64,000 bases of DNA from Deltaproteobacteria bacterium. Lineage in GTDB: Bacteria; Desulfobacterota; Desulfomonilia; Desulfomonilales; Desulfomonilaceae. Position 1 is the stretch's first letter; each line of letters begins with the position of its first letter. The DNA is taken from positions 42,555 to 106,554 of the forward strand of contig VGSG01000007.1 in NCBI GenBank assembly GCA_016875095.1. The letters run 5' to 3'. Below, piece by piece: positions 1 to 64,000 of the stretch. Position numbers and translations under genes: made by a program. Under the pieces are notes generated by a model. The model made no database searches. It saw only the letters and a list, made by a program, of their open reading frames with translations, and had not been told where the DNA came from.

Positions 1-2
1 TT

Positions 3-272
3 CCGCGTCTTGAGGCGATCCTGAAAGAGCACCCGAAAGCCAATTTGCTCTTCTTGATGGACCATGACTTCAAGGGCTGGAAGTTGGGCGCGGCGCTGGA
101 TTATGCCAAATTCGGCGTCCACAACCGACACCGCTTCGACAAGGTCGCGGCTGTCTGCGGCCCGAACTGGGTTCACCTTGGGATGAAGCTGACATCCTAC
201 GTGACTGATGGAAAGATCCGCAGCTTCTCCTGCGATCAATTGAACGAAGCATGGGATTGGATCAAGTCCTGA
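3..272 (+). CDS. SpoIIAA/STAS-like protein, C-terminal part (5' end outside window)
   Basis: The reading frame is open from the window edge to a TGA at 270-272, so only the last ~89 residues are visible. The segment (LLFLMDHDFKGWKLGAAL, then VCGPNWVHLGMKLTSYVTDG) looks like the SpoIIAA-like family of small single-domain STAS-fold proteins, which are about 120 residues long. It ends in an acidic/aromatic helix (AWDWIKS). The function of this family is unknown. It converges with dxr across a 94-base gap. The family call is by eye only. Confidence 0.6.
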   Translation, partial: PRLEAILKEHPKANLLFLMDHDFKGWKLGAALDYAKFGVHNRHRFDKVAAVCGPNWVHLGMKLTSYVTDGKIRSFSCDQLNEAWDWIKS

Positions 273-366
273 ATTTGACAACAAGGCCCGGCCCGAGAAC
301 AGTCAAGCCTGGCCGACAATGTCCTGGGCCTTCCCTCAGGTTTAGGGCGAAATATAGGAAGCAGCC

Positions 367-1527
367 CTAGGCAACCGCATTTCGCTGCACGCGGGTAACT
401 ACGTCCGAATGGAACTGCTTGATTTCCTCCAGGTTGGTTACTCTGGCCGGTGGGACACTGTTCAGCGCATCCAACACGATTCGAGGAATGTCCATAAAGC
501 CGATCCTGCGCGACAGGAACAGCTCCACGGCCACTTCATCAGCGGCATTGAGTATGATCGAGGAGGCCCCTGTTTCATCATCGAGCGCGGAGTATGCGGC
601 CCTCAGCAACGGGAATCGGTCCCAGTCAGGTTTCCGGAAGGTGAGCGATCCCAGGTGAGCAAAGTCTATCGCAGCCACGCCTGAATCTATGCGTTCGGGA
701 TAAGCCAGGGCATAGCTGATGGGAATACGCATGTCCGTGGCCCCGAGCTGAGCCAGTATCGACCCGTCCTCAAATTCCACCATTGAATGGCAGATGCTCT
801 GCGGGTGAATCACCACCTCGATTCGCGAAGCCGACACGTCGAACAGCCATCGCGCCTCAATCACTTCAAATCCTTTATTCATCAGGGTTGCGGAATCGAC
901 CGTTACCTTGGGGCCCATCTTCCAGCGGGGATGCTCGAGCGTGCGCTCGACCGTGACTTGAGCCATTTCTTCGGGGGCCATCTCTCGAAACGGGCCCCCC
1001 GACGCGGTTAATATCAATCTGCGGATCGCCGCGTGTTGATTCCCCTCCAGACACTGAAAGATCGCGGACTGCTCCGAATCCACCGGGAGTAGCTTGACTC
1101 CCTTGCGGCGGACCGTCTCCATGAAAAGCGATCCGGCCATGACGAGCACTTCCTTGGTCGCAAGCGCAACGTCTTTGCCCGCGTTGACCGCAGCAAAGGT
1201 CGGGAGCAGTCCGGCGCTGCCCGGCAGGCCGCCTACCACAAGAGATACGATCGGGAGCGTCGCGGCCCGCTCCAACCCTTCCGCGGAATGCCCGATCCAC
1301 AGTGAGGGCGAATGGTCCGCGAGGCGCTGTTTCAGCTCCCGCGCAATCGCCTCATCAGCCACGGAGACAACGGAGGGCTGAAATTCCCGCACCTGCCCTT
1401 CCAGCAAGTCAAGCCGTGAACCCGCGGCCAGAGCTTCCACTCGAAACAGGTCTGGATTGCGCCGGACCACATCGAGCGTCTGCACGCCGATTGATCCGGT
1501 CGATCCAAGTATTGCGATACGTTTCAT
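367..1527 (-). CDS. dxr: 1-deoxy-D-xylulose 5-phosphate reductoisomerase
   Basis: A 386-residue cytoplasmic enzyme that rearranges and reduces DXP to MEP with NADPH, the committed step of the non-mevalonate isoprenoid pathway. The N-terminus carries the nucleotide-binding GSTGSIG motif. The centre has the metal/substrate region (PVDSEQSAIFQ, then HPRWKMGPKVTVDSATLMNK) and HPQSICHSMVEF. The length is normal for the family. Its ATG overlaps the cdsA stop by 4 nt (ATGA), so it is translationally coupled as the last gene of the rpsB-tsf-pyrH-frr-uppS-cdsA-dxr operon. The adjacent uppS uses isoprenoid precursors made by this pathway. Confidence 0.97.
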   Translation of the reverse strand: MKRIAILGSTGSIGVQTLDVVRRNPDLFRVEALAAGSRLDLLEGQVREFQPSVVSVADEAIARELKQRLADHSPSLWIGHSAEGLERAATLPIVSLVVGGLPGSAGLLPTFAAVNAGKDVALATKEVLVMAGSLFMETVRRKGVKLLPVDSEQSAIFQCLEGNQHAAIRRLILTASGGPFREMAPEEMAQVTVERTLEHPRWKMGPKVTVDSATLMNKGFEVIEARWLFDVSASRIEVVIHPQSICHSMVEFEDGSILAQLGATDMRIPISYALAYPERIDSGVAAIDFAHLGSLTFRKPDWDRFPLLRAAYSALDDETGASSIILNAADEVAVELFLSRRIGFMDIPRIVLDALNSVPPARVTNLEEIKQFHSDVVTRVQRNAVA

Positions 1528-2336
1528 CTGAGAGTTGCGGTGCCGGTCAGCACGAGGAAGTAGTATGTGATTGGAAAAGAGAAGATGAGGCTGTCAGCTC
1601 GATCCATCAAACCGCCGTGACCCGGTATGCTGGAACCGAAGTCCTTCACCTGCGCTTTTCGTTTTATCGCGGATGCGCACAGATCGCCCACCGGGCCGGA
1701 AAGGGCCAGCAAGAGCGTGAGGACGACAAGGAGGCCGACCGACGCCAATTCGGGGACAACCAGCTTCATAGCCAGCATCCCCACGAAGTTTGCCGCAAGG
1801 CTTCCTAGCAGGCCCTCGATGGTCTTGGAAGGGCTCACCGACGATGCGAAATGGCGCTTTCCGAACGCTCGGCCCGCAAAATAAGCGCCCGCGTCACCCA
1901 GGCAGGTGATCACCAGCACGAAAAAAACCCATGCCACGCCAAGATCCACGCGTCGAAGCAAAATCGCGTGGCCGAGCGGGATCGCTACGTACGCGGCTGC
2001 CAAGATCATCTGAGAGGTGGATTCTATGGTTTTCTCTATACGATGGTAGAGCGCAAGGTGCACGAGGAGCACGAAGAGAGGCATCCAGACCGGCACCGCC
2101 AATACCGCGGCCGGAGGAGCTATGTACAATGCGGCTGCGATCAACGGCCCCAAGACTACCGTAATCTGCTTCTGGGGGAACACCCTCAGTTCGGGGAGCA
2201 CCCGGGCCATTTCCCACAAACCGACCGCGGACAGGAAACCCACCACGATCGTTATGCCTTCGACTCGGCCCCACAGAATCACGGGAACCAGAATGACTAT
2301 GAGCACGGCGGCGGCTATCACCCGATGCAGCAGCAT
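1524..2336 (-). CDS. cdsA: phosphatidate cytidylyltransferase
   Basis: A 270-residue multi-pass inner-membrane enzyme that makes CDP-diacylglycerol from phosphatidic acid and CTP, the branch point to phospholipids. Hydrophobic helices run from the N-terminus (LIVILVPVILWG). The family signature is intact near the C-terminus: IKRKAQVKDFGSSIPGHGG followed by MDRADS, with the conserved KD, HGG and DR-D residues. The ATG overlaps the uppS stop by one base (TAATG), and the 3' end overlaps dxr by 4 nt. The position between uppS and dxr is the standard bacterial arrangement. Confidence 0.96.
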   Translation of the reverse strand: MLLHRVIAAAVLIVILVPVILWGRVEGITIVVGFLSAVGLWEMARVLPELRVFPQKQITVVLGPLIAAALYIAPPAAVLAVPVWMPLFVLLVHLALYHRIEKTIESTSQMILAAAYVAIPLGHAILLRRVDLGVAWVFFVLVITCLGDAGAYFAGRAFGKRHFASSVSPSKTIEGLLGSLAANFVGMLAMKLVVPELASVGLLVVLTLLLALSGPVGDLCASAIKRKAQVKDFGSSIPGHGGLMDRADSLIFSFPITYYFLVLTGTATLR

Positions 2337-3091
2337 TACACAACCCCCTCTCCTGCTTCGATCTGTTCGGAGATCATTCCGAACCGCCGCTGGCGCTCCT
2401 GATATGCCTGCAGGGCTTCGGTAAAGGCGTTGTCGTCAAAGTCCGGCCAGAGCAGCGGAGTGAAGTAAAGCTCCGCGTATGCGCACTGCCAAAGCAAGAA
2501 GTTACTGATCCGCATTTCCCCTCCGGTCCGTATCAGCAGGTCGGGATCGGGCAAGTCGCGGGTGGCGAGGAATTGTGAAAAGACTTCCTCGGTGACGGAA
2601 TCCGCGTCCATGCGATCGGCCTTCACCGCTTTGGCCACTTGCGCCGCCGCGTTGACGATATCCTGTCGTCCTCCGTATGAGAGGGCTATGTTGAGGGTCA
2701 TGGTCTTATTCTGAGCAGTCTTTTCCCGGGCTGCGCGCACTTTTTCACCGAGCCTCTTGGGCAGACGCGTCATGTCCCCGATGGCGCAGAGCCGGATATC
2801 GTTGGCATGGAGCTCGTCCAACTCGGAATCCAAGTACTGGGAAAGAAGGCTCATCAGGCCGGAGACTTCGCTCTTGGGGCGCTGCCAGTTCTCAGTGGAA
2901 AACGCGTACAGGGTGAGCACCCGAATTCCTGTGCGACGACAAAACTCCACCGCGCGGCGCACCGCCTTGGCTCCCTGCCGATGCCCTTCAAGCCGGGGCA
3001 AGTGTCGTCGCCGAGCCCAACGGCCGTTGCCATCCATGATGATCGCAACGTGACGCGGTAGGTTCGAGGATACGGCCGAATCTGGTTTCAT
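2336..3091 (-). CDS. uppS: isoprenyl (undecaprenyl) diphosphate synthase
   Basis: A 251-residue cis-prenyltransferase that condenses isopentenyl diphosphate onto farnesyl diphosphate to make the C55 lipid carrier for peptidoglycan. It starts with the catalytic signature IIMDGNGRWARRR, which has the Mg2+-binding Asp and the phosphate-binding Arg residues, followed by H-x-x-G (EGHRQGAK). FSTENWQRP and DLLIRTGGEMRISNFLLWQ are also conserved. The length is typical. No strong Shine-Dalgarno sequence is visible, and the start is set by homology. There is a 44-nt gap to frr and a 1-nt overlap with cdsA. Confidence 0.96.
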   Translation of the reverse strand: MKPDSAVSSNLPRHVAIIMDGNGRWARRRHLPRLEGHRQGAKAVRRAVEFCRRTGIRVLTLYAFSTENWQRPKSEVSGLMSLLSQYLDSELDELHANDIRLCAIGDMTRLPKRLGEKVRAAREKTAQNKTMTLNIALSYGGRQDIVNAAAQVAKAVKADRMDADSVTEEVFSQFLATRDLPDPDLLIRTGGEMRISNFLLWQCAYAELYFTPLLWPDFDDNAFTEALQAYQERQRRFGMISEQIEAGEGVV

Positions 3092-3135
3092 GGTTTCTTG
3101 CAGGTAATGACTTGAGGGAAGCGACGATGGAAAGA

Positions 3136-3693
3136 TCAGATTTCCATGATCTCTTTTTCTTTCTCCGCCACGATCTCGTCCACTTTGGCAATATAGTCGT
3201 CTGTGGTCTTCTGGACCTTATCCTGGCCTTTGCGCAGGTCGTCTTCAGTGATCTCCTTTTCCTTTTTCAGGTCCTTGAGCATCTCGTTCGCGTCGCGCCG
3301 GTGATTCCGAACCTGGACTTTGAACTCTTCGGCCATCTTCTTCACGACCTTGACCAGTTCCCTGCGTCGCTCCTCGGTTAGCGGCGGCAGAGAGATACGA
3401 ACGATCTTGCCGTCGTTCATAGGGTTCAGTCCAAGTTCCGACTTCAGGATCGCCTTTTCGATGTCGGGCAGGGCCTGAGAATCCCACGGCTGAATCACGA
3501 TTTGTCTCGCTTCCGGAACCGACAGGGTTGCGAGCTGATTGATGGGCGTGGGGCTTCCGTAGTAATCGACCATGATACCGTCCAGGAGCGCAGGGGACGC
3601 GCGGCCTGTGCGGATCCGCTTGAGGTCACGTCTCAGTATCTCGATGGACTTTGTCATACCCTCCATCATATCCTTGTGTATGTCATCGATCAT
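3136..3693 (-). CDS. frr: ribosome recycling factor
   Basis: A 185-residue factor that, with EF-G, splits post-termination ribosomes. It shows the long amphipathic helices of the family and the conserved stretch [13 protein letters not shown], then [12 protein letters not shown]. The C-terminal lysine/glutamate-rich helix ends in EKEIMEI. A Shine-Dalgarno GGGGAG lies about 7 nt upstream of the ATG. The gene sits between pyrH and uppS, as in most bacteria with this operon. Confidence 0.97.
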
Positions 3694-3752
3694 GGATTGC
3701 TCCCCTTGCCGTCATCATCCGATAGGGTTCGCATGCGCGCGCTGCCCGATAA

Positions 3753-4463
3753 TCAGCCTATCACAGTTCCCACATCTTCTCCCGCAAGGGCTGCCCCGAG
3801 GTTTCCCGCCTCGTGGATATTCAGGACTATGACCGGGATGCCGTGTCTGCTCATTATGTCCACGCAGGCCGCATCGATTACGCCCAGGCGACCGCCCAGA
3901 ACCTCGGAAGCGCTGATCCGCTCGAAACGCCGAGCGTCAGGGTAAGTTCGGGGGTCCTTGTCGTAGACTCCGGAAACCTGTGTCCCCTTGATCATCACCT
4001 GCGCGCCGATTTCCACCGCCCGGAGCGCGGCGGCCGAGTCCGTGGTAAAACACGGATTGCCGGTCCCCCCCGCGAAGATGGTCACGTATCCCCTGTCCAG
4101 ATAGTCCAGGGTCTTCTGTCGATCGAAGACTTCGATGAATCGTCCCACCGGAAATGCGCACATGGCCGCGGCCGCGATTCCTGAGTCTTGCAGCGCGGCC
4201 TTCAAGGTCATCGCGTTCAGGACGGTCGCGACCATGCCCATCTCATCCGCGACCAGGCGAGGGACCCCAAGAGACGCGGCGTTCGCGCCTCTCAAGATGT
4301 TCCCACCCCCGATTACTATCCCCACTTGCCTTTCCGCTCTCGCGGCCAGTGCGATCTCTGAGGCGAGCCAGGCTGTCTTGTCGCGGTCGATCCCGCGCCC
4401 CGCGTCTGCGGCCAGAGCCTCACCGGAGATCTTGACGAGCGCGCGGCGATAACCGGCAGCCAT
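3753..4463 (-). CDS. pyrH: uridylate kinase
   Basis: A 236-residue amino-acid-kinase-fold UMP kinase of pyrimidine nucleotide synthesis, normally hexameric and GTP-activated. It has the N-terminal LVKISGEAL, the glycine-rich IVIGGGNILRGA, FAGGTGNPCFTTDSAAALRA and the ATP-binding GVYDKDPRTYPDA. The ATG is 9 nt downstream of the tsf stop with no strong Shine-Dalgarno, which suggests coupling to tsf. Gene order tsf-pyrH-frr is canonical. Confidence 0.97.
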   Translation of the reverse strand: MAAGYRRALVKISGEALAADAGRGIDRDKTAWLASEIALAARAERQVGIVIGGGNILRGANAASLGVPRLVADEMGMVATVLNAMTLKAALQDSGIAAAAMCAFPVGRFIEVFDRQKTLDYLDRGYVTIFAGGTGNPCFTTDSAAALRAVEIGAQVMIKGTQVSGVYDKDPRTYPDARRFERISASEVLGGRLGVIDAACVDIMSRHGIPVIVLNIHEAGNLGAALAGEDVGTVIG

Positions 4464-4472
4464 GCGAGCACA

Positions 4473-5072
4473 CTACGACGTCTGACCGACTTGAAAACGA
4501 ACGAATCGGCCGACGGTTATATTTTCACCGAGTTTGCCGATCTTCTCCTGGATCACTTGTTCTATGGTCTTGTCCGTCTCTTTCACAAAGGCCTGATTGA
4601 GCAGACAGACATCGGAATAAAACTTCTTCAGTTTCCCTTCCGCGATCTTCTCGAGCATTTTGTCGGGCTTGCCGGCCTGTTGGGCCTGGCTCATGTAGAT
4701 CTCTTTCTCCTTCGCGATCACATCGTCAGGCACATCCTCCGCGGAAACCCACAAAGGAGCGGCCGCGGCCACCTGCATGCAGAGATCTTTGGCAAGTTCG
4801 GCAAAATCTTCCGTTTTGGCGACGAAATCGCTTTCGCAATTCAATTCCAACAGCACGCCGATCTTCCCCGTCATGTGAATATAAGAAGCGATGCGCCCTT
4901 CCGAGGTAGCGCGCCCACCCCGCTTCGCAGCCTTGAGCGCGCCGGTCTTGCGAAGATATTCGACAGCTTTCTCCATGTCGCCTTTGGACTCGGTCAGCGC
5001 TTTCTTGCAGTCCATCATACCGAGGCCGGTCTTTTCCCTGAGTTCCTTTACCATCTGAGCGGTTATCTCCAT
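4473..5072 (-). CDS. tsf: translation elongation factor Ts
   Basis: A 199-residue guanine-nucleotide exchange factor for EF-Tu. The N-terminal UBA-like domain reads MEITAQMVKELREKTGLG, followed by the family signature MMDCKKALTES. It is the short one-core form, smaller than the ~283-residue E. coli protein. The start is placed at MEITAQ because a Shine-Dalgarno (AGGAGGAG) lies just upstream; an in-frame start further upstream would add 14 residues that do not resemble the family. It follows rpsB. Confidence 0.96.
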   Translation of the reverse strand: MEITAQMVKELREKTGLGMMDCKKALTESKGDMEKAVEYLRKTGALKAAKRGGRATSEGRIASYIHMTGKIGVLLELNCESDFVAKTEDFAELAKDLCMQVAAAAPLWVSAEDVPDDVIAKEKEIYMSQAQQAGKPDKMLEKIAEGKLKKFYSDVCLLNQAFVKETDKTIEQVIQEKIGKLGENITVGRFVRFQVGQTS

Positions 5073-5239
5073 CAGGCTCTCTCCTCCTGGTCTGTTCGGC
5101 ATTGTCGGGGGCATCCCATCCGCGTGCCTTGAAGCGCCCCCGAGAAATCCATCGGAACGGATTGTGGGATGATGTTGTCAGCCCCAGCGGCACGCGCGTG
5201 CGAAAACCAAACTGTCCCGTGATAGAACCCCGCCGCCTA

Positions 5240-6142
5240 TCATACGCGGGCAGGCTTCTTTCTGTCGGTCTCTTCTTCCTCTTCGGATTCCTCGTCAGGC
5301 TCGGCCGCTTCCGATTCCTCAGCGGCTTCCTCCTCGGCTTTGGCCGCTGACCCCTCGGCCAGCTCTCTCGCCTCTTCAGTCATGGCAGCTCCGGATATCC
5401 CGGCCAAGGCCGCCGCGGTAACCTCGGCTTCGCCCTTATCTTCCTTGAGGGAAGCCTCGTATATCGCCTTGCCCTCGATGCACGCATCCGCCATTTTGGA
5501 AGCAAAGAGGCGGATCGCGCGGATTGCGTCATCGTTGCCAGGGATCACGTAGTCGATTTCGTCCGGATCGCAGTTGGAATCGACGATAGCCGCAATAGGA
5601 ATTCCAAGTTTTCGCGCTTCCCGGATCGCGATGTTCTCCTTCTTGGGATCCACGATAAAAAGCGCGCCGGGCGGTCGGCGCATTTCCCTGATACCGGCCA
5701 GGTTCTTGGTGAGCTTTTCCGCCTGGCGGTTGAGGCTGACCAGCTCTTTTTTGGTATAGTTGGTCTGGTCCGAGTTCTCGAGGATCGCGCTGATTTCATT
5801 GAGTCGTTCGATGCTCTTCTTGATGGTGGAGAAATTGGTGAGCATGCCGCCGAGCCAGCGTTGATTCACGTAGTACTGGCCGCAGCGGCCGGCCTCTTCC
5901 TGGATCGCGTCTTGGGCTTGTTTTTTGGTGCCGACGAAGAGCACATGCTCGCCCTTGGCGACAGTGTCCCGGATGAACGCGTACGCCTGCCTGAAGAGCC
6001 TCACGGTCTTCTGCAGGTCAATGATGTAGATGCCGTTGCGAGCCCCGAAGAGGTAGGGCTTCATCTTGGGGTTCCAGCGCCGAGTTTGATGGCCGAAATG
6101 AACCCCGGCTTCCAAAAGTTGCTTCATGGTGACGGTCGACAC
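5240..6142 (-). CDS. rpsB: 30S ribosomal protein S2 with acidic C-terminal tail
   Basis: A 300-residue S2. The core is typical: [61 protein letters not shown] and [15 protein letters not shown]. After residue ~225 there is an Ala/Glu-rich extension that ends in an acidic run and KKPARV, unusual in length but of low complexity. A GTG start at 6142 is chosen because AGGAG lies 8 nt upstream. The ATG at MKQLL (6127) is an alternative. It is the first gene of the operon. Confidence 0.95.
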
Positions 6143-6235
6143 AGTAAAGACTCCTTTTCGGGTTTTGCCTCCATCCCCGTGGCGCGCCGTCACGCGGCGC
6201 GACCCGACGAGAAGGGATGTGTGAGTTAACCGCTA

Positions 6236-6264
6236 ATTTTTACAAAATTGGCGTCCCAGCGCAA
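6236..6264 (-). promoter_or_regulatory. possible sigma-70 promoter of the rpsB operon
   Basis: On the minus strand, TTGCGC is followed after 16-17 nt by an A-rich hexamer (TAAAAA/AAAAAT), about 95 nt upstream of the rpsB GTG. The -35 is fair and the -10 is poor. It is listed because it is the best candidate for the first gene of this operon. Confidence 0.3.
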
Positions 6265-6282
6265 GGGGAAAAAATCAGATCG

Positions 6283-6444
6283 GGTTAGCATTCAGTTACG
6301 CTGGGCGAAAGAAGAGCGCCGCTGGGTTTTATCGCTTCGAAAATCCCCCCGTTTCCCCCTTTAGAAAAGGGGGAAAGCGCTACCTATCTCCCCGTTTCCT
6401 AAACGCGGGCAGGGGGATTGTCCCACGGATAACTGAAGCGTTAC
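6283..6444. mobile_element. IS66-derived MITE-like element (~160 bp)
   Basis: The right end, read inward, is CGTAACGCTTCAGTTATCC. It matches the right terminus of the IS66-type element at 16063-17673 at about 20 of 23 bases. The left end (TTAGCATTCAGTTACGC) shares the TTCAGTTAC core in inverted orientation. The interior holds C-run/G-run inverted repeats (around 6343-6382 and 6392-6420) and no gene. No clear target duplication is visible. It occupies most of the gap between rpsB and the small ORF at 6521. Confidence 0.5.
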
Positions 6445-6463
6445 GAGCCCTTGCACTTCCCTA

Positions 6464-6492
6464 TTGACACGAACACCGTTTTTCATTTAAAT
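6464..6492 (+). promoter_or_regulatory. sigma-70-like promoter for the small ORF at 6521
   Basis: TTGACA at 6464-6469 is separated by 17 nt from TTAAAT at 6487-6492, 28 nt before the ATG. The -35 is a perfect consensus and the -10 matches at four of six positions. Confidence 0.55.
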
Positions 6493-6520
6493 GGTCTCGA
6501 TTCTTGGAGGTGAGGGAAAT

Positions 6521-6607
6521 ATGGAGATTCTTTTCTTCATATCTATAGGGGTAGCGGTTCTCTGGCTCGCGTTCGGCGACAAGCGAGACTGGAAAGGCAT
6601 CAAGTAG
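6521..6607 (+). CDS. 28-residue single-pass membrane protein
   Basis: The ATG is preceded by a near-perfect anti-16S match (GGAGGTGAGG, about 7 nt spacing), itself preceded by a promoter (TTGACA-N17-TTAAAT) and followed by a hairpin plus T-run terminator. The product begins MEILFFISIGVAVLW, a hydrophobic helix of about 18 residues, and ends in a charged tail (GDKRDWKGIK). The size and shape are those of small accessory subunits of membrane complexes, such as the KdpF or CydX type, but I do not recognise it and no partner gene is adjacent. It is unlikely to be chance given the full set of expression signals. Confidence 0.65.
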   Translation: MEILFFISIGVAVLWLAFGDKRDWKGIK

Positions 6608-6635
6608 TTCTCCCACAATCGGCGCGACAGCTCGG

Positions 6636-6676
6636 ACCGGAAGTCCTTCATCGGAAGCCTTCCGGTTTCTGTTTTT
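6636..6676 (+). terminator. rho-independent terminator after the small ORF
   Basis: ACCGGAAG at 6636-6643 pairs with CTTCCGGT at 6659-6666, followed by a T-rich run (TTCTGTTTTT). It lies 28 nt after the TAG of the 28-residue ORF. Confidence 0.6.
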
Positions 6677-6748
6677 GTACCGTCTGCAATGGGAAATTCC
6701 GGTAATAGTGATTGCCGAAGTTCTTGTCCGATTTGCGGCGGGTGCGCC

Positions 6749-6851
6749 CGTCATTCCTGCGAAAGCAGGAATCCAGTCTCGTGGGCATGGTACAAGGCTT
6801 TCCGCTATCCGCTTGTTGGCCTTCCGGATTCCCGCGTACGCGGGAGTGACG
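6749..6851. repeat. dispersed palindromic repeat (CGTCATTCC type)
   Basis: It begins CGTCATTCCTGCGAAAGCAG and ends in the inverted counterpart (GGATTCCCGCG, then CGGGAGTGACG). Each end forms its own hairpin. This belongs to a common intergenic repeat class with 'CGTCATTCC..GGGAATCC' ends seen in many proteobacteria. The body lacks an ORF. Confidence 0.65.
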
Positions 6852-6879
6852 AAAAAGAGCTAACCGGCAACGAATACCG

Positions 6880-7329
6880 CTAATCCGGGCTGGATGCCAC
6901 GAACAGGTGAGGGCCCTGTTTCGTCATAGTTACCTGATGGGCATAGATAAAGCGCTTGCAGTCCGCGAAGAGCAATTCCTTCCGGCGGATCAAGTCCTTG
7001 ATGATAAACTTGGCCTCGTCCGGCAGGTCGTAAGGAGACCTTTCGATCATGTCGCTGACTTCTTGCTTCATCCCGCGTTCAAGGAGCAGGGTGGCGTTCC
7101 AAGCTGCCGTCGCGACCAAATAGAGCATCTTCCAATCCTCTTCATCTCTCGCAAATCCTGAATAGGGCGCGGCAAAATCGATCAAAACTTGAGACATCTT
7201 CACCCTGGGGAACCGCGCGGGCCCAAGCTCAATACTGGATCGGGCTGCCCGCGCTTGCGCCCGATTCGAACGCGCACGCGCTTTTTTTGCCTTCTTGTTT
7301 TTTCCCCTCTTAGCTTTGTCTCGCTCCAT
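6880..7329 (-). CDS. hypothetical protein with Lys/Arg-rich N-terminus
   Basis: 149 residues. Residues 1-30 are very basic (RDKAKRGKNKKAKKARARS), as in nucleic-acid-binding tails. The rest is an alpha-helical domain beginning near MSQVLIDFAAPY and containing DLPDEAKFIIKDLIRRKELLF. I do not recognise the family. A GAGGGAG Shine-Dalgarno about 9 nt before the ATG at 7329 supports the long form; MSQVL (7197) is an alternative start. It stands alone downstream of the formate dehydrogenase gene, separated from it by a repeat. Confidence 0.6.
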   Translation of the reverse strand: MERDKAKRGKNKKAKKARARSNRAQARAARSSIELGPARFPRVKMSQVLIDFAAPYSGFARDEEDWKMLYLVATAAWNATLLLERGMKQEVSDMIERSPYDLPDEAKFIIKDLIRRKELLFADCKRFIYAHQVTMTKQGPHLFVASSPD

Positions 7330-7507
7330 GACGCTGTGCTCCCTCGATCTCGATGCTAAGCGCGGTGGCCTGTCGAGTATCGCGAGACCTGGCGCCAGTC
7401 AAGAAGAAAATCCGTTGCAGGCGCAACTGATGTGGGCTGACGATTGAAGGCAAGCGTGGGAAAAGGGATGCGAAGCCTTGGTGAGGGGAGAATTGTGACA
7501 TCAAGGT

Positions 7508-7553
7508 CCGGGAACCCACTTCTCACGAAAAGCGGGTTCCGGGAACCTTTTGT
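7508..7553. repeat. palindromic repeat downstream of fdhF
   Basis: GGAACCC and GGGTTCC arms flank a short loop with GAAAAG and are followed by a partial second copy (GGGAACCTTTT). It lies 6 nt past the fdhF stop and could act as a transcript end. The sequence has the form of a dispersed intergenic palindrome. Confidence 0.5.
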
Positions 7554-7558
7554 CGCCC

Positions 7559-9622
7559 TTATTCTTGCGCGACAGCGGCCTCCGGTTCTTTGAGCTTCTC
7601 GACTCGCACAGCGCACACTTTCAATTCAGGGATTTTGCATATGGGGTCAAGCGCCGGGTTGGTCAGCACGTTCGCGTTTGCTTCCATGAAGTGGAAGCTC
7701 ATGAAGATCGTGCCTTTTTCCACCAGGTCGGTAAGCAGCGCCTTGCTGACCACTTCGCCCCGTCTTGAAACTATCTTAGCCCGATCGTTGTTCTTGAGCC
7801 CCAGCTCACGCGCGTCGTCCGGATGGAGCTCCACGTAGCCCTCGGGCATTTCTCGATCGAGCGTGGGGGAGTTCCTGGTCATGGTGCCGGTGTGGTAATG
7901 CGGGAAGAACCTGCCTGTGGTCAGTTGGAAGGGGTATTCCGCATCGACGAGTTCATCCGGCGGCCTGTACTCAATGGCGTGGAACAGACCTTTGCCGCGA
8001 GTGAATCGGTCTTTGTGCAGGATAGGCGTGCCCGGATGGTCCGCTGACGGGCACGGCCACGGGATGCCGCCTTTCTCCAGACGTTCATAGCTCAGGCCCG
8101 CGTAGCTGGGCGTGACCTTCGCTATCTCTTGGAAGATCTCCTCGGGCGATCCATAGCTCATGGGGAGCCCGAACCGCGTGGAAAGGTCGCAGATGATCCG
8201 CCAGTCGGGTTTGGCCTCGCCTGGCGGATCGACTGCCTTGCGCACTCGGAGGACGTTCCGCTCCGTATTGCTGAAGGTTCCATCCTTCTCCGCAAAACAA
8301 GCCCCCGGGAGCGCTACGTGAGCCAGTTCCGCGGTGTCGGTCAGGAAGATGTCCATGACGACCAGAAATTCAGCCGATTGGAGCGCGTGACGGACGTGGT
8401 TGGTATCCGGGTCGCTACCGACAGGGTTCTCTCCCATGATGACCATGCCCTTGACCGAACCGTCCTCAAGGCCGTGCATCATTTCCATAATGGTGTAGCC
8501 CACCTTTTGAGAAAGCGGGGCTTGCCAAGCGTCCTCGAATTTCTTTTTCACGCCCTCGTCGATCACGGGCTGATATGCCGGATACACGTTGGGCAGGCCA
8601 CCCATGTCGCACGCGCCCTGCACATTATTCTGGCCGCGCAAAGGGTTAACGCCCGTGGACGGACGGCCGATCTGACCGGTAAGCATGGCAAGATTCGCGA
8701 GGCATTTCACATTATCCACGCCGTGAGAATGCTGGGTAATACCCATTGCGTAGAGAATGGTCGATCTCTCGGATCTCGCGTAGAGTTCCGCGGCCTTGAC
8801 AATATCTTCCGGCGGGACGCCGCAGATCTCGGAGACTTTTTCGGGCGAGTAGTCCTTGAGCAGCTCTTCCAGTTTATCAAAGCCTTCCGTGCGTTCTTCC
8901 ACAAAAGCCTTATTGTGCCAGTTGTTCGCCAGGATCACGCTCATCATGCCGTTGAGCAGAGCCACGTCGGAGCCCAGCTTCTGTTGCATATAGAGGTCCG
9001 CAACAAGAGTCATATGAATTCGGCGCGGATCCGCCACAATCAGTTTTGCGCCCTTTGCTTTCGCCTGATACACCCGGTGCGCGACTAACGGATGCGCAAC
9101 CGTCGTGTTTGACCCGATCACGAAGATGCAGTCCGCATCTTCGATTTCGGCGATGGAGTTGGTCATTGCGCCGCTTCCGAATGCGGTGGCAAGACCTGCC
9201 ACCGTGGAGGAGTGTCAAAGACGGGCGCAGTGGTCGATATTGTTGGTCCCGAATCCGACCCGGCAGAACTTCTGGAGCAGATAATTCTCTTCGTTGGTGC
9301 ACTTGGCGGACGTCAGGAAGGCCAGGCTGTCACCGCCGTGCGCTTCCTTGATCTCTCTGAGGCGAGAAGCCGTAAACTCCAGCGCCTCGTCCCATGAAGC
9401 TTCCCGAAGCTTCCCGTCCTTTCGTATCATGGGGCTGGTCAAGCGTTTCGGGCTGTGCACGAATTCGTGGACATTCCAACCCTTAATGCAGAGCTTTCCC
9501 TGATTCATCGGGTTTGTCTTGGAAGGCACGGTTCCGATGGCCTTACCATCCAGGACTTGTAAGAGCATTTCGCAGCCGCAACCGCAATAAGGGCATATTG
9601 TACGGACGAATTTCACATCCAT
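7559..9622 (-). CDS. fdhF: formate dehydrogenase catalytic subunit, selenocysteine-containing
   Basis: A 687-residue cytoplasmic Mo/W-bis-MGD enzyme that interconverts formate and CO2. Residues 10-50 hold a 4Fe-4S motif (CPYCGCGCEM, then KLCIKG). The active-site stretch reads NNIDHCARL-[TGA]-HSSTVAGLATA; the TGA at 9215-9217 is codon 136, exactly where family members carry selenocysteine, as at Sec140 of E. coli FdhF. Both frames continue perfectly on either side, and a SECIS-type hairpin follows. There is no Tat signal and no adjacent beta subunit, so partners must lie elsewhere. Shine-Dalgarno AGGAG precedes the ATG at 9622. A naive gene caller would split it in two (9215-9622 and 7559-9202). 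Confidence 0.95.
9185..9217 (-). promoter_or_regulatory. SECIS element of fdhF (TGA codon plus hairpin)
   Basis: After the TGA (9217-9215) and 11 nt of spacer, GGTGGCA (9203-9197) pairs with TGCCACC (9191-9185) around the loop GGTCT. The spacing and the GCAGGTCT apex closely match the E. coli fdhF SECIS bound by SelB. Confidence 0.9.
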
Positions 9623-9639
9623 GAGCTACTCCTGAGCCG

Positions 9640-9669
9640 AAAAAGAACCCTTAGGCGTGGGATCTAAGG
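9640..9669 (-). terminator. terminator-like hairpin in the fdhF leader
   Basis: On the minus strand, CCTTAG and CTAAGG pair around a 9-nt loop and are followed by GTTCTTTTT, ending ~18 nt before the fdhF start. It could end transcription from the upstream gene or attenuate fdhF. The stem is short (6 bp), so the call is tentative. Confidence 0.4.
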
Positions 9670-9686
9670 AGGGTTTTGATAACAAA

Positions 9687-9715
9687 AATCTAGCACCAAC
9701 AGAGTCCGGAATCAA
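9687..9715 (-). promoter_or_regulatory. sigma-70-like promoter for fdhF
   Basis: TTGATT at 9715-9710 and TAGATT at 9692-9687 on the minus strand are separated by exactly 17 nt, 65 nt upstream of the fdhF ATG. The terminator-like hairpin lies between this promoter and the start codon. Confidence 0.45.
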
Positions 9716-9759
9716 GACCCGCGGGGTTGCGGAAAGCGTCTGAGCGCAACTCGCGCCAA

Positions 9760-10548
9760 TCATGGACCAATGCGCACGCCCCATCCACCTCTGGGACCCA
9801 CTCTGACCCCGACCGGGCCCGCGTTCACCGCGACTCCGCCTCGAGGCCCTACATAGACTCCCGGGCCGGCGCCGCGGTATCGGTAGTACGGTCCATAGCC
9901 GCTCCTGTAATAATAGGGCCGCGAGGTTCCGTAATATCGGGTCACAGGAGCAGGTGTCCGGGAATAGATCAACGGAGGCGCCACATATGTTCGCTCCCGC
10001 GCGACCGCCGTGCTTTCCGGGTACGGCGGTTTCAGATTCGATTCAATCTGCCCGGCGTAAACCCATCCCTGCGCGGGGCTCCGGACTTCAGCCCAGTTGT
10101 TTTCACTCCACACACCCGTGAGTCTGAGCTGGGCGCCGCGGCGCGCACAACCCACTTGTGAGCTTCCTCCTGATGGTCCGCTCCTGATTCTAAGGCAGTT
10201 GTCCGGTTGATCAACCGCGACGACCACAGCCTTCCCGCCGCGAGCCTGAAGATTGTCCACACGGACCCAGCCGCCGTCGTAAGGCCGCTTCAATCTCATC
10301 CAGCCATTTTGGAATCGGGCGTATCCTTGCACGTGAGCGCCCGCGGGGAGGTATCCGCGCGCTCCACTCGACGCGGAAGGCTCGTAACGCGCAGTAAGAC
10401 CGCCACGCGAGTCGGCGCTCTTGACCGTCGCGGAAACCGGGCCGACTGTTTCGCCCCATGCCGCGGACGCGGGGGCCTCATTGAAGATTCCGAATGCCGG
10501 CACAAAACCCAGCGCCGCGACTATTCCAAAGCGGGTCAGGGGTTTCAT
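9760..10548 (-). CDS. secreted SH3-domain protein with Gly/Tyr/Arg-rich tail
   Basis: 262 residues. The N-terminus is a signal peptide (MKPLTRFGIVAALGFVPAFG, cleavage near ASA-AW). Two bacterial SH3-type modules follow: residues ~35-100 (TARYEPSASSGARGYLPAG) and ~110-170 (LRIRSGPSGGSSQVGCARRG, then W-x-E-V). Such modules usually bind peptidoglycan. The C-terminal third is Tyr/Arg-rich, then Gly-rich with GPRGG repeats. The start at 10548 is set by AAGGAGG 6 nt upstream. It likely acts in the cell envelope; its exact role is unknown. Confidence 0.75.
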   Translation of the reverse strand: MKPLTRFGIVAALGFVPAFGIFNEAPASAAWGETVGPVSATVKSADSRGGLTARYEPSASSGARGYLPAGAHVQGYARFQNGWMRLKRPYDGGWVRVDNLQARGGKAVVVAVDQPDNCLRIRSGPSGGSSQVGCARRGAQLRLTGVWSENNWAEVRSPAQGWVYAGQIESNLKPPYPESTAVARERTYVAPPLIYSRTPAPVTRYYGTSRPYYYRSGYGPYYRYRGAGPGVYVGPRGGVAVNAGPVGVRVGPRGGWGVRIGP

Positions 10549-10797
10549 CTTGAGCCTCCTTCGAGTATGCGGTTGATTCGGTAAGGCATGGGCCCCATTA
10601 TGGGTTCGCTGAGCCGAAGTGGACAAACGCCTCGTGAGAATATGTTCGGCGCCTCAAAGTCTCCATTATCAGTGGACGAGATTATCGCAGAAAAGTTAAA
10701 GCGTTTGCGCGAGATTTTCTTCTCACGCCTCGCCGGTGTCAAGCCGGCGCTATACGCGGGAATTGGAACCGCTTTCGGGGGACTCAATAATGGGCTT

Positions 10798-11799
10798 CTA
10801 GTCCTGAAACGCGCGCCAAGCCGCGCCAAGCAAGGCAGCCTCGTCATTGAGGATTACGCGCACAGGCATGCCCCGCAGCATCTCTCGGAATCGCCCTTTG
10901 GCGGCAAATGCGTCCAGGAAGACGCCGTCTCTCAGTTTGGAAATGATCTTGGGGGCAATGCCGCCGCCGAGGTATAAGCCTCCTGTGGTCAATCCCGTCA
11001 ACGCGAGATTACCGGAGATCGCGCCGATTATGGAAACGAAGATATCCAGAGCTTCCGAGCAGAGAGGGTCGTTCTCGCCAAGAGCGGCTTCGGAGATCGC
11101 CTTCGCGGGGTCTTGATGGAGCAGCCGTTCCATGAGCCAGCCCGGCGCCTGGTAGCGTCGGTATTCCTTGAGCCATGAAAAGATTGTGAAGAGCCCGGGC
11201 CCGGAAGCAACGCGCTCAACACTTACGTGATCCATCTTTTCCAAGAGATGTCTGAGTAGATCGATCTCCGTTTGATTTCGAGGGGAGAAGTCCACATGTC
11301 CCCCTTCTGAAGGAATGACGTGCGGTCTTCCGCCGGCGAAAACGAGGAGCGCGATACCCAAACCTGTTCCTGGGGCCACCAATCCTATGGTGGCGTTCGA
11401 TTCGGGACTCTGCGGATTTAACGCTTCGAAGTCAGATTCCGGAAGGATCGGGATTGCGGTCGCTGTGGCCGCAAGGTCGTTCATCAAGGTCACGCGCTCG
11501 ATTCGGCACTCCTCGCTGATGCCCTGCTCTGTTACGGTCCACGGCAGATTGGTGGTTCGGCAGGCCCCGTCTTGCACAGGACCGGCGATTCCGAAGCAAG
11601 CCCGAACAACACGTTCGGCATGGCGCTCACGAAACCGGCGGATCACGTCTACAAGGCTGGAATGGTCGGAACTTGGGTAAGATTTCACCGCGACGGCCAC
11701 GGGACGGTTACCTTCGAGCGCAAAAAGCCCGAGATTGGTCTTGGTTGCTCCCACGTCGCCGGCCAAAACGTATTGAATTGAAGCAGCTTGTCCTGGCAT
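10798..11799 (-). CDS. glk: glucokinase
   Basis: 333 residues of the proteobacterial Glk family, which phosphorylates glucose with ATP in the cytoplasm. It has the ATP-binding loop LAGDVGATKTNLGLF, the catalytic Asp region TLMNDLAATATAIP, the second phosphate loop GLVAPGTGLGIALL, the substrate region SEGGHVDF and the C-terminal GGLYLGGGIAPKI. The length fits the family (~320). It is flanked by intergenic repeats and appears to be a single-gene unit. Confidence 0.93.
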   Translation of the reverse strand: MPGQAASIQYVLAGDVGATKTNLGLFALEGNRPVAVAVKSYPSSDHSSLVDVIRRFRERHAERVVRACFGIAGPVQDGACRTTNLPWTVTEQGISEECRIERVTLMNDLAATATAIPILPESDFEALNPQSPESNATIGLVAPGTGLGIALLVFAGGRPHVIPSEGGHVDFSPRNQTEIDLLRHLLEKMDHVSVERVASGPGLFTIFSWLKEYRRYQAPGWLMERLLHQDPAKAISEAALGENDPLCSEALDIFVSIIGAISGNLALTGLTTGGLYLGGGIAPKIISKLRDGVFLDAFAAKGRFREMLRGMPVRVILNDEAALLGAAWRAFQD

Positions 11800-11902
11800 G
11801 AGTCATGTCCCTGGGACATAGCGTTTCGATAGGGGAAGTTAAGCCCCCCCGTCTAATAAGTTCCGCGCCATATTTGGACAGAAAGCGTGGACCAGCTTTG
11901 GT

Positions 11903-11950
11903 GCGACAGGCGTCCCGCCTGTCTGGAAATGATGGGCAAGATGCCCGTCC
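11903..11950. repeat. double-hairpin dispersed repeat
   Basis: Two perfect hairpins lie side by side: ACAGGCG/CGCCTGT (11906-11922) and GGGCA/TGCCC (11934-11946). This is the 'GACAGGCGTCCCGCCTGTC..GGGCA..TGCCCGTCCCACC' type of intergenic repeat. It sits between glk and the molybdopterin protein gene. Confidence 0.5.
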
Positions 11951-12031
11951 CACCAAGACTGTGGGCAGGAATGGGCACATTTGATGAACTCGAGGTTTTC
12001 GCCACTGTTGCAAGCAACCTGGTGGTAGATT

Positions 12032-12694
12032 CTATGCGCTCACCTGCTCTACGGTCACCTTGTCCACGTACTTGACCCAGTCATAACCGTAATACCCCTC
12101 GGCCACCAAACGCAAGGGAAAGCCGTGCTTGCGAGGCAGGTCCGCGCCGTTCACCGCGTAAGCCGGAAAGACTCGATCAGCGAGAACATCCGCCACCGGG
12201 ACACGCAAAGTCTTTTCATAGGCGCCGGAAGGTCCTCGGAATGTGACGTATCCCGCGCCTCGCTTCGCCTGAGCTCGCTCAAGCAGTTCCTTTGCGGAAA
12301 TGCCTTTCCAAACGCCGTGGTTGGCAAAGAATCCCGGGCAAATGAGCAGAACCTTCCGCTCTATTGATGGGAGCTGAAGCAGTTCCTGATAGGACAGCGA
12401 GAAGGGCTTTTCCACATGCCCATCAACGAGGAGACGCCAGGAGACGAGATCGACCTCATGATCGTCCAGACCCATCGCGCCGAACTCCGGGAGTGGAGTC
12501 ACATCGAGATCGGAGGTGTCCAGGTCTTGCGGATTGCGGGTTCGTAGGTCAGTCCACGGCGTGCCTTTGGGCACAAGGGTCTTGCTTGCGGCAGCCATTG
12601 CTCTCCCGATCGTCGAGAATACCGGGTCAAGAAGCCATGCCAGGCCGAATAGCCCGGCCAGGGCTCTCCTCACAAAGCTTCGTCTCGTATCCAT
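12032..12694 (-). CDS. Tat-exported molybdopterin-binding oxidoreductase (sulfite oxidase/MsrP-like)
   Basis: 220 residues with a twin-arginine leader (MDTRRSFVRRALAGLFG) and an Ala-rich cleavage region near residue 35. The mature part is a single sulfite-oxidase-type Mo domain: WRLLVDGHVEKPFSLSYQEL, then the likely molybdenum-ligand Cys in VLLICPGFFANHGVWKG, and the C-terminal KHGFPLRLVAEGYYGYDWVK. It lacks the haem and dimerisation domains of sulfite oxidase. The periplasmic substrate is unknown; MsrP-like reductases repair methionine sulfoxide, but no MsrQ partner is adjacent. It lies downstream of porB on the same strand. Confidence 0.85.
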   Translation of the reverse strand: MDTRRSFVRRALAGLFGLAWLLDPVFSTIGRAMAAASKTLVPKGTPWTDLRTRNPQDLDTSDLDVTPLPEFGAMGLDDHEVDLVSWRLLVDGHVEKPFSLSYQELLQLPSIERKVLLICPGFFANHGVWKGISAKELLERAQAKRGAGYVTFRGPSGAYEKTLRVPVADVLADRVFPAYAVNGADLPRKHGFPLRLVAEGYYGYDWVKYVDKVTVEQVSA

Positions 12695-12754
12695 TCTATT
12701 GGCCTCTGGAGGATCAATTCGAGATCTTCAACTCATCGAAGGCCGCGAAGGGGT

Positions 12755-13666
12755 TCAGCAACCTTTCTCGTGACGCTCCAGGAAATAATTCCACTGCTCG
12801 TCGGCAAATGACTGGAGTCGGTCTATCTGCTCCGCGGTAATCTTTCGGAAGCGCGTCTGGCCCTTGACGTAGTCGGCAACGGTCTTCTTGCGTCCTTTGG
12901 ATGCGAGCTTCAACGACCAGGAGGTAAGGCCGAACTTTCCCTCCCTGATCTCAAAGAGGACGTGCAAGCCTGTCTCCACCGCGAGCTTGCCCATCTTGAT
13001 CAGGTCCTTGTTTGGGAAACCCCATCCGGGAGGGCAGGGCGCGTGAGCTTCTATATATCGGGGACCCCGGATCTCTTTGGCTGTGCGCACCTTGTCGTAC
13101 AGGTCCAGAGGAAACGAGGGCGACGCGGTGGCTATGTAGGGAATGCGATGAGCCTCCACGATGGCAATCATGTCCTTCTTCTGCTGCAATTTCGAAAGGA
13201 TAGGCGTGGTTGTGGTTATCGCGCCCGCAGGGCTGGCGCTTGATCGTTGAGTGCCCGTATTCATGTAACCTTCGTTGTCGTAGCAGATATAGATGAAGTC
13301 CGTGCCGCGTTCCAGCGCTCCTGAAAGCGCCTGAATGCCTATATCGTACGTGCCGCCGTCTCCTGCAAAGGCCACAACGGTGTAGCCTTTCTTGCCGGTT
13401 GCTTTGAGCCCCGCCACGATCCCTGACGCGGACGCGCCGGTGGCCGCGAACGTGTTATTGATACAGACCACTTTCACCGGAGTGATGGGGTAAACTCCGT
13501 GGAGGACCGTCATGCAGCTCGCGGGCACGGTTACAATCACCTTGCCTGGATAGAGGGCCTTCAGCGCGTGACGATAAGTCAGCATCAATCCGCAGGCCGC
13601 GCACGATCGGCTTCCCGGCAGAATGTGTTCTTCGCGAGGCAGTTCTTTAGCTGCTTTTGTGGCCAT
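12755..13666 (-). CDS. porB: 2-oxoacid:ferredoxin oxidoreductase, beta subunit (pyruvate type)
   Basis: 303 residues. This is the TPP-binding subunit of an oxygen-sensitive enzyme that converts pyruvate and CoA to acetyl-CoA, CO2 and reduced ferredoxin. Cys residues near the N-terminus (SCAACGLML) are iron-sulfur ligands. The TPP motif is VAFAGDGGTYDIGIQAL to DNEGYMNTGTQRS. It is the last gene of the porC-D-A-B operon, 26 nt after porA. Pyruvate is the most likely substrate, but a branched-chain 2-oxoacid cannot be excluded from sequence alone. Confidence 0.9.
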   Translation of the reverse strand: MATKAAKELPREEHILPGSRSCAACGLMLTYRHALKALYPGKVIVTVPASCMTVLHGVYPITPVKVVCINNTFAATGASASGIVAGLKATGKKGYTVVAFAGDGGTYDIGIQALSGALERGTDFIYICYDNEGYMNTGTQRSSASPAGAITTTTPILSKLQQKKDMIAIVEAHRIPYIATASPSFPLDLYDKVRTAKEIRGPRYIEAHAPCPPGWGFPNKDLIKMGKLAVETGLHVLFEIREGKFGLTSWSLKLASKGRKKTVADYVKGQTRFRKITAEQIDRLQSFADEQWNYFLERHEKGC

Positions 13667-13692
13667 AATCCTGTCCTGTTACGTTCGTAGAT

Positions 13693-14889
13693 CTAAGTAC
13701 TTGAACCACGCACATCTACCCAGCCGTAACGGGGCTCATTGAGTATCGCGTCGGTTGCGGCCTGGACGATCTGGCCCGCGGCCACGTCTCGACCTCCCAG
13801 CCCCGCGACAAAGCCGGAGAATTTCACGCTGACGCCGGCGTCGAAGAGCGCGGCTTTCAAATCCGTGGCAAGCGCGCCCGCGTACCCGTAGCTCACGTCT
13901 TTTTCAAACACGGTAACCGTCTTGACCGCAGCGAGAGCCTGAACAAGCGCGCTTGCAGGAAAAGGCCTGTACGCGCGCACGCCGATGACTCCGGTCCTGA
14001 GGCCCTGAACTCTCAACGAATCCGCCGCTCTGGTGGCTTCCAGCGCAAGCGAGCCCATGCTGACCAGCGCGTGCTCCGCGTCATCCATCCGATAACGCCA
14101 CACGAGTCCGCCCCAGCTTCGGCCGAAGATCTCTTGGAATTCTTCGTCCGTGTGGTGGATCACGGCGAGAGAAGCCAAAACGTCTTCATGGAGGCGATGT
14201 CGTAGCTCCATATATCCGGGCATCAGGTTCCCCTGCGCGTCCGGTCGGGGCTCGCTGAGAATAAGCGGGTTGAGATTCACGAATCGCCCGGACTCGAGCA
14301 GCCCCTGGCCTTGCCATGGCGGCAGAAAGCGGTCCACCTCGTCCTGAGACGGGACTTCTACCGGCATATTCGTGTGTGAAAGCACGAAACCGTCATAGCA
14401 AACCATGACGGGAATCAGGGTCTGCTCCGCAATGCGGTACGCCTGAATGATGGTGTCCAGGACCTCCTGGTTGTTGCGACAATAGAGCTGAATCCAACCG
14501 GTGTCCCGCTGGGAGATCGAATCCTGCTGATCGTTGAGGATTGTCCAGGGCGCGCCGACCCCGCGATTCACGCACGCCAGCACAACCGGCAAGCGACTTC
14601 CCGCTGCCCAGTGCAGCATTTCATGCATGTACAGGAGCCCGTTTGCGCTCGACGCGGTAAAGACCCTCGCGCCGACCTGAGAGGCCCCCACTATGGAAGC
14701 CATAGCCGAATGCTCGCTCTCAACGGTGAGGTACTCGGCTTTGAGGTCTCCGCGCTCTACCATCGCCGCCAGCTCTTCGGTCACAGGCGTCTGCGGAGTT
14801 ATGGGGTACGCGGCTATCACCTGAACTCTGCACAGAGCCGCGGCCTCTGCCGCAGCTTCGTTTGCGGTTATGATCTTTACCTCACTCAT
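13693..14889 (-). CDS. porA: 2-oxoacid:ferredoxin oxidoreductase, alpha subunit (pyruvate type)
   Basis: 398 residues that bind the pyrimidine half of TPP and the 2-oxoacid. The N-terminus VIAAYPITPQTPVTEELAAM contains the substrate-contacting TP-x-T motif. ESEHSAMASIVGASQVGARV and YTSANGLLYMHEML-like stretches follow, and the C-terminal domain is GVIGVRAYRPFPASALVQAL. AAGGAG lies about 7 nt upstream of the ATG. The gene is between porD and porB. Confidence 0.92.
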   Translation of the reverse strand: MSEVKIITANEAAAEAAALCRVQVIAAYPITPQTPVTEELAAMVERGDLKAEYLTVESEHSAMASIVGASQVGARVFTASSANGLLYMHEMLHWAAGSRLPVVLACVNRGVGAPWTILNDQQDSISQRDTGWIQLYCRNNQEVLDTIIQAYRIAEQTLIPVMVCYDGFVLSHTNMPVEVPSQDEVDRFLPPWQGQGLLESGRFVNLNPLILSEPRPDAQGNLMPGYMELRHRLHEDVLASLAVIHHTDEEFQEIFGRSWGGLVWRYRMDDAEHALVSMGSLALEATRAADSLRVQGLRTGVIGVRAYRPFPASALVQALAAVKTVTVFEKDVSYGYAGALATDLKAALFDAGVSVKFSGFVAGLGGRDVAAGQIVQAATDAILNEPRYGWVDVRGSST

Positions 14890-14988
14890 TATGGTCTCCT
14901 TGAGACGCCCCTTTGCGACAAAAGCCTCTCCGGCCGTTCAGCGAAAAGTCGTCCGGATTACGCGGCCGCTACGCCTACGCACCCTGCT

Positions 14989-15288
14989 TCAAGAACGTTT
15001 CGGGGGCGCCGGCGTCTTACGCCCTTCGATCATGGTAATGGCTTCTCGAGGGCATTCTTCTGCGCAGACTCCGCAGCCTTTGCAGTATTCCACGTCGATC
15101 TCCAACGGAAAATCGGGAGTAATCACTCCGTCGGGGCAGTAGAGCCAACACAACAAGCATGTATCCTTCCCGGAGCATTTCTCATGATCGATCACGGGAG
15201 TATGGGAGCGCCAATCTCCGGTGCGGCCCGCCTCACCAGGGGCGGGCCCCGATCGCGCAAACAGAGGACCTTTCGTCGTTTCGGCCAT
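14989..15288 (-). CDS. porD: 2-oxoacid:ferredoxin oxidoreductase, delta (ferredoxin) subunit
   Basis: 99 residues with two 4Fe-4S clusters: CSGKDTCLLCWLYCPDG and CKGCGVCAEECP, which pass electrons from the TPP subunits to ferredoxin. The start at MAETTKGPLF is chosen because GAGAGG lies just upstream; an earlier in-frame GTG (15318) has no ribosome site. It lies between porC and porA. Confidence 0.9.
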   Translation of the reverse strand: MAETTKGPLFARSGPAPGEAGRTGDWRSHTPVIDHEKCSGKDTCLLCWLYCPDGVITPDFPLEIDVEYCKGCGVCAEECPREAITMIEGRKTPAPPKRS

Positions 15289-15374
15289 AGCGCCTCTCAA
15301 GTTGTTGCGAAATACCACGCGGCCCTTCGTACGAGGGACCCGCGATTCGCCGGTCCAAATCCCGGAGTGGGCCG

Positions 15375-15980
15375 CTAGCGAGCGCTTGCAGACACCGCGT
15401 CGGCAGGCTTGCGCCGAAATACCCGGGTAGCCTCGAAAGCCAATTTCAGAGCTTTCAAATTCCGGTCCTTCGCCTTACCGGCAAATTTGCCCGCCACGGC
15501 CCGCTGAATATTCTCGAGACTCACCAGGTGCGAAGCCGCGGCCAGTGGACCCAGAATGGAAGTGGAAATGAGCACGTTGCCCTCCACTATAAGCTCCGCG
15601 GCTTCAGACGCATGAAACGCGTCCGCCAGAGCTATCGTGAAGGGGCCGGAAAGCCCCAGATCCTGAGGAGTCAGAGAGGAATTCACCACCAGGAGGCCGC
15701 CCTCTCTCAGGTTCGCCGTGACATTGACCATTTCCAGGAGGTTGTCATCCAACACCACCGCCATGTCCGGCGTTGTCACATTGGAATACGTGCGAATCGG
15801 CTCCGACGAAATCCTGGTGTGAACACTCACCGGCGCGCCGCGGCGCTCGGAAAAGTACGTGGGTTTCGCGCTCACGCCTTTGAACCCCTGATAATAGGCC
15901 GCCTCGGTGTAGAGCTTTGCCGCGGTTACCGCTCCCTGGCCGCCTCTCCCATGCCATACGATCTCATACAATTCGCTCAT
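15375..15980 (-). CDS. porC: 2-oxoacid:ferredoxin oxidoreductase, gamma subunit
   Basis: 201 residues of the gamma subunit family: EIVWHGRGGQGAVTAAKLY at the N-terminus, then FKGVSAKPTYFSERRGAPVS and VVLDDNLLEMVNVTANL. It binds part of the CoA-linked face of the complex. The ATG at 15980 is preferred over an upstream TTG (15992), because AGAGG lies 12 nt from the ATG but directly abuts the TTG. It is the first gene of the operon. An IS66-type element begins only 83 nt upstream and may have displaced the native promoter. Confidence 0.92.
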   Translation of the reverse strand: MSELYEIVWHGRGGQGAVTAAKLYTEAAYYQGFKGVSAKPTYFSERRGAPVSVHTRISSEPIRTYSNVTTPDMAVVLDDNLLEMVNVTANLREGGLLVVNSSLTPQDLGLSGPFTIALADAFHASEAAELIVEGNVLISTSILGPLAAASHLVSLENIQRAVAGKFAGKAKDRNLKALKLAFEATRVFRRKPADAVSASAR

Positions 15981-16062
15981 CGTGCCAAACAACCTCTTCT
16001 ACGGCGAGTCATCTCAATCTAATGCACTCATTCCGGCTCGTCAACAGAACACCCTCGTCGAT

Positions 16063-17673
16063 TGTAACCCTTCAGTTACTCGTGGGGGATCATGGGAGGG
16101 GTTTGTCCGATTTTTTTCTCGCGAAAGGTGCTTGATTGCGCTATGGCTCTTGTCGGCTGATTCCGACAAGGTTTTGAGTTCCATGGGCGTCAACAGCTGT
16201 CCCTTGTGCTTGGAGAAACAGCGTCAGATCGACGATTTGAAGGATAAGAACCGGCGTCTGAAGGAGGCTTTGCGCCGAAGGGAGCGCAGAGAGGAAGAGG
16301 GCTTTTTGGGCTCGTCAACCCCTTCGTCCAAGAAACCGATCAAAGGAAATACGGAAAAGAAAGACATCAAGGCCAAGGGGGCGCGTCCTGGACACAAGGG
16401 CCATGACCGGAAGGGCCATAGCGAAATCTCACCGGATCGGATCTTGGACGTTGAAGAACAATGGGAGCGCTGTCCTGAATGCGGTGGTGCGCTGGAAAAT
16501 AAGGGCTGGGAAGAAAGAAGCGTGATCGATTCCCCGCCCCAGAGGGCCGAACCGGTTCTGTATCGATTGGGTAAGCGGTATTGCCCCCGGTGCAGACGAG
16601 GCTTCACTGCCCAGGCGCCGGGTGTGCTTCCGAAAAGCCTCTACGGTAACCAACTCATAGCCAATGTTATCGTGATGCACTATCTGTACGGTCTTTTGCT
16701 GGGGCGGGTTTCCGAATATTCCGGGGTCGGAGCGGGCAGTCTCATGACCATATTTCATCGATGCGCCGGCCTGTTTGAAGGGGCGCCACACCAGCTCATT
16801 GAGGAATATCGACAAGCGCCGGTAAAACATGCGGACGAAACCGGTTGGCGCACTGATGGGAAGAACGGATATGTGTGGCTCTTTGCTACCACGCGATTGA
16901 GCATCTTTCAATTTGGCAAGAATCGGTCGGCGAAGATTCCGCAGGCGGTGTTTGGGGCCGAGCCGTTGCCTGGGGTGCTTGTGGTAGATCGATACAATGG
17001 TTACAACAAGATTCGCTGCGAGATCCAGTATTGTTATGCCCGTCTTTTGCGGGATGTCCAAGATTTGGAAAAGGAATTCCCTGATAGCGCCGAAGTCTCC
17101 ACATTCGTTGCGGTGGTGGCGCCGCTTATGGCGCTGGCCATGGGATTGCGCAGCCAGCCTCTGAGCGATGACCAATTTTTCTCTGAGGCTTCCAGGGTCC
17201 GTTCAGAACTGAAGGCCGCTATGGACCGGCCGGCCAGGCATCAGGGAATTCGTCGGGTTCAGGACATCTTCCGGGAAAACCAGGGGAGGCTGTATCATTG
17301 GGCCGAGATAAGGCTGTGCCGGCAGACAACAACCTGGCCGAGCGAGACCTCAGACCCTCTGTCATTGCCCGGAAGGTCAGCTTTGGATCGGTAACTGATG
17401 CCGGAGCCAAGGTGCGCAGCACCCTGACCACCATCGTGACTACGCTGAAAAAACAGGGCCTGGATGCCGCACAGAGAATCAAAGAAACCCTCGACACCCT
17501 GGCAACAGACCCTCATCAAGATGCTTACAGTCTCTTATTCTCAAGAGCTGGGCCGAAATGAATACTTATTCCCGGTCAGATTCACCCGTCAACCTCCACC
17601 GCAACCCTGAAACCCCAGGACTCCGTGCCCCCCTGTCCTGACTCCACAGACCGCGGATAACTGAAGGGTTACA
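16063..17673 (+). mobile_element. IS66-family insertion sequence (~1.61 kb, ISBst12-like layout)
   Basis: Perfect 16-bp terminal inverted repeats, TGTAACCCTTCAGTTA (16063-16078) and its complement (17658-17673), extend with mismatches to about 23 bp. A single transposase gene fills the element and no tnpA/tnpB accessory genes are seen, as in the ISBst12 subgroup. IS66 elements begin with GTAA, which would place the exact ends one base inward. No 8-bp target duplication is visible, which suggests an old insertion or a rearrangement. Confidence 0.85.
16183..17561 (+). pseudogene. IS66-family transposase, frameshifted near its C-terminus
   Basis: The N-terminus has a coiled region and KKPIKGNTEKKDIKAKGARP. 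A zinc-finger-like Cys set follows (RCPECGG, then RYCPRCRRGF), then the DDE core with VKHADETGWRTDGKNGYVWL and GVLVVDRYNGYNKI. At about 17300-17315 the frame breaks: the conserved end (DKAVPADNNLAERDLRP, then LLFSRAGPK) continues in another frame to 17561. A one-base deletion explains it, so the copy is probably inactive unless frameshifting or an assembly error is involved. Confidence 0.85.
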
Positions 17674-17699
17674 AAGGCTCGCAGAACTGCCAAAAGCTC

Positions 17700-19262
17700 T
17701 TAAACTTTTCGTTCCCGATCTTGCCAGTATCGGCCGCGTATCTCTCGCTTGAGCACCTTGCCGTAGTTGTTCTTGGGGAGCGCGTCGACGAAATCTATTG
17801 ATTTCGGCTTCTTGTATCCGGCGATATGATCCCTGCAAAAGTCGATAATCTCCTGTTCGGATACGGCATGCCCCTCCTTGAGCACACAGACTGCCTTGAT
17901 CGCCTCTCCCCACTTGGGATCGGGCACGCCGACCACAGCCACCTCGCTAATGCTTGGGTGTCGGATGATGACCTCTTCCACTTCCCGTGGATAGACGTTT
18001 TCTCCCCCGGTAATGATCATGTCCTTTGATCGGTCCATGATGAACACGTACCCCGCGTCATCCATGTATCCCAGGTCCCCGGTATGCACCCAGCCGTTTC
18101 GCAGAGTCTCCGCGGTGGCTTGAGGATTGCGCCAGTAGCCTTTCATGGCGAGGTCGGACCGGGTGACGATTTCTCCCATTTGGCCGCGTGGCGCCTCATT
18201 GTCGTTCTCGTCAAATATCTTAACTTCCACATCGGTCCGGGCGAACCCGGCTGAAGCAAGCCGCCTCATCCGTTCCGGCGGGCCGTCGAGCACGTGGTCC
18301 CGGTGAGGCAGGTAGGTGATGGTCATTGGCGATTCAGCCTGCCCGTAGAGTTGCACCAGGCAGGGGCCAAGTTTTCGCAAGGCTTCTTTGGAGTCCTCGA
18401 CCAACATGGGGCCGCCGCCGTACACCAGAGACTTGAGGGAGCTGTGGTCGTATCGGCCAACAGAGGGACTGTCCACCAAGAGCTTCACCATGGTCGGGGC
18501 CGCGAACATATTGGTGATTCGGTATTCTTGGATGGTCCTGAAGACCAGCTCCGCATCAAAGGATTTGGACTCCAGGATAATGTTGGCGGCCGCCTTGCCC
18601 ACGTTGGGCAGAGCGTAACAGCCGCTCCCATGAGAGAGCGGCGCGGCGTGCAGGATCGCATCCTGGGGGCCGCAACCCGGGCAAATATCCGCATAGAAGT
18701 TCATGCTCATAGCCAGAAGGTTCCGATGAGTAAGCATGGCGCCTTTTGGCAAGCCCGTGGTGCCGGACGTGTAAAACAGCCACGCAAGACCATCCGGCTG
18801 TACGGCCGCGTCATCCCAGGCGTCCGAAGCCGGAGCGAGCAGGTCCTCGTACAAGATCATCTCTTGTTCGGGATCGGCCAATGTTATCAGGCGCTTAGCC
18901 CCTGGAATCTTCTCCCGGACGCTGAGGATCCCTTGGTTGAATTCGGAAGAAAAGATGACGGCCTTCGACTCCGAATGATCGATGATGAAGGCGTATTCTT
19001 CCGGGTGGAGCCTAAAATTGATCGGCGCCGCGCCGCAGCCCGCCTTGAAACAGCCGAACATCGATTCGAGCATCTCGGGGTAGTTGTACTGCAGCAGGGC
19101 TACGTTGTCGCCCTGTTGAACGCCCAAACCCCTGAGCGCATTCGCCAGTCTGTTTGCTCGAGCATTGAATTGCGCGTACGTGTAACGACGTTTGCCGTGC
19201 GCAATCGCAAGGTTATCCGGAAAAGTTTGAGCTGACTTGGTCAACAACGTCCCTATGTTCAT
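17700..19262 (-). CDS. AMP-forming acyl-CoA synthetase
   Basis: 520 residues of the ANL superfamily, which activates a carboxylic acid to its CoA thioester via an acyl-adenylate. The phosphate loop is LFYTSGTTGLPKGAMLTHRN. QLYGQAESPMTITYLP, then GWVHTGDLGYMDDAGYVFI and the C-terminal lysine region KNNYGKVLKREIRGRY complete the set. The substrate (fatty or aromatic acid) cannot be read from sequence. It is the last gene of the operon that starts at 26017, so it probably activates what the Liv-type transporter imports. ATG at 19262 is chosen over GTG 19268 by Shine-Dalgarno spacing. Confidence 0.88.
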   Translation of the reverse strand: MNIGTLLTKSAQTFPDNLAIAHGKRRYTYAQFNARANRLANALRGLGVQQGDNVALLQYNYPEMLESMFGCFKAGCGAAPINFRLHPEEYAFIIDHSESKAVIFSSEFNQGILSVREKIPGAKRLITLADPEQEMILYEDLLAPASDAWDDAAVQPDGLAWLFYTSGTTGLPKGAMLTHRNLLAMSMNFYADICPGCGPQDAILHAAPLSHGSGCYALPNVGKAAANIILESKSFDAELVFRTIQEYRITNMFAAPTMVKLLVDSPSVGRYDHSSLKSLVYGGGPMLVEDSKEALRKLGPCLVQLYGQAESPMTITYLPHRDHVLDGPPERMRRLASAGFARTDVEVKIFDENDNEAPRGQMGEIVTRSDLAMKGYWRNPQATAETLRNGWVHTGDLGYMDDAGYVFIMDRSKDMIITGGENVYPREVEEVIIRHPSISEVAVVGVPDPKWGEAIKAVCVLKEGHAVSEQEIIDFCRDHIAGYKKPKSIDFVDALPKNNYGKVLKREIRGRYWQDRERKV

Positions 19263-19330
19263 GGACACCTCTTGCTCAGCTCGATTTCGTCAATGAAGTT
19301 CGCCGGCGCCGGTGGTGGCTGCAAAGGATA

Positions 19331-19375
19331 GGGGTTTTTGGGGGGGCCCTTTTTGCAAGAAGGGCCCTCCCCGGC
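19331..19375. repeat. GGGCCC-hairpin dispersed repeat, copy 1
   Basis: A G-run and GGGCCCTT pair with AAGGGCCCTCCCC. It is the same family as copies at 60733-60792 and 62203-62262, but the middle part is shortened. It lies between the SDR gene and the acyl-CoA synthetase gene and may attenuate transcription. Confidence 0.6.
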
Positions 19376-19411
19376 TACTCTCCCAAATGCCCCTCGGCTC
19401 TGAAACGGTCT

Positions 19412-20191
19412 CTACGCCATGACCCAGCCGCCGTCGACGTTAAGGATTTGACCGGTGATATAGTCTGATGCGCACGACGCCAGGAAGAGGATTGCTTCCG
19501 CCATATCGTACGGGCTTCCCATTCTGGCTATGGGAAGCGCCTTGACACCGTAGTCGTAGCCGCGGGTCATGTCGGTCTCGCATGCGCCTGGGGCGATGCT
19601 GTTCACGTAAATGCCGTCTTTTGCCACGTCCTTGGCGATCCAGCGAGTCAGGGCGATCACTCCGCCTTTTGCGGCCGCGTAGGCCGGACCTGACCGTCCC
19701 TTCACCTTATCCGGGTCGTCTTCAGGCTTTGAGACCGCTCCTCCAATGATGCCGGAGATGGAACTCACATTGACGATCTTGCCGTACCCGCGCTCCTTCA
19801 TGTGTGGATACACGGCCTGAATGCAGAGGAAGGTCCCTTTCAGGTCGATTGACATGACGCGATCCCAGATCTCTTCACTCGTGGTCGTAAGCCCTTCCCT
19901 GTGCACGATCCCCGCGTTGTTCACGAGGATGTCTATGCGCCCCAGCTTGTCTATGGCCTCGGCAACCATTCTCTTCACGTCCGCGGCGTTGGAAACGTCA
20001 ACCTTTATCTGCACGGCCTTGCGTCCGAGCGCTTCCACTTCTCGTGCGGTTTCATCGGCCGGCATGAGATCCGCCAGGGCCACATCGGCCCCTTCCCTTG
20101 CTAGAACCAGGGCTGCTGCGGCTCCGATGCCTCGGCTTGAGCCTGTAACGATAGCTTTGCGGCCGCTTAGATCGATTGGCTTGCTGACCAT
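19412..20191 (-). CDS. SDR-family oxidoreductase (FabG-like)
   Basis: 259 residues, classical short-chain dehydrogenase. Cofactor motif VTGSSRGIGAAAA near residue 12, NNAGI near 90, catalytic Ser in NVSSISG and Tyr-x-x-x-Lys in YAAAKGG, and the C-terminal ITGQILNVDGGW. The acidic ADLMP after beta-2 hints at NAD(H) preference. A ~20-residue insert (KPEDDPDKVKGR) precedes the active-site Tyr. It probably oxidises a hydroxyacyl or alcohol intermediate of the same substrate handled by its liv and acyl-CoA synthetase neighbours. The start at 20191 is set by GGAG upstream. Confidence 0.85.
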   Translation of the reverse strand: MVSKPIDLSGRKAIVTGSSRGIGAAAALVLAREGADVALADLMPADETAREVEALGRKAVQIKVDVSNAADVKRMVAEAIDKLGRIDILVNNAGIVHREGLTTTSEEIWDRVMSIDLKGTFLCIQAVYPHMKERGYGKIVNVSSISGIIGGAVSKPEDDPDKVKGRSGPAYAAAKGGVIALTRWIAKDVAKDGIYVNSIAPGACETDMTRGYDYGVKALPIARMGSPYDMAEAILFLASCASDYITGQILNVDGGWVMA

Positions 20192-20410
20192 TGGCTTCTC
20201 CGTATCGGTTAGGTGAGTCAAGAGCGCTGCGCGATCTTCACCGCGAAAACGCTTCTAAGTCCGACATATCATTACGGTTGAGCGCAGGGATTCATGCGAC
20301 GGGGATTATGTGTCCGTGTTCCTTCCGCTCCCCGTCTGGAGCAGGCGAAGACAGATTTGCAGACTCCCTGAGGGATCTCCTCGAAGACCTCTCAGGCTTA
20401 GCGAGCGATT

Positions 20411-21115
20411 CTAGACGGCGAGGTATCGTTTTTTCACTTCGTCGTCTTTTTCGAGATCCTCGATGCTCCCCTGATACTTGATATGTCCGCTGTCCACGAT
20501 GTATGCCCGATCCGCATGTTTCAGTGAGAATTTGACGTTCTGCTCGGAGAGGAGGATCGTGATGCCTTCTTTTTTCATCACTTCAATGAAATTGCCCAGG
20601 TCTCGCACGATAATGGGCGCCAGACCTTCGGACGGCTCGTCCAGAAGCAGGAAGGTCGGGTCGCCCATGAGGGTCCTGGCAATGGTGAGCATCTGTTGCT
20701 CGCCTCCGCTCAGGTGTCCGCCTCGCCGGTTCGCCAGCTCCTTGAGCCTGGGAAAATGCATATATATGCGTTCGTACGTCCACTTCACGCTCTTGTCGTT
20801 TCCGCGGGTGCGACCCACATCGAGATTGGCTTTTACGGTCAGATCCGGAAAGATGCGCCGATCTTCAGGGACAAACCCCAAACCGAGCCGCGCTACCTTG
20901 AATGGGACCATGCCCGTGATGTCCCACCCCTGGAACTTGACGGTCCCGGTCTTGGGAGGCGTTAGCCCCATGATGCTGCGCAAGGTGGTGGTCTTTCCCG
21001 CGCCGTTCCTACCCAGCAGCACCACAGCCTGCCCTTTGTCCACCTCTAGTGAAACGTCAAACAGGATATGGCTCAATCCGTAGAACGTGTTGATTGCCTG
21101 GACTTCAAGCTGCAT
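20411..21115 (-). CDS. livF: branched-chain amino acid-type ABC transporter ATPase LivF
   Basis: 234 residues. Walker A (GRNGAGKTTTLRSIMG), signature motif HLSGGEQQMLTIARTLM and Walker B LLLDEPSEGLAP are intact, with the LivF-typical FVPEDRRIFPDLTV. It hydrolyses ATP with LivG to drive uptake through LivHM. The ATG is 2 nt past the livG stop, so the two are coupled. It is the fifth gene of the set SDR-livK-livH-livM-livG-livF. Confidence 0.93.
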   Translation of the reverse strand: MQLEVQAINTFYGLSHILFDVSLEVDKGQAVVLLGRNGAGKTTTLRSIMGLTPPKTGTVKFQGWDITGMVPFKVARLGLGFVPEDRRIFPDLTVKANLDVGRTRGNDKSVKWTYERIYMHFPRLKELANRRGGHLSGGEQQMLTIARTLMGDPTFLLLDEPSEGLAPIIVRDLGNFIEVMKKEGITILLSEQNVKFSLKHADRAYIVDSGHIKYQGSIEDLEKDDEVKKRYLAV

Positions 21116-21117
21116 GG

Positions 21118-21873
21118 TCAAACCTCTTCGCCGAGGTATGCTTCGATGACTTGCTCGTTGGATGAGATCTCTTCCGGCGTGCCTTCGGCCAGCAACGTTC
21201 GGTAGCAGAGGACCCGCACTTTCTGGGAAATCTTGAATACGATGTCCATGTCATGTTCGATAAAGAGCATGGTGATTTTTAGATTTTCCCACAATTGTTG
21301 AACCAGCTCGACGGTCTGCCACCTTTCCTCCGGGCTCATCCCTGCGGTGGGCTCATCCAACAGGAGGAGTTGCGGTTCCAATGCCAGGGCTACGGCAATA
21401 TCGAGTCGTTTCTGGTTCCCGTGGGCCAGGGTGCCGCTTTGTCGATGCGCGACATCTGCGAGGCCCACGCTTTCTAAGATTTCGTAAGATCTTTCATGCG
21501 CGGATTTGAGCTTCGCGGAGGGAGTCACCACGTTGAGATTGCCGCGATTCTTGGTGATCACCGTGGATACAAGGTTTTCCAGCACGCTCATGCGCGGGAA
21601 TATGTTGGTCCGCTGAAATGCGCGGGCAATCCCGAGCCTGACGATATCGTACGGTTGCCGGCCCGCGATGTCCTTGCCCATGAAGACCACCCGTCCGCTG
21701 TCCGGAACATGATATCCGGTCATCAGATTGAAGAGGGTGGTCTTTCCGGCGCCGTTGGGCCCGATGATGGAACTGAGCTCGCCCTGGTCCACTGCGAAAC
21801 TAATGTTGTTGAAGACTTGGCTTCCTTCGAATGACTTGGACAACTTCTCGATCTGCAAAACATGATCTGCCAT
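21118..21873 (-). CDS. livG: branched-chain amino acid-type ABC transporter ATPase LivG
   Basis: 251 residues with Walker A (GPNGAGKTTLFNLMTG), signature region (GTLAHGNQKRLDIAVALAL) and Walker B LLLDEPTAGMSP. The signature LSGGQ is replaced by LAHGN, as is common in LivG. The start at MADHVLQIEKLSKSF (21873) is set by homology; the open frame extends 45 residues upstream with no family resemblance. Confidence 0.92.
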   Translation of the reverse strand: MADHVLQIEKLSKSFEGSQVFNNISFAVDQGELSSIIGPNGAGKTTLFNLMTGYHVPDSGRVVFMGKDIAGRQPYDIVRLGIARAFQRTNIFPRMSVLENLVSTVITKNRGNLNVVTPSAKLKSAHERSYEILESVGLADVAHRQSGTLAHGNQKRLDIAVALALEPQLLLLDEPTAGMSPEERWQTVELVQQLWENLKITMLFIEHDMDIVFKISQKVRVLCYRTLLAEGTPEEISSNEQVIEAYLGEEV

Positions 21874-21905
21874 GTCACCGCTCACTGTCTCTGACGCCGT
21901 TGGCC

Positions 21906-22889
21906 TTAAGTTTCTGATTTGCCGGTAAGCCGCTGATACAATCCCACCAGACCGCCCGGAGCAAAAAGCACCACCACGAGGAGTATCAGCCCCAGGAAAA
22001 TCGCCCATGTCTCCACAAGGCTCGGGTGAGCCTGCTGCACGATAATTTTGAGGAAAATCAGGACAGCGGAACCGATGGCAGGCCCCACCAGAGAATACAT
22101 CCCGCCCACCAGGCTCGCGAGGATGGGTTCCGCGGATTTGCTCCAGTGAAGGAATTCCGTTTGCGCGAACCGGTTGAGCTCACAGAGCAACCCACCGGCC
22201 AGACCCGCGAATGCGCCAGCCAAGATGAAATTGTACCACTGAAACCGCCGCACGTTGACCCCGATGAACTTTGCGCGTTCCATGTTCTCGCGGATCGTGC
22301 GAATGGTCAGCCCGAATGAGGAGTTCATAATCATTCGCATGACGAGGAAACAAATTAGGAAGAGCACGAGGCACAAGAGATAGTATGCAATGGGAGTCAG
22401 GATCTCGGGCTTGGGGATCCCGTGTATGCCGTCATCTCCTCCGGTGAAAGTGTACCATTGGAACACAACCATGTACAGGAGCTGGCCGAACGCGAGAGTG
22501 AGAATAGCGAAATAGAGCCCGATCAGACGAACGCAGAACCATCCGATTACCGCAGCCGCAATGGCGGCGGTCACCGGCGCGAGCGCCAAAGCGAGAACCA
22601 GCGGAGCGCCCGCCTTTTTCATCAGCAAAGCGACCGTGTAAGCGCCCACCCCGAAAAAGGCCGCGTGCCCGAAACTGACCATCCCTCCGTACCCCAAGAT
22701 GAGATTCAGGCTCATGGCGAATAGGGCCATGATCAGCATTTCGGTGGTGACCCATATCCAATACTCGCCGGTTCTCCCCAGTTGGCTGAGGATGAAGGGG
22801 AGCGCGAACAGAGCCACGACCACCACGGCGCCCACAAGCCACCGGGCGGTTCCGGATGACGCTTCACTATTTCGTGCGTTTACCATCAT
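21906..22889 (-). CDS. livM: branched-chain amino acid-type ABC transporter permease LivM
   Basis: A 327-residue inner-membrane permease with about nine hydrophobic segments. Family motifs are LNLILGYGGMVSFGHAAFFG near residue 62 and GAFAGLAGGLL, which include the ATPase-coupling EAA-like loop. It pairs with LivH. The gap to livG is 32 nt. Confidence 0.92.
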   Translation of the reverse strand: MMVNARNSEASSGTARWLVGAVVVVALFALPFILSQLGRTGEYWIWVTTEMLIMALFAMSLNLILGYGGMVSFGHAAFFGVGAYTVALLMKKAGAPLVLALALAPVTAAIAAAVIGWFCVRLIGLYFAILTLAFGQLLYMVVFQWYTFTGGDDGIHGIPKPEILTPIAYYLLCLVLFLICFLVMRMIMNSSFGLTIRTIRENMERAKFIGVNVRRFQWYNFILAGAFAGLAGGLLCELNRFAQTEFLHWSKSAEPILASLVGGMYSLVGPAIGSAVLIFLKIIVQQAHPSLVETWAIFLGLILLVVVLFAPGGLVGLYQRLTGKSET

Positions 22890-22897
22890 GCACCACT

Positions 22898-23806
22898 CTA
22901 CCGCTCAGGTTTTCCGAAAAGCCCCCAGGGCCTTACGATCAGCACAACGGCCATCATGGCGTAGGGGAAGACAAGCGCCCACCGGGAGGCTTCCTGAACG
23001 CCCACCGATGCCAGGAGCACCGGCAACCAGGTAATCCCAACGCCGATGATGAGCGATCCCAGCAGCGCGCCTCCCACGCTCCCCAGGCCGCCGATCACGA
23101 CCACCGCAAAGCATTCGATTATCTTCTCCATGCCGATGGCCAAGTCGATGTTGGCAAAGGAGGACATGAGCACACCGCCCAAGCCTGCAAGCCAGCAGCC
23201 CAGCATGAAAGTGGAAGTCATTACCCAGGAAACGTTCACTCCCAGCGCGCCCAAGGTGTCCGGGTACGACACCGTGGCCCTCATCAGGTTACCGGCTCTT
23301 GTGCGGTAGAGCATGAGCCACAACCCAAGGGCGATGGCAGGGCCGATGCAAAGAATGAAAACATTGTAAGTGGGCAACGCCATGCCGAAGAAACTGACGG
23401 AGCCGGCCAGGAACTCCGGTCGGGTCACGTTTCGTGGGTCTCCGCCCCAGACAAGCCTTACAAGATCGTCCAGGATCAAGACCAAGGCGTAGGTGAGCAG
23501 CAACTGCAACAGATGCTCCGCCCGATATATGCGTCGAAAAAGGGTGTATTCCAGGACAAACCCGATCACGGCAATGAGAGGAGGAACCACCAGGAGCATC
23601 ACGAAGAAACTGAAGAGACTCCCTCCCGTCATCAGAAGGCTGAGAGAATAGGCCAGAAAGGCCCCGATCATGTACAGGGAGCCGTGCGCGAAGTTGATCA
23701 CCCTGAGAACACCAAAGACCAGAGTGAGCCCGGACGCGATGATGAAGAGGAGCATTCCGAGGCTCAGACCATTGATCAGCAGAAAGAGGTAAAATTGCAC
23801 TGACAT
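22898..23806 (-). CDS. livH: branched-chain amino acid-type ABC transporter permease LivH
   Basis: 302 residues with many hydrophobic helices. It starts MSVQFYLFLLINGLSLGML and carries FGVLRVINFAHGSLYMIGAF, a hallmark of LivH permeases, plus VIGGLGSVGGALLGSLIIG near the C-terminus. It forms the translocation pore with LivM. It is 8 nt upstream of livM. The 95-nt gap after livK holds a hairpin (GGTCTCCC/GGGAGACC) that may adjust the ratio of binding protein to permease. Confidence 0.93.
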   Translation of the reverse strand: MSVQFYLFLLINGLSLGMLLFIIASGLTLVFGVLRVINFAHGSLYMIGAFLAYSLSLLMTGGSLFSFFVMLLVVPPLIAVIGFVLEYTLFRRIYRAEHLLQLLLTYALVLILDDLVRLVWGGDPRNVTRPEFLAGSVSFFGMALPTYNVFILCIGPAIALGLWLMLYRTRAGNLMRATVSYPDTLGALGVNVSWVMTSTFMLGCWLAGLGGVLMSSFANIDLAIGMEKIIECFAVVVIGGLGSVGGALLGSLIIGVGITWLPVLLASVGVQEASRWALVFPYAMMAVVLIVRPWGLFGKPER

Positions 23807-23849
23807 GATCTTCTCGCCATGATTCAGTCTACCAAGACGTGAATCGAAC

Positions 23850-23886
23850 CGAGGCCGGTCTCCCCGGCTTCGCGGCCGCGGGAGAC
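23850..23886 (-). promoter_or_regulatory. hairpin between livK and livH
   Basis: GGTCTCCC and GGGAGACC (8 bp) flank a GC-rich 15-nt loop in the 95-nt gap after livK. Such hairpins often stabilise the binding-protein part of a transporter transcript. No T-run follows. Confidence 0.35.
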
Positions 23887-23901
23887 CAGCCCGAACAGCC
23901 G

Positions 23902-25131
23902 CTACTTCTGACCCGCTTGCAGCTTCTTAAGCTCGTCAAGCGAGAACCAGACCTGCTCGGCAGGCACTTCCACCACATCCTTCATGATGAGGAAGTCCTT
24001 GTACTTGGGGTCCTTCGTCGTAGTTCCCACGTAGATGCCCGCATTCATCATATGGTCTTCCGCGCGGATGAATCGGTCACCCCTCAAAGACTTGAACTTG
24101 AGCCCGCCGATCGCGGTGACCACTTTCTCCGAGTCGACGGAATTGACCTTCTTGATGGCGTCGGTCAGCGCGATCAGACCGTCGTACGCCATGATAGCCC
24201 AGTCCGCCGGCCATTCCTTGAACTTGTCAAAGTACTTCTGGTTGAATTCCTTCATCTGCGGCGTGTCGATCGCATAGAAGGCCGCACGAGCATACCCCAA
24301 CTGGCCTTCCGGCATGTCCATGCCCGCGACGCGGAGCATGTCAAGGTCATATAGTGAGGTGATACCAGTCTTGTTAAAGAACCCGTACGGCTTGGCCTGT
24401 TTTATAAAGGTAGCGGAGCCGCCACCCCACAGGCTGGTAAAAAGCATTTCCGGATCTTTTGCCATGAGGGTGGGAATGTACGGCGAATAGTTGGTCTCGC
24501 CCACCTTCACCCAGATAGTCTCGAGGATTTTGGCGTCGGGTTTGAGTTGCGCCATTCTTTCCTTGAAGCTGTTGTGCTGGGTATGACCGTACGCATAGTC
24601 CGGCCCGATATAGACGTACTTGGTGAAAGGCTTCTTGGACAGGAACTGCGCAATACCCCGCCCTTCGATCACCGTGTTGGGCACCACCTGGAACATGAAG
24701 GGCTGATAATCCGTGGAGGTCAGCGCTTCCGTGTTCGACGTGTGGAAGTACACGACCTTCTTGAATTCCTTGGAGACCTTGGTCACAGCAAGGGCCACGG
24801 CGCTGCTGGTGGGTCCAATGAGGAAATCACACTTCTCAGCGAGGATCAACTCCCTTGCCATGTTGGCGCCGATGTCCGGCTTGAGTTGCGCGTCACGGAC
24901 CACCACTTCCAGTTTCTTGCCCAGGACGCCTCCGGCGGCGTTGGTCTGTTGAACGAACAGATCGATTGCAGCTTTCTGGGACTTGTAAAAAGTTGCGCCG
25001 ATTCCGGATACGTCGGCCACAAAGCCGATTTTGATCGTGTCCGCGGCGTTGGAGTTTGCCGGCAAGGCGCCCCCCCCGAACAAGAACGCGACAAAGAGAA
25101 TCGCCAATCCTTTCAACACTGTGCGTCTCAT
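23902..25131 (-). CDS. livK: ABC transporter substrate-binding protein (Leu/Ile/Val-binding family)
   Basis: 409 residues with a signal peptide (MRRTVLKGLAILFVAFLFGG, cleavage near NAA-DT) and a type I periplasmic-binding fold: IKIGFVADVSGIGATFYKSQ, AGGVLGKKLEVVVRD, and LIGPTSSAVALAVTKVSKE. The ligand may be an amino acid, but this family also binds aromatic and aliphatic carboxylates. The acyl-CoA synthetase in the same operon favours a carboxylic acid (inference). The ATG at 25131 follows AGGAGG at 5 nt. Confidence 0.9.
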   Translation of the reverse strand: MRRTVLKGLAILFVAFLFGGGALPANSNAADTIKIGFVADVSGIGATFYKSQKAAIDLFVQQTNAAGGVLGKKLEVVVRDAQLKPDIGANMARELILAEKCDFLIGPTSSAVALAVTKVSKEFKKVVYFHTSNTEALTSTDYQPFMFQVVPNTVIEGRGIAQFLSKKPFTKYVYIGPDYAYGHTQHNSFKERMAQLKPDAKILETIWVKVGETNYSPYIPTLMAKDPEMLFTSLWGGGSATFIKQAKPYGFFNKTGITSLYDLDMLRVAGMDMPEGQLGYARAAFYAIDTPQMKEFNQKYFDKFKEWPADWAIMAYDGLIALTDAIKKVNSVDSEKVVTAIGGLKFKSLRGDRFIRAEDHMMNAGIYVGTTTKDPKYKDFLIMKDVVEVPAEQVWFSLDELKKLQAGQK

Positions 25132-25177
25132 CTCCACCTCCTGCGTTTAGTGGGTTTGTATCCTCACAGCACTTACC

Positions 25178-26017
25178 CTAGTAAGTCAAAACCATGCCTC
25201 CATCGAACAACAGATCTCCGCCAACCAGGTACCGAGCATACCGGGAAAAGCCGAATATGAAGAGATTCGCCACCTCCACCGGGCTCATCATCTCCTTGAC
25301 CTGCGATCTCCCCATCATTACCTCCCGCACCACCTCATCGAGGGTTATCCCTCGCTGCGCAGCCTGCGAAGGTATCTGATTAAGAGCAAGCGGTGTTTTC
25401 ACGAAACCTGTGCTGACGGTAAATGAGCGGATCAGGCCCGCGCCTTCCGCGGATATGGACTGGGTCAGCGCGCGCAAGCCGAACTTCGTGATATTGTAAA
25501 CCGGCTTGTTGCGCGTGGTGATGTGCGCATGAGCGGAGGCCATATTCGCGATAACTCCTCGACCGTCCGCACTCCGTTTCATGTGCGGAATGGTCAACTT
25601 GGAGAGGTAGAACGGAGCGCGAAGCATAACCTTCTGCATCAGATCGTACTTCTCCATCGGGAAATCTTCAATCGCGTTGATGTGCTGCATGCCCGCTATA
25701 TTGGCCAAGTACTTGATCGCGCCAAGTGATGCGGCCTTCGCAACCGCCTTTTCCACCTCTCGATCGTTGGCGAGGTCGGTCTTGATGAAGAGCATCTGCC
25801 CGCCCAGCTCCTGGGCCATCTGCCTGGTCTTCTCCCCTTCCTCCGCGTTGATGTCCAATCCGACGGTCATGAGGTTGTTTGCGGCCGAAACAACTGCCGT
25901 GGCTCGTCCGATCCCCGTTCCCGCCCCGGTGACGATGCAGACGTTCCCGGAATTGAAATCATCGTCCAGCAGGATCAGGATTTCTTCGCGCTGAATTCTC
26001 GGTTCCGTAATATCCAT
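25178..26017 (-). CDS. SDR-family oxidoreductase (3-hydroxybutyrate dehydrogenase-like)
   Basis: 279 residues. Cofactor motif VCIVTGAGTGIGRATAVVSA around residue 32, acidic GLDINAEEGEK, IAGMQHINAIEDF, catalytic Ser in MASAHAH and Tyr-x-x-x-Lys in VYNITKFGLRALTQS; C-terminal VGGDLLFDGGMV. It is the first gene of the liv/acyl-CoA synthetase operon, 33 nt after the likely sigma-54 start site. The open frame extends upstream to 26278, but the ATG at 26017 gives the correct family length. Confidence 0.85.
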   Translation of the reverse strand: MDITEPRIQREEILILLDDDFNSGNVCIVTGAGTGIGRATAVVSAANNLMTVGLDINAEEGEKTRQMAQELGGQMLFIKTDLANDREVEKAVAKAASLGAIKYLANIAGMQHINAIEDFPMEKYDLMQKVMLRAPFYLSKLTIPHMKRSADGRGVIANMASAHAHITTRNKPVYNITKFGLRALTQSISAEGAGLIRSFTVSTGFVKTPLALNQIPSQAAQRGITLDEVVREVMMGRSQVKEMMSPVEVANLFIFGFSRYARYLVGGDLLFDGGMVLTY

Positions 26018-26060
26018 CTCCCTACCCACCGCGCAGTCGGTGAAACTCCAGGCGAAAGAG

Positions 26061-26076
26061 TGCAATCCCTGGGCCA
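26061..26076 (-). promoter_or_regulatory. sigma-54 (-24/-12) promoter of the liv/acyl-CoA synthetase operon
   Basis: On the minus strand TGGCCCAGGGATTGCA matches the TGGCAC-N5-TTGCA consensus, with the invariant GG and GC exactly 10 nt apart. The predicted start (~26050) is 33 nt upstream of the first gene. The divergent neighbour encodes a sigma-54 activator. Confidence 0.8.
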
Positions 26077-26165
26077 AACGGAGATCAGTTTCGCGCGCAC
26101 GTGAGCGGATCGCCGACATCCTGGAAAATAGAGACCTCTTTATTGTGAGGCCGTTGTTTTTTTGG

Positions 26166-26195
26166 TTTACCTGTTGTGAAGCGGTCGCGTATAAT
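26166..26195 (+). promoter_or_regulatory. sigma-70 promoter of the sigma-54 activator gene
   Basis: A perfect TATAAT at 26190-26195 is preceded 18 nt upstream by TTTACC. Transcription would start near 26202, so the ATG at 26204 would be leaderless. This argues for the ATG at 26243, which has a good Shine-Dalgarno. Confidence 0.55.
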
Positions 26196-26242
26196 GTAGC
26201 ACAATGGATACATGTAGCCGGGTTGATACGGTGGAGGCAGGG

Positions 26243-27709
26243 ATGAAGAGCCATCACACCCAATTCCACAAAGCCCATCGCTACTCAAGCAAAATACGGA
26301 ACTCCCCGGACCTATCCCCGGAAATCCGCGAAGAGCTTGAGCTGCTCCACCTCATCCTCGACAATATCTACAACGGGATACTGGTAACCGACGCTCAGGG
26401 GTTCGTCACCCACATGAATCCCCCGTACGGCCGATTCCTGGGGGTGGAGCCTGAAGCCCAGATCGGCAAACACTGCACCCAAGTCGTGGAGAACTCCCGG
26501 ATGCACATCGTAGCCCGGACGGGAAAGCCTGAAATCAATGACACTCATCGCATCAAGGGCCAGGATATGGTGGTTCAACGCATCCCGATCAAAAAGAACG
26601 GAAAAGTGACGGCCGTCTTCGGTCAGGTCATGTTCAAGGATGTGCGCGATGTGGGCAAGTTGGCGAAGAAGCTGTCTTTGCTGGAATCCAAGCTGGAGCT
26701 GTACGAACGGGAGATCATGTCCCTTCGCGCGACCCGGTACACGGTAGAGAGCATCGTCGGAATAAGCCGGACCATTGAGACGTTGAAGAAGCAGGCGCTC
26801 AAGGCCGCGGCCACGAACATGCCCGTGTTGATATCCGGCGAGTCCGGGACCGGCAAAGAGCTGTTCGCCCAGGGGATACACCATGCCGGCACACGGCGGT
26901 TGTACCCTTTTGTTCGGATCAACTGCGCAGCTATCCCCAAGGATCTGCTCGAATCAGAGCTCTTTGGGTACGAGCAGGGCGCGTTCACGGGCGCGAATTA
27001 CCGCGGAAAACCGGGAAAATTTGAACTGGCGCATCATGGGACCATATTCCTGGATGAAATAGGGGACCTGCCGTTGGAAATGCAACCGAAGCTGCTGCGA
27101 GTCCTCGAAGAAAAGGAGTTTGAGCGGGTCGGCGGCACTTCGGTGCAGAAAGTGGATTTCCGTCTGATTGCCGCGACCAACCAAGACTTGGAAGAGATGG
27201 TAGCGGCGGGCCGCTTCCGCGCGGACCTTTACTACCGTCTAAACGTGATCCCCATAAACATTCCCCCTCTCCGAGAGCGCAAAGAAGATATCGTCCCTCT
27301 GGCTCGGCACCTCCTGGACCAGATAGCCCGGGACCTCACCCGCCCTGACATCAAGCTCCACCCGAGCGCAGAAGACGTGCTTCACCGTTACGACTGGCCG
27401 GGCAATGCCCGCGAGCTCTCTAACGTGCTCGAACGAGTCTGTTCCTCGCTGGAAAAGGAGACGGTGCACCCGTCCGACCTCCCCTTCTACCTCCACCGCA
27501 AACCGGCAGGCCTCGTGGAGTCAGCGAACTCTTCACTCAGGGACGTGACTTCAAACTCGGAGAGCGAAGCAATCCGCTACGCTCTGGAGCGAGCAAGCAA
27601 TAACAAGTCCCGCGCCGCGGAAATCCTCGGTATCCATAGGACGCTCCTGTACAAGAAGATGAGGAAATATGGCATCAAAGCTGATCCCACAGCGCCGTCT
27701 CATGAATGA
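26243..27709 (+). CDS. sigma-54-dependent transcriptional activator (PAS, AAA+, Fis-type HTH)
   Basis: 488 residues. A PAS domain (~30-140, LVTDAQGFVTHMNPPYGRFL) senses a signal and is joined by a short coiled coil to the AAA+ core. Walker A GESGTGKELFAQG lies near residue 199 and the sigma-54-contacting GAFTGA near 246. Walker B is TIFLDEIGDLPLEMQPKLLR, and the sensor/arginine-finger region is RADLYYRLNV. The C-terminus is a Fis-type HTH (NNKSRAAEILGIHRTLLYKK). No receiver domain is present, so the PAS ligand is probably the signal. The start is set by GGAGG 5 nt before ATG 26243. It is divergent from, and likely activates, the liv operon. Confidence 0.9.
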   Translation: MKSHHTQFHKAHRYSSKIRNSPDLSPEIREELELLHLILDNIYNGILVTDAQGFVTHMNPPYGRFLGVEPEAQIGKHCTQVVENSRMHIVARTGKPEINDTHRIKGQDMVVQRIPIKKNGKVTAVFGQVMFKDVRDVGKLAKKLSLLESKLELYEREIMSLRATRYTVESIVGISRTIETLKKQALKAAATNMPVLISGESGTGKELFAQGIHHAGTRRLYPFVRINCAAIPKDLLESELFGYEQGAFTGANYRGKPGKFELAHHGTIFLDEIGDLPLEMQPKLLRVLEEKEFERVGGTSVQKVDFRLIAATNQDLEEMVAAGRFRADLYYRLNVIPINIPPLRERKEDIVPLARHLLDQIARDLTRPDIKLHPSAEDVLHRYDWPGNARELSNVLERVCSSLEKETVHPSDLPFYLHRKPAGLVESANSSLRDVTSNSESEAIRYALERASNNKSRAAEILGIHRTLLYKKMRKYGIKADPTAPSHE

Positions 27710-27719
27710 TCTTCAGCCA

Positions 27720-27944
27720 TCAAGTAGGCTTGGATGAAGCGCCTCCGGTGCGACAGTCGTCCGGCCTTTCGTCAGAAGAGGGGCAGGATGGCCGTTGGCC
27801 TTCCTCCGTCCTGCGCAACAGCCTTTCCCTGCCAAGCGTCGCGTTCACGAGATGACTGCCTAGTTTCCATCCTACGCCCAGCGCGAAGCCGAGCGCGGCC
27901 CAACCCAACAGCCTCAGCGGAAAGACGAATGAGCTGGGGATCAT
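27720..27944 (-). CDS. small single-pass membrane protein (74 aa), unknown
   Basis: The ATG at 27944 follows GGAGGTG at 5 nt. Residues ~1-35 form a hydrophobic helix (FVFPLRLLGWAALGFALGVG), after which a polar Arg/Glu/Ser/Pro-rich tail follows. The tail lies partly over a repeat-like stretch (GGTGCGACAG..), so the 3' part may have been gained by repeat insertion. Family not recognised. It converges with the sigma-54 activator gene, only 10 nt away. Confidence 0.5.
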   Translation of the reverse strand: MIPSSFVFPLRLLGWAALGFALGVGWKLGSHLVNATLGRERLLRRTEEGQRPSCPSSDERPDDCRTGGASSKPT

Positions 27945-28368
27945 GGCCACCTCCAGCCTGATCGGAATAGACACACCACAACCGTGGACGCGAACCTCCG
28001 AAGAGACCCCTACACCCACGGTCAGGTCAAAACCGTTACTGTTCTCATTATAAGGGCTCACCCGCCAACAGTGAAGACGAAAGGACCGGTTCCGCGCGCA
28101 TGGACAAGAGCTGCCCGGCGTGCGCCGGGCTCACGCGAGGTCTCGCCGGCGGTTCTCTTCGCTGATTCAAGGGTTGAAACGAGCTGAGGCGGGAAGCGTC
28201 AACCGGGTGAATTCCGGCCTGTGGGCAAAGACCTCACCCGGTCGGCTCACGAGAGGTCGGCATATGAGTCAAATCGCGAGAACTCAGGTTCGAAGCTCAC
28301 CCTATTGAAGAAGTTATGGAAAGGAAGAACCGATCGACCAAGGGGACCATCAGCAGCTCAGGTGTCAC
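27945..28368. other. intergenic region with GC-rich hairpin
   Basis: No credible gene is seen. A perfect palindrome GCCCGGCG-TG-CGCCGGGC lies at 28113-28130. On the minus strand it falls between the gene at 28369-28716 and the small membrane protein gene at 27944, and could end the upstream transcript, though no T-run follows. Confidence 0.4.
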
Positions 28369-28716
28369 TCATTCGACGCCCTTCATGCACTTGTCCGCTT
28401 CTTCCGTGGACTTACGGTAGAGTTGACGGTACTTGGCCTCCATCGCACGGTTCTCATCATACATGGAGAAGAGCTTGTCCATCCCGGACATGGTGCCTTG
28501 ATTCTTCGGCAATCTGGCCATCTGTTCGATTTGGACCATAAGTCCCTGAGCTTGTCGGTTATGCGCGTCCGCCCGCGCCTCGTACGCACGCGCGTTGTTC
28601 ACCAGCTCCTGGCAGAGGGCCAAGTACCAGGTTCTGCTGGCATGGGCGTTTCCCACGAGACCGATGAGCGCAATTGCGACGAGAGCGATGAGGACTGAAG
28701 AGGTGCGGAATTTCAT
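28369..28716 (-). CDS. secreted coiled-coil protein (115 aa), unknown
   Basis: A signal peptide (MKFRTSSVLIALVAIALIGL, cleavage at NAHA-SR) is followed by a helical, charged region rich in Ala/Glu/Arg/Gln (EARADAHNRQAQGLMVQIEQ). Two Cys residues, one near each end of the mature part, could form a disulfide. Family not recognised. A GAGAGGG lies 7 nt before the ATG, and a good promoter is upstream. It is a single-gene unit. Confidence 0.7.
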   Translation of the reverse strand: MKFRTSSVLIALVAIALIGLVGNAHASRTWYLALCQELVNNARAYEARADAHNRQAQGLMVQIEQMARLPKNQGTMSGMDKLFSMYDENRAMEAKYRQLYRKSTEEADKCMKGVE

Positions 28717-28743
28717 CTCGGACCCTCTCAGAATTTTTAGCGC

Positions 28744-28772
28744 TATATAGCAGCACTGCCATAAAAAATCAA
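28744..28772 (-). promoter_or_regulatory. sigma-70 promoter for the secreted coiled-coil protein
   Basis: TTGATT (28772-28767) and TATATA (28749-28744) on the minus strand are exactly 17 nt apart in an AT-rich island, 28 nt before the ATG. Confidence 0.6.
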
Positions 28773-29083
28773 ATAAAAAGTTGAGTAATTTGACTTAATA
28801 CTTCATAATTTAAGCATTTTTGTGAAATATTCCTCTCGACACTGCCCCCGACCGTCCATAGATCCCAATCGGATAGGGACGCGATCGAGCGGTCAGGGGA
28901 GCGTCGCGCCTCACACTGATGACTGAGGCAGGCCTCCGGATACCTGAATGCATAAGCTTCAGACCGCTCTCGCCATTGACTCTTGGGCCGACGCTGGTTA
29001 TCCTGATCCTCTCATCGTCGAAGGGCCTTTTGGCGGACCATATTCACTCACAAACCACGTGTGAGCGCGAAAGGACGTTCAAG

Positions 29084-30151
29084 GTGGAAGATCCATTCAG
29101 GACCATTGAGTGGAAGGGCGATCACATCAGGCTATTGGATCAGACGCGGCTCCCTACGGAAGAGCTGTACATCGAGATTCGCACGGTGGATCAGATATGT
29201 GACGCAATACGCCGTCTCGCGGTTCGAGGGGCGCCGGCTATCGGAGTGGCCGCGGCCATGGGAGTCGCCTTGGGAATGCTGGACGCGGATGTCCATGACC
29301 AGGAATTGTTCCGGAGCAGATTCAAGGCGGTCTGCGATCAGATCGCCGCGACCCGACCGACCGCGGTGAACCTCTTCTGGGCCGTGGAACGTATGAGGAG
29401 CGTGCTTGCTCGATCCGGGGACGGCGATCTCCGGGAACTCCAGCGGCGCCTGGAGGAAGAGGCCGTATTGATGGAAGAGGAGGATCGTCTCCTGTGTAGG
29501 CGCATTGGAGAGGCCGGAGCGGATCTGCTGAGCAACGGCGATACGGTTCTGACTCACTGCAATGCGGGCGGATGCGCAACGGCCGGCTATGGAACCGCGC
29601 TGGGAGTCATCAGGGCTGCGGTTGAGCAGGGGAAGAAAATCAGTGTGGTCTCCGACGAGACACGACCCCTGAATCAAGGAGCGCGCATTACTGCTTGGGA
29701 ACTGATGAAGCTCCGAATTCCGGTCACCCTGATCCCGGACAATACGGCCGGCGCTCTCATGCAAAGGGGGGAAATTCAGAAGGTTGTTGTGGGCGCGGAC
29801 CGCATAGCTCGCAACGGGGATGCGGCCAATAAGATCGGCACCTATTCCGTTGCCGTGCTTGCCCGGTATCACGAGATCCCGTTTTACGTCGCTGCGCCGC
29901 TCTCTACCATAGACCTGTCCGCGCCATCGGGCGCAGGCATACCCATTGAGGAGCGAGACCCCGCGGAGGTCACGCATATCGGTGGGGTGAGGATTGCCCC
30001 TGAGGGAGTGCCCGTCCGGAACATCGCCTTTGATGTGACGCCACACCATCTCATCGCGGGCATTATCACCGAGGTCGGTGTAGCCGCCGAACCTTATGAG
30101 GAGGCTTTCAAGGCGTTCTTCGAGGGGAAGCGAGAGGAGACCGAAACATGA
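29084..30151 (+). CDS. mtnA: S-methyl-5-thioribose-1-phosphate isomerase
   Basis: 355 residues of the eIF2B-like MtnA family, which isomerises methylthioribose-1-P to methylthioribulose-1-P in methionine salvage and, in some bacteria, 5-deoxyribose-1-P in salvage of the radical-SAM by-product. [15 protein letters not shown], the catalytic Cys in [11 protein letters not shown] and the catalytic Asp in [20 protein letters not shown] are present. The GTG at 29084 is chosen because AAAGGA lies 8 nt upstream and the product then matches the usual length; an in-frame ATG at 28919 adds an unrelated 55-residue leader. It overlaps pncB by 4 nt. Confidence 0.92.
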
Positions 30152-31731
30152 AACCCGTCTTGCGTGATCCGGAAACCGACAGGCTTCTGGATCGCGTCGA
30201 ACTGATAGACTCTGAAACCGGATCGCACATTGGTGAACTCGACGCCGCCTGCGGCATGGACGGTCTGCGGCGGAACAACCATACGATGGACACCGACTTG
30301 TATGAGCTTACCATGTGCGCGGGTTATGGGGCGCTGGGCAAGAAGGACCAGTTGGCCTGTTTTGATCTGTACTACAGGAAAAATCCCGATAATGGGGGCT
30401 TTTGCGTCTGCGCCGGACTCCAATCCGTGATCGAGTATATCAAGAACCTGCGCGTGTACCCGGACGACGTGGAATATCTCAAGAGCCTTGGGCTCTTTTC
30501 CGAGGAGGCTCTTCGACTGCTGGTGGACGGGATCAAGTTTACCGGGGATGTCTGGGCGGTCCCTGAAGGCACGGTGGTCTTTCCGAACGAGCCCCTCATT
30601 CGCGTCATCGCTCCAATTGCGGAGGCGCAAGTGCTGGAGACCACGTTGCTTGCTATTGTGGGTCACCAGACTCTGATTGCAACCAAGGCCGCCCGGTTGC
30701 GCTTGGCCGCCAAAGGCGCGCCGGTCGTGGACTTCGGCACTCGGCGGGCGCACGGTCTGGAAGCTGCGCTATACGGCGCACGGGCGGCATATATCGGGGG
30801 ATGCGTGGGCACGTCGAACGTAAGAGCTGGTAAACTCTTCGGAATTCCGGTTCGGGGCACCCATGCGCATAGCTGGGTGGAGAGCTTTGACGATGAGCTG
30901 GAATCGTTCCGAGGCTTCTCCAAGGTGTTTCCGGATAATTGTGTGCTGCTGGTCGACACGTATGAAACCCTGGAAGGCGTGCGGCGTGCAATCCAGGTGG
31001 CTCAGGAGATGAAAAAGACAGGGAAGAAGCTTACAGGAATCAGGATAGACAGCGGAGACTTGGCATATTACTCCAAGGCCGCTCGGTTCCTCCTTGACGA
31101 AGCGGGCTTTGCCGACGTCAAAATATTGGCGAGCAGTGACCTGGATGAATGGTTGATCCATAGCCTATCAGAGCAGGGCGCGAAAATCGACATATGGTGC
31201 GTGGGCACACGTCTGATCACTTCGTATCAAACCCCGGCGTTGGGCGTCGTGTACAAACTTATGGCCGCGGACCACGGCGACGGCAAGCTGGTTCCCAAAA
31301 TAAAGATTTCCGAGAACCCGGAGAAAGTTACCAACCCGGGCGTGAAGAAGATCGTTCGGTTCTACAACGGGAGCGGGCACATGATCGGAGACCTGCTTGC
31401 CGACGCTGACGAGCCCCTACCCACAGGCGACCCGGTCAGGGCGCATCACCCCATGTACGATTACATGAAAAAGACCTATCGGCCGCCGTACAAGGTCAGG
31501 GAAATCCTTGTTCCCGTATTCCTCGGAGGAAAGCAGACCTATGAGACCCCGGACCTCTCACAGATCCGTGACCATGCCGCGCTGGAGATCGAGAGTCTGG
31601 AGCCTGAGTACAAGAGATTTTCCAACCCCCATATCTACAAAGTCTCACTCTCCGACACGGTCTATCACAACAAAAAGTCTCTATTGGGGTATTATCAGGA
31701 AAAAAATCATCGCCATTTGCCGCAGCAATGA
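30148..31731 (+). CDS. pncB: nicotinate phosphoribosyltransferase
   Basis: 527 residues. It makes nicotinate mononucleotide from nicotinate and PRPP in NAD salvage. Conserved blocks are [35 protein letters not shown] (phosphate and nicotinate binding), [11 protein letters not shown] with the catalytic-type His, and [17 protein letters not shown]. An extra ~45-residue N-terminus precedes the usual family start. ATGA overlap with mtnA indicates translational coupling, and the two form a small salvage operon. Confidence 0.92.
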
Positions 31732-31743
31732 CAAATGACTTGT

Positions 31744-31761
31744 TCCGGCTTAACGGCCGGA
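31744..31761 (+). terminator. hairpin after pncB
   Basis: TCCGGC/GCCGGA (6 bp) around a 6-nt loop lies 12 nt past the pncB stop. No T-run follows, so termination is uncertain. Confidence 0.35.
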
Positions 31762-31882
31762 TGACTCAGCGGGCGGTGAGTGTAGTGAACAGTCTCCCGA
31801 TGCGCGGGATTCGCCGTCTTCTCTCGAGCGATGCCACCGCTCCGCCTTGCTCCGGGGTAACATATCCTGCCTAGGCTGCGCA

Positions 31883-31914
31883 CTTGACAAGGCTGAGGCC
31901 GGCGCCCAAATGTA
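31883..31914 (+). promoter_or_regulatory. sigma-32-like heat-shock promoter for grpE-dnaK
   Basis: CTTGACA (31883-31889) is followed after ~15 nt by CCCAAATGTA, close to the sigma-32 pattern CTTGAAA-N11-16-CCCCATNT. It lies about 225 nt upstream of grpE, and no other good promoter was seen in the gap. Confidence 0.45.
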
Positions 31915-32138
31915 TTGTTGAGCGGAGGAATGGTTAACGTCTGAGTTTTATTGGATTATTTCGGCGCTTCTCCCATCGCCTCCCAATAGAGCTTATGAGC
32001 GAGCTGTCAACCATTGCGCTCCTCTCTTGAGCTTGTCGGGAGATCCTGACCCCGGATCGCGTAGGAGGCGCCGCTCCTCGGAACGAACAACGGAAGCTGT
32101 CTCATTCGACAGTGGCCACGAAGCATCTTAGGGAGGCC

Positions 32139-32885
32139 ATGGTGGATGAAACGAAGGTCAAAGACGTGACAATGCCCATAAACAGAACTCCCGCCCGCGT
32201 CGCTGACGTGAGCGGAGAGACGACTCCGGAGCAAAAGCCTGAAAAACATGTCGCTCCCTCAGAGGAAAGGCATGAACCCGAGTCCGAGGCTGAAATCCTC
32301 AAGGGATTGGCCGCAGAGGCTGAGGAGAACGCGGATCGCTGGCCTAAGGCCGCGGCAGTTCTCCGGATCGTCAAGGACGCTGGGGCGGCTTCAGACGATG
32401 AGTGGGTGCAGGGTCGCGCGCAGTGCGCTCGGCTCATGGTGGAGCTGGCCAAAGAGGCTTTTGACAAGCAGGACCGCTGGATGCGGGCCGTGGCAGAGCT
32501 GGACAACTTCCGCAAGAGGTCGGCGCAGGAGCGGGAGAAGCTCTTGAAGTACCGGAATGAGGAGCTGCTTCTGGACCTTCTCCCCGTGCTGGACAATTTC
32601 GAGAGGGCCATGGAGCATTCCGAACACTCGGGCGCTTTGGAAAGCTTCGTGGAAGGGGTGCGGATGATTGCTCAAATGCTCACGGACGCCCTGACCAAGC
32701 ATGGAGTGAAGAAAATCGAGTCTCTGGGCAGCGCGTTCGATCCGACGGCGCATGAGGCTATCGCCGCGGTTCCTGCTGTCGGGCAGGAGCCCAACACCGT
32801 GATCGACGTGGTTGAGGACGGGTACATGTATCAGGATCGCCTGTTGCGACCGGCCCGCGTGGTGGTTGCAGCGGGGAGGGGATGA
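32139..32885 (+). CDS. grpE: nucleotide exchange factor GrpE
   Basis: About 248 residues. It releases ADP from DnaK. The acidic N-terminal stretch and long helix lead to the family core AELDNFRKRSAQEREKLLKY, LLPVLDNFERAMEH, and the C-terminal beta domain PTAHEAIAAVPAVGQEPNTV to VEDGYMYQDRLLRPARVVVA. An insert of ~60 residues between the N-terminus and the core is longer than usual. Start uncertain: ATG 32139 follows GGGAGG closely; GTG 32112 is another option. dnaK follows 97 nt later. Confidence 0.92.
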   Translation: MVDETKVKDVTMPINRTPARVADVSGETTPEQKPEKHVAPSEERHEPESEAEILKGLAAEAEENADRWPKAAAVLRIVKDAGAASDDEWVQGRAQCARLMVELAKEAFDKQDRWMRAVAELDNFRKRSAQEREKLLKYRNEELLLDLLPVLDNFERAMEHSEHSGALESFVEGVRMIAQMLTDALTKHGVKKIESLGSAFDPTAHEAIAAVPAVGQEPNTVIDVVEDGYMYQDRLLRPARVVVAAGRG

Positions 32886-32982
32886 GATGGAGGCGTGAAT
32901 AAGCCTACCTAACATGTGTTGAGGAACGACAGGATCGGCGCTGAATACGGACTGAGAGGATGTAAGCGGCGAGGAGGAAAAG

Positions 32983-34911
32983 ATGGCCGGCAAAGTAATA
33001 GGAATAGATCTAGGAACAACGAATTCGTGTGTCGCGGTTATGGAAGGAGGAGATCCTGTGGTGATCACCAACTCCGAGGGTGGTCGCACCACGCCCTCCG
33101 TCGTGGCGTTCACGGATTCGGGAGAGCGGCTGGTGGGACAGGTGGCAAGAAGACAGGCCATAACGAACCACGAGAACACGCTCTTCGCCATAAAGCGACT
33201 GATCGGGAGAAAATTCACCGATCCCGAAGTGCAGAAGGACGTGAAGACCCTTCCTTTCAAGATCGTGGAGGGAAAGAACGGCGATGCTGCGGTCATGGTG
33301 AGAGGCACGGTCTATTCATCCCCTGAGATATCAGCCATGGTTCTGCAGAAAATGAAGAAGACCGCGGAAGACTACCTGGGCTACGAAGTCACTGAGGCGG
33401 TCATAACGGTCCCCGCGTATTTCAATGATTCACAGCGACAAGCTACCAAGGACGCGGGCAGGATCGCGGGCCTAAACGTGCTGCGCATCATCAACGAACC
33501 TACAGCCGCGTCTTTGGCCTATGGTCTGGATAAGAAGAAGGATGAGAAGATAGCGGTCTTTGACCTGGGCGGCGGCACCTTTGACATCTCCATCCTGGAG
33601 ATCGGCGAAGGCGTCTTCGAGGTGAAGTCCACCAACGGCAACACCCACCTCGGTGGTGAAGACTTCGATCAGCGCTTGATTGACTACCTTGCGGACGAGT
33701 TCAAAAAAGATCAAGGGATCGACCTGCGCAACGACAAGATGGCGCTGCAGCGTCTCAAAGAGGCGGGGGAAAAAGCCAAGATCGAGCTGAGCTCTTCGAT
33801 GGAGACCGATATCAATCTGCCCTTTATCACCGCGGACGCGTCGGGCCCCAAACATTTGACCACGAAACTGACCCGTTCCAAGCTTGAATCTTTGGTGGAC
33901 GACCTGATTGAAAAGACCGTCGAACCGTGCAAGATCGCGCTCAAAGACGCCGGTCTTACCGCCGATGACATCGATGAAGTGATCCTGGTCGGAGGCATGA
34001 CGCGGATGCCCGCCGTTCAGGCCAGAGTCAAGCAGCTCTTCGGCAAGGAACCTCACAAGGGGGTTAATCCTGACGAGGTCGTGGCTGTGGGCGCAGCGAT
34101 TCAGGCTGCCGTGCTCACGGGCGAAGTCAAGGATGTGTTGCTCCTGGACGTGACTCCGCTCTCCCTCGGCATCGAGACCCTAGGAGGGGTTTTCACCAAA
34201 CTCATTGAGAAGAACACCACCATTCCCACGAAGAAGGGCCAGGTCTTTTCCACTGCCGCGGACAATCAGCCTGCGGTGTCAATCCACGTCCTGCAGGGCG
34301 AGCGAGAAATGGCCGGATACAACAAGACCCTGGGCCGTTTCGAGCTGACAGGAATTCCGCCTGCGCCTCGAGGTGTTCCTCAAATCGAAGTGACGTTTGA
34401 CATCGACGCCAACGGCATCGTGCACGTCTCAGCCAAGGATCTGGGGACGGGCCGCGAGCAGTCCATAAAAATCACCGCTTCCAGCGGACTTACCGAAGAA
34501 GAGATCCAAAGAATGGTCAAGGACGCGGAGGCTCACGCCGCGGACGACAGGGCCAAGCGCGAGCTTGCGGAGGCTAAGAATCAGGCTGATTCGATGGTGT
34601 ACATGACCGAGAAGTCGCTGAAAGAGCATGGGGACAAGATCGACGCTTCGACCAAGAGCAGCATCGAAGCGGCCATCAGCAAAACCAAAACCGCTATGGA
34701 AGGCTCGGACACCCAGGCGATTCGCGCGGCCTCGGAAGAACTCCAGCAGGCATCTCACAAATTGGCTGAGGCCATGTATCAGCAGGCCGGCGCAGGCGCA
34801 GGCCAACAAGCGGGAGCGGGCCAGGCCGGTGGTGGAGCTTCAGCCGGCGCTAAACCCGAAGAAGACGTGGTGGACGCTGACTTCACGGAAGTAAAGGAGG
34901 AACGCAAGTAG
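32983..34911 (+). CDS. dnaK: molecular chaperone DnaK (Hsp70)
   Basis: 642 residues. ATPase domain: [68 protein letters not shown]. Interdomain linker [15 protein letters not shown]. The substrate-binding domain and helical lid end in a Gly/Gln/Ala-rich tail and [15 protein letters not shown]. It folds proteins with GrpE and a DnaJ that is not in this window. A GAGGAGG lies upstream of the ATG. Confidence 0.98.
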
Positions 34912-35061
34912 CGCGCCTTCGCTGTTCAGCGCTTGCGCAGGCAGTCACAAACGGCCACAAATTCGCATAGGGCACGTTCCACGGTCCGCATCGAGCCTTT
35001 CTTTCAGCCGGGAGACAGCGCACAGTGCGAACAGATCGCCTTATTTACGACGAGTTCTCAT

Positions 35062-35493
35062 ATGCGTTGGGTCTCGGCCCTAACCTTCTTCGCCCTTTTA
35101 TCTCTGCCGATCTTCCAACCCGCGACCCTTGCTCAGGGGCCGCGCGACGTTTCGCCTCGGGCTGTGGCGGAAGGAATAGTGAAAGGGATTATAGAAGGGC
35201 TGGCCCAGGGTGACTACACAGTCTATTCGGTTCGGTTCTCTTCCGCCATGAAGAGCGCGCAAAACAGGACCATGTTCCTACAATTCAAGACCAACGTGCG
35301 CAAGAACTTGGGTTCTCCGCAATCAGTGGAATACCTGGGCTCATACGAGCAAGAGGGAAACACTATCACGCTCTTCAAAGCCCGATTCAGCAAGGAGAAA
35401 GACGATGTACTGATCAAGCTTGTCTTGGATCGCGCCACCCCTGACGCCCAGGTGACGGGCCTTTGGTTCGAAGCGCCTTCCCTCTCTCGTTAG
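35062..35493 (+). CDS. secreted protein with NTF2-like small domain, unknown
   Basis: 143 residues. Signal peptide MRWVSALTFFALLSLPIFQP ending at LAQG, then a compact alpha/beta domain (GIIEGLAQGDYTVYSVRFSS, QFKTNVRKNLGSPQSVEYLG, KARFSKEKDDVLIKLVLDRA) that resembles the DUF3887/4864-type domains. No strong ribosome site is visible; the start is chosen for the signal peptide. It follows dnaK by 150 nt. The function is unknown. Confidence 0.65.
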   Translation: MRWVSALTFFALLSLPIFQPATLAQGPRDVSPRAVAEGIVKGIIEGLAQGDYTVYSVRFSSAMKSAQNRTMFLQFKTNVRKNLGSPQSVEYLGSYEQEGNTITLFKARFSKEKDDVLIKLVLDRATPDAQVTGLWFEAPSLSR

Positions 35494-35584
35494 GTCCACC
35501 ATTCGCCTACCTCAAGAACATCCCTCTTCGCCGAACGATCAAAATGAGTTATAATATCGGTGAGTTTCCAGGGTGTATATCTCG

Positions 35585-37165
35585 ATGGCAATGCGACACG
35601 TCAAGATTAGCCTGTTTGTTGACGATGTGCGCTCGGGCATGACCGACTTTGAGCTCATGGAGAAGCATAGCCTCTCAATGCGTCAGCTTCAGTCGGTTTT
35701 TGACAGATTGCTTGCCGCAGGCACGCTCGATCCCATTGACCTGGAAGGAATCGATCCGGAGTCTGAACCTACAGCCAAACTCACTAGCCCGTGTCCATCG
35801 TGCGGCAGGCCCATGCTTAGTTTAGCGGAGACCTGCCCTGGCTGCGGTCTGGGCAATCCTATCACGGAAATCAAAGAGTTGATGTTTCTTGAAGAAGATA
35901 TGGAGGCGCCTCCGCTCGAGAGCGTTTTCGAGTCGGATCAGGCTGGTTTTGCCGAGCTGATGGATTTGGAGGAGCCGTCTGAAACCTTCGTGCCGGAGGG
36001 AATGGACGAAGAAGCTCCTGAAGCGATTCAATCCCCGTCGGTTCAATCTCCTCCGTTTGCCTTCCACGACTTTCGTGCGCCGGCCGAAGCGCGCCCTCCC
36101 GGCCTCTTGGAAAGATTGCTTGCTGATCGCACGGCGCTGATCGGCCTCTCCATGGTCGGCGCGGCCCTAATTGTTCTTCTCATTGGCTTGTACGTGGCGA
36201 CGCTCATTTCACCGTCTCCCCGGATCGCTTCTCCTGTCTTGGAGACTGCAAAACCTCCCCCGGCCCATATCGCCACCGATGTTGCGGAGGAAACCCTTCC
36301 TCCAGTGAAACCGTCCCTGACCGACGCTCGTGACTCCGCCGTTTCACAAACCGCGCCTGATCCTGAGCCGAGCGCAACCAGAACTGAGAGAATCGAGGCG
36401 GCGCCAGAGGCATCCTCGCCCGTAGCCGCGCCTTCTGCGCAAGATCCTGGACCGTCCAGGACGGACGTTCTGATGGACCGGAGCGCCTCAACCACGAAAG
36501 GTTTGGTTGGCGAGCCGGCTCCGCACGCGCCTCCTGACGGATTGCATCGGACCACCCTTCCGGTTTCCCTGGAGGAAGCGGTAAGGAGCGGAGAGAGCGT
36601 TCTCGTCAGAGCCCTTCTGGAGAAGAGCGGTGAACTGAATGAGGCGACCTCCGAAGGGGAAACTCTCCTGACACTGGCTGCGCGACAGGGTAGCGATGAG
36701 GTCGTCGCCTTGCTGCTCAGACGGGGCGCGGATCCAACCCTGAGAAATAAGGCAGGCCGCACGGCTCTGGACATTACCTTGGAGAAGGGCCATGTGGCCG
36801 CGCTCAGGGCGCTTGTCGCTCACACCAAAGACAAAGCGGGCGCCAAACTGCTGGAGGCTTGCAGGAAAGACTCGGAACAGATTGCGAAATTCTTGATAGC
36901 GGGCGGAGCGAACGTCAACGCCCGCGATGACATGGGGAATACGCCTCTGATGTTAGCGGTGGGAATGGGGAAGATCAGATTAGTGAGGGCTTTGCTCGAA
37001 GAAGGGGCCGACGTGAATGCCACCAACAACAAAGGGATATCCGTCCTCGGATGGGCCTATTCTCCCGTGATAGAGGGCGAATTCTCCGTCCGGCAACGGC
37101 GCCAGATCGTGAAATTGTTGAAAGATTACGGCGCCACCCCGGGCCGCGCCTCTTGGGCGAGATGA
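35585..37165 (+). CDS. zinc-ribbon / transmembrane / ankyrin-repeat protein
   Basis: 526 residues. Residues ~1-55 form a small helical module (HVKISLFVDDVRSGMTDFEL, LMEKHSLSMRQLQSVFDRLL) shared with the protein at 58695. A zinc ribbon follows (PCPSCGRPM, then CPGCG). A Pro/Glu-rich stretch precedes one transmembrane helix near residue 185 (LIGLSMVGAALIVLLIG), then a Pro/Ala/Thr-rich linker. The C-terminal ~180 residues are ankyrin repeats (GETLLTLAARQGSDEVVALL, GNTPLMLAVGMGKIRLVRAL). It may be a membrane-anchored scaffold; no catalytic motif is seen. Confidence 0.75.
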   Translation: MAMRHVKISLFVDDVRSGMTDFELMEKHSLSMRQLQSVFDRLLAAGTLDPIDLEGIDPESEPTAKLTSPCPSCGRPMLSLAETCPGCGLGNPITEIKELMFLEEDMEAPPLESVFESDQAGFAELMDLEEPSETFVPEGMDEEAPEAIQSPSVQSPPFAFHDFRAPAEARPPGLLERLLADRTALIGLSMVGAALIVLLIGLYVATLISPSPRIASPVLETAKPPPAHIATDVAEETLPPVKPSLTDARDSAVSQTAPDPEPSATRTERIEAAPEASSPVAAPSAQDPGPSRTDVLMDRSASTTKGLVGEPAPHAPPDGLHRTTLPVSLEEAVRSGESVLVRALLEKSGELNEATSEGETLLTLAARQGSDEVVALLLRRGADPTLRNKAGRTALDITLEKGHVAALRALVAHTKDKAGAKLLEACRKDSEQIAKFLIAGGANVNARDDMGNTPLMLAVGMGKIRLVRALLEEGADVNATNNKGISVLGWAYSPVIEGEFSVRQRRQIVKLLKDYGATPGRASWAR

Positions 37166-37196
37166 CTCGACCTACGGCCCCCAACTCAGCGACTCG

Positions 37197-38144
37197 CTAC
37201 TGTTCGCTCTCCCACAAGTGGAAGCGGTCCTTTCCGGTTCGTTTGGCTTCATAGAGCGCTTCGTCGGCTCGCCGCACGAGTGTTCGGCTATCCTGCGCGT
37301 CATCGGGGAAGCAAGCCACCCCCAAGGAAATAGTCACCGGGTGTGGCAGCGCATGATCCCGCGCCTTGAATGTGTGGTCTCTCACGGCATTCAGGAACCG
37401 GAGCGCGAGCTCGGCCGCGTTGCGCTTGCCCGCTCCGGGAAATATAACCGCAAACTCCTCCCCGCCATATCGGGCCACTATATCATATGACCTGACCGTG
37501 GATTTGAATATCTCGCCCAGGCGAGTGAGGACTTCATCTCCCTCTTGATGTCCGTATCGATCGTTGTACACCTTAAAGTCATCAATATCGATCATGAGTA
37601 GGACAAGGGGTAGTTTCAGTCGGTGGGACTTCTCGACTTCTTTGCTCAGAGCCTCGTCGAAATATCTTCGGTTGAAGACTCCCGTGAGCGCATCCACGTA
37701 TGATAGATCGCGAAAGAACTCCCGTTCACGCGCCTTTCGCATGAGATCGCGAACGTCCATGGCCTTGGCCACTGCGAGGTGTATTTGATCCACGGTGAAC
37801 GGTTTGATCAGGTACTCCAACGCCCCCGCCTTCATGCACTCCACCGCGTTCTCGATGGAGCCATACCCCGTAATGACAATGACTCCGGTATCGATGCCGC
37901 GGGCGGCCAGTTCGCGGATCAGCGACAGTCCGTCGAGGCTGGGAAGACGCATATCGGTTACGATGAGGTCATACCTGGTGGCCGTGGCCATATCCAGGGC
38001 TTTGACTCCGTCGTCGGTCTCCTCCACGTCATAGCCGGCCAATTTGATGGCTTCGGCTAGAACGCTGCGCACCATATCATCGTCGTCCACGACCAGAATG
38101 GTCGGACGGGCGCTCGTCTCAGCGGAGTTATGGCCTGATGGCAT
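37197..38144 (-). CDS. response regulator with GGDEF domain (diguanylate cyclase)
   Basis: 315 residues. The receiver (15-130) has DDDD near residue 20, the phospho-acceptor Asp in DLIVTDMRLPSLDG and Lys in YLIKPFT. The GGDEF domain (~150-310) has DALTGVFNRRYFDEAL, the substrate region IDIDDFKVYNDRYGHQEGDE and the active site ARYGGEEF. An RxxD inhibitory site (RSYD) lies exactly 5 residues before GGEEF, so product feedback by c-di-GMP is expected. No histidine kinase is adjacent. Confidence 0.93.
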   Translation of the reverse strand: MPSGHNSAETSARPTILVVDDDDMVRSVLAEAIKLAGYDVEETDDGVKALDMATATRYDLIVTDMRLPSLDGLSLIRELAARGIDTGVIVITGYGSIENAVECMKAGALEYLIKPFTVDQIHLAVAKAMDVRDLMRKAREREFFRDLSYVDALTGVFNRRYFDEALSKEVEKSHRLKLPLVLLMIDIDDFKVYNDRYGHQEGDEVLTRLGEIFKSTVRSYDIVARYGGEEFAVIFPGAGKRNAAELALRFLNAVRDHTFKARDHALPHPVTISLGVACFPDDAQDSRTLVRRADEALYEAKRTGKDRFHLWESEQ

Positions 38145-38211
38145 CTCTTCGTACCTTCGGCCTGCCCGGTAGTTAATTGATTCGCCAGGGTTGGCGTCAA
38201 CCGAACGACGC

Positions 38212-39474
<1,263 letters not shown>

Positions 39475-39544
39475 TTACAGAAATCAGAATACTTACCCAC
39501 CCACTCCCCAGGAAAGAATACCTCCTGTGAAGGATACCGATCGG

Positions 39545-40714
39545 TCAGAGACCCGCCCGCTCTCTCAGCTCATCAACCCGGTTGGTCTTTTCCCAGGTAA
39601 AGTCCGGATCTTCTCGACCGAAGTGGCCGTTCGCGGAGGTCTTCTTGTAAATGGGAAGCAGGAGGTCCAGGTACTCGATAATTGCAGCAGGCTTGAAACT
39701 GAATAACTCGCTGATGATTTCCGTGATCCGCTCGTCGGAAATCCTCCCCGTGCCCCGGCTGTCTACCGTCAGTGAGACAGGTTCCGGGTAGCCGATGGCG
39801 TACGCCACCTGGAGAAGGCACTTGTCCGCTATGCCGGCGGCCACCACATTTTTTGCCACGTGTCGAGCCATATAGGACGCGGATCGGTCAACTTTGCTGG
39901 GATCTTTTCCCGAGAAGGCCCCGCCGCCGTGAGCGCCGTACCCGCCGTAAGTGTCCACGATGATCTTTCGGCCGGTGAGCCCGCAATCACCCATAGGTCC
40001 TCCGATGACAAAGCGGCCCGTGGTGTTGATGAGAAAGCGAGTCTTGTCATCGAGGAGACGTTTCGGGATCACCTTCCTGATCACCTCTTCCACTATGCTC
40101 TCTTTGATATGCTCGTGGGTTACATCAGGTTCGTGCTGAGCCGCAATCACCACCGTATCGACTCTGACCGGTCGGCTGTCAACGTATTGCACGGTGACCT
40201 GTGATTTCCCGTCCGGCCTCAGGAAGGGCAAGATCTTCTCCCTGCGCACCTGCGAGAGACGAGCCGTGAGCATGTGCGCATATTGAATTGCCATAGGCAT
40301 AAGTTCGGGGGTTTCGTTACTTGCGTATCCGAACATGAGGCCCTGATCGCCCGCGCCCTGCTCCTGGTAGAGCCCTTCACCGCTCGACACGCCCATGGAA
40401 ATGTCCGGGGATTGTTTATCGAGAGCTACCAGGACCGCGCAGGTGTCTGCGTCGAAACCCATCGCGGAGCTGGTGTAACCGATGGATCTGATGGTCTCTC
40501 TCACGAGTTCCGGAACGTCCACCGCCGCTCTGCTGGTGATTTCTCCCGCCACCATTACCATGCCGGTGGTCACCAAGGCTTCGCACGCCACGCGGGACTT
40601 CGGATCCTGCTCCAGCATGGCATCGAGCACCGAGTCCGAAATCCTGTCCGCAATCTTGTCGGGATGACCTTCAGTCACCGATTCAGAAGAAAAGAGATAC
40701 GTTCCCCTCGGCAT
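39545..40714 (-). CDS. metK: S-adenosylmethionine synthetase
   Basis: 389 residues. It makes SAM from methionine and ATP. Motifs: [60 protein letters not shown]. The start at [12 protein letters not shown] is fixed by AAGGAGG 7 nt upstream; the open frame runs 86 residues further 5' without family resemblance. It lies 80 nt upstream of ahcY on the same strand, a sensible SAM-cycle pair. Confidence 0.97.
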
Positions 40715-41032
40715 CAAGGGCCTCCTTTTGCATAACAATCTATGGGCGGCATGATCAAACTGTGTATGATAATCTCGTTCTCCCAGGCGCGTCAAGGGCA
40801 ATTGCGTGGCAAAGCATTGCGCTTGACAGAATAGATCCTGCGAGAGTACCCTATAATCAGCGTTAAATGTAGTTTCTTGCGATTCTCGATCTTTTGGCGG
40901 GGAGTTCATCGGGCTATTTCTTCGAGCTGAAATCGTTTCTCTTGATGCTCGTGAGCTTCCCAACGGTCGCACATAGATCCCAAGCCTAGACCTGCCCGAT
41001 CAACGGATGGCCAAACAAAGGGGGGCGTCCGG
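40715..41032. other. divergent intergenic region metK / caspase-like gene
   Basis: It holds the metK leader and promoter (40766-40795). On the plus strand a TATAAT at 40852-40857 could serve the caspase-like gene, but no -35 stands at the right distance. Nothing else was recognised. Confidence 0.4.
40766..40795 (-). promoter_or_regulatory. sigma-70 promoter of metK
   Basis: TTGACG (40795-40790) and TATCAT (40771-40766) on the minus strand, 18 nt apart, 52 nt before the metK ATG. No SAM riboswitch fold was recognised in the short leader. Confidence 0.6.
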
Positions 41033-42718
41033 ATGTCCGAGCCTAGATCCGTCGTTATCGGCAATCAAAATCCGCGCGCGTACGGGGGGGGCTATGGGAC
41101 AGCCTTGCCCGTCCTTTTGGTGTTCTTTATCCTGTTTACCTTTCAGGGTGTCTTTGCGAGCCAGGAGAGCCGGACTGACCAGGATGTCATCGCCATTCCC
41201 GGGCATGCGCCAGGAGAGCTGTACGGGCTCTTTGTGGGCATCGGGAACTACAAGACCCCTTCTATTCCCGCGTTGAAGTTCCCTGCCAAGGATGCTCGGG
41301 ACTTTGCAAGTCTGCTCGAAGCCCAGAAACACCTCTTCAAGAAGACCAACGTGAAGCTCCTTGTGGACGAGCAGGCGACAAAAGCCGAACTGGAAAAGTA
41401 TCTATACTACGACCTGCGTAAGGCAGGGAAGAATGACACCATACTCATCTTTCTCAGCGGCCACGGCGCCGTGGACCCGTTTCGGCCCAGCGAGTTCTTC
41501 TTCCTTTCCCATGAGGCGGACCCGCAGTACCTTGAGGTGACGAGTCTCAATATGTCCGGCCTCCGGTTTCTCAAGGGACTTGAATGCCCGCGGGTCGTGC
41601 TTATCGCAGATTCCTGCCATGCGGGAGGCTTTTCCAAAGAAGGGGCCAAGGCAGTCGCGAACTACAATAACTTCGTGAGGGATTTCACCGCGTCATCGGG
41701 GAAAGTGGTGATAAGCTCAAGCCGGCCGGACCAGTTTTCGCTGGAGATGTCCGATCTCCAAAACGGGGTTTTTACCCATTTCTTCATCGAAGCCCTGAAG
41801 GGTAAGGGAGACCAGGACTCTGACGGCATCGTCACGATCAATGAAGCGTACAACTATGTATACTCTCAAACCAAAGATAAGACCAAAGGCGCTCAGCATC
41901 CGCAGTTTGAAGGGATCGTGGAAGGGCTTTTCCCTCTTGCCGCTGTCGCGAGTCTGGATAAGCGGCCGCCGGTCACTTCCGGGTACGTCCCGCGTGCCGC
42001 GACCGTGCTGGAATTGCAAACAGATCCGGGCGGAGTAAACATCCATATCGACAACAAGATGGTAGGCCGAACATCCGAGGATGGTCATCTGCACATCAAG
42101 TACCTCCCCATGGACACGCCCATTGCGGTGACATTCCGAAAGGACGGCTGGCTGGAAAAGGTAGTGGGACCGTTCTATTTCACCGGCAATCAGTCAAACA
42201 TAAAGAGCGGACTGATCAAGCTTCAAGCTGCCATAGCGTCTTTGCAGATGAGCACGGAGCCGGGTGAGGTGATCATAAAGATCAACGGGCAAGCCGCAGG
42301 CGCCACAGACAAGAAGGGATCTGTGACGATCAACGACGTTAAAGTGGCTGTTCCTATTCAGGTCGAGTTCGAAAAGAACGGATTCAGGACAAAAACCATC
42401 TCCATCATGGTTCCTCCTGGAAGTGAAGGAAGCGTCTACGAGTTCGGCGGAAAAGTGGTCCTTACTCGCGAGACCCAGGTAGCCAAACCCAGCCCCACGC
42501 CCGAGCGCGCCAGGGAAGACACCAGGGAACCGATTTCTAAGCCGGCGGCCGCTAAGCCGAGTGCTCAGGACGCCGCCGCGGAGGGTGCCTCAGAGGCCCA
42601 ACCTCAAACGCTCCGTGGGAGCACTTTCGAGAATATTAAGGCGGGTGGCCATCCTTCGGCCGGCGGCGGCTGGGGGCGCAGAGGCCAGTCTGAACGCGAT
42701 CTCCAAGAAAATCGGTAA
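41033..42718 (+). CDS. caspase-like (C14) protein with EF-hand-like loop and PEGA repeats, copy A
   Basis: 561 residues. After a ~25-residue polar N-terminus comes a hydrophobic helix (signal or anchor, LPVLLVFFILFTF). The caspase fold has LYGLFVGIGNYKTPSIPALK, catalytic His144 in LSGHGAVDP and Cys195 in IADSCHAGGF. A Ca2+-binding-type loop DQDSDGIVTINE lies at 260-271. Two PEGA repeats follow (TVLELQTDPGGVNIHIDNKM and a second near LQMSTEPGEVIIKINGQAAG), then a Pro/Ala-rich tail ending in GGGWGRRGQSER. The active domain is predicted to be extracytoplasmic. Substrate unknown. It is in tandem with a paralogue at 42857. Confidence 0.85.
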   Translation: MSEPRSVVIGNQNPRAYGGGYGTALPVLLVFFILFTFQGVFASQESRTDQDVIAIPGHAPGELYGLFVGIGNYKTPSIPALKFPAKDARDFASLLEAQKHLFKKTNVKLLVDEQATKAELEKYLYYDLRKAGKNDTILIFLSGHGAVDPFRPSEFFFLSHEADPQYLEVTSLNMSGLRFLKGLECPRVVLIADSCHAGGFSKEGAKAVANYNNFVRDFTASSGKVVISSSRPDQFSLEMSDLQNGVFTHFFIEALKGKGDQDSDGIVTINEAYNYVYSQTKDKTKGAQHPQFEGIVEGLFPLAAVASLDKRPPVTSGYVPRAATVLELQTDPGGVNIHIDNKMVGRTSEDGHLHIKYLPMDTPIAVTFRKDGWLEKVVGPFYFTGNQSNIKSGLIKLQAAIASLQMSTEPGEVIIKINGQAAGATDKKGSVTINDVKVAVPIQVEFEKNGFRTKTISIMVPPGSEGSVYEFGGKVVLTRETQVAKPSPTPERAREDTREPISKPAAAKPSAQDAAAEGASEAQPQTLRGSTFENIKAGGHPSAGGGWGRRGQSERDLQENR

Positions 42719-42800
42719 CGCGTTGAGTTTGTTCCTCGCCCGCCGGCCTGACCCCAGTCCTTTTCTATGGCGTAATCGATAACGCGGCGGATGACTTCGG
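42712..42800 (-). pseudogene. fossil of the 3' end of the thioester-reductase-like gene
   Basis: On the minus strand this stretch still encodes AEVIRRVIDYAIEKDWGQAG, matching the C-terminus of the gene at 45953-47044 (DEVIHRVIDYAIEKDWGQAG). At DNA level 42712-42800 aligns without gaps to 45929-46017 with about 70 of 89 bases identical by eye. It marks the edge of the tandem duplication that made the two caspase-like genes. Confidence 0.85.
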
Positions 42801-42856
42801 CAGTTCCGGCCCGAGCCGAGATTGAATGAGCAGCAAGAAAACTAGGTGAAGAGGGC

Positions 42857-45805
42857 ATGACAATGTCCAAGCTCATCGAAGAGATAAGATGCAGTGGTAA
42901 TCATCCTGCAATGGGCGCCGGATTCGGTTTGTTGCGCGCGGTGTGGACCCGCCACGCGGGCAGTTCCTCCGGTGGGTTGATCGACACAGGTGGTGTGCTG
43001 GTTGTGGCGATCTTCGCGCTGGTCATGGCTCTACAGCCTGCCGTTGGCGTTGCGGCGGATTCAGATCGGGCGAGTCGAGGCGCTAAACAGTCGACGGAAA
43101 CCGCTCTATCGGGAGTTCCGTCCCTCCCTAACGGCGATCTGTATGCTGTCATCGTCGGTGTCGCCAAGTACAAGAACGCCAAGATCCCGTCACTGAAACT
43201 CGCGGCCAAGGATGCGACGGACTTTGCCAAATTCATAGAAACCCAAAGGGATCTTTTTCGAGCGGCCCATGTCTTCCTCAGAGCCAATGAAAGCGCGAGC
43301 AAAAGCGAAATCGAGAAGCACCTCTTTTACGAGCTTCGTCAAGCCGGGAAAGATGACACGATCGTCTTGTTCTTCAGCGGGCATGGCGCTGTGGATCCGA
43401 AACGTCCGGGAGAGTTCTTTTTCCTTACCCATGATGCGGACCCGGAATATCTCGAAGTAACCGCGCTCAACATGACCGGCTTGCGCTTCCTGCGCAACTT
43501 GGACTGCCCCCGAGTGGTCATGATCGCGGATGCGTGTCACTCCGGGGGATTCACAGACTGGCAGGCGAGGAGCTCGGTCATACCTCTGAGGTTGTTCCTC
43601 CGGGATTTCACGTCCTCCAGCGGTCGAGTGATCATAACGTCCAGCAGGCCCGATGAGTATTCTCTTGAAGGCAGCCGCATGGACAACGGCGTGTTCACGC
43701 ATTTCCTCATCGAGGGATTAAAGGGCGCGGCTGACAAGGACGGTGACGGGGTCATCAGCGTCAAGGAAGCGTACGACTTCGTGTACGACAAGACGAGAGC
43801 AGCCACCGGAGGCGCTCAGCATCCCCAGTTCACCGGTTCCGTGGAGGGGGTGTTTCCTCTGTCGGTGTCGGCCGCTTTCGCTTCACGGCCGCCGACGGTG
43901 CTGGAGATCTTGACCGATCCGCCGGGCGCGGAGGTCTATGTGAGTGGAAAGCTGGTGGGTCAGACCGAGGCGGACGGGTCTTTGGTGGTGAAGCATCTGC
44001 CTCTGGGGAGGCCGCTACCGGTGAAGATCATGAAAAAGGGCTGGAAAGAGGCGAGCATAGCCCCTGTCACGTTCTCACGGGACTCGCTTCATGTCACGGG
44101 GCAGTATGTAAAGCTTCAGCCCGCGGGCGGTATTCTCGACCTGGTTACCGACCCGCCCGGCGCAGACGTTTATGTGGGGAATCGGCTGGTTGGGGCCACT
44201 GACGGGACCGGCGCGATCCGGCTGGAGAACCTCCCGCTTGGAGAACCGCTCTCCGTCACGGTCAAGAAACAGGGCTGGCAGGAAGCGAGCATCGGTCCGA
44301 TCACCATCCCGCAAGACCGGCCGCAGGTGGATGGGAAACGGGTGAAGCTCAAGCAAATCCTCGGATCGATCACGCTTATTACCGAGCCGCCCGGATCGGA
44401 CGTTTTCCTGGACGGCAAGCCCGTAGGTCGAACAGACCAGCAAGGGAGCTTGGCCCTGAATGAACTTCCTTTCGGAAAGAAACTTTCCATCAAGGTCAAG
44501 AAGGAGGGTTGGCTGGAAGCAAGCCTTGAGCCTCTTACGCTTACTCCGGACAAGCCCCATGTTTCCGGGAGGAAGGTGGAGCTTAAACGCGCAGTCGGGA
44601 CACTGGACCTGTTGACCGACCCGCCTGAAGCGGAAGTGTACGTGGGAGACAAGTTGGCGGGGAAGTCAAAGAAGGATGGCTCGTTCGTTCTGGGGGATCT
44701 TCCCCTTGGGCAGGAGTTGTCCATCAGAGTCAAGAAGCAGGGGTGGCTCGAAGCAAGTGTCGGCCCGATCGTCATCACCGCGGACAAGCTGCACGTGAAA
44801 GGCGCCCATGTCAAACTCGCGCCTGCCCGTGGCTCGCTCGAGTTGGCAGTGGATCCCGCGCCCGCGGAAGTATACGTTGCGGGGAAGCCGGCAGGTGAGA
44901 CCGACAAGCTCGGGATCTTCCGACTCGAAGATCTTCCCATTGACAAACCAATAAGCGTGAGGATCAAGAAGAAGGGTTGGCGAGAAGCAAGTCTGGAACC
45001 TCTCACTTTGTCGCCGGAGAACCTCCAAATGAAGAAGAGCGTGAAGCTTGAACCCGCGCTTGCCACATTGGAGATCCTGACGGAACCGGAACACGTGACG
45101 GTGAAGCTGGGCGGTCAGTACCTTGGGACCACCGGCCGCGACGGCAGGCTGGTCGTGAGGGCCATGCAGGTGCAGGCGCCGCACGCGCTGGAATTCGAGA
45201 AAAAGGGGTACAAGAACGAGGCGATCCTCTTGACTATCCCCGAAGCAGCCCAGGGTAAGACATTCGAGACCGAGAAGATTCGCTTGGTTGCTCAAGCAAC
45301 ACCTATGGACACAGTGGCCCCTGGAAAAGTCAAACCCGCGGCCGAAGCCGAGCAAGCTAAAGAAAGCAGCCGCGAACCGGCCCCGAAGCCGGCCGCCGCA
45401 AAGCCCACCTCTGCGCCCAAGGCTGGGGCGGAGGTAACTTCAGGGAGCCAAAGCGAGGCCCCGTCCAAAAAAGAGGGTAGCGCCGAGAGTGTAAGGGACT
45501 TGCATGAACAGGGCGCGCCCTGGTTTTCCGGTAGTATGGGTTGGGGGCGTAGAGGTAGAGACCAAAGCGAGATCGAGAGTCGGTCGCCGACCTCCAAGCC
45601 TGATTCGAGCGCACCTGCGGGCCCAAGCGCATGGACTGATGCGCCCGGGACGGGGGATAAGAATACCGGTTGGGGGCGCAGCCGCAGAACCGAGGGTGAA
45701 CGCTCAAGGCCGACGGATGATCCGGCGGCCAAGCCTGATTCAGCGTCCCCGGAGAGCCCAAGCGCATGGACTGATTCCCCAGGAACGGCCCGCCCCCGGC
45801 GGTAA
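42857..45805 (+). CDS. caspase-like (C14) protein with EF-hand-like loop and six PEGA repeats, copy B
   Basis: 982 residues. An N-terminal hydrophobic helix (GVLVVAIFALVMAL, ~46-60) precedes the caspase domain: LYAVIVGVAKYKNAKIPSLK, His176 in FSGHGAVDP, Cys227 in IADACHSGGF. A canonical EF-hand-type loop DKDGDGVISVKE lies at 293-304. Six PEGA repeats with a period of about 76-79 residues begin near 346 (VLEILTDPPGAEVYVSGKLV) and run to ~810. The Pro/Ala/Ser-rich tail contains GWGRRGRDQ and GWGRSRR. The gene is a diverged duplicate of 41033-42718 with expanded PEGA repeats. Its original 3' end persists in another frame to ~45935. Confidence 0.87.
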   Translation: MTMSKLIEEIRCSGNHPAMGAGFGLLRAVWTRHAGSSSGGLIDTGGVLVVAIFALVMALQPAVGVAADSDRASRGAKQSTETALSGVPSLPNGDLYAVIVGVAKYKNAKIPSLKLAAKDATDFAKFIETQRDLFRAAHVFLRANESASKSEIEKHLFYELRQAGKDDTIVLFFSGHGAVDPKRPGEFFFLTHDADPEYLEVTALNMTGLRFLRNLDCPRVVMIADACHSGGFTDWQARSSVIPLRLFLRDFTSSSGRVIITSSRPDEYSLEGSRMDNGVFTHFLIEGLKGAADKDGDGVISVKEAYDFVYDKTRAATGGAQHPQFTGSVEGVFPLSVSAAFASRPPTVLEILTDPPGAEVYVSGKLVGQTEADGSLVVKHLPLGRPLPVKIMKKGWKEASIAPVTFSRDSLHVTGQYVKLQPAGGILDLVTDPPGADVYVGNRLVGATDGTGAIRLENLPLGEPLSVTVKKQGWQEASIGPITIPQDRPQVDGKRVKLKQILGSITLITEPPGSDVFLDGKPVGRTDQQGSLALNELPFGKKLSIKVKKEGWLEASLEPLTLTPDKPHVSGRKVELKRAVGTLDLLTDPPEAEVYVGDKLAGKSKKDGSFVLGDLPLGQELSIRVKKQGWLEASVGPIVITADKLHVKGAHVKLAPARGSLELAVDPAPAEVYVAGKPAGETDKLGIFRLEDLPIDKPISVRIKKKGWREASLEPLTLSPENLQMKKSVKLEPALATLEILTEPEHVTVKLGGQYLGTTGRDGRLVVRAMQVQAPHALEFEKKGYKNEAILLTIPEAAQGKTFETEKIRLVAQATPMDTVAPGKVKPAAEAEQAKESSREPAPKPAAAKPTSAPKAGAEVTSGSQSEAPSKKEGSAESVRDLHEQGAPWFSGSMGWGRRGRDQSEIESRSPTSKPDSSAPAGPSAWTDAPGTGDKNTGWGRSRRTEGERSRPTDDPAAKPDSASPESPSAWTDSPGTARPRR
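43893..45290 (+). repeat. six in-frame PEGA repeats (about 230 bp each)
   Basis: Units begin near 43896, 44125, 44361, 44597, 44830 and 45061, each with a TDPPxAxVYVxGKxxG-type start and a KK-GW-EAS-P centre. The expansion from two to six units is the main length difference from copy A. Confidence 0.8.
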
Positions 45806-45952
45806 GCGGTCTTCCAACGGTTGGCCGTCCCGCGGACCTCTACGCGGCAGGGTGATGCGAAGAGGAGGCCCGTTGGTTATCGAGGGCAGTCGGGGACGCA
45901 AAGGCAAGACTGATCGCGAGCTCCATGGTCGGTAACGCTTCGAGCTTCTTCT

Positions 45953-47044
45953 TCACGCGCCTGCTTGGCCCCAGTCCTTTTCTATAGCGTAATCAATGAC
46001 ACGGTGGATGACTTCGTCGGTCATGGGAGGGACCGGGTAGTCGGCCAGCGCGCGGTCGGTGTTGGAACGGTCGAATATGGGGTTGTTGGAAAAGTAGAAA
46101 AGAATCGTCTGCATTTGGCGCCAGACCATTCGCTCGATTCTGTTTCGAGGCTGGGTAAACGGCGCGCCCTCGCCCGCGAAGTTGATCCCGCCGATGTCGA
46201 ACTTCTTGCAAATGAGATCCAGGGTCGCCTGGTGCGTGGGCGGGTCGGGATGGGTGAGGTGGAACACCTTGTTATGGTTTTTCGCGTTCTCGATGATGCG
46301 CACCGCGGCTTTTGACACGTAATCGACCGGGATTATGTTGGCCGCGCCGACGGGGCTCGCAGGGACATTAATGTTGAGGTTGTGCCTGTCATAGTCGGTA
46401 GCTTCCCTGGAAAGCCTGTCCAGCAGGTGAACCGCCTGAAAAAGATAGTACCACCCGGTGAAGGACGTGCACCGCCCTGTCTCGGAATGCCCCACGATTA
46501 TGCTGGGTCGTAACACCGTGGCCCGGTCCTTCCAGATTTGTTCCGCTTCCCACTTGCTCTCTTCGTACACGTTGACGAAATCGCCCCGAGGGTTGTGCTT
46601 CTCATAGACCCTCTCATTGGGCACGAATCCGCAGACGTACGCGGTGCTGACCAAGTGGACGTTCATGGGATGGAGCTCTACCAGCCCTTTGAGCACCTTG
46701 GCGCTGCCCACATTGGTCTTGAGGGGCTCGCCGTTCTCGTCCATATAGTGCCGAGTGGACGCGGCGCTGTGGAGGAGATTGTCCACCTCATCCAGTCCCT
46801 CGTATTCGCGGCGCCATTCATCCCACTTCTGGTCGGCCTCAAGGAGCTCGCCCTTGAACCAGTGGAGACTGTCCGCGCTCCTCGGCAGTCCAAGGCTGCT
46901 CAGGAACCTGATGGTGTCCAGCTTCCGAGATTCGCTGCGATAGAGCGCCCAGACGACGTGTCCTCGTTCCAGGAGGTCGGCGAGAAGATACTCTCCCAGA
47001 AATCCAGTGCCTCCCGTAAGCAAAACCTTCATTGGTCTATTCAT
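45953..47044 (-). CDS. thioester-reductase-like NAD(P)-dependent enzyme (extended SDR)
   Basis: 363 residues. Cofactor motif KVLLTGGTGFLGEYLLADLL at the start, HSAASTRHYM, Tyr/Lys active site in FVNVYEESKWEAEQIWKDR and LRPSIIVGHSETGRCTSFTG. Enzymes of this class reduce carrier- or CoA-bound acyl thioesters to aldehyde or alcohol, or act as related dehydrogenases. It is divergent from the megasynthase across a 230-nt promoter region, so it may release its product. Start 47044 is chosen by GAGAGGTGA upstream. Its 3' tip was duplicated to 42712-42800. Confidence 0.8.
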   Translation of the reverse strand: MNRPMKVLLTGGTGFLGEYLLADLLERGHVVWALYRSESRKLDTIRFLSSLGLPRSADSLHWFKGELLEADQKWDEWRREYEGLDEVDNLLHSAASTRHYMDENGEPLKTNVGSAKVLKGLVELHPMNVHLVSTAYVCGFVPNERVYEKHNPRGDFVNVYEESKWEAEQIWKDRATVLRPSIIVGHSETGRCTSFTGWYYLFQAVHLLDRLSREATDYDRHNLNINVPASPVGAANIIPVDYVSKAAVRIIENAKNHNKVFHLTHPDPPTHQATLDLICKKFDIGGINFAGEGAPFTQPRNRIERMVWRQMQTILFYFSNNPIFDRSNTDRALADYPVPPMTDEVIHRVIDYAIEKDWGQAGA

Positions 47045-47209
47045 AATGATTTCAATCACCTCTCGAAAATCGCCACTCGTGAGACCGTGCCCGCGTAGAG
47101 ACCCGCGCACTGCGGCCGGCCGAGTCGGATAACCTATAACAATACCACCTTCTCCCTCTCGGGTAAATCCGTCTTGTTCGCTCACATGAGGAGGCGCTGT
47201 CGTTTTAGC

Positions 47210-47237
47210 TTAACCCTTTCGCTCAATGTGCTATATT
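47210..47237 (+). promoter_or_regulatory. sigma-70-like promoter of the megasynthase gene
   Basis: TTAACC (47210-47215) and TATATT (47232-47237), 16 nt apart. Transcription would begin near 47244, leaving the ATG at 47251 almost leaderless; the ATG at 47275 with GAGG upstream fits better. Confidence 0.5.
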
Positions 47238-47274
47238 AAAAGTTTGATTTATGACGTGGAGTTCGAGGTTTCAA

Positions 47275-50200
47275 ATGTTGCAGGAGCGTGAATTTCCCTT
47301 GATCGCCTTTGTCTGGCGCCACCAGGATATTGCTTCTTCGGTTGTCGAGGTGGCCCGACGCACCGCCGCGCGAGCGGTCTTTGACCTGACCCGAACGGAC
47401 CCGCCGGCTATGGCCGCTGCTCTCCTGAAAGCGGACGCATCGGACGAGACCGCGCACGTTAAGGTTTCACCCCGAACCTTGCTCGACGCCAAGCTGGAAG
47501 AACTTCTGTCGGAAACCGGCATCAACACGGTCTGGGTAGAACTCCATCCTGTTCTCTTGGACAAGGATCCGGGAGTGTGCCTTGACAGAATGGTGGAACT
47601 GGCCCCCCGTCTCCGCTGTATTCCCGTGGTGAGCGATCTTGGCCTGATCCGCCGCGTGATTCATGAATATCCCCAAGTACAGGACATCGCTCTGAAGGGC
47701 TCCGAGGCCGCGGGCTTCGTGAGCGGCGAGAACCTTTTCACCCTGTACGAAGCGGTGCGGGTGGAACTCCTCAACGCAGACCGCCGGCGCAACGTGGTGA
47801 CCTGGGGCGGCATCGCCACCCCCGAGGCTGCCGCCGCGTTTCTTGCCGCGGGCGCGGCCGGAGTGGTCTTTGAAAGCGTCCATTGGTTAACGGATTTGAT
47901 TTCGCTCGGAGATGAGGCGCGAGATCGCATCAGCAAGCTCCGACCGGAGCATATGGACTTGACCGGGCTCAACCTCCAGGTCCCTTGTCGGCTTTTTAAT
48001 AAGGGGAATTCGAGAGCAGTCAAGGAGCTGCGAGAGTTTGCCGGCTCCCTGTGCGGGGCCGAGATCCGAGACGAACAGCGGCGTTTCTTTGCCCACCGGA
48101 TTGAAGAGGCCGCGATCGACCCGTTGGAGAGTCATTTCTCGCGCGACGAGTTGCTCGCGTTGGGAGTGGAAGCCGCATTTGCCCAATCCTTTGTCCGTCG
48201 CTTCGGTTCGAGCACGGAACAGGCCATCGATCGCTTCATCAGGGAGATCGAAACAGCGTGCGGTCGAGCAGGCGAGAAGGAGAAGGCGTTCTCCGACAGC
48301 CCGGTGGCTAAGGAGATGGGGACGCGGTACCCGTTTATCCAGGGGGCCATGTCCTGGATCACCGATGTGCCCGAATTTGCCGCGAAGGTCGCTGACGCTG
48401 GAGCCCTGCCGACCCTGGCTCTCGGGCTCATGGATAGTCGTTTGCTTGAGGAAAAACTCGGTCGCGTGCGTGAAGTTATGGGGGAGCGACCCTATGCGGT
48501 CAACGTGATCACGCTCCAGGAAAACCCTTTCCGCGAGCAGCAACTTGCATGGATACGCGCGGAAGAACCTCGCTTCGCGGTTATCGCCGCGGGGGAGCCC
48601 TCCCATGCCCGTGAGCTTCTAGAAAGCGGCATCGAAGTCATCTATATCGCGCCCAATGAGGAGTTGCTCAAACTCGCGTTCGACGTCGGCGTCCGGTACG
48701 TGATCTGCGAGGGAAATGAGGCGGGCGGCCATGTCGGCGAACACTCGACCCTAACCCTCGCCCAGATGGTCGTTGACCTGAGGAATCGCGAGCCCGAACT
48801 ATGCCAAGGCCGCCGCGTGATACTGGCCGGGGGGATCTGCAATCGAGAGACTGCTTTCATGGCTGCGATGCTGGGCGCGGACGCGGTGCAGATGGGAACC
48901 TGCTACCTCACCACCCGTGAAATCGTGGAGACCGGAGCGCTCAGCGAGCTGTATCGACGCATGATACTGGAGGCCGGCCCGGGATCGTCAGTGCTTACCG
49001 GAGAGGGGACCGGCCTCAGGGTCCGTTCGTTGAGGACCCCGCGCATCGAGGCCGTCTGTAGCCTGGAGCGCGACTTCGCGGCCGGATCGGAGGATGAATC
49101 GTCATTCCGGCACAAGATTGAGCAGCTTACTGCGGGCAGCCTGCTCATCGCGGCCAGAGGGATCGAAGGTCCCGGTGGCCGGCCACTGGACGAGCAGTCT
49201 TGTATGGAAAAGGGCCAGTTCATGACAGGGGCTTCCGCCGGGGTCTTGAGCCGAATTCGCTCACTGGAGGAACTTCACCGGGATCTTGCGGACGCGCCTC
49301 TGCCCGCGGGCCTCCCCTTCCAAGGGCCGGTAAGAAAGGTGTTCGGCCCCCGTGAAATGCCTGAAGCGGGCCGCGGTCGGCCGGCCGCCGTGGGACTTGG
49401 TGTGAGGAAAACCGCGATCCATGTTCCGCAACAGGAACGCATTGCCATAACCGGGATGAGCATCGTCAATTCGCTGGGCGCCAGTCCCGAAGAAGTATGG
49501 GCAGCCAGTAAAGCCCTGCGCTGCGGTATCGTTCCCGTGCCTCTCGAAAAGTGGGACCATCAGCTCTACTTTGATCCCCGCCCCCGCACTCCTGAGAAGA
49601 CCTACTGCAAGGTGGGAGCGTTCCAGCGCATCGAGGTTTCTCGGAAAGACCTGGGCATACCGCCACAGGACTTCAGGACCATGACCGATTCGACCAAAGT
49701 AACCATGTGGCTTGCCAAACAGGCCGTGGAAGCTTCGGGCATTCTTGATTCGGACATACCCAAAGAGCGTATCGCGGTGCTGATTTCCCAGAACTCCGGC
49801 GAGGCCGCGGCGACACTCCAGGACGTAATTATTCGAGGCAGGACCAAAGAGCTTGTCTCTGCGATGAAGAGCGCGATCCCGCTGGGTCCTGATGCGGAGG
49901 AAGCGGTGGCCGCAGCCGTGAAATCCGGACGGATCGTCATCGACGACACCACCCTTCTGGGCAGGCTCAATTGCGCGGCGGCAGGATTCATCTGCAATAA
50001 GTACGGCTTCCAGGGACCCAGTTTTGCGGTTTCCGCCGCGTGCGCAACCGCGCTTGTCGCGCTCTACAGCGCATACCAGATGATCCGAAACGGCATAATT
50101 GACGCGGCCGTCATAGGAGGCGCGGAAGAGAGCCTCACCCCCATGCACTTCCTGGAGTTCTCGGCTTTGGGCGCGCTCGCGGGACTCTCAGGGGTGGACC

Positions 50201-53200
50201 GGGCAGCGCATGAGGTAAGCCGGCCGTTCGACGCGGACCGTGACGGTATGGTCCTGGGGGAAGGCGGCGGCATGATCGTCATCGAGCGTGAATCCGTGGC
50301 CCGAAGCAGAGGCGCGAGGATCCACGCGTACATCACCGCTATGGGCGCGAGCAACAATCATCTGGGCATGGTGGAGTCTTCCCGGATCACGCAGGAAATA
50401 GCGATCGCCGCATCGTTCGCGGACGCGCCGTACGGTCCGGAAGGGGTCGATCTGGTGGAATGCCACGCGACCAGCACGCGGCAGGGCGATGTGGAGGAAG
50501 TCCACGCGCTCAGGAAGTTCTACGGCCCCGGCCGGCCGGTCGCGCTGACTTCGTTCAAGTCGCAGATCGGTCATACCTTGGGGGCTTCGGGCGTCAACAG
50601 CCTGATCCGCGGTGTGATGGCGATGAAAGACAAGGCGCTTCCTCCAAGCATCAATTATCAGACCCCCGATCCGGACATGGAACTGGACGGGTCGGGAATC
50701 TCGGTGGCCACCGGGCTGACCGAGTGGAAAGCCCGCGACGGGAAACCAAGACGCTTCCAGGTGAACGCGTTCGGGTTTGGCGGATCCAACTACGTGCTCC
50801 AGGTGGAGGAGTCAACCGAGGATCAGGACACAGCGCTGGTTTCCATTCCTCAACCCGAGGCCGCGGCTCGGCAGGAAAGCCAGGAAGCGGACTTGCCGCG
50901 CGGTCTGCATTTGTACACTACTGAAATCGGCCACAAGACCTACCGCATGGGTGTGGTCGCTGATGACGAGCCGCTCGCTTTGGAGCTGGTGGAGAAGGCC
51001 GAAGCGATGGGAAACGGCGGCCCAGCGCCGGTCAAGCGTATTCGAGCCCTGGCGCGTCAGGGAATCCACATAGGACTTGCAGAGGGCGCGCCGCCTCCGT
51101 TGGCGCTGGTCTTTCCCGGTCAAGGATCCCACTACGCGGGAATGGCTCACGAGCTGTACGAGATTTTCCCGGTCATCCGGGATTGGATGGATCGCATCGC
51201 CGAGGTGGCGGATTTCGACATCTTGCGGCTGTTGTTCCACGATCGGGAAGAAGACCTGCAAAAGACCAGATGGCAACAGCCGGCCCTCTTCACCATGGAA
51301 TACGCCATGGCCCGGTATCTCATTTCCTTGGGCATTCGGCCGGCGGCGATGGCGGGTCACAGTCTGGGCGAGTTAACTGCGCTCTGTATAGCAGATGTCT
51401 ACTCGTACCAAGACGGTTTCCGTATCGTGAACAAGCGGGCCCTCTGTATGGATAAGGCCTGCGAAATGAACGCGGACCCCGGCATCATGATGGCGGTGGA
51501 TGCGCCGCTGGATTATCTCCAGGAGAGGCTCCGGGATCTGGATAAGGTCTATGTCACCAATATCAACTCGCCGAACCAGGTGGTCCTGGGAGGCGACACG
51601 GAAGCGGTCACCGCCCTGGGCGAAGAACTCAAGGCCGAGGGATATCGCCGGACCAAATTGCGGGTCAGCATGGCTTTCCATTCGCCGATTATGGCCTGTA
51701 TCCACGACGAACTGGAAGAATTCATAGCAGGCATCCCATTTCATGCTCCAAAGATCCCCGTGATCTCCAACACCACCATGCTACCCTTCCCGGACGATTC
51801 AATAGAGATCAAGAAGATCGTGATGGCTCATCTGGAATCTCCGGTCCATTGGATGCAGAACGCGCGGACGCTCTGGGACGACTATGGTGTCAGGCTCTTT
51901 GTGGAAGTGGGGCCGCGGGACATTCTGAGCAACCTCATTTCAGACGGCAACCCGGATGCGGACTGCCTCCAGACCTGTCTTCCGTCCGCGGAGAGCCTTA
52001 TCTATCGGACCTCGTTGGCCCAGCTTTACGCGAGGGGCGCACTCAAGCCCAAGACTCAACCTAAGTTCGTCGCGTTTGCGGGAAAAGAGAGTCGGCCGGA
52101 CACGAGCTCGGCCCCGCCTGCGGCTCAGCGCACCGCGGCCACGGCGCGGTCCACGGGCGCGCCCGGGGCCATAGAGTGGGTCGTGCAGCGTGAGATCAAC
52201 TCCTTTCTGATGGAAACATTCGGCCGTTTCCTGAAACCGAGCATCTTGGCCGCGATTCGCCGTGAGGTGGACCCGAATTTTAGCGAAGAAAAGCTCGAGA
52301 CGGTCCTCAGAACGGTGCTGCCGGGTATGACGACTCCGTCTACGCCTGCGATCCCGACTATGCCTTTGGCCTCCGTCGCCGCGGCTCCCATCGCCGCTGC
52401 GCCGGCGGTTCCGACCGCGGCCCTTCCGCAAGCGCCTTCCGAGGGAGAAGACGTCACCGAGGCTGTGATTCGCATCATCATGGAAGCAACCGGGTACGAG
52501 CGTGACGAAATCGAACCCGATATGGATCTGCGAGAAGATCTGTCCATTCGATCAAGTCGTCTGCCCGTAATCATGGACGCGGTGGAAAATCACTTCAGCA
52601 TTAAGATCGAACTTGAGCAATTTATGGATGTGCGGACTATCAGAGAGGTCGCGGACACCATCTCCGCGGTTCTGGCCAGAAAACAGGGAATTGCGGCTCG
52701 CGCCGCCGCGGAAACTCCCGTCGATCTCTCAGGCGCCCGCGCAGAGGGAGCTGTTTCCGCAACAGAGCCCACTCAACGGACCACTACTTCGCCGGAGCAG
52801 GAACCAATCAAGCGACTCGTCTTCCGTGAAGTTCCGCTGGAGGAGGGGAATTCCCAACCGGTCGAGTTGGACACCCTGGAGTCCGTGGTGGTGTACTCCG
52901 CCGAGGGTGGGACAGGATTGCGGCGGCGGGTAGCCGAGGTGTTTCGCAGGGACTATGGAGTGAACCTGGTGCTCTCCGCATTCGGCGAAGCGGGCGAGGC
53001 CCGCGATGAGTGTTGCGATCTCGCTACCGAAGCGGGCGCAGCCGAAGCGGAGAACCGCTTGCGGGAAGTGGAATCGCTCGCGGGAACGGTCTTCATCATT
53101 GACGACGTCTTCGAAAGCAAGAAGCATGAACCAGAAGATCTTTCACGCATCCTGACCGGCTTCTTCCGGCTGCTGAAGATCTTCCTGGAATCACCGGCGA

Positions 53201-55323
53201 GAAAGTTCTGTTTGCTCATCCATCGGACCGAGCACCCAGAAGGAATCGGGCGGGTGCTGGCGGAAGGTGTGCTGGGAATGTTCCTGAGTCTGGCTCATGA
53301 GTTCTCTTCGGTCCAGTTCCGCACGATGCGAGTGGACGAAAAGACCGACCTGCGGTCTGCAATTCGCGGCGCATTGGACAGAAGCCGCAAGGTGGTGGAG
53401 TTCATTTATCACGGCGGGGAGGCTTTCACCACAGAGGGTCGTGTCGAACCGCTCGTCATGGGCCGCGCCCAATCTGTTGAGCTTGGCCCGGAGAGTGTTG
53501 TGGTGATTTCGGGCGGAGGGTACGGAGTGACGTCGTACCTGGCTCGCAGCCTTGTTCCGTTTGGCTGCCGCATGGTCTTTCTTGGACGCTCCACCCTCGA
53601 CCCGGATATTGATTTCCGAGAATTGGTGAACTCGACAGAACTCGATCCGGACGCGGTAACGCGGATGGTCAAGCAGGCAAAGCCGGGGATCTCGCCCGAG
53701 GGTTTGGATCGCGAGATGGCTAATGTGGCCAAAACCGTGGAGATCATCCGGTTTGTGGAAGAGCTGCGCGGACTCGGCGCTGACGCCTCATACTATACCT
53801 GTGACGTGGCGGATCCCCAAAGAGTCGCCCAGGTAATGGGCGCCATTGTGAAAAGGCACGGCCGGATTGACGGAATCATTCATGGAGCGGGCTTGCTCAG
53901 GGACAACTTCCTCAGACAGATGTCCACGGAAGACTTTGCCCGTGTGACCGCCGTGAAGTTCCTCGGGGCGTGGAATCTCTTCCAGGCCGCACGGCCCGCG
54001 GGGCTGCGTTTCTTCGTCTGTCTTTCTTCCGGCGCAGCGATTCAGGGCAACCCCGGGCAAGTAAACTACTCGGCCGGTAACCGCATCATGTCTGCTTTGG
54101 TCGATCATCTGCGCTCGCAACATGACGAGGTCTTCTGGCGCGCCCTGATGCTCTCGCCCATAGAAGGCGCGGGCATGGCGGAGAACGAAGAAGTCCGGGC
54201 TTTCATGAAAAGGGTAAACGCGGCCTACATACATGCGGAAGAGCTTGCGTGCCTCTTCACGAGGGAACTAACCCTGGGGCCGAAAGATGACGCGTGGGTA
54301 ATGTTCATGCGAAGTCTGCCGGATCTGCCCACGGTGCGCTTGCAGATGTCGCCGCCCACACCTAAGCCGGATGCGATGGACTTGGCCTGCGTTACCTTTG
54401 AGCGGAACGACTTCCCGCTCATCGACGCGGTGACCGGTCTGGACCTGCGCACAGGCGAGCTACGGGCAACCAGGACTTTCTCTCAGGAGCGCGATCCTTG
54501 GATCGCAGATCATAAGCCGTTCAAGTTCCTTAAGTATCCCCTGGTGTCGGCTATTATGGCCTTAGAGACTTTCATGGAATGCTCTAAGATTCTGTACCCC
54601 TCGTTGCATGTGCTTGGAATCAGAGATGCTCGCTTCCTGGACATCATAACGTGTCCTCCTGGAGTGGAGCGCGAATCGGAGATCACGTGTCGACGAGAAT
54701 CTTTGGCGAATGGGCGGATTATCTGCGGAGTCTCGCTATCTTCGCGAGAGATTTCACCCTCAGGCCGGCTCATGGACCGAGTGAATGCGAATTACCGAGC
54801 CCAAGTGGCCCTCGGCGCCCGCCCGGTTGGGCCCCCTGAACGGATGCCGGGATTCCCTGTCACGGACGGCGATCTTGACAGCCGACCTATGCTGCACGAC
54901 GAGGTGCTGAGATGGTACAGCGACCGCACGGACATGCAGGGACGATACCGCCTCATGGAAGAGATACACGGCTCCGGCCCCGACGCGGTGCGCGGCCGGA
55001 TAACCTACCGCGTTACGGAGGATTTTGCGCCGCCGCGCATGACTCGTTACCAGTTCTCGCCGTATCTCCTGGAAGCGCTCATGCAGGTGGCGAACTTCTA
55101 CGTGATCATGAGGGACCAGAACGAACAGCGCTCCATGATTCCTTTTAGGATAGGACGCATCGACATATTCCGACAATGCTTGGAAGACGAAGTGATCACC
55201 GTCGAAGCTCGCATCAGCGGCCGGACCGATGAGGGCATCACATGGGCGGCCCGTGGTGTGGATCGGGACGGAAAGACCGTCATGACGGCGCATGACATGG
55301 TGATGCGCTGGTTCTCGGCATGA
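47275..55323 (+). CDS. PUFA-synthase/PKS-like megasynthase: NPD-like, NPD, KS, AT, ACP, pseudo-KR, KR, DH
   Basis: 2682 residues. Order: a degenerate NPD-like barrel (~1-340, NVVTWGGIATPEAAAAFLAA); a full flavin NPD/enoyl-reductase-like domain (~348-690, RYPFIQGAMSW and EGNEAGGHVGEH); ketosynthase from 723 with Cys923 (SAACATAL), His1064 (ECHATSTRQGD) and His1100 (SQIGHTLGASG); acyltransferase from 1276 with Ser1363 (GHSLGE) and AFHSP; one carrier domain (1728-1802) with Ser1760 in DLSIRSSRLP; a structural KR half (~1830-2060); ketoreductase from ~2076 with Ser2252/Tyr2265 (NYSAGN); and a dehydratase-like hotdog with His2413 (WIADHKPF). All steps of a reducing iterative cycle are present, but no thioesterase. 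ATG 47275 is chosen for its GAGG; 47251 is an alternative. Confidence 0.9.
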   Translation: MLQEREFPLIAFVWRHQDIASSVVEVARRTAARAVFDLTRTDPPAMAAALLKADASDETAHVKVSPRTLLDAKLEELLSETGINTVWVELHPVLLDKDPGVCLDRMVELAPRLRCIPVVSDLGLIRRVIHEYPQVQDIALKGSEAAGFVSGENLFTLYEAVRVELLNADRRRNVVTWGGIATPEAAAAFLAAGAAGVVFESVHWLTDLISLGDEARDRISKLRPEHMDLTGLNLQVPCRLFNKGNSRAVKELREFAGSLCGAEIRDEQRRFFAHRIEEAAIDPLESHFSRDELLALGVEAAFAQSFVRRFGSSTEQAIDRFIREIETACGRAGEKEKAFSDSPVAKEMGTRYPFIQGAMSWITDVPEFAAKVADAGALPTLALGLMDSRLLEEKLGRVREVMGERPYAVNVITLQENPFREQQLAWIRAEEPRFAVIAAGEPSHARELLESGIEVIYIAPNEELLKLAFDVGVRYVICEGNEAGGHVGEHSTLTLAQMVVDLRNREPELCQGRRVILAGGICNRETAFMAAMLGADAVQMGTCYLTTREIVETGALSELYRRMILEAGPGSSVLTGEGTGLRVRSLRTPRIEAVCSLERDFAAGSEDESSFRHKIEQLTAGSLLIAARGIEGPGGRPLDEQSCMEKGQFMTGASAGVLSRIRSLEELHRDLADAPLPAGLPFQGPVRKVFGPREMPEAGRGRPAAVGLGVRKTAIHVPQQERIAITGMSIVNSLGASPEEVWAASKALRCGIVPVPLEKWDHQLYFDPRPRTPEKTYCKVGAFQRIEVSRKDLGIPPQDFRTMTDSTKVTMWLAKQAVEASGILDSDIPKERIAVLISQNSGEAAATLQDVIIRGRTKELVSAMKSAIPLGPDAEEAVAAAVKSGRIVIDDTTLLGRLNCAAAGFICNKYGFQGPSFAVSAACATALVALYSAYQMIRNGIIDAAVIGGAEESLTPMHFLEFSALGALAGLSGVDRAAHEVSRPFDADRDGMVLGEGGGMIVIERESVARSRGARIHAYITAMGASNNHLGMVESSRITQEIAIAASFADAPYGPEGVDLVECHATSTRQGDVEEVHALRKFYGPGRPVALTSFKSQIGHTLGASGVNSLIRGVMAMKDKALPPSINYQTPDPDMELDGSGISVATGLTEWKARDGKPRRFQVNAFGFGGSNYVLQVEESTEDQDTALVSIPQPEAAARQESQEADLPRGLHLYTTEIGHKTYRMGVVADDEPLALELVEKAEAMGNGGPAPVKRIRALARQGIHIGLAEGAPPPLALVFPGQGSHYAGMAHELYEIFPVIRDWMDRIAEVADFDILRLLFHDREEDLQKTRWQQPALFTMEYAMARYLISLGIRPAAMAGHSLGELTALCIADVYSYQDGFRIVNKRALCMDKACEMNADPGIMMAVDAPLDYLQERLRDLDKVYVTNINSPNQVVLGGDTEAVTALGEELKAEGYRRTKLRVSMAFHSPIMACIHDELEEFIAGIPFHAPKIPVISNTTMLPFPDDSIEIKKIVMAHLESPVHWMQNARTLWDDYGVRLFVEVGPRDILSNLISDGNPDADCLQTCLPSAESLIYRTSLAQLYARGALKPKTQPKFVAFAGKESRPDTSSAPPAAQRTAATARSTGAPGAIEWVVQREINSFLMETFGRFLKPSILAAIRREVDPNFSEEKLETVLRTVLPGMTTPSTPAIPTMPLASVAAAPIAAAPAVPTAALPQAPSEGEDVTEAVIRIIMEATGYERDEIEPDMDLREDLSIRSSRLPVIMDAVENHFSIKIELEQFMDVRTIREVADTISAVLARKQGIAARAAAETPVDLSGARAEGAVSATEPTQRTTTSPEQEPIKRLVFREVPLEEGNSQPVELDTLESVVVYSAEGGTGLRRRVAEVFRRDYGVNLVLSAFGEAGEARDECCDLATEAGAAEAENRLREVESLAGTVFIIDDVFESKKHEPEDLSRILTGFFRLLKIFLESPARKFCLLIHRTEHPEGIGRVLAEGVLGMFLSLAHEFSSVQFRTMRVDEKTDLRSAIRGALDRSRKVVEFIYHGGEAFTTEGRVEPLVMGRAQSVELGPESVVVISGGGYGVTSYLARSLVPFGCRMVFLGRSTLDPDIDFRELVNSTELDPDAVTRMVKQAKPGISPEGLDREMANVAKTVEIIRFVEELRGLGADASYYTCDVADPQRVAQVMGAIVKRHGRIDGIIHGAGLLRDNFLRQMSTEDFARVTAVKFLGAWNLFQAARPAGLRFFVCLSSGAAIQGNPGQVNYSAGNRIMSALVDHLRSQHDEVFWRALMLSPIEGAGMAENEEVRAFMKRVNAAYIHAEELACLFTRELTLGPKDDAWVMFMRSLPDLPTVRLQMSPPTPKPDAMDLACVTFERNDFPLIDAVTGLDLRTGELRATRTFSQERDPWIADHKPFKFLKYPLVSAIMALETFMECSKILYPSLHVLGIRDARFLDIITCPPGVERESEITCRRESLANGRIICGVSLSSREISPSGRLMDRVNANYRAQVALGARPVGPPERMPGFPVTDGDLDSRPMLHDEVLRWYSDRTDMQGRYRLMEEIHGSGPDAVRGRITYRVTEDFAPPRMTRYQFSPYLLEALMQVANFYVIMRDQNEQRSMIPFRIGRIDIFRQCLEDEVITVEARISGRTDEGITWAARGVDRDGKTVMTAHDMVMRWFSA

Positions 55324-55558
55324 TGAGGCCCATTGGAGCCACTGTAATTGCTGATAAACGATCGCCGTGAACAGGGCGGTTTTGAGGCCGGGGAATTGAT
55401 TTATGAGGCCCCATTATCCGGCGCAACTGAGCGCGTCTCTGCGCCGTCTGCGGCAAATCGGCCATTATCCCGCTCTGAGATGAGTTGTAGAATGGCGAGC
55501 TTCCGTGTATCTTGAAAAGAAGTATGCGCGGGGACGCAGAGGCTTGGAGACTTCATCC

Positions 55559-56365
55559 ATGAACCATGCGCACTTCCTTCCAGCGGAGAGTGAGGGCCAG
55601 AGCCGTTCTGCGCACGCGCCGTCACACACGTGCGGTGAATCGATATTTTCAGAGCGGCAACCGGACTCCACAGTCACGCTGGTGCGCGATGAGGATGGGC
55701 AGGGCTTGGCGCTTTATTGTTCCGAGCGGGAGACACCCCGTGACGACGTACGGGGCAAGAGGTCCGAAATCCATCGTTTGCTCGTTGAGCGCCTTTTTCG
55801 GGCGCTGGGCGAGCTTTCTGCCTCCGAGGAACTTTTCGAAATCCTGGGCGCCGATTCGGCCCATGATATTGAGGTAACCTCCGGGCCTCTGGGAAAGCCG
55901 CGCCTGCTGGTGGACGGGACAGACTCGCTTTCGGTATCCTTTACTCACGGACGGGGGAGAATCTGGGCTGCGCTGGGACTTCCCCGTTACTCCGTGGGCA
56001 TCGACGTGGCGGAGAAGCGTGAGTTCCACAGCACGTACCCTTTCGCGCGAGCTTTTTATGATGAAGAGCTGGGCCGGATACGAGAACGCATGGGCGGAAC
56101 GAGCTCTCAAGCGGCCGCTCTGATCTGGAGCGCCAAAGAAGCGGCGGTTAAGGCCCTTGGTTGCGGCTTTCATCTCCTTGATCCCCTGGACCTTCGGGTG
56201 ACATTGACATCACGGCGCGCAAATCATTTCTTATTGTCGGTGCAATTAATACCTTCCTCTCAGGACCGCCGTGTACGCGCCCCCAGGGGAGGGCTGCCCG
56301 CGCGTGCCACGCAAGAAGACGCATACTGGCTTTCAGTGTGCGCTGTGTCGTTGCCGGCGCTATGA
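55559..56365 (+). CDS. Sfp-type 4'-phosphopantetheinyl transferase
   Basis: 268 residues. It attaches phosphopantetheine from CoA to the carrier serine. The Sfp/AcpS-type Mg2+-binding motif is YSVGIDVAEKREF, and the second motif is LIWSAKEAAVKALGCGFHL. An upstream HGRGRIWAALGL corresponds to the substrate loop. It lies 235 nt downstream of the megasynthase on the same strand, so activation of its ACP is the likely job. The start is uncertain: ATG 55559 has GGAG 9 nt upstream. The Arg/Pro-rich stretch near the C-terminus is unusual. Confidence 0.88.
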   Translation: MNHAHFLPAESEGQSRSAHAPSHTCGESIFSERQPDSTVTLVRDEDGQGLALYCSERETPRDDVRGKRSEIHRLLVERLFRALGELSASEELFEILGADSAHDIEVTSGPLGKPRLLVDGTDSLSVSFTHGRGRIWAALGLPRYSVGIDVAEKREFHSTYPFARAFYDEELGRIRERMGGTSSQAAALIWSAKEAAVKALGCGFHLLDPLDLRVTLTSRRANHFLLSVQLIPSSQDRRVRAPRGGLPARATQEDAYWLSVCAVSLPAL

Positions 56366-56422
56366 ATTGGGTCCTAAGCCTTCTCCTCGGGCGGCACATG
56401 GCCGCAAGGCGGGAGAGATGCT

Positions 56423-58006
56423 ATGAAAGTTCTCCTCATTAATACCAACACGAAGAAAGACCTGCTTGCAGCGCCTCCTCTGGGGCTGTGCTATGTGGCG
56501 GAGGCCAGTGAGAAAGACGGGCACGAAGTCCACGTGCTGGACCTCTGCTTTTCCAAGCGCCTGGAGCGAGACCTCAAACGGACAATTGCAGGGTTTTCTC
56601 CTGATGTGATCGGCCTATCGGTCCGGAACATAGACAACGTGAATATGTTGCACCAAGTGCTCTATATTCCCGAAGCAATAGAGATGGCGAACCATATACG
56701 GAGAATCACCGACGCGCCGCTCGTCGTTGGAGGGTCGGGGGCAAGTCTGGTCCCGGAGCAAATTCTGAGACATATGGCCGCGGACTATGTGGTGGTTTCC
56801 GACGGCGAGGAGAGCTTTCCTCGACTCTTGACGTCGCTCGGGAACGGCCGTTCTCCTGATGCCGTTCCCGGCGTGGGAATGATGCGAGACGGACTATTCC
56901 ACCTCACACCGCCCCAAATGGGGCGATTCTCGTGGGGTAACCCTGACTTGGGCCGCTGGCTCGACATGCGGGGCTACCAGAAGATAGGCGGCAGCTACAA
57001 TCTGCAAACCAAGCGAGGATGCGCCCAGAATTGCGTCTACTGCACGTACAATCAGGCCCTTGAAGGGAATCGACTCCGTCTCAGGTCCTCAAAGGATGTG
57101 GTGGATGAAGTAGAGGAGGCTGTTCTCAAGTATCGGCCCCATACTTTCGAGTTCGTCGATTCGGTCTTCAATGAACCCCTGGAACACTCTGTTCGCATCC
57201 TCGAGGAGATCATACGGCGACCCTGGAAAGCCCACTTCACCGCCATGGGCGTGAGTCCCAAGAGCCTTGACTCCGAGTATCTGGATCTCATGTGGCGAGC
57301 GGGATTCCGCTCTTTCATGATCACGCCCGAATCCGCCTCGCCCGCGATGCTCAAGAACTACCAAAAAGGGTTCACGCAGGACGATGTGATGCGAGCAGCG
57401 GAGGCAATCGGTCGGACCGAGTTTGCCGCATGGTGGTTCTTCATGATCGGGGGACCAGGTGAGACTAACAAAACCTTACAGGAATCGCTCGATTTTGCCC
57501 TCACACACCTTCAGAAGAAGGGACGCAGGGTGACCAATGTGGCCCATTTCTTTAGCGGCGTTCGGGTCTATCCACGGACGGTTCTATGGGACGTTGCCGT
57601 TCGCGAGGGTCTTTTCCCGGCCGACGCGGATCCTCTCCAGCCTCTCTGGTATCTTTCTCAAGCTTTGGATCTGGATTTGGCGGTGGAGCAGATGATCGAT
57701 GCGGCTCGCAAGGCGCCGGAAATCTTCCTGGGTTTTGATGAGCGAATCCTGGTCTTTTCAAGAGCAGCGGCTCTATTCTTCGAGTACTTCCGTTTTCGCA
57801 GGCCGTACTGGCGCTATTTCCGAGCGGCCAACCAATTTGGTCTTAAATCCGGTCTCAGGTTCATGTTCAAGCCTCACGATGTTGCCGACCTCTTGAGGCA
57901 GGCCCTTGTAAGACAGGGGTTACCGCAGAACCTCGCCCACGGGAAAGTCGTGGCCGCGTCACACGCGCGAGTCGAGTCTTCTCGCGTGACCGGCGGCATT
58001 CGGTAG
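56423..58006 (+). CDS. B12-binding-type radical SAM enzyme
   Basis: 527 residues. The N-terminal Rossmann-type cobalamin domain (MKVLLINTNTKKDLLAAPPL, VIGLSVRNIDN, LVVGGSGASLVPEQIL) lacks an obvious DxHxxG, as is usual in this class. The radical SAM core has the 4Fe-4S motif KRGCAQNCVYCTYNQA (CxxxCxxC), FEFVDSVFNEP, SFMITPESASPAMLKNYQKG and FFMIGGPGETNKTL. Relatives modify or methylate lipids, tetrapyrroles and natural products. It is 57 nt after the PPTase gene, so it probably tailors the product of the megasynthase (inference). The C-terminal third is specific and unrecognised. Confidence 0.87.
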   Translation: MKVLLINTNTKKDLLAAPPLGLCYVAEASEKDGHEVHVLDLCFSKRLERDLKRTIAGFSPDVIGLSVRNIDNVNMLHQVLYIPEAIEMANHIRRITDAPLVVGGSGASLVPEQILRHMAADYVVVSDGEESFPRLLTSLGNGRSPDAVPGVGMMRDGLFHLTPPQMGRFSWGNPDLGRWLDMRGYQKIGGSYNLQTKRGCAQNCVYCTYNQALEGNRLRLRSSKDVVDEVEEAVLKYRPHTFEFVDSVFNEPLEHSVRILEEIIRRPWKAHFTAMGVSPKSLDSEYLDLMWRAGFRSFMITPESASPAMLKNYQKGFTQDDVMRAAEAIGRTEFAAWWFFMIGGPGETNKTLQESLDFALTHLQKKGRRVTNVAHFFSGVRVYPRTVLWDVAVREGLFPADADPLQPLWYLSQALDLDLAVEQMIDAARKAPEIFLGFDERILVFSRAAALFFEYFRFRRPYWRYFRAANQFGLKSGLRFMFKPHDVADLLRQALVRQGLPQNLAHGKVVAASHARVESSRVTGGIR

Positions 58007-58093
58007 ACTTGACGAAGACCATCGTGGTTTATCGGCAACCAGGTCTTGCTCGGCGCCCCCCGGAGGGTGAAAAGCACTAGGTTAAGAAGTTTC

Positions 58094-58122
58094 TTGCATT
58101 TTTCTTGCACGACTGTTATAAA
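58094..58122 (+). promoter_or_regulatory. sigma-70 promoter of the IHF-like gene
   Basis: TTGCAT (58094-58099) and TATAAA (58117-58122) are exactly 17 nt apart, 47 nt before the ATG. Confidence 0.65.
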
Positions 58123-58169
58123 ACAACGCTGCCGTGAAATTTGAATTCGAGTTGCGTGGGAGGGAATAC

Positions 58170-58463
58170 ATGACGCTCACCAAAGCCGATATCGCCAAGA
58201 AAATCGCTGATGACTGCGGTTTTATGAAGGGTGAGGCGACCGAGATCGTTGAGAAGCTGCTCGATATAATTAAGCAGAGATTGATAGCGGGAGAAGATGT
58301 GATGATATCCGGCTTCGGCAAGTGGACGGTCAAGTCCAAGCACTCCCGCAGAGGTCGTAATCCGCAGACGGGTGAAGAACTGATCCTCGACGCCAGAAAG
58401 GTAGTTACCTGGAAGTACTCTCCCGTACTCAAGAAAGCGGTGAACAGCTCGCTGTCCAAGTAG
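58170..58463 (+). CDS. ihfA: HU/IHF-family DNA-bending protein (IHF alpha-like)
   Basis: 97 residues. It begins MTLTKADIAKKIADDCGFMK and carries the family DNA-arm core GEDVMISGFGKWTVKSKHSR with RRGRNPQTGEEL. The product bends DNA as a dimer and assists sigma-54 promoters and recombination. The GGGAGGG before ATG 58170 sets the start; the open frame upstream to 58134 is excluded. The alpha versus beta assignment is by eye. Confidence 0.9.
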   Translation: MTLTKADIAKKIADDCGFMKGEATEIVEKLLDIIKQRLIAGEDVMISGFGKWTVKSKHSRRGRNPQTGEELILDARKVVTWKYSPVLKKAVNSSLSK

Positions 58464-58694
58464 TCCCGGCCATTGCCGCGCCCGTGCGCAGGATGGGCAA
58501 CAGCGGGGAAAACCTCGTGATCCTGGGCCGGGCAGGTCTTACCACATGGGAAGAGAACTCGTGCGACGCGGCGAGAGGAATTCTCAGCGCTTGGAAAAGC
58601 GCACGCGACACCCCGGACGCTCGATGGAAGGATCTGGCTGAGGCTCGCTCTCAAAGCTTCAAGCCTCTTCCTCCGATCACCAGACAACAGCATC

Positions 58695-59231
58695 ATGTCG
58701 GACAATAGCTCACCAGAGCGCGGACGAGTTCCGCAAGCATTTCTTTCCGACTTCCGGTCCGCTATGGCTGACCAGGAACTTCGGGAAAAATATGAGCTTT
58801 CTCCGCGCGCCTTTCTCAGCCTGATCAAAGCCCTACTGGACCGGAAGGTGATCTCGCCGCGAGACCTGGAATGGCGAAAAGAGATTTCGGTTCAGAGAGA
58901 CCAGGCCAAGGAAGCGGCGTTTCTTGCGAATTTGTATATCTGTCCGCACTGCGGGCATCCGAGTCCTCTGCCTTTCGCGAAGTGCCCCGCCTGCGATAGC
59001 GACGTGAGAGACACCCTGGGGGCCCAAGGCATCCTGACCGACGAAACCGAGGTGACCGAGGGACACGCCTATGTGCAGGACGTTGGAGTGGAGGTGATTG
59101 AACAGATTGACGAGACCCCGCGGGAACGAGAACGCCCGGAGATCCGCGCAGACGGACAACCGCCGAAAGGCACGCCCTCCGCAGTCAGCACGATCCGCTC
59201 CCTTTTCTCACGCAAAAATCAGGAAGACTGA
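58695..59231 (+). CDS. zinc-ribbon protein sharing an N-terminal module with the ankyrin protein
   Basis: 178 residues. Residues ~14-60 (FLSDFRSAMADQELREKYEL, AFLSLIKALLDRKVISPRDL) match the N-terminal module of the protein at 35585. A zinc ribbon follows (ICPHCGHPS, then KCPACDSD), then an acidic, low-complexity tail ending RSLFSRKNQED. No membrane helix. It probably acts as a small regulatory or adaptor protein; no function is known. It is followed 15 nt later by the MATE gene, so co-transcription is likely. Confidence 0.7.
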   Translation: MSDNSSPERGRVPQAFLSDFRSAMADQELREKYELSPRAFLSLIKALLDRKVISPRDLEWRKEISVQRDQAKEAAFLANLYICPHCGHPSPLPFAKCPACDSDVRDTLGAQGILTDETEVTEGHAYVQDVGVEVIEQIDETPRERERPEIRADGQPPKGTPSAVSTIRSLFSRKNQED

Positions 59232-59246
59232 ACCACGAACTCCCCT

Positions 59247-60698
59247 GTGAAAGCATTTGAAACGGAAAAATCACCCAAACGCCGCGCCGCGTTCGGATTG
59301 GGGAACTCGGATACTGCGCGGCCGCGCTATTTCCGGGACGAGCCCGGTGGGCGCCGTGAAGTGATAAAGATAGCCGGCCCACTGATTCTTGCCACCGGTT
59401 CGTTGACGCTCACGCTTTTCGTGGACCGCCTTTTCCTCGCGTGGCACAGCGAGGCTGCGGTTGCCGCGGCAAGCCCGGCCGGAATTACCTATTTCACCCT
59501 CTGTTCGCTCTTTATGGGGACTGCCCAGTACGTGAACTCGATTGTGGCCCAGTTCCACGGCGCCGGCGATCGGCCTGCGTGCGCGCGGGCCGTATGGCAA
59601 GGGGTGTTCTTTGCGGCTATGTCTGCGCCGTTCATTTTGGCGTGCATTCCGGTGGGCTGGTGGATCTTTACCTGGAGCGCGCATGGTGAGAAACTCATTG
59701 AGCTTGAACAGGACTATTACACCATGCTCATGCTGGGAGGGCTCTTCTTACCGATGAACGCGGCCCTCTCGTCCTTCTTTTCCGGCAGAGGAAAGACGTG
59801 GACCATTCTCTGGGGGAACGCGCTGGCAAACGGCGTGAACATGGTCCTGGCTTACGTGCTCATCTTCGGGAAGCTGGGATTTCCGGAGCTGGGCATCCGA
59901 GGCGCGGGGATCGCCACCGCCGTCAGCCAAGTATGCCCCGTCTTGTACTGGGGCTATCTTTTCCTTGCGCCTCGCCACCAAGAAGCGTACGAGACCCGTC
60001 GTCAGTTTCGGTGGGACCGGGGGTTGTTTCAGCTCATCATTCGGTACGGCCTTCCCGCTGGATTGCAGCTCTTCTTGGATGTAGCCGCTTTTGCCCTCTT
60101 CGTCCTATTGGTGGGAAGGCTGGGAGAGCGAGACCTCGCGGTGAGCAACATCGTGGTGAGCATAGAAATGCTCTCCTTTCTTCCTATGTGGGGCATGTCC
60201 ATCGCCACCGCCACCATGGTGGGTCAGTACGTCGGCGCAGACAAATTGCAGCTTGCCGAAAAGAGCGTTCGGTCGGCCCTGACCCTGGCGTTGGCGTACA
60301 TGGGTGTAATGGCGTTGTGCTTTCTCCTTTTCCCCGCGGTGTTCTTGGAACTCTTCAGATCCGGGGCGCATTCGGAGGAAGGCTTCCAAGAGATCGTGAC
60401 CAAAGGCGCGGTCATTCTGAGGCTCGTAGCAGTCTATAGCCTGTTCGATACTCTGTTCATCATCTATTCGGGAGCCCTCAAGGGCGCGGGGGACACACGG
60501 TTTGCGATGTGGGCCCAAGTGCTGCTCGCGTGGTTCGTCTTTGTCCCGCCTGTCTACGCGCTGATTCATTACTTCGATGCGAGCTTGACCACCGCCTGGA
60601 CGTGGAGCGTGGTCTACGTGATCCTTCTGGGGCTGGTCTTCCGTACCAGATATCGGACAGGGCTCTGGAAGCAGATTCGGATGCTCAATCACGCGTGA
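59247..60698 (+). CDS. MATE-family efflux transporter
   Basis: 483 residues with about 12 hydrophobic helices in two homologous halves: IAGPLILATGSLTLTLFVDR starts the first, and GLPAGLQLFLDVAAFALFVL the second. AVAAASPAG and a matching FLPMWGMSIATATMVGQYVG region are typical of the NorM/DinF class, which exports cationic or polar compounds with Na+ or H+. GTG start at 59247. It might export the product of the upstream megasynthase locus, though the IHF gene and its promoter lie between. Confidence 0.88.
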   Translation: MKAFETEKSPKRRAAFGLGNSDTARPRYFRDEPGGRREVIKIAGPLILATGSLTLTLFVDRLFLAWHSEAAVAAASPAGITYFTLCSLFMGTAQYVNSIVAQFHGAGDRPACARAVWQGVFFAAMSAPFILACIPVGWWIFTWSAHGEKLIELEQDYYTMLMLGGLFLPMNAALSSFFSGRGKTWTILWGNALANGVNMVLAYVLIFGKLGFPELGIRGAGIATAVSQVCPVLYWGYLFLAPRHQEAYETRRQFRWDRGLFQLIIRYGLPAGLQLFLDVAAFALFVLLVGRLGERDLAVSNIVVSIEMLSFLPMWGMSIATATMVGQYVGADKLQLAEKSVRSALTLALAYMGVMALCFLLFPAVFLELFRSGAHSEEGFQEIVTKGAVILRLVAVYSLFDTLFIIYSGALKGAGDTRFAMWAQVLLAWFVFVPPVYALIHYFDASLTTAWTWSVVYVILLGLVFRTRYRTGLWKQIRMLNHA

Positions 60699-60732
60699 TG
60701 GCCTGAATCTCGGGAGCGCGGCCTCGGTAGAT

Positions 60733-60792
60733 GAGGAGTTCTTGGGGAGGGGTCTGCGAAAGGCGGCCCTTTTCGCAAGAAGGGCCCCCCCG
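60733..60792. repeat. GGGCCC-hairpin dispersed repeat, copy 2
   Basis: AGGAGTTCTTGGGGAGGGG is followed by GGCGGCCCTT and the hairpin return AAGGGCCCCCC. It lies between the convergent MATE and selD genes and may terminate both. Confidence 0.65.
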
Positions 60793-60830
60793 CGTGCTCT
60801 TCCAGACGCTCGCAGGCTTTGCGGTCGCTC

Positions 60831-61880
60831 TTACTCTATTTCAACCAAGCCTTGCGGGTGGGTTTCCGTGACTTCGCCGACTTCCGCCGCGATCTCCACT
60901 CCTTCTTCCTGGAGCGTGTCTCTCAGTTCTTGGGACCGAGCCGATGGAATTCCCAGTATGAGCCCTCCGGAAGTCTGCGGGTCAAACATCACATCGATCA
61001 TTTCCGGCGAAAGCGTTCTCTCGAAGGAAATCCACGTGGAAAAGAATTTTCGGTTTGAGTGGGCCCCGCCGGGGACCAGCCCTGTCGACGCCGCATCCAG
61101 CGCGCCCTCAAGCAGCGGAACCGCGGCCGAATTCAGCCTGAGCCGGCAATGGGACGCTCGGGCCATTTCCACAAGGTGACCCCCGAGGCCGAATCCGGTC
61201 ACATCCGTGCAACACCTTACCCCGAAACGAACGGCCACCTCTGAGGCTCGCCGGTTCAAGGCGCACATGGATCGAACCATCGCGTCGATTGCAAGCGGGC
61301 CGGCTAAAGACGCCTTGAGCGCTGTGGCGATCAGGCCCGTCCCCACCGCCTTGGTCAAGATGAGGCGGTCACCGGGTTGCAGGCTGGAGTTCCTCATAAC
61401 CTGGTCCGGATCAACCAGCCCGGCCACGGCCAGCCCATACTTGGGCTCCGCATCCTCCACGCTGTGCCCGCCCACCAGGGCCACGTTCGCCTCTGTGAGC
61501 GTTTCCAAGCCACCGGCGAGGATCTCACGGAGCGGCTCCAATCCCAGCTTGCTCACCGGGAAGCAGACCACGTTCATCGCGGTCACAGGCCGGCCGCCCA
61601 TGGCGTAAACATCGCTCAGCGCGTTGGCCGCGGCAGCCCTGCCGAAAATCCGCGGATCGTCTACAATAGGTGTAAAGAAGTCTATGGTCTGAATGAGCGC
61701 GGCGCCATCGTCCAGGAGGTACACTCCGGCGTCTTCTGATCCACGAATCCCGGCAAGGACTCGCGGATTGTCCGGAATCGCCAAGCCGCACAGCGCTTGA
61801 TCCAGGTCCCCCGGACCCACCTTTGCGGCTCAACCGGCCGTCTTGGAGAAGCTCGTGAGCCTTATCTTTTCGGGCGCCAT
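60831..61880 (-). CDS. selD: selenide, water dikinase with TGA-encoded selenocysteine
   Basis: 349 residues. It makes selenophosphate from selenide and ATP, the selenium donor for selenocysteine. Translation from ATG 61880 gives MAPEKIRLTSFSKTAG, then TGA (codon 17, 61832-61830), then AAKVGPGDLDQAL. Position 17 is the catalytic Cys/Sec position of the family, followed by the ATP-binding Lys. DAGVYLLDDGAALIQTIDFF, GGHSVEDAEPKYGLAVAG and FDPQTSGGLILG complete the enzyme. A SECIS-like hairpin follows the TGA. A naive caller would start downstream at 61820 and lose the active site. Confidence 0.95.
61804..61832 (-). promoter_or_regulatory. SECIS-like element of selD (TGA plus hairpin)
   Basis: After the TGA and exactly 11 nt, GGGTCC (61818-61813) pairs with GGACCT (61809-61804) around GGG. 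The spacing equals that in the fdhF gene of this window. The loop differs from the E. coli GGTCT type. Confidence 0.7.
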
Positions 61881-62202
61881 ACGTTATCCCTTCCTCGGTT
61901 TTCTCATCCCACCGACAGTCACTCGCGCCGCTCACCCGGAGGCGGTCATTGCCGCGACCTATCGGCTACATCGACTTTATCTATATTATGGTTTCCAGGG
62001 ATTATGTCAACTGGGATAGTCTGCTTGTCGGCTAGCCCGCTGCGGAGAGGCGCAAGAACCGGCAAGAGTCCACCGCCGTCCGCTCGCACCACAACACGCG
62101 GCAAGGATGACTCCTTTGTTCGGACAGGCAGCAATTGTGCGCCGCATTGATTATAAGTTGACCCGCCGTATTATCTCACCTCGGGTAGAAATCGTCGGAA
62201 TA

Positions 62203-62262
62203 CAGGAGTTTTTTGGGAGGGGTCCGGAGAGGCCCTTTTTTCAAAAGGGCCTCCCCGGCCAC
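62203..62262. repeat. GGGCCC-hairpin dispersed repeat, copy 3
   Basis: AGGAGTTTTTTGGGAGGGG, then GAGGCCCTTTTTT and the return AAAAGGGCCTCCCCGGC. It lies just downstream of the L,D-transpeptidase gene (on the minus strand), a position suited to a terminator. Confidence 0.65.
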
Positions 62263-62294
62263 TTCTTCAAAAGCTCATGGTTCTACGACCGCTT

Positions 62295-63392
62295 TTAGTT
62301 GACTATCGTGAGGCGCACGGGCGCCAGGAGGGTGACATAGGTCCCATTTTCGCCGCTGCGTCGGCCGGCGATACCGATGTGCGCCTTGATCAACGCCGCT
62401 ACCGTCCGAGCATCTTCCGGGAGCATGCGGACGCACCCGTGGGACTGATTTCCTCCGATGCTTCTGGGCGCGTTGGTGCCGTGGAAGCGGTATCCGTAGT
62501 CGTCCAGCCGCATCTTGCCTTCCACGAAGTCTTCCGACACAGTCTCAGGCTTCTTGACGCGGGCCGCTCGCTCGGGCCTCTTCTTTAGAAGAGGGGCCAT
62601 TGTCCCGCCGTACACGGAGCGGCTCGGCCTCTGACCCGCAGCCCACGCGCGATTGGGAGGCGGAATCCAAAGAGGTGAATCATCATAGATGTGGGTAACA
62701 TAATAGACGCCCTTGGGAGTAGGGAATCCGGAGGATCCTAATCCTACCCTGGTCTCGAAGAGGACGTCCCTTCGACCCGGAGCGCCGTGGCCGATCACCT
62801 TAAGCCGGTGCTTGGAATGGCTCACCTCTATTTCCACGAGTTCATACCCGCTCTTGGACGATGGAGAGAGCCCGGCCGCGGAACGGCCCCCATCCTCGCG
62901 CAACGAGCCATCTCTGGCGCGGGAGCGCGGGATGAGACGCCTATTGCTGGGGCCGGCTTCTCTCACGCTGTACAGACCGGTGGGTAGCCCGCCGGGAGAG
63001 CGAAATATCGGGAAAGCAAGACGAAGCCAATCTCCCGCATTGCGAAGGACCGCGTCCGATTCTTCCTGTATGCCTGTTGAAATGCCCGGCGAGTTTGCTA
63101 GAGCAAGCGGCGCCTCCCAGAGCGACTCCGCAGCTCCGGGAAACCACTGGAACTCGTCCGCCGGAGACTTGTTAAGAGCGGCCACCAGCGGAAGAAGAAC
63201 GGCTCTCTCTGTGGTGACCGGACCCGAGGACCGTTCGGGCCGAGACGATTTGGCGGCCGCGCCCTTAGCAGAGCGTTGTTTCTTGATGACAGCCTGTTTG
63301 GAAGAAGCCGATTCTTCAGCGAAGAGGGGGTCTCCCGACACAAGCGCTGACATACAAACCATACCCAAATACAGGCACAACCATCGAAACAT
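62295..63392 (-). CDS. L,D-transpeptidase (YkuD domain)
   Basis: 365 residues. A signal peptide (MFRWLCLYLGMVCMSALVSG, cleavage near FA-EE) leads to a long basic, Ser/Arg-rich linker. A C-terminal YkuD domain (~190-360) has the catalytic signature FHGTNAPRSIGGNQSHGCVR, with the nucleophilic Cys in SHGCVRM. It cross-links peptidoglycan 3-3 or anchors proteins in the periplasm. The wide gap between VGLGSSGFPTPKGVYYVTHI and the signature is normal for the family. Confidence 0.9.
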   Translation of the reverse strand: MFRWLCLYLGMVCMSALVSGDPLFAEESASSKQAVIKKQRSAKGAAAKSSRPERSSGPVTTERAVLLPLVAALNKSPADEFQWFPGAAESLWEAPLALANSPGISTGIQEESDAVLRNAGDWLRLAFPIFRSPGGLPTGLYSVREAGPSNRRLIPRSRARDGSLREDGGRSAAGLSPSSKSGYELVEIEVSHSKHRLKVIGHGAPGRRDVLFETRVGLGSSGFPTPKGVYYVTHIYDDSPLWIPPPNRAWAAGQRPSRSVYGGTMAPLLKKRPERAARVKKPETVSEDFVEGKMRLDDYGYRFHGTNAPRSIGGNQSHGCVRMLPEDARTVAALIKAHIGIAGRRSGENGTYVTLLAPVRLTIVN

Positions 63393-63500
63393 GACTGTAT
63401 CTTCTTATTTCCAAGCTCATCATAAGAGGATATTTAAAATATTTTACATTATTTCAAGGCCGAAAATCAACGAAAAATCCCCTTCTCCGCTTGACTGGTT

Positions 63501-63549
63501 TGTAGAAGACCACTGTAGAACACTGTAGAACACCATTGTAGAACACCAT
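63501..63549 (+). repeat. short direct repeat, TGTAGAACACCAT units
   Basis: TGTAGAA starts at 63501, 63514, 63524 and 63537. The last two units are perfect 13-mers, the second is cut to 10 nt and the first has two changes. Confidence 0.75.
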
Positions 63550-63745
63550 CCAAAACCGGACAACGGACCGCGCAAAACCGGACCATGGCCCGAACCAGCG
63601 CGGGAATCCGCACGATAGACGAGCGAGTGTCGGGAAAGCGTGCGCCAGGTTTCCCACGCCGGATTCGTGTTCCCGTTTTCACGACAATGACGCTCTTCGC
63701 AGGGATGACGGAATGCGCCCAGGGCAAATCAAGATAGGAATTTCA

Positions 63746-63808
63746 GCGCCGGGCAAAACAAATGCGTCTGGGACATGATTCCCAGAGGCCAAGGATCTTT
63801 CCCGGCGC
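63746..63808. repeat. nested palindrome
   Basis: An outer stem GCGCCGGG/CCCGGCGC (63746-63753, 63801-63808) encloses an inner stem TCTGGGA/TCCCAGA (63767-63773, 63780-63786). It lies upstream of the promoter-like pair near 63848. Confidence 0.55.
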
Positions 63809-63953
63809 CGAGAATCGCCCACATTGGTGGGATAGAGAGTGTTCTTATTGACGAATTTGCCCGGTTCCGTGAGATAATGGGGCCTACAGTTTCAATCGCC
63901 TTACTTTAACAACTTATCTGTTTGCCACCCAGCCCATACGAGGCGCCGAGCCG

Positions 63954-64000
63954 ATGTCAAAAGCTCCAACTCAACGCAAATACGAAGCGGTTGTGCCAGG
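63954..64000 (+). CDS. start of an unidentified gene (3' end outside window)
   Basis: ATG at 63954 opens MSKAPTQRKYEAVVP and runs off the window. GAGG lies 10 nt upstream and a weak promoter is at 63848-63878. Only 15 residues are visible, too few to name it. Confidence 0.45.
   Translation, partial: MSKAPTQRKYEAVVP

What the first reader, a model, noticed from the sequence alone, without database searches (positions are those of the whole stretch)
45953..58006. PUFA-synthase-like secondary lipid locus in an anaerobe
Seen: a thioester-reductase-like gene, a single-chain NPD-KS-AT-ACP-KR-DH megasynthase, a Sfp-type PPTase and a B12-type radical SAM enzyme lie together. Known: the combination of reducing megasynthase, reductase and PPTase recalls heterocyst glycolipid and PUFA-type systems. 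Inferred: an iterative enzyme builds a long acyl chain, released as aldehyde or alcohol and then tailored by radical SAM chemistry. No thioesterase is visible. The product is not obvious and the four-gene set may be undescribed.
Basis: partly seen in the sequence, partly recalled or inferred. Interest (0 to 1): 0.78.

Follow-up and report, generated by a model that had tools for sequence, protein, structure and literature searches.

The report
Anaerobe lipid synthase with radical-SAM partner
Many bacteria related to Desulfomonile carry, often side by side, genes for a giant fatty-acid-synthase-like enzyme, its likely activator, a vitamin-B12-binding radical enzyme and a reductase, which together likely make a long-chain aldehyde or alcohol, predicted to be methyl-branched, for a lipid of unknown identity.

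Summary
A reductase (45953-47044, minus), a 2,690-residue synthase (47251-55323), a PPTase (55505-56365) and a B12-binding radical SAM enzyme (56423-58006) lie together, with catalytic residues intact. In the host's family (Desulfomonilaceae by record titles) 12 of 18 held genomes have all four genes and 17 of 18 the synthase. In a 395-genome draw of the phylum, close relatives of the radical SAM enzyme were seen in 10 genomes, all among the 16 with the synthase; the reductase is narrower (6 of 395). So the set is a real unit in one family, built on a wider core of synthase and PPTase. The 'PUFA synthase' label fails: one ACP, no chain-length factor, no FabA-type dehydratase, and PfaA and PfaD models far below cut-off. 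The enoyl reductase is FabK-like and fused in, behind an extra predicted TIM barrel. Hgl and swf membership fail too. Best reading: an iterative, reducing lipid synthase whose chain is probably methylated by the radical SAM enzyme and released reductively; the chemistry is inferred. The product is unknown and nine searches of an open-licence paper library showed no described twin. A new variant of the secondary lipid synthases, not a new kind.

The parts
45953..47044 (-). thioester-reductase-like extended SDR (363 aa from the likely start; the listed ORF runs to 47185)
   Evidence: NAD_binding_4 95.1 bits; TIGR01746 84.4 bits, below its cut-off 213.35; Tyr and Lys of YxxxK in 121 of 121 aligned sequences
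47251..55323 (+). type I synthase, 2,690 aa, ER-KS-AT-ACP-KR-DH, likely iterative
47251..48270 (+). N-terminal extra TIM-barrel domain (residues 1-340), function unknown
   Evidence: AF2 model: eight strands between residues 17 and 207, block pLDDT 71-94 for residues 11-210 with one dip to 58, low from there to about 310; no Pfam hit at E 1e-3
48310..49284 (+). FabK/NPD-type enoyl reductase domain (residues 354-678)
   Evidence: NMO; FabK model 157.3 bits, cut-off 453.1; Foldseek of the N-terminal model to FabK 2z6i E 1.7e-14
49435..50658 (+). ketosynthase (residues 729-1136), Cys931 His1072 His1108
   Evidence: residues invariant in 109 of 109
51109..51948 (+). acyltransferase (residues 1287-1566), Ser1371, AFH motif (malonyl type, recalled)
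   Evidence: invariant in 109 of 109
52462..52662 (+). single ACP (residues 1738-1804), motif RSSRLP with Arg before Ser1768
   Evidence: RSSRLP in 109 of 109
53500..54129 (+). ketoreductase (residues 2084-2293), Tyr2273
   Evidence: Tyr in 109 of 109
54448..55320 (+). C-terminal PKS-type dehydratase (about residues 2400-2690), His2421 and Glu2608
   Evidence: PS-DH 48.7 bits over residues 2555-2688; His 109 of 109, Glu 108 of 109 with one gap
55505..56365 (+). phosphopantetheinyl transferase (ACPS superfamily; first internal Met at 55559)
   Evidence: ACPS 44.9 bits; motifs LGKP and VSFTH
56423..58006 (+). B12-binding radical SAM enzyme near TIGR04072
   Evidence: three Cys of CxxxCxxC in 121 of 121
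58134..58463 (+). HU-type DNA-binding protein, syntenic, probably not part of the pathway
   Evidence: downstream in 5 of 6 other synthase-linked loci that cover the place
59247..60698 (+). MATE-family transporter, possible exporter
   Evidence: MatE 134.8 bits; downstream in the same 5 of 6 loci

Best explanation
Four neighbouring genes encode an ER-KS-AT-ACP-KR-DH synthase, a PPTase-family protein, a B12-binding radical SAM enzyme and a thioester-reductase-like enzyme, and together they likely build, by an iterative cycle, one long, largely reduced acyl chain that is probably C-methylated by the radical SAM enzyme and would be released by the reductase as an aldehyde or alcohol. Shown by sequence: gene order, domains, conserved catalytic residues, conserved co-occurrence. 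Inferred: the PPTase converts the single ACP to its holo form; the malonyl-type AT feeds two-carbon units; KR, DH and the FabK-like ER reduce each cycle, so the chain is mainly saturated; with no thioesterase domain found, the divergent reductase ends synthesis; the radical SAM enzyme acts on the ACP-bound or released chain, methylation being the commonest outcome in its class (recalled; the nearest of only two solved relatives is a tryptophan C2-methyltransferase). The alcohol or aldehyde would enter an ether lipid or glycolipid, perhaps exported by the MATE pump.
For: Domains; catalytic residues of KS, AT, ACP, KR, DH kept in 108 full-length public sequences plus the window protein (12 of the 120 listed were shorter and left out); reductase glycine-rich motif and YxxxK near-invariant. 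All four genes in 12 of 18 family genomes by intersecting; all four on one stretch in five (G000, G003, G005, G007, G017). Synthase with adjacent PPTase match also in 7 other-family loci (L089, L091, L092, L094, L095, L098, L099). Radical SAM close orthologs (46% identity or more) seen in 10 of 395 phylum genomes, all 10 within the 16 that carry the synthase at E 1e-200 (Fisher 3.5e-16, not corrected for kinship). Adjacent to the synthase in another family (G347). The cluster-type radical SAM copies form one clade, support 1.0. Neighbours of more distant TIGR04072-like genes include a methyltransferase (L130), a type III PKS (L131), a lipid A-type acyltransferase (L132) and a FabA-type dehydratase (L133) (ten ORFs of four loci scanned, two further loci not scanned).
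Against: No product or activity is known. The reductase scores 84.4 of the 213.35-bit TIGR01746 cut-off and its structure model was poor (pLDDT 61.8), so thioester reduction is not proven. The reductase was found in 6 of 395 phylum genomes, five of the family plus G286, and two family genomes with the synthase, both about 82% complete, gave no match (G001, G009). Outside the family the radical SAM gene was next to the synthase in 1 of 5 genomes that have it (in G047 the contig is too short to tell), and 6 of 16 synthase genomes lack a close ortholog. Unlinked orthologs have non-lipid neighbours: ribosomal protein S2 and an MFS transporter in L114, PPDK and FMN-oxidoreductase genes in L053. The PPTase gave no match in 4 of 18 family genomes at E 1e-10. 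The outcome of the radical SAM reaction (methylation, cyclisation, desaturation) cannot be told from sequence.
Confidence: 0.45

Rival explanations
1. The true unit is synthase plus PPTase; reductase and radical SAM genes are add-ons that give different end products in different lineages, or act in parallel pathways.
For: Seven non-family loci have synthase and PPTase but no reductase match and no close radical SAM gene next to them; reductase in 6 of 395 genomes against 16 for the synthase.
Against: Among the matches listed for 395 genomes no close radical SAM ortholog lies in a genome without the synthase (the list is capped), and three families (f1, f8, f91) share the pairing.
Confidence: 0.25
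2. A polyunsaturated (PUFA-like) or polyene chain: the ER is used in only some cycles.
For: KS-AT-ACP-KR-DH order as in PfaA; PfaA model matches with 443.7 bits; a second PUFA-like synthase is present elsewhere in the genome.
Against: Single ACP, no CLF, no FabA-type dehydratase; ER in the same chain; PfaA cut-off 1010.1 and PfaD cut-off 449.25 not approached.
Confidence: 0.15
3. The radical SAM enzyme builds rings or C-C bonds rather than adding methyl groups, in a ladderane- or cyclised-lipid-like way.
For: Best NCBIfam match is TIGR04072, rSAM_ladder_B12, 315.5 bits; the anammox B12-radical SAM protein Kuste2803 was proposed as a cyclisation candidate (passages); whether Kuste2803 is a TIGR04072 member was not checked.
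Against: Score is below the 360-bit cut-off; Desulfotalea psychrophila, with a syntenic FASII cluster, showed no ladderanes (abstract); no ring-forming step was tested.
Confidence: 0.12
4. The reductase is an epimerase-type SDR that modifies a head group, and release is by acyl transfer or hydrolysis elsewhere.
For: It also matches Epimerase (43.5 bits), its curated thioester-reductase score is low, and two other lineages carry an Epimerase-type SDR right after the PPTase (L089, L095).
Against: NAD_binding_4 (95.1 bits) and the thioester-reductase models outscore Epimerase in the window protein.
Confidence: 0.15

Closest known systems
Secondary lipid (Pfa-like) synthases, Shulse and Allen Types A-T (PMC3098273; abstract, sections 6, 7, 8 and passages seen)
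   Same: KS-AT-ACP-KR type synthase genes with a PPTase gene close by; the window PPTase carries motifs P1a and P1b', as in Types M-T
   Different: ER fused at the N terminus behind another TIM barrel, single ACP, no CLF, no second synthase protein; the text I saw gives no thioester reductase (0 occurrences) and I saw no radical SAM partner there; Types S and T are only named in the sections I read, so a match to them is not excluded
swf clusters of sponge symbionts (PMC3908369; parts 1-3 of 5 read)
   Same: Single-module type I synthase, thioester reductase and B12-binding radical SAM enzyme together; product unknown
   Different: swfA order is KS-AT-DH-ER-KR-ACP and swfB fuses a sulphotransferase to the reductase; here neither holds, and a PPTase gene is present
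Heterocyst glycolipid (hgl) genes, HglB ACP-thioester reductase (PMC8064123; passages seen)
   Same: Synthase genes plus a thioester reductase near each other
   Different: Reductase stands alone and without an ACP; all synthase domains sit on one chain
TIGR04072 lipid/ladder B12 radical SAM family; ladderane candidate clusters (Rattray 2009, PMC2649909; abstract, section 9 and passages seen)
   Same: TIGR04072 is the best-scoring NCBIfam model for the radical SAM gene
   Different: 315.5 bits against a cut-off of 360; partner here is a type I synthase rather than FASII genes
NF045894 PKS_plus_SDR, type I polyketide synthase (NCBIfam)
   Same: Best NCBIfam match of the whole synthase, 538.7 bits
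   Different: Cut-off 1740 not reached; its biology was not looked up

Membership tests
PUFA (Pfa) synthase | Tandem ACPs (4-6 in the PfaA archetype) | tested here: not met
   One PP-binding match; PMC3098273 says single-ACP clusters were not excluded from its survey
PUFA (Pfa) synthase | KS-CLF pair and two DH/isomerase domains (PfaC) | tested here: not met
   One KS and one PS-DH, no FabA-like domain at E 1e-3
PUFA (Pfa) synthase | Curated PfaA / PfaD model scores | tested here: not met
   PfaA 443.7 of 1010.1; PfaD 42.6 of 449.25
Secondary lipid synthases in the wide sense | KS phylogeny joining validated members | not tested
   No characterised Pfa, Hgl or Ars sequences were at hand for a tree
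Secondary lipid synthases in the wide sense | Associated PPTase with P1a motif x(G/D)xP | tested here: met
   LGKP at residue 129; P1b' VSFTH at 144; no P0, no P1b in the window protein. A loose motif: the same pattern matches twice more in the protein. P1b' was found in 3 of 8 relatives, P0 and P1b in 0 of 8
Heterocyst glycolipid (hgl) | HglB-type ACP-reductase fusion | tested here: not met
   No ACP in the reductase
swf | KS-AT-DH-ER-KR-ACP order; reductase-sulphotransferase fusion | tested here: not met
   Order ER-KS-AT-ACP-KR-DH; no sulphotransferase match
swf | B12-binding radical SAM partner | tested here: met
TIGR04072 | Score over the 360-bit curated cut-off | tested here: not met
   315.5 bits; second copy L053 310.0, L104 296.3, L058 313.7
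Ladderane pathway | Ladderane lipids and the FASII clusters of anammox bacteria | not testable with these tools
   No lipid data; FASII genes were not searched
Thioester reductase | TIGR01746 curated cut-off 213.35 bits | tested here: not met
   84.4 bits; NAD_binding_4 does pass its Pfam cut-off, 95.1 against 20.1

The most novel reading that the evidence does not exclude
A widespread anaerobe-type lipid machine: a one-protein fatty chain synthase paired with its own B12 radical SAM enzyme that installs methyl branches or carbocycles at unactivated carbons, yielding a membrane or envelope lipid class not yet seen, and accounting for part of the 'hglE-KS' clusters reported in Desulfobacterota.
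Probability: 0.25. Interest if true: 0.75.

Novelty: new variant of a known kind. Interest (0 to 1): 0.5.

Why it matters
If true, a group of anaerobes makes a long-chain lipid by a route that needs no oxygen and no thioesterase, with a radical enzyme dedicated to tailoring the chain. It would give a gene marker for a so far unassigned lipid of anoxic settings. 'hglE-KS' clusters in Desulfobacterota have been read in print as a nitrogen-fixation signature (PMC11520301, passages); if those clusters belong to this family, which was not tested, that reading would need revision. That cultured strains of both species exist is recalled.

Tried and rejected
Rejected: chance co-location (conserved). 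Rejected: canonical PUFA synthase, hgl and swf membership (see Membership tests). Not used: the reductase structure model, pLDDT 61.8; a PDB sequence search with the PPTase, which found nothing at E 0.01; the promoter scan (4 sites against 4.3 expected) and terminator scan (17 against 13.6). Paper search for D. tiedjei lipids listed only unrelated titles; for B12 radical SAM with polyketide, methylation and ACP one HemN-like anthraquinone paper. In nine library searches I saw no paper on this gene set; the library holds only open-licence papers, and I read only what is named in Closest known systems and the Full report section.

Limits: the phylum sample is 395 genomes drawn evenly, at E 1e-200 (synthase), 1e-40 (reductase) and 1e-50 (radical SAM). 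Two family radical SAM hits group with the second-copy type rather than the cluster type (G002 support 0.96, G001 support 0.47).
Full report
Observation. The four genes stand at the stated places. Pfam gives NAD_binding_4 (95.1 bits) for the minus-strand reductase; NMO, ketoacyl-synt, Acyl_transf_1, PP-binding, KR and PS-DH, in this order, for the 2,690-residue protein; ACPS for the PPTase; B12-binding and Radical_SAM for the last gene. The reductase ORF is probably over-extended by 47 residues. Distances: 206 bases between the reductase's likely start and the synthase ORF, 181 between synthase and PPTase, 57 between PPTase and radical SAM gene.

Anatomy of the synthase. In an alignment of the 108 full-length sequences among the 120 listed public relatives, plus the window protein, KS Cys931, His1072, His1108, AT Ser1371 and the AFH motif, ACP Ser1768, KR Tyr2273 and DH His2421 are invariant (109 of 109), and DH Glu2608 is kept in 108 with one gap. 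That Asp is usual at this last site, that Asp usually precedes the ACP serine (here always Arg), and that AFH marks malonyl, is recalled. The best NCBIfam match of the whole protein is NF045894 (538.7 of 1740 bits), then PfaA (443.7 of 1010.1). The enoyl reductase domain is nearer FabK (157.3 of 453.1 bits) than PfaD (42.6 of 449.25), both below cut-off, and the best Foldseek matches of the N-terminal model are FabK structures (TM-score to the target about 0.7, rmsd about 7). The model (mean pLDDT 72.0) shows a second TIM barrel before it, eight strands between residues 17 and 207; its role is unknown.

Host and conservation. Titles of the 11 nearest records name Desulfomonile, Desulfomonilaceae, Syntrophaceae, Deltaproteobacteria and one 'Acidobacteria' bin, so the window most likely comes from a Desulfomonilaceae genome (4.7 Mb, 202 contigs). 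In the 18 held genomes of the family: synthase orthologs in 17, G015 having only a 31% paralog; radical SAM in 17, of the cluster-type clade in 15 (tree); reductase in 15 (in G012 only fragments); PPTase in 14 at E 1e-10. Intersecting the lists, 12 of 18 have all four. All four lie together in G000, G003, G005, G007 and G017; in several others the hits fall on two or more contigs. In G008 the reductase is on another contig although the synthase contig runs on for 10 kb. In G006 reductase, synthase and radical SAM lie together with no PPTase match between. In G004 one locus has reductase, PPTase and radical SAM without the synthase, another has synthase and radical SAM with a reductase remnant. 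In L039 the reductase sits beside the PPTase instead of beside the synthase start, and no radical SAM match lies in the 20 kb. HU and MATE genes follow the radical SAM gene in 5 of 6 other synthase-linked loci that cover the place (L051, L059, L060, L062, L063; not L058).

Outside the family. A 395-genome draw of the phylum has the synthase in 16 genomes at E 1e-200, the reductase in 6 at E 1e-40, five of the family plus G286, and close radical SAM orthologs in 10, all 10 among the 16. Six synthase genomes lack a close ortholog: G081, G286, G310, G329, G364, G394. Fisher's exact test gives 3.5e-16, overstated because relatives are not independent. Of the 11 non-family synthase genomes searched separately, five have such an ortholog (G307, G226, G347, G381, and a fragment in G047), one of them, G347, next to the synthase. 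In seven non-family loci the PPTase follows the synthase; in L086 (G286) and L088 (one of two synthase copies in G381) no PPTase match was seen beside it. An Epimerase-type SDR follows the PPTase in L089 and L095. A KS tree places G394, G329 and one G226 copy, from three families, together with support 1.0, which suggests transfer between lineages. Beyond the phylum, 941 protein clusters match at E 1e-60 (7,983 scored, best 120 listed), and the few names given include Thermodesulfovibrionales and Lentisphaerae.

Radical SAM gene. Its best curated model is TIGR04072, 'lipid biosynthesis', at 315.5 bits under a cut-off of 360; 38 of 198 phylum genomes exceed the cut-off, so that family is common. 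Of two solved relatives the nearer is a tryptophan C2-methyltransferase (the name TsrM is recalled). The synthase-associated clade, second copies included, separates from the more distant sequences with support 0.94. Neighbours of more distant relatives: a methyltransferase (L130), a type III PKS (L131), a lipid A-type acyltransferase and a second B12 radical SAM gene (L132), a FabA-type dehydratase, a B12 radical SAM gene and a polysaccharide deacetylase (L133); three of the ten ORFs scanned had no match and L134 and L135 were not scanned. Against this, unlinked close orthologs sit by genes that are not lipid-like (L114, L053). A lipid or polyketide substrate is thus suggested, not shown.

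Known systems. Shulse and Allen describe 20 types of Pfa-like clusters (abstract, sections 6, 7, 8 and passages read). The window PPTase carries their P1a and P1b' motifs, as in Types M-T. Fused pfaDA proteins are reported elsewhere (PMC13291983, passages), so an ER-first fusion is not new by itself. The swf cluster is the nearest functional parallel (PMC3908369, parts 1-3 of 5). hglE-KS clusters are reported in Desulfobacterota (PMC11520301, passages); whether they are this synthase was not tested. I saw no paper on this set in nine searches.

Verdict. The set is real as a conserved unit; the chemistry is inferred. I rate it a new variant of the secondary lipid synthases, moderately interesting, with a bold reading (radical-built branched or cyclic lipid) that the data allow but do not favour strongly.

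Noticed in passing
L054 (G000:C1:152001-169686), 5599-16215 plus strand: A second, 3,538-aa synthase in the same genome: NMO, several KS-type stretches, AT, two ACP stretches, KR, DH and a built-in PPTase, behind a TetR regulator and four ABC transporter genes; about 30% identical to the window synthase over the aligned part, and seen in 12 of 18 family genomes at E 1e-100.
   Followed up: partly
41033-42718 and 42857-45805: Two neighbouring caspase-domain (Peptidase_C14) proteins, the second with PEGA-type repeats.
   Followed up: no
G000:C13:5340-6833 (L053): A second copy of the radical SAM gene, 50% identical, between a PPDK-domain gene and an FMN oxidoreductase gene, with no synthase match in the 15 kb looked at.
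   Followed up: partly
L060 and L061 (G004): Two partial copies of the cluster in one genome: one without synthase, one with a reductase remnant and no PPTase match.
   Followed up: partly
L118 (G226:C243) 4881-6350, L099 (G329) 6946-8304, L097 (G307) 8416-9918: More distant B12-binding radical SAM genes (about 26% identical to the window's) lie within about 1.3 to 8 kb of other copies of the synthase.
   Followed up: partly
60831-61820, minus strand: Looks like selenophosphate synthase SelD (recognised from recall, no family search); relatives lie near the reductase in L048, L050 and L058.
   Followed up: no
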